A stretch of 27,850 nucleotides of DNA, taken from IMG/VR virus record IMGVR_UViG_3300033182_000188, positions 1-27,850 of that record; one strand, 5' to 3'. Shown piece by piece: positions 1 through 27,850 of this stretch. Origin of the DNA: a virus. Each line of letters begins with the position of its first letter. Within the stretch, counting starts at the first letter, position 1. The translations under genes and the position numbers were made by a program. The notes below the pieces were generated by a model. That model saw only the letters and a list, made by a program, of their open reading frames with translations. It made no database searches and had not been told where the DNA came from.

Positions 1-189
1 TTCCTGCGAAAGGCGCTTTGCTTTGTTACGTTTCGCTTCTGCAATAGTACGAATATTAATCTTGTCTAGATCTTCTAAGATAATATCGTATTGATGGAAT
101 TCTGGTTGAACATATTCGCTAAATGTATTTTTAGATTTATGTATCTCTGCTAACAGGTCCTTATTGTTTAGATAATTTACTTTTTTCAA
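1..189 (-). CDS. 5' part of a leftward gene of unknown function
   Basis: Reading leftward, 63 uninterrupted codons run from a TTG start at 189-187 to the window edge, so the C-terminus is missing. The TTG is chosen because an AGGAG ribosome-binding site (complement of 197-201) sits 7 bases upstream and no ATG or GTG is better placed. The visible protein starts MKKVNYLNNKDLLAEIHKSK, is rich in Lys, Glu and Ile, and ends with a basic helix (around residues 50-61, AEAKRNKAKRL), which suggests a small soluble, possibly nucleic-acid-associated protein. I do not recognise a named family. It faces away from the structural genes and has its own sigma70-like promoter, so I infer early expression, unlike the late genes on the other strand. 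Confidence 0.8.
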   Translation of the reverse strand, partial: MKKVNYLNNKDLLAEIHKSKNTFSEYVQPEFHQYDIILEDLDKINIRTIAEAKRNKAKRLSQE

Positions 190-214
190 TTGGCTACTCC
201 TAATAATAATGTAC

Positions 215-243
215 ATTATAATATACGCAGTTTAAAAAGTCAA
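215..243 (-). promoter_or_regulatory. sigma70-type (early) promoter of the leftward gene
   Basis: On the minus strand, TTGACT (complement of 238-243) is followed after exactly 17 bases by TATAAT (complement of 215-220). This is 5/6 and 6/6 of the bacterial housekeeping consensus with optimal spacing. Transcription would begin near 208, giving a leader of about 19 bases that contains the AGGAG site and then the TTG start. T4-like phages use host sigma70 for early genes, so this supports early timing for the leftward gene. The call rests on motif and spacing only. Confidence 0.7.
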
Positions 244-250
244 CTAAATA
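243..250 (+). promoter_or_regulatory. T4-type late promoter motif for the structural operon
   Basis: ACTAAATA lies 21 bases before the ATG at 272 and differs from the T4 late consensus TATAAATA at its first two bases. Late promoters of this family are read by phage sigma gp55 and need only this -10-like element. It directly abuts the -35 hexamer of the divergent sigma70-type promoter. An AGGAG ribosome-binding site follows at 257-261. The expected start point is about 255-258, which would place that site very near the 5' end of the transcript, so a promoter slightly further upstream cannot be excluded. Confidence 0.5.
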
Positions 251-271
251 CTTAGCAGGAGATTGAAAATT

Positions 272-1054
272 ATGGCATTCGATTTAGGTTCAGAAGTAAC
301 AAAAGCAGCAACGGGTATAGTTCAAAAAGCAGCAGACCAAGCATACTCTGCTGTTGCAAGTACTAACCTTGGAAGAGTCTTACAAGCAGTGGGCATAATG
401 CCCGGAGCAGACGCAGTTTCGGGTACATTTGCAAGTGCCGCTTGGGACACTGGTTCTAATGTAGATTGGCGAGTAAGATTATCACTACCGCCAGTTGGAA
501 CATATACGGATAGTCCGTTATTAAATCCTTTAAAAGAAACAAATGGGTTTGTGTTTCCGTACACACCAACTGTTATGATTTCTCACACAGCAAAGTACAA
601 TGCTGTAGATCCTGTACACAATAATTATCCGTTTCCAGTATACTCAAGTAGTGCTGTAGACACTATGACAATATCAGGTGACTTTACAGTAGAGAATTCA
701 AGAGAAGCAAAGTATTGGATTGGTGCTGTACATTATCTAAGATCAATATCAAAGATGTCATATGGCGAAGAAACGGAAACACACGGTGCACCACCGCCAG
801 TAGTTAAACTAAACGGATACGGCGACTATGTGTTTAAAGATGTACCTGTGGTATTAACAAACTTTACGGTTAACTTAGATCCAGAGGTAGACTATATTGA
901 AGCACCAGTTGGTACAGGTTCTTGGGCTCCAACAAGATCAACGTTGGCATTACAATTAATGCCGGCATACAGCAGAGATAAGGTTAATAAATTTAATCTT
1001 GATTTATTTGTTGCAGGCGATTACTTGTTTGACCGCGACAAAGGATATCTATAA
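272..1054 (+). CDS. gp48: Baseplate tail-tube-cap protein, gp48/gp54-like
   Basis: This 260-residue protein is probably a central baseplate component that caps the hub and starts the tail tube. The start is taken as ATG 272, with AGGAG at 257-261 and ten bases between. The in-frame TTG at 263 is only one base from that site. Residues 1-60 are Ala-rich and helical, with no signal peptide. The rest is a beta-rich body with many aromatic and Pro residues, including a conserved-looking block VFPYTPTVMISHTAKY near residue 95 and an NSREAKYWIGAVHYLR segment near 145. I assign it from resemblance to the tube-cap proteins beside gp53 in marine T4-like phages and from position. It is shorter than T4 gp48 (364 residues) and gp54 (320), and which of the two it corresponds to is uncertain. 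Its stop overlaps the next start by one base (TAATG). Confidence 0.6.
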   Translation: MAFDLGSEVTKAATGIVQKAADQAYSAVASTNLGRVLQAVGIMPGADAVSGTFASAAWDTGSNVDWRVRLSLPPVGTYTDSPLLNPLKETNGFVFPYTPTVMISHTAKYNAVDPVHNNYPFPVYSSSAVDTMTISGDFTVENSREAKYWIGAVHYLRSISKMSYGEETETHGAPPPVVKLNGYGDYVFKDVPVVLTNFTVNLDPEVDYIEAPVGTGSWAPTRSTLALQLMPAYSRDKVNKFNLDLFVAGDYLFDRDKGYL

Positions 1055-1353
1055 TGGCAAAATATGACGGAACAAGTCCTTGGAATAAAACCCGTATAGT
1101 AAACGGTCAGTATCTTGATGTGTTATCTATAAGACCTGTTCCTGCAGAAAACGACGACGTGTTGTATGAAATACAACCGCAGTTTAGTTATAGACCAGAC
1201 CTGTTGGCATACGCATTATATGGTAGTGCAAAGTTGTGGTGGGTTTTTGCCCAACGTAATATGGATACATTAAAAGATCCAATTTACGACTTTGTTGCAG
1301 GGACACAAATATATTTGCCTAAAGGTAAGAATTTAAAATCTCTGCTAGGTTAA
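1054..1353 (+). CDS. gp53: Baseplate wedge protein gp53
   Basis: This 99-residue protein corresponds to the T4 wedge component gp53, which joins wedges to each other during baseplate assembly. The family signature is clear: YRPDLLAYALYGSAKLWWVF at residues 46-65, followed by ARN-type and DPIYDFVAGTQIYLP segments (residues 75-89). This is a LysM-like fold ending in the usual 'G-T-x-I-Y-L-P' strand. It is about half the length of T4 gp53 (196 residues), as is common for the short marine forms, and appears complete. ATG 1054 overlaps the preceding stop by one base. The site AAAGGA just upstream lies in the last codons of the previous gene, so translation is probably coupled. Confidence 0.85.
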   Translation: MAKYDGTSPWNKTRIVNGQYLDVLSIRPVPAENDDVLYEIQPQFSYRPDLLAYALYGSAKLWWVFAQRNMDTLKDPIYDFVAGTQIYLPKGKNLKSLLG

Positions 1354-1357
1354 CGAG

Positions 1358-4045
1358 ATGGCATCAATAACGCAGAACATAAAGAATCAAGCACAAAACA
1401 TTGCACAAAATGCAACACAAGCGGCTGTTGATAGTATTCCGGCGTCAATAACAACTACAGCTAATGTTATGGCTAATGCTGTAGATACGATTGGTGCTAC
1501 AGCAGATAAAATTGCTGGTGCAGTAGATAATCTTTCAGAAAACGCAGCAACCGCAGCAAGTGCATTAGCAACTGGTGGAACATATACTGGCGGTCCAATA
1601 GAAAATAAATTAAGTAAGTTTGTTAGTTACAATTATGTTTTTACATTTGGACCTTTAACTAATGACGAAATAAACAATCCAGATAACACTTATAGAAAGA
1701 ATGGTCCTAGTACTATAGTATTAAAAACAGGCGGTACTGGAATGAATCAAGTAAAGACATTACAAGAACAAGTAAAAGGTATAACAACAGAGTACTTTAT
1801 TGACAATGTCGAGATTAATTCGCTAATTACTCCTAACTCTAAGACTAGACAGACGAATGCAACACAGTTACAGTTTGAAGTTTTAGAACCGTACTCAATG
1901 GGACAATTTTTGCAAACATTACAGGTTGCTTGCATTAAGGCAGGGCACAGAAACTATCTTGAGGCACCTTTTTTGCTACAGGTAGAATTTATAGGTTGGG
2001 ACGATAGTGGAAACTTTGTTAAGATACCAGAAACAAAACGAATGTTTCCTCTTAAACTTTCTAATACATCTTTCAATGTATCAGAACAAGGAAGCACATA
2101 TTCGGTATCAGCGATACCTTGGAACGAACAAGCGTTTTCTGATGAAATACAAGAAGTAAAAGCAGACATTGATATTGAAGGTGAAACTTTAATAGAAATG
2201 TTACAAACAGGACCAATGAGTCTTGCTGTACAACTAAACACTAGAGAAGTTGAGCACGAACAAGTTAAGAATAAAGAAACCGGTGATCAATATGTAATTT
2301 TATTTCCTACAAAAAGAAGCACGGCTGAAGAACAACTCGCAGGCGCCGCTGAAGATAACGCTGGAGCAACTACGCAATCAAGTGCAGGACAAAATGCCGG
2401 CGGCATAAAGGATTTAACAGAAAAACAAAAACAAGATCTTTACGAAACACTAACAGGTATTGAACACGGAGAAGTCCCTGCAGATTTTGATGCAGAGCTT
2501 AGTAAAATCTTAGGTTTAGTAGTAAGACGTACAGCACTAGGCGAAACCATAAGAGAATATGCTGAAAAACCTGAAAATGTTAACGATATAGGAAAATCTA
2601 AAATTGCAAAGAGCTATCTCGATAGCGGTAAGACATATTTTGGTAAACCCGCATTTGTCCAAGACGAAGAGAATCCAGGTGTCTTTAAACGAAAAGACAT
2701 TGTCATTTCTAACGAAGCAAAGAAAATACAATTTCCTAAAGGAACTAAGATACAGACAATTATAGAAGAATTAGTTTTATTATCAGAATATGGAAGAAAG
2801 TTTATTACTGAAAATCCTGATGACAAAGGTATGAAAAAATGGTTTAAGATAGAAACAGATGTATATAATGTTACTGATGCTGCAAACGTAGAGAAAACTG
2901 GTAGATCACCAAAGGTATATGTGTATAGAATAATGCCATACAGTGTTCAGTCATCAAAAATTGCTGCACCAACTCAAGTCCCACCAGGGTACAACGAATT
3001 AAAAAAGCAAGCACTGAAGGAATACAATTATATCTATACCGGTAAGAATGACGATATCATAAACTTTGATATACAACTCAATGCAGCATTTATGGCATCT
3101 GTACAGTCTGACTTTGGCCAGCTACACGCTGATCAAGTTAATGCTGGTAGAGATAAACCAGGAGCACCTTTAGAGTCATTTACTGCTGGCGCCCAAGATG
3201 GTAGAAATATTAATTCATCTACAGGTTTGATACAATCAGGCACAACTACAAAAACAGAATCAGGCGGAGTAGGTTCAGGTGTTGAAGTACATCCAGAAAC
3301 GCAGATTGCTAGATCATTTAATGATGCAATCGTTAATAGCGATACAGACTTAGTTGCTATAGAATTTGAAATTTGGGGAGATCCTTATTACATTGCTGAT
3401 AGTGGTATGGGCAATTATAATGCTTCTGAACGTTCTGGTATGATTAATATGACAGAAGACGGTGCTATGGATTATCAGAGCTCTGAAGTAGACATTATTG
3501 TTAATTTTAGAACACCAATAGATATTGGCAGTAACGGATTTATGGATTTTCCAGACGGTGGAACAAAAACAGTTGGAGCCTTTAGCGGATTATATCAGGT
3601 TACTGAAGTAAGAAATAAATTTAGTGGAGGATTGTTTTCACAAGAACTTAAAACATTACGCAGACGTAATCAAGAAAGTGACACAGGCGGAGCACAGCCA
3701 CTAAGCGATTCTATTGGTATAGCAGAGAAAGGTGCAGCAGGTAAGATTTCTCCATTACCAGACCAAACAGTTGGCGCATTTATTCCTCCTGGATTTGACC
3801 CGTCGGCAGGTAGTCTAGGCGGACTTAACGGCATACTTGCTCAAGGTAGCGCATTGTCAAATATAGCATCTGATCTATCAGGCGCTGCTGATGGACTCTT
3901 AGGCAATCTCAGTAAGTTCCAAAGTGCTGTTGATGGTATAACTAAAGGAAAGTTACCAGCTGGTATAACTGATATTGCTAAAAACGTAGACAATAATCCT
4001 AATGCAGGTAAAGTATGGGATGACAATTTAGGAGATTATATCTAA
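1358..4045 (+). CDS. Large baseplate hub/virion structural protein (gp27-position)
   Basis: This 895-residue protein lies between gp53 and the gp5-like spike gene. That place and its size fit the central hub protein that carries the spike (role of T4 gp27), but I see no motif that proves the homology. Residues 1-75 are Ala/Asn/Thr-rich amphipathic helix. Residues about 85-330 are a beta-rich domain with NYVFTFGPLT, an ITTEYFIDNVEINSLITPNS segment and FLLQVEFIGWDDSGN, reminiscent of tube/hub domains. A Glu/Lys-rich helical stretch occupies about 330-480, and a second beta domain about 500-790 (VAIEFEIWGDPYYI, GLYQVTEVRNKFSGG). A Gly/Ala/Leu-rich tail (about 800-885) ends in WDDNLGDYI, which also ends the next protein. 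It starts 4 bases after gp53, with AGG 8 bases before the ATG. Known only as a conserved structural protein; the hub role is inference. Confidence 0.6.
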   Translation: MASITQNIKNQAQNIAQNATQAAVDSIPASITTTANVMANAVDTIGATADKIAGAVDNLSENAATAASALATGGTYTGGPIENKLSKFVSYNYVFTFGPLTNDEINNPDNTYRKNGPSTIVLKTGGTGMNQVKTLQEQVKGITTEYFIDNVEINSLITPNSKTRQTNATQLQFEVLEPYSMGQFLQTLQVACIKAGHRNYLEAPFLLQVEFIGWDDSGNFVKIPETKRMFPLKLSNTSFNVSEQGSTYSVSAIPWNEQAFSDEIQEVKADIDIEGETLIEMLQTGPMSLAVQLNTREVEHEQVKNKETGDQYVILFPTKRSTAEEQLAGAAEDNAGATTQSSAGQNAGGIKDLTEKQKQDLYETLTGIEHGEVPADFDAELSKILGLVVRRTALGETIREYAEKPENVNDIGKSKIAKSYLDSGKTYFGKPAFVQDEENPGVFKRKDIVISNEAKKIQFPKGTKIQTIIEELVLLSEYGRKFITENPDDKGMKKWFKIETDVYNVTDAANVEKTGRSPKVYVYRIMPYSVQSSKIAAPTQVPPGYNELKKQALKEYNYIYTGKNDDIINFDIQLNAAFMASVQSDFGQLHADQVNAGRDKPGAPLESFTAGAQDGRNINSSTGLIQSGTTTKTESGGVGSGVEVHPETQIARSFNDAIVNSDTDLVAIEFEIWGDPYYIADSGMGNYNASERSGMINMTEDGAMDYQSSEVDIIVNFRTPIDIGSNGFMDFPDGGTKTVGAFSGLYQVTEVRNKFSGGLFSQELKTLRRRNQESDTGGAQPLSDSIGIAEKGAAGKISPLPDQTVGAFIPPGFDPSAGSLGGLNGILAQGSALSNIASDLSGAADGLLGNLSKFQSAVDGITKGKLPAGITDIAKNVDNNPNAGKVWDDNLGDYI

Positions 4046-4046
4046 T

Positions 4047-6194
4047 ATGGCAAATGAAGTCGCAAGAACCAGTGCGAAATTTTTTGATCCTAAAGGCAAC
4101 CCGGGACCGTATGTTGCAATAGTAAGAAATCATCTCGACTCTAAGTATATGGGTACTTTAGAAGTTGAGATATTGTTTTCTTCTGAGTCTGGTAACTCTC
4201 CTAATAGTCCAGGTAGACTTGCACAAGCAAGATATCTAAGTCCTTTCTACGGAACAACTTCTTATGATGGTTTAACAAAAAATACTGGTTATAAATTTAC
4301 ACAAAAAAGTTACGGATGGTGGATGGTACCACCTGATGTAGGTTCTCGTGTCCTAGTATTATTTGCAGAAGGCAATAGAGGTCAAGGATTTTGGATAGGT
4401 TGCGTACAAGACGATTATATGAATTTTATGGTTCCAGGAGGAAATCCTGCTACTAATTACAACAATCAAGACAACACAGTAAAATTACCAGTAGGTGAAT
4501 ATAATAAGAAAACAGAATCTGCTGTTGGTCGAGATCCAACACGATACATCAAACCAGTAAACACTGACTATCTTAACATACTTGATTTACAAGGTTTAAG
4601 TGAAGATGAAACTAGGGGCATAACATCTAGTTCTGCAAGACGAGAAGTACCTAGTACAGTATTTGGTTTTTCTACACCAGGACCTCAAGATAGACGATCT
4701 GGTACACCGGGTATCAAATACGGAGAAAATTTTGCTCAGTCTCAAACTGCATTTAACAGATTAGGCGGCAGTACATTTGTTATGGATGACGGTGATGCTA
4801 CGTTATTAAGGAAAGGCAAAGCAACTGATAGTCCAATGAAGTATTCAAACAAGGAAACAGGAGAAACTGGCGGTGATCCTACGTTACCTCACAATGAACT
4901 TGTTCGTTTAAAAACTCGTACAGGCCATCAAATACTTTTACATAATACAGAAGATCTGATATACATTGCAAACGCTAACGGCACTACCTGGATAGAATTA
5001 ACAGCAAATGGCAAGATTGACATATATGCACAGGATAGTATTAGCATACATTCAGAGAAAGATTTAAACTTTAGAGCAGACAGAGATATTAACATTGAAG
5101 CAGGTAGAGATTTTAATGTTAAAGCACTAAAGAATATAAAAATGGAAAGTGTTGAAAATTATCAGTTGTATGTTACAAAAGACAAATTAGTCAAGGTTCT
5201 TGGCAACGACGAAAACAAAGTAATGGGTGATAAACGTACCACTGCTAGAGGTAATATAGTTGAACACGCAACAGAAATTCATATGAATAGCGAAAGCCAA
5301 ACAGAAGCAGAAGCAGCGCAAGAGCTTGAAGTGTTTCAAACATTTGATTTGCCTAATCCTTACTTATGGAGTGAAGAAGACGGAGAATATGATTCTACGG
5401 ATAGAGAAAAATTCTTAAGTATGATGAAACGTGTTCCTATGCACGAGCCTTGGGGACATCACGAAAATCTTGATCCAACAGCAGTTACATCTCTAAAAAC
5501 TGATATTACATTAGATCCTACACTTACAAACGAAGAATTACAAGAATTAGTTGACGAGCAAGCCGCAGCAGAAGAAGAAGCAGCGGCACTAGCAGCAGAA
5601 GAAGCATTACAAGCAGAAGATGATGCATTGCAATCTGAAGAAGAACCTGCAGATGAGCCAGAGGTTGTTAAAGAACCAATAATAATGGAACCAACGTGGC
5701 TTACACAGACTCCAGATACTTTCCGTAAGGCTGCTACCCCAACACCGCAAAAAGAAAAAGCAGCACCTAGCAATACAAGTGATGCTCCTGCAGATAGTGG
5801 AGTTATCAAAACAAAAGAAGAAGCAGGTAGTGCTGCTGAACCACCTGCTGAAGTATCCGCTGCGGCTGACGCAGTTAAAACTGATTTGTCAGTGAATACA
5901 GTGTCAGCATTAGACTCTGCAATAGATACTGCGGTTGCCGGAGCAAAAATGGGCTTTGCTGCTGCTCAAACGTTGGTAAAAGATCTTGATAAAACCTTTA
6001 ATCCAAGCGCACTTAAAACTATAGTAGAACAAGGTGCTGAAGTGTTTAATGCAGGTCAGGTTGCAGCATCAAGCGCATTGCTTGACGTAAGAACAAAATT
6101 AGCCAAAATAAATACGAGTAACTCGAGCACAACTACACAAGTTGCGTCAACTGCGGGTAAAGAGTGGGATGATAACCTAGGAGATTATATCTAA
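4047..6194 (+). CDS. gp5: Baseplate central spike protein, gp5-like, without lysozyme domain
   Basis: This 715-residue protein is the likely membrane-puncturing spike at the centre of the baseplate. Residues about 15-130 look like the gp5/VgrG OB-fold: YVAIVRNHLDSKYMGTLEVE, then GWWMVPPDVGSRVLVLF and GFWIGCVQDDYMNFM. Residues 285-413 form an array of short alternating strands (GHQILLHN, WIELTANGKIDIYAQDSISI, INIEAGRDFNVKA) typical of the triple-stranded beta-helix needle. Between them (130-285) there is only Gly/Ser/Thr/Pro-rich linker where T4 gp5 carries its lysozyme, and no lysozyme motif is seen. After the helix comes an unusual extension of about 300 residues: HEPWGHHEN at 466-474, an Ala/Glu coiled-coil-like helix (495-542), a Pro/Thr/Ala-rich linker and a final WDDNLGDYI. 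The AGGAG site for this gene lies inside the last codons of the hub gene. Confidence 0.8.
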   Translation: MANEVARTSAKFFDPKGNPGPYVAIVRNHLDSKYMGTLEVEILFSSESGNSPNSPGRLAQARYLSPFYGTTSYDGLTKNTGYKFTQKSYGWWMVPPDVGSRVLVLFAEGNRGQGFWIGCVQDDYMNFMVPGGNPATNYNNQDNTVKLPVGEYNKKTESAVGRDPTRYIKPVNTDYLNILDLQGLSEDETRGITSSSARREVPSTVFGFSTPGPQDRRSGTPGIKYGENFAQSQTAFNRLGGSTFVMDDGDATLLRKGKATDSPMKYSNKETGETGGDPTLPHNELVRLKTRTGHQILLHNTEDLIYIANANGTTWIELTANGKIDIYAQDSISIHSEKDLNFRADRDINIEAGRDFNVKALKNIKMESVENYQLYVTKDKLVKVLGNDENKVMGDKRTTARGNIVEHATEIHMNSESQTEAEAAQELEVFQTFDLPNPYLWSEEDGEYDSTDREKFLSMMKRVPMHEPWGHHENLDPTAVTSLKTDITLDPTLTNEELQELVDEQAAAEEEAAALAAEEALQAEDDALQSEEEPADEPEVVKEPIIMEPTWLTQTPDTFRKAATPTPQKEKAAPSNTSDAPADSGVIKTKEEAGSAAEPPAEVSAAADAVKTDLSVNTVSALDSAIDTAVAGAKMGFAAAQTLVKDLDKTFNPSALKTIVEQGAEVFNAGQVAASSALLDVRTKLAKINTSNSSTTTQVASTAGKEWDDNLGDYI

Positions 6195-6640
6195 TGAGTA
6201 CAATAGAAAAAAGCATTTACAAACAGATTAACGTTCCTAGTAATCAAAAATCACAATCAGTGCCAGGTAGTAAAGCCTATAGAGGAATCAGCACGGTAAA
6301 TCCTAACGCTACTAATACAACACTGTATGACATTGCATTAATCAAGCAAGATCTTATCAATCACTTTCATATTCGTCAAGGCGAAAAACTTTCGAACCCT
6401 GAATTTGGTACGATTATTTGGGACGCTATTTTTGAACCTTTAACACCAGCATTGAAAGATGCGATTGTGCAAAATGTTACAACAATAGTAAATTACGACC
6501 CTAGGGTAAGCGTTGACAACATAGTAGTAGATAGTTACGAAAGCGGTATACAGATAGAATGTACGTTAACTTACTTACCATATAATATTTCCGAAACTAT
6601 GCGTATGCAGTTTGACGAAAGTGCCGGGTTTTTATCGTAA
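6194..6640 (+). CDS. gp25: Baseplate wedge protein gp25
   Basis: This 148-residue member of the GPW/gp25 family is the wedge protein that contacts gp6 and gp53 and initiates the sheath around the baseplate. The family core is evident: LYDIALIKQDLINHFHIRQG (residues 44-63), then GEKLSNPEFGTIIWD and FEPLTPALKDAI, including the conserved Gly-Glu-x3-x-Pro-x-Phe-Gly pattern and the E-P pair at 81-82. A final beta strand pair includes IQIECTLTYLPYNISETM. The length fits the family (T4 gp25 is 132 residues), with about 40 extra N-terminal residues. ATG 6194 overlaps the spike stop codon by one base. Its AGGAG (6179-6183) is encoded by the C-terminal tag of the spike gene, so the pair is probably translationally coupled. 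Confidence 0.93.
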   Translation: MSTIEKSIYKQINVPSNQKSQSVPGSKAYRGISTVNPNATNTTLYDIALIKQDLINHFHIRQGEKLSNPEFGTIIWDAIFEPLTPALKDAIVQNVTTIVNYDPRVSVDNIVVDSYESGIQIECTLTYLPYNISETMRMQFDESAGFLS

Positions 6641-6695
6641 GAATTAACTACGCAGTTTACTAGTTCAAATAAATATAGTATAAGAGGAATGCAAT
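6641..6695 (+). promoter_or_regulatory. Intergenic late promoter and ribosome-binding site before gp6
   Basis: This 55-base spacer is the only sizeable gap within the first six structural genes. AATAAATA at 6668-6675 matches the T4 late consensus in seven of eight bases. GAGGA (6684-6688) lies 7 bases before the gp6 start at 6696. Upstream, ACGCAGTTTA (6650-6659) sits 10 bases before TAAATA, exactly as it does at 225-234 before the first structural gene. No terminator hairpin is apparent, so readthrough from gp25 is also likely. Confidence 0.65.
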
Positions 6696-9600
6696 ATGTC
6701 ATCAACAGATAGACAGAACAGATTACTAGCAGCAGAAGATTGGAAGCGTGTATATCAGAGCTTCCGCAATGCCAATTTTAAATCATATGATTTCGATAAT
6801 TTACGTCGAACAATGATCTCTTATTTGCGTGAAAATTATCCAGAAGATTTTAATGATTACATTGAAAGTTCAGAATATCTAGCACTAGTAGATCTTATTG
6901 CTTTCCTAGGTCAAAACATCGCATTCCGTATTGACTTAAATGCTCGTGAAAACTATTTAGAACTAGCAGAACGTCGTGAAAGTGTATTACGTTTAGCACG
7001 TTTGCTTTCTTATAATCCTAAGCGTAACCAAGCAGCAAATGGTTTGCTAAAGATTAGCGCAGTTTCTACTACGGAAGAAGTGTACGATTCAAATAATATT
7101 AACTTAGAAAATCAAACAGTACTTTGGAATGATCCTTCAAACTCTGACTGGTACGAGCAGTTTATTAGAATACTAAACGCCGGACTCCCAGTTAACGGAA
7201 CTTTTGGTCGTCCAGTTAAAGATGAAACAATTAACGGTATTCCTACAGAGCAGTATCGTTTTAATTCTACAAATACAGATATTCCTGCATACAGTTTTAA
7301 TAAAACAGTTGACGGAAAGAGTGCATCGTTTGAAGTAGTGTCAACTGACTTAACATCAGATACTATAGGCGAAGAAGCACCATTCCCTGGCAACAACTTT
7401 GCGTTTGTTTACAGAGATGATGGTAGAGGTCCTGCAAGTTCAAATACAGGATTTTTCTGCCACTTCCGCCAAGGTACACTAGACCAAGGTACATTTAATG
7501 TTACTAATCCGTCTACTAACCAAGTAGTAGCAGTAGATGCACGTAATGTTAATAACAGTGATGTTTGGTTGTATAAATTAGATAGTTTAGGTAATGAAAA
7601 CGAATTGTGGACTAAAGTTGATGCAGTTGAAGGCAACAATATTATCTACAATAGTTTGAATAAAAATGTACGCAACATTTATTCAGTGTTAACTAGAATT
7701 GAAGATAGAATTTCGTTAATATTCTCAGATGGTGTATTTGGTAACTTACCGCAAGGAAGTTTCCGTGTATATTATCGTACTAGCAAGAATCAACGTTTAA
7801 TTGTTACTCCGGACGATATGCGTGGAATCAGTGTACGTATTCCTTATGTATCACGTGCTGGCAAAGCAGAAACAATTACCTTAACACTTGAATTAAAATA
7901 CACGGTTGATAACAGTTCTGTTGCAGAATCTAATACAAGCATTAAGCAAAATGCTCCTGCGACTTATTATACACAAAACAGAATGGTCACTGCTGAAGAT
8001 TATCAGATTGGCCCATTAACTATAAGTCAAGAAATTGTAAAGGCAAAATCAGTTAATAGAACAGCAAGCGGTATTTCAAGATATTTTGATTTAATTGATG
8101 CTACAGGAAAGTATTCTAAAACTAATTTATTTGGTGTAGACGGTGCGTTGTATAAGGAATACTTAAATCTAAAAACTTCGTTTATGTTTGATACCTTAAC
8201 TGATATTGAAGGCGCAATAGTGAACACTATTGAACCTATTCTAAAAAATATAAAAGTTAGAAATTATTACCTAGATAAATTTCCACAGTTATTAGTTGAG
8301 GATTTAGGTGCTGCTTGGGTGCAATCTAGCACGGCAACTAATTTGTCTACAGGATACTTAATTAATACAAATGGTATCACTGTTAAGACTGGAACCTATA
8401 CAGGTTCTAATATGAAATATGTTAAAGTAAATTCATTACTTAGATTTGAGCCACCTACAGGATATCATTTTTTAAACGGTGAACTAGTGCCAGGTCAACC
8501 AGATTATAGAGGTGGTACAGCATATCATTGGGTTAAGGTTATTAACGTTATTGATGATGGTACCAAAGTACAAGATGACGGTACTGGTCCTATCTCATTT
8601 AATGATGTAATCCCAACCGGTGCAAGATTAGTAGAGATTAGAACTGCATTACCAACAACTTTAACAGCAGATGTTCAAGCACAGGTTACAGATCAAATCT
8701 TTGCATACAAAACATTTGGTTTACGATATGCACAAAGTCAAGGTGAATGGAGACTGGTTACAGAAAATAATCTTAACATTGCAGATCCGTTCTCTACTGG
8801 TAAGACTGGTGACACTACAAATCAACAATTAGATGCTAGTTGGTTATTATTGTTTAATACAGATGGCGAGAAATATACCTTAACATATCGTGCTATGCGT
8901 TATGTGTTTGAAAGCGATGCCGAAATACGTTTTTACTACGATTCTAGCGATAAAATTTATAACAACAGAACAGGCAAGATAGTTAAGGATAAGATCAAAG
9001 TATTAAGCATTAATACGCAACCAGATTCAGTAACTCCGTTTACACACGATTTTGACTGGGAAATTGTAGAAGAATATCGTGACGCTGAAGGCTATATTGA
9101 TAGCAAAAAAATCCAAGTAAGTTTCTACGATGACGATGATGATGGTGTTGTAGATAATCCAGAAATCTTTAAAGATATTGTTGAAGAAACTGTAAACGAA
9201 ACAGACAAGGTAATATTCCTACAAAAAATTGTTTCTACAGACGGCGTTAACGATTATGTTTATGTAACAAAAGAGTCATTGGGCATTATTGTGCTTGATA
9301 CTAAATCAAACATTGGCGCACTAAGCCAGTATGATGACGGACAATTATTCTACTACATCGACGAAGATATATTTGAACAATTAGATTTAACGTCTAGTAC
9401 ATTAACTATCGTAACAGATTATAAAGCACGCATAGGTAGAGATAATTTAAAATTCCAATACATTCACGCTGCTGATCAAAACAATAGAATTGATCCTAGT
9501 GCAAGTAACATTGTAGACACTTATCTATTAACTAGAAGTTATGATACAGAATATAGATCCTGGTTAGACGGTTCAGTTAATTCTAAACCATTACCTCCAA

Positions 9601-10148
9601 GCAGCGATAACTTATTCATTAGTTATTCTACCCAACTTAATAAGATTAAGTCACTTAGCGATGAAATCATCTATCATCCTGTTAAGTACAAAGCGTTATT
9701 TGGAAGTAAAGCGGAGTCAGATTTGCAAGCAAGATTTAAAGTAGTTAAAAATCCAGATTTGGTTATCAACGATAATCAACTTAAATCAGATATCATTAGT
9801 GCAGTGAATAGATTCTTTGCATTAGAAAACTGGGACTTTGGTGATAAGTTTTACTTCTCAGAATTAGCAAGTTATGTAATGAACGAATTAAGTCCAGATT
9901 TGGTAACATTTGTAATTGTTCCGGTTCAAGAAGATCAAACGTTTGGTTCGTTATACGAAATTAAATCAGAAGCAGATGAGATTTTTATCAGTTCTGCTGT
10001 TGTTAACGATATTGACATTATTGATGGTATTACAGCTTCAAGACTAAAAGCGTCAGGAGCAATAGTAACAGAATTAACTAGCAATAACACTGGCGTGCAA
10101 AGTAGTAGTACGTATTCTAGCTCAACAACTGGAGGCCTTAGTTACTAA
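6696..10148 (+). CDS. gp6: Baseplate wedge protein gp6 (enlarged)
   Basis: This 1,150-residue protein is the gp6-type wedge protein (baseplate J family) that forms the ring of dimers linking wedges around the hub. The N-terminus (MRENYPEDFNDYIESSEYLA-like, residues about 35-55, followed by LVDLIAFLGQNIAFRIDLNA and ENYLELAERRESVLRLARLL) is typical of gp6 in marine T4-like phages. The central part has the J-like core (about 330-470) with RISLIFSDGVFGNLPQGSFR and the NAPATYYTQNRMVTAEDYQ segment. Residues about 925-955 hold an NRIDPSASNIVDTYLLTRSYD-like block known from the family, shortened here. The protein is nearly twice the size of T4 gp6 (660 residues). A perfect EF-hand-like loop, DDDDDGVVDNPE, occurs at 812-823. 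The C-terminus is a Ser/Thr-rich tail whose Gly-Gly codons (GGAGG, 10131-10135) act as the ribosome-binding site for the next gene. Confidence 0.9.
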   Translation: MSSTDRQNRLLAAEDWKRVYQSFRNANFKSYDFDNLRRTMISYLRENYPEDFNDYIESSEYLALVDLIAFLGQNIAFRIDLNARENYLELAERRESVLRLARLLSYNPKRNQAANGLLKISAVSTTEEVYDSNNINLENQTVLWNDPSNSDWYEQFIRILNAGLPVNGTFGRPVKDETINGIPTEQYRFNSTNTDIPAYSFNKTVDGKSASFEVVSTDLTSDTIGEEAPFPGNNFAFVYRDDGRGPASSNTGFFCHFRQGTLDQGTFNVTNPSTNQVVAVDARNVNNSDVWLYKLDSLGNENELWTKVDAVEGNNIIYNSLNKNVRNIYSVLTRIEDRISLIFSDGVFGNLPQGSFRVYYRTSKNQRLIVTPDDMRGISVRIPYVSRAGKAETITLTLELKYTVDNSSVAESNTSIKQNAPATYYTQNRMVTAEDYQIGPLTISQEIVKAKSVNRTASGISRYFDLIDATGKYSKTNLFGVDGALYKEYLNLKTSFMFDTLTDIEGAIVNTIEPILKNIKVRNYYLDKFPQLLVEDLGAAWVQSSTATNLSTGYLINTNGITVKTGTYTGSNMKYVKVNSLLRFEPPTGYHFLNGELVPGQPDYRGGTAYHWVKVINVIDDGTKVQDDGTGPISFNDVIPTGARLVEIRTALPTTLTADVQAQVTDQIFAYKTFGLRYAQSQGEWRLVTENNLNIADPFSTGKTGDTTNQQLDASWLLLFNTDGEKYTLTYRAMRYVFESDAEIRFYYDSSDKIYNNRTGKIVKDKIKVLSINTQPDSVTPFTHDFDWEIVEEYRDAEGYIDSKKIQVSFYDDDDDGVVDNPEIFKDIVEETVNETDKVIFLQKIVSTDGVNDYVYVTKESLGIIVLDTKSNIGALSQYDDGQLFYYIDEDIFEQLDLTSSTLTIVTDYKARIGRDNLKFQYIHAADQNNRIDPSASNIVDTYLLTRSYDTEYRSWLDGSVNSKPLPPSSDNLFISYSTQLNKIKSLSDEIIYHPVKYKALFGSKAESDLQARFKVVKNPDLVINDNQLKSDIISAVNRFFALENWDFGDKFYFSELASYVMNELSPDLVTFVIVPVQEDQTFGSLYEIKSEADEIFISSAVVNDIDIIDGITASRLKASGAIVTELTSNNTGVQSSSTYSSSTTGGLSY

Positions 10149-13100
10149 TGGCAAACGAAAATAATCAATTTGAGTATCCGCCACCAATTGATGGTGACGA
10201 TAAGCGTCGCAGTGCTTACCATCTTCCTAAGTATTTTAGAACTCTAACAAACACGAAGTTTTTGTCTAGTACTTTGGATCAATTAATCCAGCCGGGTACC
10301 GCTGAAAAGTTAAATGGTTATTTTGGGCGTAAACAAGCAAAGGGTTATACTTCAGGTGATTTTTATATTGGTGACGTAAGCACGGATAGAGAAAATTATC
10401 AATTAGAACCTGCTGCTGTAATCCAAGACGAATTAGGAAACGTAAACTTTTATGGTGATTATACTGATTACATTAATCAAATCAGTAACCTTGAAGGCAA
10501 TGTATCTAATCATAGTCTTTTAAATAGGCAAGAATATTATGCGTGGAATCCGCATATTGATTGGGATAAGATTGTAAACTTTCGTGACTATTATTGGTTA
10601 CCTAGCGGACCTCAAACTGTTGGTGTTGCTGGACAAACAATTGAAGTAGAAAGCACATACACTGTTACAGAAGTAAACAACAACGACAATTATGGGTATG
10701 TTTTTACTCCAAATGGAGTAACACAGAACCCTAGTTTAACATTGTATAGAGGCATAACATATAAATTTGAAATTAATGCGCCTAATAATCCGTTATCATT
10801 TAGAACACGTAGAGAAAATGCCCCTATATGGAGAAGCACTAGAATATATGATCTAGGCGATTTAGTTACATATAATGGAACCATATATTCTGCTGTTGGG
10901 AAACATAAAGCAAGTGCAACTTTTGAAGAAGATTTAAGTTTTTGGGCTATAGATACTACCTTTAATCTTTCTACACAGGTTTCACAACAAGGCGTTTCAA
11001 AAGGAACAATTGAAGTTACACTAGATGCTGCAACTCCTGACATAATTTATTATGTGTCAGACGGTGACATTTATGCAGGTGGTATGATTAAGGTTAGAGA
11101 CATTGCTGAAGCAACCTTCATAGATGTTGAAAATGAAATCCTTAACAAGAAAACTTATACAACTAGCGCAGGCTTTGCATTATCAAACGGTATGAAGGTA
11201 GAGTTTACTGGCGAAGTTACTCCAACAAAATACGGTGAAGGTGCTTGGTATGTTGAAGGTGTAGGCAACAAGATTAAATTAATTTCTGAAGAAGAATTAA
11301 ATGTACCAAGTGCATTTACTCAAGATCTATTAGTAGAATTTGATAATGAAGGATTTGATAGACTTCCATACTCTGAAGCACTTGGTTATCCAATAAACAA
11401 AGATTACATTACTATCAATCGTGCAAGCCCAGACGGCAACCTCTGGTCAAAGTATAATCGTTGGTTCCATAAGAGTGTTATTGAACTAGCAGAACAAATT
11501 AATGGACAAGATCCAGAATTAGATCAAAGCCAACGTGCTACCCGTCCTATCATTGAATTTGAAGCAGGATTAAAACTGTTTAACTTTGGTACTAGCGTTA
11601 AGAGAAATGTTGACCTTGTAGACGACTTTACAACGGATGTCTTCAGCACAATTGAAGGTGCAGAAGGTTACAATGTAGACGGTATTGATTTAACTAATGG
11701 TATGCGTGTAGTATTTACAGCTGATACCGATCCATTAGTTAAAGGCAAGATTTACGAAGTACGCTTCATTGTACATAATAATATAAGACAAATTACATTA
11801 CAAGAAACTGACGATACAACTCCAAACGAAAACGAAACATTGCTGTGTAAGCAAGGTGAAACTTATACAGGTAAGATGTTTTGGTTTAATGGTGATACTT
11901 GGAAATTAGCACAAACTAAAACGTCAGTTAATCAGTCGCCATTATTTGATGTGTATGACTGTGAAGAAAACAGTTATGCAGATACTACAGTTTATGAATC
12001 ATCGACATTTACTGGAACCCACGTATTTTCATATGTAGAAGGATCAGGAGCAAACGATAGCGAGTTAGGATTTCCTTTAAGTTATAGAAGCATTGAGAAC
12101 GTTGGCGATATCTTATTCCATTTTGATTTATTAACAGATAGTTTAACCTATTGTCCATTTGCATCTAATCCAGAAGAAATGATTACTGGATCTGGTTATT
12201 TACGACGTTATACTTCTAGAACGGAATATAGTATTGTTAATGGCTGGGAAAAAGCAGATAATTTAAGTAATCAATCAGTGATACGACAGTTTGTTGTAGA
12301 TAACACAAGAACATTTTATCCTATTGATGTTTACGATAAGAGTGCTTCTTTAGACGACTTATGGGTACGAGTGTATCTTAATAATAAATTATTGTTTGAA
12401 AATGTTGATTACATACTTAGAAATGGACCAAAAAATCAAACAGTAGTTGAATTTACTAACAGCCTAAGTAAAGGTGATGTTATAGTTTTAAAAACACGCT
12501 CGTTAGCACCAAAGAATGAAAATGGTTTGTATGAAGTACCTGCTAGTTTAGAACGCAATCCTTTAAACAAAGATATTACAGAGTTTACATTAGGAGAAGT
12601 TAACGATCACGTTGGAACAATTATTGAAGAAGTTGATGAATTTAGCGGGTTGTTCCCAGGTACGAGCAATCTTCGCGATTTAGGACCAGTATCAAAATAC
12701 GGTAAGAGAATTGTAAAACATTCTGCACCATTAAATTTACCTTTCTATCATTTAGTTAATAAAGATGCTAATCTTGTTAAAGCATTAAAATATGCTCGTA
12801 GAGAATATGGCAAGTTTAAACGTTTGTTCTTACAAATAGCATATGACTTAGGATTTAGCGGTCCTGTTAAAGAACACGTAGATAAGATTCTTATCGAAAT
12901 GTTTAAAGATAAGACCAAGATTATGCCATTCTATTTTTCGGATATGGTTCCGTTTGGTGCTGCTGTTTATAATTCAATTGAAATAGAAGATCCTGATTCA
13001 ATTTATTTTGCATTAACTAGCGTGTTTGATATCAATACCGCTAGCGATAAGTCAGTAGAAATATATCAAAACGAAGTGCAATTATTGCACGGTAAAGATT

Positions 13101-16100
13101 ATACGTTTAACGATCAAGGTTTTGCGATAATAACTACAGAAAAGGCAATTGGTGATATTATTGAGATTTACGAATATGAAACTACTAATGGTAGTTTTGT
13201 TCCACCAACACCGACTAAGTTAGGATTGTATCCAAAGTACGAACCTAGCAAATTCATAGACGATACTTATTTAGAATCTCAGGAAGTAATACAAGGGCAC
13301 GATGGTAGTATTATTATTGCTTTTGGCGATTACAGAGACGATTTATTATTAGAATTAGAAAAACGTATCTATAATAATATTAAGGTAACATACGATCCTA
13401 ATTTGTTTGATATACACGATTTTGTATCCGGTATATACAGAACTAATGAAGGTTTAACCCGTAACCATATAGACGATTCTATGTTAAGTGATTTTGTACA
13501 ATGGGTACAATTAACTGACGAAGAATATACTGCTAATCCAACATACGATAGAGAAAATTCATTTACCTATAACCATTCAAATATGACAGGACCATTAGGT
13601 AATGCTATTTCAGGATATTGGAGATCAATATATCAAGAAGCATACGATACAGATCGCCCGCATACACATCCTTGGGAAATGTTAGGTTTTACTATTAAGC
13701 CAACTTGGTGGGATGAACAATACGGTGAAGCTCCTTATACAAGTAATAATTTAATATTGTGGGAAGACCTTGAAACAGGAACTATTAGAGATCCAAGCGG
13801 GTTACCAAGTATTAATAGCAAATATGCTCGTCCAGGATTAACTAGTCATATACCTGTTGATGATGATGGAAATTTGCTAAGTCCGATTGAAAGTAATTAT
13901 GTTAAGACTTTTGAAACAACATCATTAAATGCTGATTTTAAATACGGTGATTGGTCTCCTGTTGAAACTGCGTGGCGTAGAAGTTCTGAGTATCCTTTTG
14001 CGTTACTAACATCAATATTTTTAAATCAGCCAACTAGATCAATAGCAACCGGCTTTGATAGATTGCGTCAAAAGAGAGGACTTGTTGGAGATATAATTTA
14101 CAATTCTCCAAATAGACAAGTTCGTTTAGAAGATTTACAATTTCCTAATAGTGTTAATGCGTCAGAAAGAACATATACATCTGGATTTGTAAATTACATT
14201 TATGATTATCTTGCTTCAAACGTTGATGCAACATACAGTTCATATATAGAAAATTTGCAAGCGATTAATAACCAAATTGGTTTTAAACTTGCAGGTTTCA
14301 CGTCTAAGGATAAGTTTAAATTAATTCTTGACAGTCGTACTCCTTCCAACGAAGGTAATGTTTTTGTTCCAGAAGAGAACTATAAGATTTTCTTAAACAA
14401 GAGTGTGCCTGTAGAAAACGTGTATTACAGCGGTGTTATTATCGAAAAACAAGCACAAAGGTTTATTGTTAGAGGTTATAATAATGATCAACCTTATTTT
14501 ACATATTATCCGCCATTGAATATTGCTAGTGATCCTTTAATCAACGTAGGTGGTATAAGTGAAAATTTTGTATATTGGAATTCAGAAAAACTATACACAA
14601 GGGGTATGATAGTTGATTATGAAAACACATACTATAGAGCTACAGAAACTCATACTAGTGGAACACAATTTGATGGAACTAAGTTTACCAAACTTCCTGC
14701 ACTACCATTAGTTGGCGGACACGAAGCATATTTCCATAAGAGATTTAGTAAAAAATCTGTCACAATCCCTTACGGTACGGTTTTAGATTCTATCCAAGAT
14801 GTTGTTGATTTCCTATTAGGTTATGGACATTATCTAGAATCTCAAGGATTTGTATTTGATTATCGCATAACTGAAGATAAATTAGTATCTGATTGGAAAA
14901 CATCAGCTAGAGAATTTATGTTCTGGACAACACAGAACTGGGAAGCAGGTGCCGTTATATCGTTGAGCCCAGGTGCGTTCCAACTTAAATTTAAATCGCA
15001 ATATGCAATCGTAGACGATATTTACGATACATTTTATGGTTATAAATTATTGAAAGCAGATGGTAAGAAACTTTTACCTGAGTTTGTTTCCTTAACGAGA
15101 GAGAATCCTCAGGAATTTGTTATCCGTACTAAAATAACGGAAGATGGCATCTATGCTGTTAGACTATCGTTAGTGCAAAAAGAACACGTTGTACTAATAG
15201 ATAATACAACAGTGTTTGGTGATGTTATATTTGACCAAGAACCGGGTTATAGACAAGAGCGTATTCGTGTGTTAGGTTATAGAACTACTGACTGGGACGG
15301 CTCTATTAATATCCCTGGTTTTATATTTGACGATGCTAAAATTACAGAATGGCAACCTTGGCAGGACTATGCAATTGGAGATTTGGTCAAGTATAAAGAA
15401 TTTTATTATTCAGCACGAAATAAGATTTCTGGAACAGAGGTATTTGATGCTAACGAATGGGTACGTTTAACAGATAAACCTGAAATGGGTCTAATACCTA
15501 ACTTTGAATACAAGATCAATCAGTTTGCTGATTTTTATGATTTAGATACTGATAACTTTGACGTTGACCAGCAAAAGTTTGCACAACATTTGATTGGCTA
15601 TCAAAATAGAAAATACCTAGCAAATATTATTAACGACGATGTTTCGCAATATAAATTCTATCAAGGTATGATACAAGATAAGGGCACACGCAACGCTCTT
15701 GATAAATTGTTTGATGTATTAAGTTCAGCAGATAAAGATAGTTTAGATTTTTATGAAGAATGGGCAATTAAGGTAGGTCAATACGGCGCAGCAGACGGTT
15801 TTGAAGAAGTTGAATATATTTTAGACGAATCTAAGATGCGTTTAACACCTCAAAGTTTTGAGTTAGTTAATAGTATCACAGGCGACGAAACTGATTTAGT
15901 TTATAGAATACGTCCGTACGAAACATATTTGAGACCTGCAGATTACGATCACGCTCCGTTCCCTGCAACAACTGTCGGTACAACATACACTAAGAACAGC
16001 GGATACGTAAATCCTGAGAATGTTGACTTCATACTTTCAACGTATGATTCTATCTTAAATGTTGATTTCTTAAATTGTGATTTTGGGAATACTTTATGGG

Positions 16101-19100
16101 TAGGCAATGACGGATTAGAATGGAATGTTTATACTCACGTTAGAACAGATTTAGACATTGAAGAATTTCTTGCTATAGACGGTGGTGCAGCACTAATATT
16201 GACTTCAACACCAGACTATTTAATTGCCGGAGAAATTATAGGTGTTTATAATGTAACTAATTTTAATAATGGTTTTTATAAGATTTCTAAGGTATCAGGA
16301 AATAGAATAGAAATTGAATCTAGTGTAATTGGCCTATCAGATGAAAGTAATGCACAAGGTAGAATTACTCGCTTTGTAGATAACAGAGTTAGTAATGTTA
16401 CTGTAGCAAATACACTATTACAAACAGTCGAAGAAGGAATAGATCGTATTTGGATCGATGACACTGGTACTGGTCAATGGTCGGTATTAGATAATACTGG
16501 AAGATTTGCAGAACATCAGGTTATAACAAACACCGATCCTGGTATAGATCACAACTACGGCGAAGCATTAGCAACTGATAGTAAGAACACCGTTCTTGCT
16601 GTTGGTGCTCCTGACAACGGGGACGGTAAAGTCTTCATTTACACTAGAGCAGGAAACAGTGGCTCTTATCAATTAGTGCAAGAAATTGAACCTGAATCAG
16701 GTCTTGCTGCTGATTTAGAACGCTTCGGCGCAAGCATTGCTATATCACCTGATGGTAAATTCTTAGCAATAGGTTCTCCTAACGCATCAAACGTAAAAAC
16801 TTCGTACAAAGGAAATTGGGATCCTGCAACTGATTATGCTATTAATGAAGTAGTAAGATATCAAGACGCACTATGGAAAGCAGTAGAGGTTGTTGAAGGT
16901 GAAGAAGACAATATCATTTTTGATAGTTATGAGTCTGTAGCACAGATCGTAGTAGATCTTAACCTAGATGATAGTGATGATGAGCAAGTACCTGTTATTT
17001 TAACAGGTAATTATCCGTTTACAAATATTACAACGGATCATATCTTGCTAAGAGCTCCTAAAAATATGTACGAAGGTACAGAAGTAGATGATTTAGTACA
17101 GGTTAAATGGAACACCTTATCTTATGCATATCAAACACAGGATACTCCTACAGAAACCGAACCGTTCATAGGCGCAATATCCGAACTTAGCAGTTCATTC
17201 TTCACAGGAAATCTTACAATTAAGGATAAGATTGATGCTGTATTATTTGTACAAGAAACAAATACTATTCCTTTAGTTGGACAGATTGTAGAAGTTGCTG
17301 GCGGATTTGGTACTGTTGCTTATACATACAATCCATCAGACGAAAGTACCGTAACAGCAGCAACAACAATTTATGTTAAGGATATTAATGGTACATTTGG
17401 TCTACAAGGCTCATTGACTACAAGCATTGGTGAATACGTTGGTGAATATGTAACTTCGGCACCTACTGATACTTCTGTTGGCCTTGAAGATAGATTTGGT
17501 GGTTATTGGTTGATTCCTACTAACGCTGCATACGAAGTTGGAACAGATACTGCTGACGAAGGTAGAGGTTTAGTATATAAAGACATCATTACTGAAGTAA
17601 GTGATGATAGCACAGATAGATATTATCATAACATTTTAGATTATGCTACAACAGTAGTATCTAGTTATGATACTAGAAATAGTCAACTTACTACATTAAC
17701 ATATGACGGACAACCTTATCTAGTAACAGATAACTACCCTGATTCAAGATTTGTTATCAGAGCACCTAAGTCATTAACGGATAATTTAACCTTTGGCGAT
17801 AAGTTTAGATTATTTTATAACCCTCTTCCAGTATACGAAGACGGGGAGTGGCAAACAGATACAAATTACTCAACTGGACAAATACTAAAATATGTAAATG
17901 ATTTGTTTACTAATATCTATTGGCGTGTTAAAAAGGATCATACAAGCGACAATGAAAGTTTCTTAATCCTTAATACAGCAACGGTTGATGTAGACGATGA
18001 TTACACATATGATAGCGAATATTACGAACCAATAGATGAACTTCCTTGGAATAACCCTTCTGAGATTGGTATACCTATTACAACATTAAATCAAGAACAC
18101 GAAGTTAGTGACTTATGGGACGGTTATATTGATGTATATCTAACAGAGCCTGACCCGTACGATGCGACTAACTATGTTGAACCAAAGGTAGGATTAACTG
18201 TACAGGATAAGACTAACTTAGGAACGGCAGAAATTGTTTATTATCAACGCTTTGATACGTTTAATACTAGAATCTATGTTAAAGGTGTTAGCGGTACTTG
18301 GGCTGCGGGTAATTTATTTGGTGAAAACAGAGAAATTGAATTTGTCGGAGTCCCTTCAGATCCAAACATCTTGTATAGAACTACTAGAGTATTTGGTCAG
18401 ATTCAATCGCGTAGTTTAGGTCTTGCTAGTGAAGATATTGGCAAACTGATCGTTGTTGATACAGGATCAAACATTCCGTTAACAAAACCGGCGGACGCTG
18501 CTGCAACAGACGAATATTATACTATTTTAAATCACGAATATTGGTTATACGATATTGCTGACGTATATGGTATTAGACGCGAACCAAGCGCACCAAGTGA
18601 AAATAACAATGACTGGACACAGGTATATAAAGTTTCAGCTAGTGCAATAGGTGAAGCAAGCCTATATGAAAATCAAGGTATGTTCCACATTTATGAAAGA
18701 CGTGGAACAGGACAGTTTATTAAAGTAGATTCTTATCTAGTACCTGAAATTAATGATTACAAAGCAAGAGGTAATTTAGAAAATCTTGGTGACGATTTTT
18801 ATCTAGGATCAGATTTAAAGTTTGCAAAATCTGGAGATTTTTATAGATTATTTGTTAAAGCAACAGGTGCCGGAACACAAGATAGTCCAGGCAGAATTTA
18901 TGTGCTTAAGAATGGCGTTGAGAACGGTTATACTTATTCTTGGGAATTAGGCAAGGATAAGGAATACAAAGGAGAATTTTCTGAAACAAGAAACTACTTT
19001 GAAAATGATATTGTTTATCTTGACAACCAACTATACCAAGCATTAACAAATACATCTGCAGGTGCTTTTGATGAAGATGACTGGTCGTTAATTGACGGGG

Positions 19101-22100
19101 TTAGATCGTACCTTGGATATGTACCAAATGATACTGGATTAAATGCTGCTGGCGACAGTGTTGGCATACTGGTTCACGATAGTTCTCGTTTAGTTGATCT
19201 AGATAGTAGCATTATTGAACAAAGTAATCTAACACAATTTGCAAAAGACTTTGATGTTAGTGGTAACGGTGAAGTATTAATAGTATCAACAGTATACGAT
19301 CAAATTAAAAATGATAGATTAGCAATCTATAGAAACTACAACGGACATTATGAGCTGGCACAAACTATTGATGCTCCGTCCAACGATATTGAATATGGTA
19401 TAAGTGTGTCTATCAGCAATGATGGTACGATGATAGTTGTTGGTGCTCCTGAAGACGATTCTGTGAAACTTAATCACGGTAAAGTATTTGTTTATAGACA
19501 GATTAATCAACGTTTTGAGTTAGTCCAAGAGTTGACTTGCGCAGAAAAACAAAGAACAGAGTTATTTGGATTTAGAGTAGAATGTGATGGCAATAGATTA
19601 GCAGTTGCGTCTAAGAACGGTGATGCCTTTACCGAAACTAGTTTTGATGATAACGAAACAACATTTGATAGAGAGTTTACAAAGTTTAGAGCATACAATA
19701 GAAATTCAGGAACGGTACACGTTTATCAAAGAATAAACGATAATTTACTATTTGGACAAATTGTTGATTTTGACGATGAAGACGTAAGATTCTTTGGAAG
19801 AAATCTTGTACTCAGCAACAATCACATTTATGCAGGGCTACCAAAATTATATTATAGTGCAACTAGACAAGGAACTATAGTTGATTATAGGATTCCTGAT
19901 AATACAACTATATGGAGCGTGTTGAATTCTGCGAAACAAACAGTTGATGTTAACAAGATCAAACGTGTAATGTTGTATGATACTAAGACTACAGAACTAG
20001 TACAATATTTAGACTACATTGATGTATTGCAAGGTAAAATTGCAGGACCTGCAGAACAGGAATTAACATATAAAACTTATTACGATCCAGCAACATATAC
20101 TACTGGTATTAATGTAAATGTTGACGAAACAAATAGTTGGGATAATCGCCAAATAGGACAGTTATGGTGGGATCTAACTAATGCTAAATTTATAAATCCT
20201 TATCAAGGTAATGTAATTTTTAGTGCTAACAACTGGAATAAACAGTTTGCAAATATTAATACTATTGATATTTACGAATGGGTTGAATCAAAATATTTGC
20301 CATCAGAATGGGATAAGTTAAGCGGAACAGAAAATGGTATAAATCAAGGTATTACAGGAACCACTAAGTACGGTGACGAAGCATATGTTACTAAGCGTGT
20401 GTATGATTCTGTTTCAGGTACGTTTACTACATATTTTTACTATTGGGTTAGAAATAAAACAACAATACCTAACATTGAGGACAGAACTCTTTCGGCTAAG
20501 GATGTAGCAGACCTAATCATAGATCCTGCAGGGCAGGGATATAGGTTTATGTCATTTATTAGTCCAACAGAGTTTGCTTTATATAACTGCGAACCTATTA
20601 TTAGAGGTGATGATATAGCACTAAGTATTCAATACTGGACTATTGATAATCAAGAAATTAACATACATAATCGATATCAAATATTGACTGAAGGTTTAGA
20701 TTCTAGCAAACCGAGCAGAGATATTGAAGCAAAATGGTTTGATAGTCTAGTTGGATTTGATAGTGCAAACCGTCAAGTACCTGCTCCAGAATTAAGTCCT
20801 AAGGAACGTTATGGAGTCTTAAACAGACCTCGCCAGGGCTGGTTCGTTAATAGAGCAGAAGCATTAAAACAGGTAGTTGATAGAGTTAACGGTGTTTTAG
20901 CTAATACTTTGTTAATTGACGACAAAGATATTACTGCACTAGTACAAAGAGATGAGCCGCCATTATTGTCAAGCAATAGATACGATAGAACAGTTGATAC
21001 ATTAATTGAGTTACAGTTTGTAGGTGTTGCCAAAGCAAGACAAGCACAATTAACTCCTGTTGTTGAGAATGGAAAAATAATTCGTGTTGATATTAATGAT
21101 GTAGGTAGAGGTTACTTAAGAGCTCCTACAGTAACAATTATTGGCACAGGACAAGATGCGGTTATAACAACAGAAATTGATAATAACGGCAGTATCACTA
21201 ATGTTACTATTGAAAATGCAGGCGAATACTATACATCTAGTACACGTTTAAGCGTTCGTAGATATACAGTTCTTGTAGAATCTGATGAAACATTGAATGG
21301 TAAATGGGCGTTATATGAAAGAGACACGGACGCCAAGGAATGGATAAGAGTTGAGAGCCAAGCATATGATGTAAGTTTGTATTGGAACTACATTGATTGG
21401 TATGCAACTGGTTACAGTGCGTTTACAGAAATTGACCATTTAATAGATAATTCATACGATTTAGATTCGTTAAATGATACCGTTGGTGATATTGTTAAGA
21501 TTAAAACTGTAGGCACTGGTGGCTGGTTGTTACTAGAAAAGATTGCCGAACAGGAAAACACAGATTATTCTGTAAATTATCAAACTGTTGGTAGAGAAAA
21601 TGGAACTATTAAATTTAAGAGTACGCTTTACGATACAGTTGAAAGTTTAGTTGGTTACGATGTAACTAGTTTTGACGCATTAACATTTGATAACTTACCG
21701 TCAAGCGAAACACGTATTATCTTAGAAACTTTACGTGATGATATTTTAGTAGATGAATTAGCAGTAGAATATAACAAATTATTCTTTGCAAGTTTACGTT
21801 ATGTATTTGCAGAACAAGGATATGTTGACTGGGCATTTAAGACCTCGTTTGTTAAGGCACAACATAATGTTGGTGAGCTTACACAACACGTAAATTTCCA
21901 AAATGATAATTTACCTAACTACGAAGATTATATTAAGGAAGTTAAGCCTTATAAAACTAAGATTCGTGAGTATCTAAGTTCGTATGATAAGATCGATAAC
22001 TCGCAATCAATGGTATCTGATTTTGATTTACCTGCACGCTATGTAAGCACAGAAGAAGGAATACAGCCACAAGTAGTTAAAGTAATTGATAGTGAAATAG

Positions 22101-25100
22101 TAAATCAAAGTGCAGAGTTAGATTCGTATCCTAACAAAAATTGGGCAGATAATTTAGGCTTTAAGGTATTAAGAATAGAATTAGCAGATGCAGGCTCTGG
22201 ATATACTAATGCTCCTGTGATTAAAATTACAGGAAGTGGAACAGGTGCAACTGCTACAGCATCGCTTGGCCACGGCGGCCAATTAAGTGCTATAAACATC
22301 GTAAGCCAAGGTAGCGGGTATTTAAGTGCACCTACTGTTGAGATAAACGGCAATGTTGCAGAAGGCGGCAGAGAGGCAAAAGCAGTAGCAATTATTGGCG
22401 ATAGTCCTGTAAGATCTATGCATACTATTGTTAAGTTTGATAGAGTGTCAGGTGTTTATGAATTTGTTTCGCTCGATACAACTGAAACATTTGCAACGAC
22501 CGGCAATAAGATAAAATTTGACCTAGAATGGCCAATGGATTTACGAACTACTCGAGTAGCAGTTTATCTAAACAATGACGAAGTTCTAGGAGGCCAATAC
22601 ACTTACAGCAATCTATTAGATACTTCTAAAGGATACGATCGTTATCAAGGACAGATACTGTTCGTTGATCCTCCGGTTGCTGGACAAGAGTTGCGTGTAG
22701 AATACTATAAAGACATTAATATGTTGAAGGCACAGGATCGTATCAATTTAGCATACGAACCAACTGCTGATCAATTTGGTAAAACGTTAGGCCAGTTAAT
22801 GGACGGCGTTGATTACGGTGGCGTAGAAGTTAGGTCATTTGAGTTTGGTGGTACTACAGGATGGGATTCTAATCCTTGGTTCACTCAAGGATGGGATATC
22901 TATGATACAACATTTGAAGATGAGATATTTAAACTAGATGGTTCTACTGTTAGCATTGAACTTAGCAATCCGTTGGCAGATGGTATTGAGTATAACATTT
23001 ACAGATTAGGTTATGATTCTAGTAATATTCTTGTACGCAACGAAAGAATGGATGATCCAGAATGGGATGGTTCTACTATAGGTACAGAATCTAATCCAGC
23101 AGCAAGAATGTTGCCAATAACAGGCGATGGAGAAACTACTACAATATTCTTAGATGAATTAGGTATACCAACAACTGTAAATACTGATGAAGATCTAGTG
23201 GTAATAATTGTTCGTAAGTCAACATCAGATGGTTCGTTCTTACCAGACCCAGATAGCTACGACACGCAATTATCTGGAGGCGACATAGCATATTCAACTG
23301 CTACTGGTTTATCGGCGGCAGATATTAATATTGATGGCGACGGATTTGTAACACCAACTACATCAAAAGGACCTGAAGAAGTTGTTCCTGGGCAAGTACT
23401 TGATACTGTAGATATTACAGTTTATGAACGACCAATAGGTGGAACAAGCGAGATAATATCAAGAAATTATTACGGAGACGGAGTAACCAAAGTATTTAAT
23501 ATAGGTACTATTCCAGTTAAGGCAGAAAACTTATTCGTTAAGATAGGATACACTAATCTAACAACTGATGATTATACAATAGATTATGCAACAGGTCAGA
23601 TAACATTTGATACTGCGCCTGCTAGTAATGCTAGAATTAGTCTAATAACTTTAGGAAATTCTGCTGCAAACATCTTAGATATTGATGTATTTGAAGGTGA
23701 TGGAGCAACTGTAGAATTCTTAACTAATGCTCGTTGGGAAGATGATGCTGATGCGTTTGTTACTGTCGATGGCGTGGCTACCGAAGTAACTTTGATCAGA
23801 TCTGATGATAGTTACGATTATCCTAACAATTTTATTGTAAAAACACCTACTCCTCCTAAAGACGGTGCTAGAATTAGTGTAATGTTAACCGCAGGCGGCG
23901 AAACTAATGTTGAATATAGTCAAGTTAGCATTGATACATTTGTTGCAGATGGTAGTACTACACAGTTTAATTTTGCAGATTCAACTGGACCAATAGCACA
24001 AGCACCGTTGCAATTCTATACAGTAGTTAAGGTTAATGATACGGTATTAGATGCAGGATACAGCCAGCAATTTATTATAACAGGAAGCCAGAGAGAGTAC
24101 CAACTTGATTTAGCACAGATTCCTATAGCAAGTCTAAACTATTATGATTTAGAAGTTTATCTAAACGATAGAAAGTTAGAATACTTACAAGAGTGGACGT
24201 TTGAAGGTGCTGGCAGTTTTGATTCTAGTCTAGCATCGGACTCGCAGCCAGGAAGCACTGTAACACTTGAAAGAGGTATTGCAACAGCAGGCGATGAACT
24301 TAAGATATTTGTTATGTCTAGCGGAGAATACAGATTTGGTTACTATACAGACGATAATAATTTTGTAGATACTCCTGCAACGATTTATTTTGATAATTCG
24401 TATAACGATAACGATGTGATAACAGTTTATCAATTTAGCAACCACGACACGCAAGGCATAGAGCGTTATACCGTAGAAGTAACTGAAAAAACAGAATTAA
24501 CACCTGGTACTAACAAGTATTACGAATTTAGGATGTTACAGAAAGGAATGGTTGCGTTACGCATACCTGCAAGAAATGCAGAATATGTTTGGATTTCTGT
24601 AAACGGAAACTTGCTATCTCCAAGCATTGACTACAGTCTAACTTCTAATAGACGCTATGTTAAATTAGCAGAACAACCTGCAGAAGGCGACAAAATACAA
24701 GTAATACATTTTGCAGATCAAATTGTTACTGACAAATTTGGTTGGAGACAGTTTAAAGATATGCTCAATAGAACACACTACAAGCGTCTAGATGATGTAT
24801 ATACACTAGCAGAAGATTTAAACTGGTACGATAAAAGTATTGAAGTAGTAGATGCTACAGGCTTACCAGAACCTGAATATGATGCTAAGTATCCTGGTGT
24901 AATATTCTTAGATGGAGAGCGTATTGAATTCTTTAACAGAACTGGTAATACATTAAATCAAATACGTAGAGGTACATTAGGAACGGGCGTTAAGGCAGTG
25001 TATGATGCAGGTACACAATTTATTGAACAAGGTGTAGATACAAATATGCCTTACAGAGACGAAACTGAAACAATTACTGTAACAGCAGATGGTACAACAT

Positions 25101-25447
25101 CTACATTTGAATTGCCGTTCGATGAAACTTTATTAAACAAGCGTTTTGGTTCTGCAAAGGATTTAATAGAAGTATTTGTAGGCGGTAGACGTTTACGCAA
25201 AGACGATGTTGAAGTATATAATAACGAGATTGCACAGGATTCAACTGACGGTGACGAAACTCACACAGCAGAATTTAGTGTAAGTGGAAGTACCTTAACG
25301 TTAACTGATGCTCCTGACATAGGTGTAAAAGTTAGCATTATTAGAAAATTAGGTAAACCTTGGACTGATATAGGAGTTCCACTATCTCAAGCAGATAGTG
25401 ATATAGCAAGATTCTTACGTGATAAGACAACGGATTTACCACGATAA
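10148..25447 (+). CDS. Giant 5,099-residue baseplate/tail structural protein (gp7 position)
   Basis: One unbroken reading frame of 15.3 kb, with no internal stop or frameshift. It overlaps the gp6 stop by one base. The N-terminus (KRRSAYHLPKYFRTLTNTKF, then a QLEPAAVIQDELGNVNFYGD-type block) resembles large structural proteins that follow gp6 in marine T4-like phages, so an N-terminal wedge role like T4 gp7 (1,032 residues) is likely. Domains visible in order are: a cupredoxin-like fold (about 180-316) split by a W-Y-GD-V-Y module; fibre-like sandwiches (about 714-790 and 960-1020); wedge-like helical regions with HTHPWEMLGFTIKPTWWDEQ near 1170; an FG-GAP beta-propeller (2130-3250) with a large insertion; two GSGY repeat domains (3640-3700, 4005-4070); and a C-terminal chain of beta sandwiches ending in SDIARFLRDKTTDLP. 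It has no signal peptide, transmembrane segment or enzyme motif. It probably replaces T4 gp7 to gp11 functionally, which is inference. Confidence 0.85.
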   Translation: MANENNQFEYPPPIDGDDKRRSAYHLPKYFRTLTNTKFLSSTLDQLIQPGTAEKLNGYFGRKQAKGYTSGDFYIGDVSTDRENYQLEPAAVIQDELGNVNFYGDYTDYINQISNLEGNVSNHSLLNRQEYYAWNPHIDWDKIVNFRDYYWLPSGPQTVGVAGQTIEVESTYTVTEVNNNDNYGYVFTPNGVTQNPSLTLYRGITYKFEINAPNNPLSFRTRRENAPIWRSTRIYDLGDLVTYNGTIYSAVGKHKASATFEEDLSFWAIDTTFNLSTQVSQQGVSKGTIEVTLDAATPDIIYYVSDGDIYAGGMIKVRDIAEATFIDVENEILNKKTYTTSAGFALSNGMKVEFTGEVTPTKYGEGAWYVEGVGNKIKLISEEELNVPSAFTQDLLVEFDNEGFDRLPYSEALGYPINKDYITINRASPDGNLWSKYNRWFHKSVIELAEQINGQDPELDQSQRATRPIIEFEAGLKLFNFGTSVKRNVDLVDDFTTDVFSTIEGAEGYNVDGIDLTNGMRVVFTADTDPLVKGKIYEVRFIVHNNIRQITLQETDDTTPNENETLLCKQGETYTGKMFWFNGDTWKLAQTKTSVNQSPLFDVYDCEENSYADTTVYESSTFTGTHVFSYVEGSGANDSELGFPLSYRSIENVGDILFHFDLLTDSLTYCPFASNPEEMITGSGYLRRYTSRTEYSIVNGWEKADNLSNQSVIRQFVVDNTRTFYPIDVYDKSASLDDLWVRVYLNNKLLFENVDYILRNGPKNQTVVEFTNSLSKGDVIVLKTRSLAPKNENGLYEVPASLERNPLNKDITEFTLGEVNDHVGTIIEEVDEFSGLFPGTSNLRDLGPVSKYGKRIVKHSAPLNLPFYHLVNKDANLVKALKYARREYGKFKRLFLQIAYDLGFSGPVKEHVDKILIEMFKDKTKIMPFYFSDMVPFGAAVYNSIEIEDPDSIYFALTSVFDINTASDKSVEIYQNEVQLLHGKDYTFNDQGFAIITTEKAIGDIIEIYEYETTNGSFVPPTPTKLGLYPKYEPSKFIDDTYLESQEVIQGHDGSIIIAFGDYRDDLLLELEKRIYNNIKVTYDPNLFDIHDFVSGIYRTNEGLTRNHIDDSMLSDFVQWVQLTDEEYTANPTYDRENSFTYNHSNMTGPLGNAISGYWRSIYQEAYDTDRPHTHPWEMLGFTIKPTWWDEQYGEAPYTSNNLILWEDLETGTIRDPSGLPSINSKYARPGLTSHIPVDDDGNLLSPIESNYVKTFETTSLNADFKYGDWSPVETAWRRSSEYPFALLTSIFLNQPTRSIATGFDRLRQKRGLVGDIIYNSPNRQVRLEDLQFPNSVNASERTYTSGFVNYIYDYLASNVDATYSSYIENLQAINNQIGFKLAGFTSKDKFKLILDSRTPSNEGNVFVPEENYKIFLNKSVPVENVYYSGVIIEKQAQRFIVRGYNNDQPYFTYYPPLNIASDPLINVGGISENFVYWNSEKLYTRGMIVDYENTYYRATETHTSGTQFDGTKFTKLPALPLVGGHEAYFHKRFSKKSVTIPYGTVLDSIQDVVDFLLGYGHYLESQGFVFDYRITEDKLVSDWKTSAREFMFWTTQNWEAGAVISLSPGAFQLKFKSQYAIVDDIYDTFYGYKLLKADGKKLLPEFVSLTRENPQEFVIRTKITEDGIYAVRLSLVQKEHVVLIDNTTVFGDVIFDQEPGYRQERIRVLGYRTTDWDGSINIPGFIFDDAKITEWQPWQDYAIGDLVKYKEFYYSARNKISGTEVFDANEWVRLTDKPEMGLIPNFEYKINQFADFYDLDTDNFDVDQQKFAQHLIGYQNRKYLANIINDDVSQYKFYQGMIQDKGTRNALDKLFDVLSSADKDSLDFYEEWAIKVGQYGAADGFEEVEYILDESKMRLTPQSFELVNSITGDETDLVYRIRPYETYLRPADYDHAPFPATTVGTTYTKNSGYVNPENVDFILSTYDSILNVDFLNCDFGNTLWVGNDGLEWNVYTHVRTDLDIEEFLAIDGGAALILTSTPDYLIAGEIIGVYNVTNFNNGFYKISKVSGNRIEIESSVIGLSDESNAQGRITRFVDNRVSNVTVANTLLQTVEEGIDRIWIDDTGTGQWSVLDNTGRFAEHQVITNTDPGIDHNYGEALATDSKNTVLAVGAPDNGDGKVFIYTRAGNSGSYQLVQEIEPESGLAADLERFGASIAISPDGKFLAIGSPNASNVKTSYKGNWDPATDYAINEVVRYQDALWKAVEVVEGEEDNIIFDSYESVAQIVVDLNLDDSDDEQVPVILTGNYPFTNITTDHILLRAPKNMYEGTEVDDLVQVKWNTLSYAYQTQDTPTETEPFIGAISELSSSFFTGNLTIKDKIDAVLFVQETNTIPLVGQIVEVAGGFGTVAYTYNPSDESTVTAATTIYVKDINGTFGLQGSLTTSIGEYVGEYVTSAPTDTSVGLEDRFGGYWLIPTNAAYEVGTDTADEGRGLVYKDIITEVSDDSTDRYYHNILDYATTVVSSYDTRNSQLTTLTYDGQPYLVTDNYPDSRFVIRAPKSLTDNLTFGDKFRLFYNPLPVYEDGEWQTDTNYSTGQILKYVNDLFTNIYWRVKKDHTSDNESFLILNTATVDVDDDYTYDSEYYEPIDELPWNNPSEIGIPITTLNQEHEVSDLWDGYIDVYLTEPDPYDATNYVEPKVGLTVQDKTNLGTAEIVYYQRFDTFNTRIYVKGVSGTWAAGNLFGENREIEFVGVPSDPNILYRTTRVFGQIQSRSLGLASEDIGKLIVVDTGSNIPLTKPADAAATDEYYTILNHEYWLYDIADVYGIRREPSAPSENNNDWTQVYKVSASAIGEASLYENQGMFHIYERRGTGQFIKVDSYLVPEINDYKARGNLENLGDDFYLGSDLKFAKSGDFYRLFVKATGAGTQDSPGRIYVLKNGVENGYTYSWELGKDKEYKGEFSETRNYFENDIVYLDNQLYQALTNTSAGAFDEDDWSLIDGVRSYLGYVPNDTGLNAAGDSVGILVHDSSRLVDLDSSIIEQSNLTQFAKDFDVSGNGEVLIVSTVYDQIKNDRLAIYRNYNGHYELAQTIDAPSNDIEYGISVSISNDGTMIVVGAPEDDSVKLNHGKVFVYRQINQRFELVQELTCAEKQRTELFGFRVECDGNRLAVASKNGDAFTETSFDDNETTFDREFTKFRAYNRNSGTVHVYQRINDNLLFGQIVDFDDEDVRFFGRNLVLSNNHIYAGLPKLYYSATRQGTIVDYRIPDNTTIWSVLNSAKQTVDVNKIKRVMLYDTKTTELVQYLDYIDVLQGKIAGPAEQELTYKTYYDPATYTTGINVNVDETNSWDNRQIGQLWWDLTNAKFINPYQGNVIFSANNWNKQFANINTIDIYEWVESKYLPSEWDKLSGTENGINQGITGTTKYGDEAYVTKRVYDSVSGTFTTYFYYWVRNKTTIPNIEDRTLSAKDVADLIIDPAGQGYRFMSFISPTEFALYNCEPIIRGDDIALSIQYWTIDNQEINIHNRYQILTEGLDSSKPSRDIEAKWFDSLVGFDSANRQVPAPELSPKERYGVLNRPRQGWFVNRAEALKQVVDRVNGVLANTLLIDDKDITALVQRDEPPLLSSNRYDRTVDTLIELQFVGVAKARQAQLTPVVENGKIIRVDINDVGRGYLRAPTVTIIGTGQDAVITTEIDNNGSITNVTIENAGEYYTSSTRLSVRRYTVLVESDETLNGKWALYERDTDAKEWIRVESQAYDVSLYWNYIDWYATGYSAFTEIDHLIDNSYDLDSLNDTVGDIVKIKTVGTGGWLLLEKIAEQENTDYSVNYQTVGRENGTIKFKSTLYDTVESLVGYDVTSFDALTFDNLPSSETRIILETLRDDILVDELAVEYNKLFFASLRYVFAEQGYVDWAFKTSFVKAQHNVGELTQHVNFQNDNLPNYEDYIKEVKPYKTKIREYLSSYDKIDNSQSMVSDFDLPARYVSTEEGIQPQVVKVIDSEIVNQSAELDSYPNKNWADNLGFKVLRIELADAGSGYTNAPVIKITGSGTGATATASLGHGGQLSAINIVSQGSGYLSAPTVEINGNVAEGGREAKAVAIIGDSPVRSMHTIVKFDRVSGVYEFVSLDTTETFATTGNKIKFDLEWPMDLRTTRVAVYLNNDEVLGGQYTYSNLLDTSKGYDRYQGQILFVDPPVAGQELRVEYYKDINMLKAQDRINLAYEPTADQFGKTLGQLMDGVDYGGVEVRSFEFGGTTGWDSNPWFTQGWDIYDTTFEDEIFKLDGSTVSIELSNPLADGIEYNIYRLGYDSSNILVRNERMDDPEWDGSTIGTESNPAARMLPITGDGETTTIFLDELGIPTTVNTDEDLVVIIVRKSTSDGSFLPDPDSYDTQLSGGDIAYSTATGLSAADINIDGDGFVTPTTSKGPEEVVPGQVLDTVDITVYERPIGGTSEIISRNYYGDGVTKVFNIGTIPVKAENLFVKIGYTNLTTDDYTIDYATGQITFDTAPASNARISLITLGNSAANILDIDVFEGDGATVEFLTNARWEDDADAFVTVDGVATEVTLIRSDDSYDYPNNFIVKTPTPPKDGARISVMLTAGGETNVEYSQVSIDTFVADGSTTQFNFADSTGPIAQAPLQFYTVVKVNDTVLDAGYSQQFIITGSQREYQLDLAQIPIASLNYYDLEVYLNDRKLEYLQEWTFEGAGSFDSSLASDSQPGSTVTLERGIATAGDELKIFVMSSGEYRFGYYTDDNNFVDTPATIYFDNSYNDNDVITVYQFSNHDTQGIERYTVEVTEKTELTPGTNKYYEFRMLQKGMVALRIPARNAEYVWISVNGNLLSPSIDYSLTSNRRYVKLAEQPAEGDKIQVIHFADQIVTDKFGWRQFKDMLNRTHYKRLDDVYTLAEDLNWYDKSIEVVDATGLPEPEYDAKYPGVIFLDGERIEFFNRTGNTLNQIRRGTLGTGVKAVYDAGTQFIEQGVDTNMPYRDETETITVTADGTTSTFELPFDETLLNKRFGSAKDLIEVFVGGRRLRKDDVEVYNNEIAQDSTDGDETHTAEFSVSGSTLTLTDAPDIGVKVSIIRKLGKPWTDIGVPLSQADSDIARFLRDKTTDLPR
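10685..11095 (+). other. Domain: cupredoxin-like fold interrupted by a binding module
   Basis: Within the giant protein, residues 180-220 carry the first half of a cupredoxin-like pattern: NPSLTLYRGITYKFEIN at 194-210, then NNPLSFRT at 213-220 where the family usually has a His-Pro-Phe. Residues 286-316 carry the second half, GTIEVTL...PDIIYYVSDGDIYAGGMIKV, where a metal-binding relative would have Tyr-x-Cys-x2-His-x2-Met-x-Gly. The Cys and both His are absent (Asn, Ser and Asp or nearby residues instead) and only the Met remains, so it should not bind copper. A W-Y-GD-V-Y module (226-266) sits between the halves. Confidence 0.5.
10823..19102 (+). repeat. Six dispersed W-x5-Y-x2-(G)D-x-V-x-Y carbohydrate-binding-like modules
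   Basis: Six divergent copies of a module of about 40 residues occur in the giant protein, starting near residues 226 (WRSTRIYDLGDLVTYNGTIY), 1476 (WNSEKLYTRGMIVDYENTYY), 1735 (WQPWQDYAIGDLVKYKEFYY), 2224 (WDPATDYAINEVVRYQDALW), 2568 (WQTDTNYSTGQILKYVNDLF) and 2942 (FSETRNYFENDIVYLDNQLY). Nucleotide starts are near 10823, 14573, 15344, 16811, 17843 and 18971. The Trp/Tyr/Gly-Asp/Val/Tyr spacing matches the small chitin- or cellulose-binding (CBM5/12-like) folds that phages use in tail proteins. Sugar binding is an inference. Most copies end in an acidic, Phe-containing turn followed by a W or F strand. Confidence 0.6.
16535..19897 (+). other. Domain: FG-GAP-type beta-propeller, seven apparent blades, with a large insertion
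   Basis: Within the giant protein I count seven blade-like units of the form (F/Y)G-x-(S/A)-hydrophobic-strand-(D/N)G-x3-(A/V)(V/I)G(A/S)P-...-G-x-(V)-(F/H)-(I/V)Y-strand. The blades begin near residues 2137 (A), 2186 (B), 2880 (C), 3028 (D), 3081 (E), 3138 (F) and 3212 (G). Examples are VLAVGAP with GKVFIYTR in A, FLAIGSP in B, and MIVVGAPEDD with GKVFVYRQ in E. Blade B breaks off after GSPNAS (2212-2214) and its missing strand, GMFHIYERRGTGQFIKVDSY, reappears at 2844. FG-GAP propellers are integrin-like ligand-binding platforms. Confidence 0.6.
16790..18667 (+). other. Domain insertion of about 625 residues inside propeller blade B
   Basis: Residues about 2215-2840 separate the two halves of one propeller blade. 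The insert contains W-Y-GD-V-Y modules at both ends of its first half (2224 and 2568). Between them lie beta-rich units such as PFTNITTDHILLRAPKN and RFVIRAPKSL, two copies of an F-x-I/L-RAPK motif (near 2300 and 2538). A further segment near 2650-2740 (YIDVYLTEPDPYDATNYVEP, IYVKGVSGTW) looks like another sandwich. No catalytic motif is seen. Confidence 0.5.
21065..21243 (+). repeat. GSGY-type beta repeat domain, copy 1
   Basis: Residues about 3640-3699 of the giant protein show two turns of a repeat of the form G-x-I-x-x-V-x-I-x-x-(V/A)-G-x-(G/Y)-Y-x-x-(A/S)-P-x-V-x-I-x-G: first GRGYLRAPTVTIIGTGQDA, then GSITNVTIENAGEYYTSST. This 'GxGYxxAPxVxIxG' unit is common in phage and marine bacterial surface proteins and gives a small beta domain. 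A second pair is found about 365 residues further on. Confidence 0.55.
22160..22357 (+). repeat. GSGY-type beta repeat domain, copy 2
   Basis: Residues about 4005-4070 of the giant protein carry GSGYTNAPVIKITGSGTGA and then GQLSAINIVSQGSGYLSAPT, two well-preserved turns of the same repeat as at 21065-21243. The spacing between the GSGY motifs (about 37 residues) matches between copies. The domain is likely a structural spacer or ligand surface; no function is shown by the sequence. Confidence 0.6.
23420..25444 (+). other. C-terminal chain of fibre-type beta-sandwich modules
   Basis: Residues about 4425-5099 of the giant protein are built from units of the form DG-x-T-x-x-F-...-V-x-V-(D/N)G-x3-...-DY-...-(I/L)-x-(L/F)-x3-P-x3-(A/D)-x-(I/V)-x-(V/I). 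Openings are near 4444 (GDGVTKVFNIG), 4515 (GDGATVEFLTN), 4599 (ADGSTTQFNF) and 4979 (ADGTTSTFELPF). A different insert near 4895-4960 contains YPGVIFLDGERIEFF and IRRGTLGTG, a module I know from structural proteins of marine T4-like phages. The protein ends SQADSDIARFLRDKTTDLP, a C-terminal motif recurrent in such fibre or baseplate proteins. Similar units occur near the N-terminus (about 714-790). Confidence 0.55.
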
Positions 25448-25450
25448 ATA
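25443..25450 (+). promoter_or_regulatory. Late promoter motif before the 204-residue gene
   Basis: GATAAATA overlaps the stop codon of the giant gene and differs from the T4 late consensus TATAAATA at one base. It lies 20 bases before the ATG at 25470, with AGGA (25458-25461) between. It could allow the downstream structural and fibre genes to be made independently of the 15-kb giant transcript. Confidence 0.55.
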
Positions 25451-25469
25451 GTATAGCAGGAAGATAAAA

Positions 25470-26084
25470 ATGGCAGACAATTTTAATGATCTAAACGGTG
25501 TATTGCTACAAGGGCATATCAAAATACACGATCCTAACTCAGGTGAAGTATTAATTGATAAGCGCAATGCTATACATTACGAAAATATGAGTATATCTCT
25601 AGCAGAGAGTATTGGTAATGGCGGTACTGGATGGATATATGAGATGAGTTTTGGTAACGGTGGCACATCTGTTGACCCTACCGGAATTATCACATATCTA
25701 ACTCCAAACAGCACTGGTACAAATGCTAGTTTATACAACGAAACTTATTCAAAGGTAATTGACGATAGAAGCGTTAATAACTTAGACCCAATACGTAACA
25801 AGATCGAAACACGTCACGTTAGTGGTACTAACTACACTGATATTGTTATTACTTGTTTATTAGATTATGGCGAACCAAGTGGACAAGATGCATTTGACAA
25901 TGCTACTGATGAAAATAGTTCGTATATCTTTGATGAGTTAGGATTAAGAGCATATTCAAGCACAGGTACAGGACGTCTGCTTACACACGTTATCTTCCAT
26001 CCTGTACAAAAGAGCTTGAATAGACTTATACAGATTGATTATACCGTTAGGGTACAATCGTTGTCAGGTTTTAACGAGGTGTAA
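25470..26084 (+). CDS. Conserved virion structural protein (204 residues)
   Basis: This protein starts with LNGVLLQGHIKIHDPNSGEV (residues 8-27), then RNAIHYENMSISLAES and a Gly-rich stretch MSFGNGGTSVDPTGIITYL. The body is beta-rich (TDIVITCLLDYGEPSG) and ends with VIFHPVQKSLNRLIQIDYTV. It has no signal peptide or membrane segment. I recognise it as a type of small structural protein that sits between the big baseplate protein and the fibre gene in marine T4-like phages, but no T4 counterpart is evident. Its place suggests a connector between baseplate and fibre, which is inference. ATG 25470 has AGGA upstream. Confidence 0.75.
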   Translation: MADNFNDLNGVLLQGHIKIHDPNSGEVLIDKRNAIHYENMSISLAESIGNGGTGWIYEMSFGNGGTSVDPTGIITYLTPNSTGTNASLYNETYSKVIDDRSVNNLDPIRNKIETRHVSGTNYTDIVITCLLDYGEPSGQDAFDNATDENSSYIFDELGLRAYSSTGTGRLLTHVIFHPVQKSLNRLIQIDYTVRVQSLSGFNEV

Positions 26085-26087
26085 TAG

Positions 26088-27850
26088 ATGCCATATACTA
26101 TTCCATATACAGACGAAGCAAATAACGGTACTATTACAATAGTTGATCAAACAATTGATACAACTACTACGCTTAAACTTCCTGGTAAAAATACTACAGC
26201 ATATGGTACTGCTATTGCTGAAAATTTCCTACACTTGTTAGAAAATTTCGCAAGTGCTACAGAACCTGCCCGCCCTACAGAAGGACAGTTGTGGTATGAT
26301 ACTACTCCAGGTGCAGAACAGTTAAAAGTTTACGACGGCACAAGTTGGGTACCTGCAGGAGGCTTAAACAAAGGAGCAGATCAACCTGATGTTGCACTTA
26401 CACAAACAGGTGATATTTGGGTTGATACTGATAACCAACAACTGTATCTTAATTCAGGATCGGGCTGGGTACTAGTTGGACCATCATTTAGTGATGGTTT
26501 GTCAACCGGTACAAGTCCATTAACTGTTACAGGTACAGATAATGCAGAATATACTGTTGTATTAGTTGAAGTTGAAGCACAACCAGTAGCAATTATTTCA
26601 AATGAACAGTTCACACCTAAAGCAGTTATTCCAGGATTTACTACAATTAAGCCTGGAGTAAATTTATCTAGTAGAAATATAAGTGGCAACGGCGTTGGAA
26701 AATACTACGGTACCGCTGAAAAAGCAGACGCATTGGTTGTAAATAATGAAACAGTCTTAGCAGGTAATTTCCTACGAAGTGATACAACTAGTACATCATT
26801 GTTTCCGGTAAACATACAAAATAATACCGGTGTTATTATTGGTACAGATGCTGCACTTAACATAGGTGTTGAAGGTCAAGCAGGTATTATTCGCCAACAG
26901 ATTGAAGGATCTAACATTGACGTACAGATTAAATCAGGTGGCTCAACTAGAACAGTTTTGCGTGTAGATTCTACACAACGTTTAGGCATCAACAACGAAG
27001 CACCAGACGAAGCACTCGACGTAGTTGGGAACATACAGACCGATTCAGACATATATATTAATGGTACAACTCAAAGTTCTACGATTGGAACTGGTAGTTT
27101 AATTACTAAAGGTGGCGTTGGTATTGCTAAAAACTTAAATGTTGGCGGCGATACAAGAATGTTTGCACAAACAACCTTAGCAAACACAGTGCCTGATGGA
27201 AATAACACTCGTAATTTAGGTACTACAAATGCTAAATGGCAAAATGTTTATGCGACAACATTTGTTGGTAATTTAACAGGTAACGTAAATGGTACAGTAT
27301 CAGGTATTGCAGGAAGTGCTAATAAACTAACTTCTGCAAGTACGTTTAGAATTACAGGTGACGTTGTAGCAGCAGATGTTACCTTTGATGGCCAAACAGG
27401 CGGTTCGACTAAAGTATTTAATACCACAATTGGTAACGCTATCATTTCATCTAAGACAGAAACTACAACTAGCCAAAGCGATGACGAGCTTATATTAAAC
27501 AGAACAACTGGTTCTACAGGCTTATATAAAATTACAAGACGCAATTTACTAGATGCTGTTCCTATCAATCCTGTTGGTGTAATCCTTCCGTATGCAGGAA
27601 TCAGCGCACCAGTAGGTTGGTTAATGTGTGATGGTTCAGAGTATCTAATTACAGAATATTCAGAATTATACAATGTTATTGGTTACCAATTTGGTGCTTC
27701 ACCTACTGTAACAACAGGTTATTTTAAAGTACCTGATATGAGAGGTAGAATGCCACTAGGTGCTGATAATATGGGAGGTACTAGTGCAGATGTTGTAACT
27801 GCTACCTATGCTGATGCGATTGGTTCTACCGGCGGTGATGAAACTAAAAA
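26088..27850 (+). CDS. Tail fibre protein with phage collar domain (3' end outside window)
   Basis: 587 codons are visible and the frame is open at the window end. The start ATG 26088 lies 3 bases after the previous stop, with GAGGTG at 26076-26081. The N-terminus (MPYTIPYTDEANNGTITIVD) and paired EGQLWYDTT/GDIWVDTDNQQLYLNSG segments (about residues 65-125) are an attachment region typical of marine T4-like fibres. The middle is a repetitive beta shaft with GGVGIAKNLNVGGD and NLGTTNAKWQNVYATTFVGN (about 340-405). The phage tail-collar domain begins near 495 (PVGVILPYAG), with GWLMCDGS at 510-517 and PDMRGRMPLGAD at 549-560, as in T4 gp12-type short fibres. It probably trimerises and binds the host surface; the receptor-binding tip is not in the window. 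Confidence 0.88.
   Translation, partial: MPYTIPYTDEANNGTITIVDQTIDTTTTLKLPGKNTTAYGTAIAENFLHLLENFASATEPARPTEGQLWYDTTPGAEQLKVYDGTSWVPAGGLNKGADQPDVALTQTGDIWVDTDNQQLYLNSGSGWVLVGPSFSDGLSTGTSPLTVTGTDNAEYTVVLVEVEAQPVAIISNEQFTPKAVIPGFTTIKPGVNLSSRNISGNGVGKYYGTAEKADALVVNNETVLAGNFLRSDTTSTSLFPVNIQNNTGVIIGTDAALNIGVEGQAGIIRQQIEGSNIDVQIKSGGSTRTVLRVDSTQRLGINNEAPDEALDVVGNIQTDSDIYINGTTQSSTIGTGSLITKGGVGIAKNLNVGGDTRMFAQTTLANTVPDGNNTRNLGTTNAKWQNVYATTFVGNLTGNVNGTVSGIAGSANKLTSASTFRITGDVVAADVTFDGQTGGSTKVFNTTIGNAIISSKTETTTSQSDDELILNRTTGSTGLYKITRRNLLDAVPINPVGVILPYAGISAPVGWLMCDGSEYLITEYSELYNVIGYQFGASPTVTTGYFKVPDMRGRMPLGADNMGGTSADVVTATYADAIGSTGGDETK

Follow-up and report, generated by a model that had tools for sequence, protein, structure and literature searches.

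What does a single gene of 15.3 kb do in the place where phage T4 carries genes 7 to 11? The question is raised by a virus fragment of 27,850 bases recovered from a metagenome (IMG/VR record IMGVR_UViG_3300033182_000188, analyzed over its whole length and called the window here), for which a first-pass annotation had described one frame of 5,099 codons running from gp6 to the fibre-side genes and had suggested that wedge, outer baseplate and part of the receptor-facing apparatus were fused in it. The frame proved to be exactly as described: it lies at positions 10148..25447 on the plus strand (+), the strand of every window feature written below in the form start..end, begins with ATG and has no internal stop; the length quoted for T4 gp7 (1,032 aa) was also confirmed. 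The product would be a protein of 5,099 aa and 575 kDa with a calculated pI of 4.5.

The gene order in the window is a phrog_12050 protein, gp53, a phrog_11190 protein, a gp5-like hub, gp25, gp6, the giant, a phrog_11259 protein and a collar-domain fibre gene, the last being interrupted by the window end. Upstream of the giant, PHROG profiles of the baseplate wedge identified genes for gp53, gp25 and gp6: the gp25-like wedge gene (6194..6640) matched phrog_261 (E 3.5e-21), and the gp6-like baseplate wedge gene (6696..10148, 1,150 aa) matched both phrog_10646 (E 1.4e-297) and phrog_219 (E 5.6e-22). The protein encoded directly downstream of the giant (25470..26084, 204 aa) was assigned to phrog_11259 by its PHROG profile. 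No Pfam Tail_P2_I domain was found in the window record. The ATG of the giant (10148-10150) shares a base with the TAA of the gp6-like gene (10146-10148), giving TAATG, and a GGAGG is found at 10131-10135, 12 bases ahead of the ATG; judged by its sequence, this start (10131..10150) is arranged for translational coupling to gp6.

As the window is a metagenomic fragment of 27.85 kb, its long frame might be an assembly artefact or a chimera. We scanned IMG/VR with residues 1016-1912 of the giant and obtained at least 599 stretches, every one encoding relatives, 80 of which were fetched. The gene was complete in 33 of these 80 close loci and formed a single frame of 4,951-5,234 aa in 32 of them, the exception (L040) being a frame that ends 9 bases short of the contig end. 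In the 32 independent relatives the gene is present from end to end, and its product is 45-72% identical to the window giant across 4,828-5,064 aligned residues, which already refutes an artefact or chimera; its probability is virtually nil and it was dropped. When the window giant was compared with three relatives, pN/pS was about 0.2-0.5 in every bin of 500 codons, with the maximum in the region of aa 2001-3500 and, in one comparison, also in the last short bin. By this measure the giant is under purifying selection over its full length, weakest in the insertion between core blocks K and H described below.

The protein matched phrog_10938, a PHROG model of 3,324 positions annotated as "virion structural protein", with E-values of 6.9e-261 for its first half and 9.7e-77 for its second half, and all sequences of our family alignments A2 and A3 matched the same model. 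A tblastn search with the first 1,333 residues returned at least 60 isolate-phage records, the matches including Agrobacterium phage Atu_ph07, Sinorhizobium phage Phosso, the PA5oct group, RaK2/K64-1, 121Q/PBECO4, CBB, GAP32, Vibrio phage 2.275, Salicola phage SCTP-2, XacN1 and others. The family is visible at the protein level only, since blastn of the gene against phages gave no match; an IMG/VR scan with the core of the Vibrio 2.275 protein likewise matched no stretch. In Atu_ph07, PA5oct, RaK2, 121Q, CBB, Vibrio 2.275 and Phosso the homologue is a single ORF of 3,323-4,555 aa directly after gp6, and the same adjacency was found in nearly all of 79 distant IMG/VR loci. The giant stands away from gp6 in three loci, namely SCTP-2, L185 and L205. 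The gene that precedes it in SCTP-2 (L005:10606-19896) is not gp6 but codes for a 3,096-aa protein that combines WD40 propellers with a VWA domain.

Peptides of homologues have been detected in virions by mass spectrometry: CBB_236 in CBB (21 unique peptides, 7.72% coverage; PMC5259590) and gp245 in phAPEC6 (381.88 kDa, 17 unique peptides, 7.6%; PMC7247149); moreover, the record of PA5oct gp355 bears an ESI-MS/MS note. It is through these homologues, and not through its own phage, that the window giant is presumed to be a virion protein. It is homologous to RaK2 ORF070, 121Q gp582, CBB_236, PA5oct gp355 and Atu_ph07 AUZ94962 in the N-terminal region, aa 314-1912 and aa 3255-3970, and like most isolate phrog_10938 proteins it is a single ORF right after gp6; however, it is longer than they are (5,099 against 3,323-4,555 aa), because more sequence is inserted between blocks K and H and because its C-terminus, for the most part unrelated to theirs, is extended.

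Comparison with the isolate homologues showed conservation in four regions, aa 1-180, 314-935 (11087..12952), 1012-1912 (13181..15883) and 3255-3970; the second is mostly beta with a helical end and is shared with jumbo-phage homologues, and the third is the best conserved stretch of the protein in the family comparison. For block mapping we used four markers, N (aa 1-180, 10148..10687), K (aa 1740-1930, 15365..15937), H (aa 3255-3600, 19910..20947) and H2 (aa 3701-3970, 21248..22057), and in a second, distant IMG/VR scan the order N<K<H<H2 was never broken in 130-160 proteins. The spacing between them varies widely, from 1,377 to 2,709 residues for N to K, 369 to 2,534 for K to H (aa 2031-3254 in the window giant, 16238..19909) and 289 to 637 for H to H2, and family members range from 2,434 aa (L185) to over 5,867 aa (L262, cut by the contig end). 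About 2,240 aa make up the common core with its four blocks, and as read from these alignments size varies through insertions between the four ordered blocks. Beyond H2 lies a variable C-terminal region (aa 3971-5099, 22058..25444), fibre-like by inspection, in which only aa ~4846-4948 are recognizable in an isolate phage (the PA5oct group).

Several binding and repeat modules are set among these blocks. A CBM_5_12 module at aa 228-257 (10829..10918) was over the Pfam cut-off (E 3.4e-6), a CBM_5_12-like module at aa ~1477-1506 (14576..14665) reached 21.7 bits, below cut-off, and another weak copy was detected by Pfam near aa 2223; Foldseek matched the copy near aa 1480 to chitin-binding domains. 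PDB searches with the single sequence and with the profile gave weak matches, the meaningful ones being chitin-binding domains of chitin-active enzymes. The AF2 model of aa 1-1000 (pLDDT 85.5) matched rusticyanin in Foldseek and its PDB list was dominated by multicopper oxidases, that is, by a cupredoxin-like domain, whereas its viral neighbours were of the same family; the full-length PDB alignments had TM below 0.2 and were rejected as homology. In this model the first CBM_5_12 is apparently inserted in a cupredoxin-like (YHYH-type) domain at aa ~150-320 (10595-11107).

Two FG-GAP_2 units were identified by Pfam, one at aa 2190-2218 (16715..16801), which repeats with aa 3077-3169, and one at aa 3082-3116 (19391..19495; E 1.5e-7, over cut-off). 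The units repeat one another from either side of an insertion, an arrangement of sequence that suggests a propeller interrupted by it. Gly-Gly-Tyr-type beta repeats occur at aa 3643-3703 (21074..21256), of a kind common to cyanophage slot proteins, and at aa 4006-4066 (22163..22345), the latter matching phrog_460. The last ~1,130 residues gave no Pfam match over cut-off. The module mosaic noted in the first-pass annotation is thus confirmed in part: a binding module is present and an interrupted propeller is suggested, but the "fibre sandwiches" also named there have no Pfam match over cut-off.

Relatives in which the same region is split by stops had been named beforehand as evidence that would speak against a single fused gene, and four such splits dissolved on inspection. 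Those in L196 and L260 are one-base deletions with respect to the 99%-identical open frames of L195 and L261, and were taken as sequencing errors. The split in K64-1 (L102:3574-13551, NC_027399) is an annotation error, the region being a single open frame of 3,326 aa; the RefSeq annotation of this phage displays many small ORFs and one of 4.1 kb. In Salmonella phage SD-1_S14 (L101:3584-13531) three overlapping ORFs point to sequencing indels, and the region shares 98.9% identity with 121Q with nine gap openings. L185 and L191 are of another kind. Their giants, of 2,434 aa (on a contig of 516,805 bases) and 2,503 aa, share 43% identity; in both, the frame stops soon after block H, which is the final core block, and a new gene overlaps or touches the stop. 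In L185 this gene (L185:13071-15302) encodes 744 aa with Ig-repeat (He_PIG) and glycine-rich sequence, and a downstream fragment in L191 (L191:13257-13676) is homologous to it. Separation after block H is therefore real in these two lineages, while the other splits were indels or mis-annotation, and the refuting case named beforehand thus applies in part. Since in both a separate gene follows block H, block H2 and the C-terminal part are separable from the core, which favors a scaffold with an exchangeable periphery over a set of joined T4 genes.

To examine the T4 comparison directly, profiles of gp6 to gp11 were built from T4, RB49, AS-yj, K491, F86, Xman and LPCS28 and compared with the whole-family profile in overlapping segments. 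No significant match to gp6, gp7, gp8, gp9, gp10 or gp11 was obtained in the giant, the top one being T4 gp10 272-392 against aa ~4625-4769 with a probability of 43%. In T4 each tail holds 6 copies of gp7, 12 of gp8 and 18 each of gp9, gp10 and gp11 (PMC3004832); a single chain replacing them one for one would need repeats to provide the 6:12:18:18:18 ratio, and tiled self-comparison of the giant revealed no internal repeat longer than 120 aa and no threefold repeat, which makes such a replacement unlikely. Six giants would weigh 3.45 MDa and all T4 gp7-gp11 3.35 MDa (computed from the table in PMC3004832), a similarity that would fit a fusion; nevertheless, family members span 2,434 to over 5,867 aa, more than twofold, so that the agreement is a coincidence and was dropped as an argument.

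The idea that gp7 had truly been fused to gp8-gp11 of the outer baseplate could also draw on the Pfam models for gp8, gp9/10-N, gp11 and gp7 domain V, none of which scored over cut-off in seven jumbo genomes of isolates carrying the giant or in four large IMG/VR contigs, a result that speaks as well for a functional replacement. Used as controls, T4 was positive and cyanophage ACG-2014d was positive for gp8 and gp9/10-N, but gp7-V and gp11 missed ACG-2014d as well, so the absence of these two means little. Furthermore, cyanophage genomes with a giant in the same slot also carry gp8 and gp9/10-type genes of their own, and a giant in this slot does not by itself imply fusion of genes 7 to 11. 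Even with the 43% match to gp10 on its side, we consider a true fusion very unlikely, given the lack of a significant gp8, gp9, gp10 or gp11 match and the T4 stoichiometry. As far as profiles can tell, no fusion of T4 genes 7 to 11 is visible in the giant; this part of the first-pass annotation is not supported, whereas one very large virion-type protein does fill the slot after gp6.

The cyanophage genomes offer the closest parallel. Single ORFs directly after gp25-gp6 encode 3,884 aa in S-CAM9, 6,817 aa in ACG-2014d and 8,573 aa in P-RSM6, and these giants contain a gp7 core, hhalign giving a probability of 82% for T4 gp7 727-760 and of 96% for the gene of 316 aa located after gp6 in phage C48C1; T4 gp7 itself matched phrog_2885 (E 1.3e-4) and phrog_26741 (E 1.7e-5). 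The window giant resembles these slot proteins (phrog_701, phrog_2885) in being a giant ORF after gp25-gp6, in its Gly-Gly-Tyr repeats and in similar modular growth. It differs in that they have a recognizable gp7 core, whereas it has no significant full-domain match to them, and in that ACG-2014d and P-RSM6 retain separate gp8 and gp9/10-type genes.

Two details of these genomes were observed in passing. In P-RSM6 (L104:8908-34629, 8,573 codons after gp6) and ACG-2014d (L103:2307-22760, 6,817 codons) the gp7-core pieces lie at about 700 and 3,570, some 2,800 residues apart, and gp7 appears from the sequence to have been opened by insertions. The 316-aa protein of C48C1 (L100:5638-6588) is a minimal gp7 (hhalign 67% to T4 gp7 649-760), and its annotation as "head closure Hc2" looks wrong.

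With T4 gp7 (phrog_964; Pfam Gp7_helical, Gp7_5th, Gp7_6th) the window giant shares the slot after gp6 and, possibly, an LP and a KGT motif in the same order, although it is five times longer and has no significant profile or fold match. The LP motif, aa 26-27 in block N, found its best alignment, below significance, at the N-terminus of the small proteins of gp7 type. The KGT motif (aa 1833-1866, FYQGMIQDKGTRNALDKLF, 15644..15745) had the KGT motif of the cyanophage gp7 core as its top, non-significant alignment; in the cyanophage profile of 6,817 positions the region falls exactly on the motif of the gp7 core, with a probability of 27% in one test and 2% with another alignment. When 137 targets were ranked, gp7-type sequences came 3rd to 8th with the N-terminus and 1st, 3rd, 5th, 6th and 7th with the KGT region; every score was low, and gp7s of the T4 type stood low in the ranking. 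No Pfam gp7 domain and no profile match to T4 gp7 was significant in the giant, PF21427 was not over cut-off in the relatives, and Foldseek of aa 1-1000 (pLDDT 85.5) and aa 1480-1960 (pLDDT 68, a model too poor at KGT to judge gp7) returned no gp7 in the PDB list. We regard LP and KGT as a faint echo of gp7, below significance and a lead instead of a proof of membership; with the slot after gp6 and the order of the two motifs, a gp7 role is plausible.

Our preferred reading, to which we give a probability of roughly 55%, is that the giant is a structural protein of the baseplate which probably occupies the position of gp7 in every wedge, in six copies, and has grown by module insertion. From the slot, from what is known of T4 (PMC3004832) and from the types of module we infer the wedge position, the gp7 role, the copy number and the binding of a surface. 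An intact ORF with a coupled start, the phrog_10938 match with at least 60 isolate records, the gp25/gp6 adjacency in seven isolates and nearly all 79 distant loci, the fixed block order with variable K-to-H spacing, purifying selection over the full length and the virion data for CBB, phAPEC6 and PA5oct all agree with a place in the wedge. The gp7 role is further favored by the gp7 core of the same-slot cyanophage giants, by LP and KGT in the same order, and by the failure to find gp7, gp8, gp9/10 and gp11 Pfam models elsewhere in these genomes. Against a place in the wedge stand the lack of a significant T4 gp7 profile match or of gp7 in the Foldseek PDB list, and the position of the giant away from gp6 in SCTP-2, L185 and L205.

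These same objections, together with the binding modules and the variable beta-rich C-terminus, could be explained if the giant were a peripheral adhesion or fibre-type protein on the baseplate, outside the wedge core, the slot being inherited gene order and another, unrecognized protein doing the gp7 job. We hold this to be possible though rather unlikely, as strong conservation and a scarcity of repeats in much of the core set it apart from a fibre, the start overlaps gp6 with an adjacency held over very large distances, and the motifs are in gp7 order. Length and modularity, as well as the two lineages with a shorter form and a separate gene after block H, would also suit a polyprotein that is cleaved in the course of assembly to yield several baseplate proteins; we identified neither a protease nor a recurrent cleavage motif, and processing of homologues was not reported in the literature searched, which leaves this very improbable. 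A bolder version of the preferred reading, in which one giant chain per wedge, having grown out of a gp7-type core as modules were inserted, does the work of the entire outer baseplate of T4 (bridge of gp7, socket for fibres and surface-binding rim), so that six polypeptides make up a periphery that would otherwise take dozens, seems doubtful to us.

If the giant does occupy the gp7 place, it would be translated together with gp6 and assemble beside it as the wedge bridge, six copies per tail, with blocks N, K, H and H2 as a scaffold that links the ring of gp6 with the periphery. The interchangeable modules between and after the blocks (CBM5/12, FG-GAP propeller, Gly-Gly-Tyr repeats and the beta-rich C-terminus) may face the host surface or seat fibres, and the gene would owe its length to modules that entered a wedge protein and to additions at the C-terminus, and not to a joining of T4 genes 7-11. 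As a wedge protein it would mean that the baseplates of many jumbo and marine phages follow a plan other than that of T4, with their outer parts linked covalently to the wedge.

The giant is a member of a catalogued, uncharacterized family of giant virion proteins and not a novel family; the single-gene state has been visible in isolate genomes since RaK2, and larger single genes are known in the same slot. The family is widespread, comprises virion proteins of 2,400 to over 5,800 residues, and is annotated in function only as "virion structural protein", an assignment beyond which the open-licence literature searched did not go for phrog_10938. That literature seems not to describe the order of blocks throughout the family, its modular variation in size or the lineages with a naturally short form, and the ordered blocks with the two short lineages provide a direct way to separate scaffold from adaptable periphery.

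Finally, two adjacent and apparently unrelated proteins of the window, the phrog_11190 protein (1358-4045) and the gp5-like hub protein (4047-6194), have a common C-terminal tag, ...K(V/E)WDDNLGDYI, which is confined to the closest relatives and was also found at L010:811-2976 and L011:3-1127.
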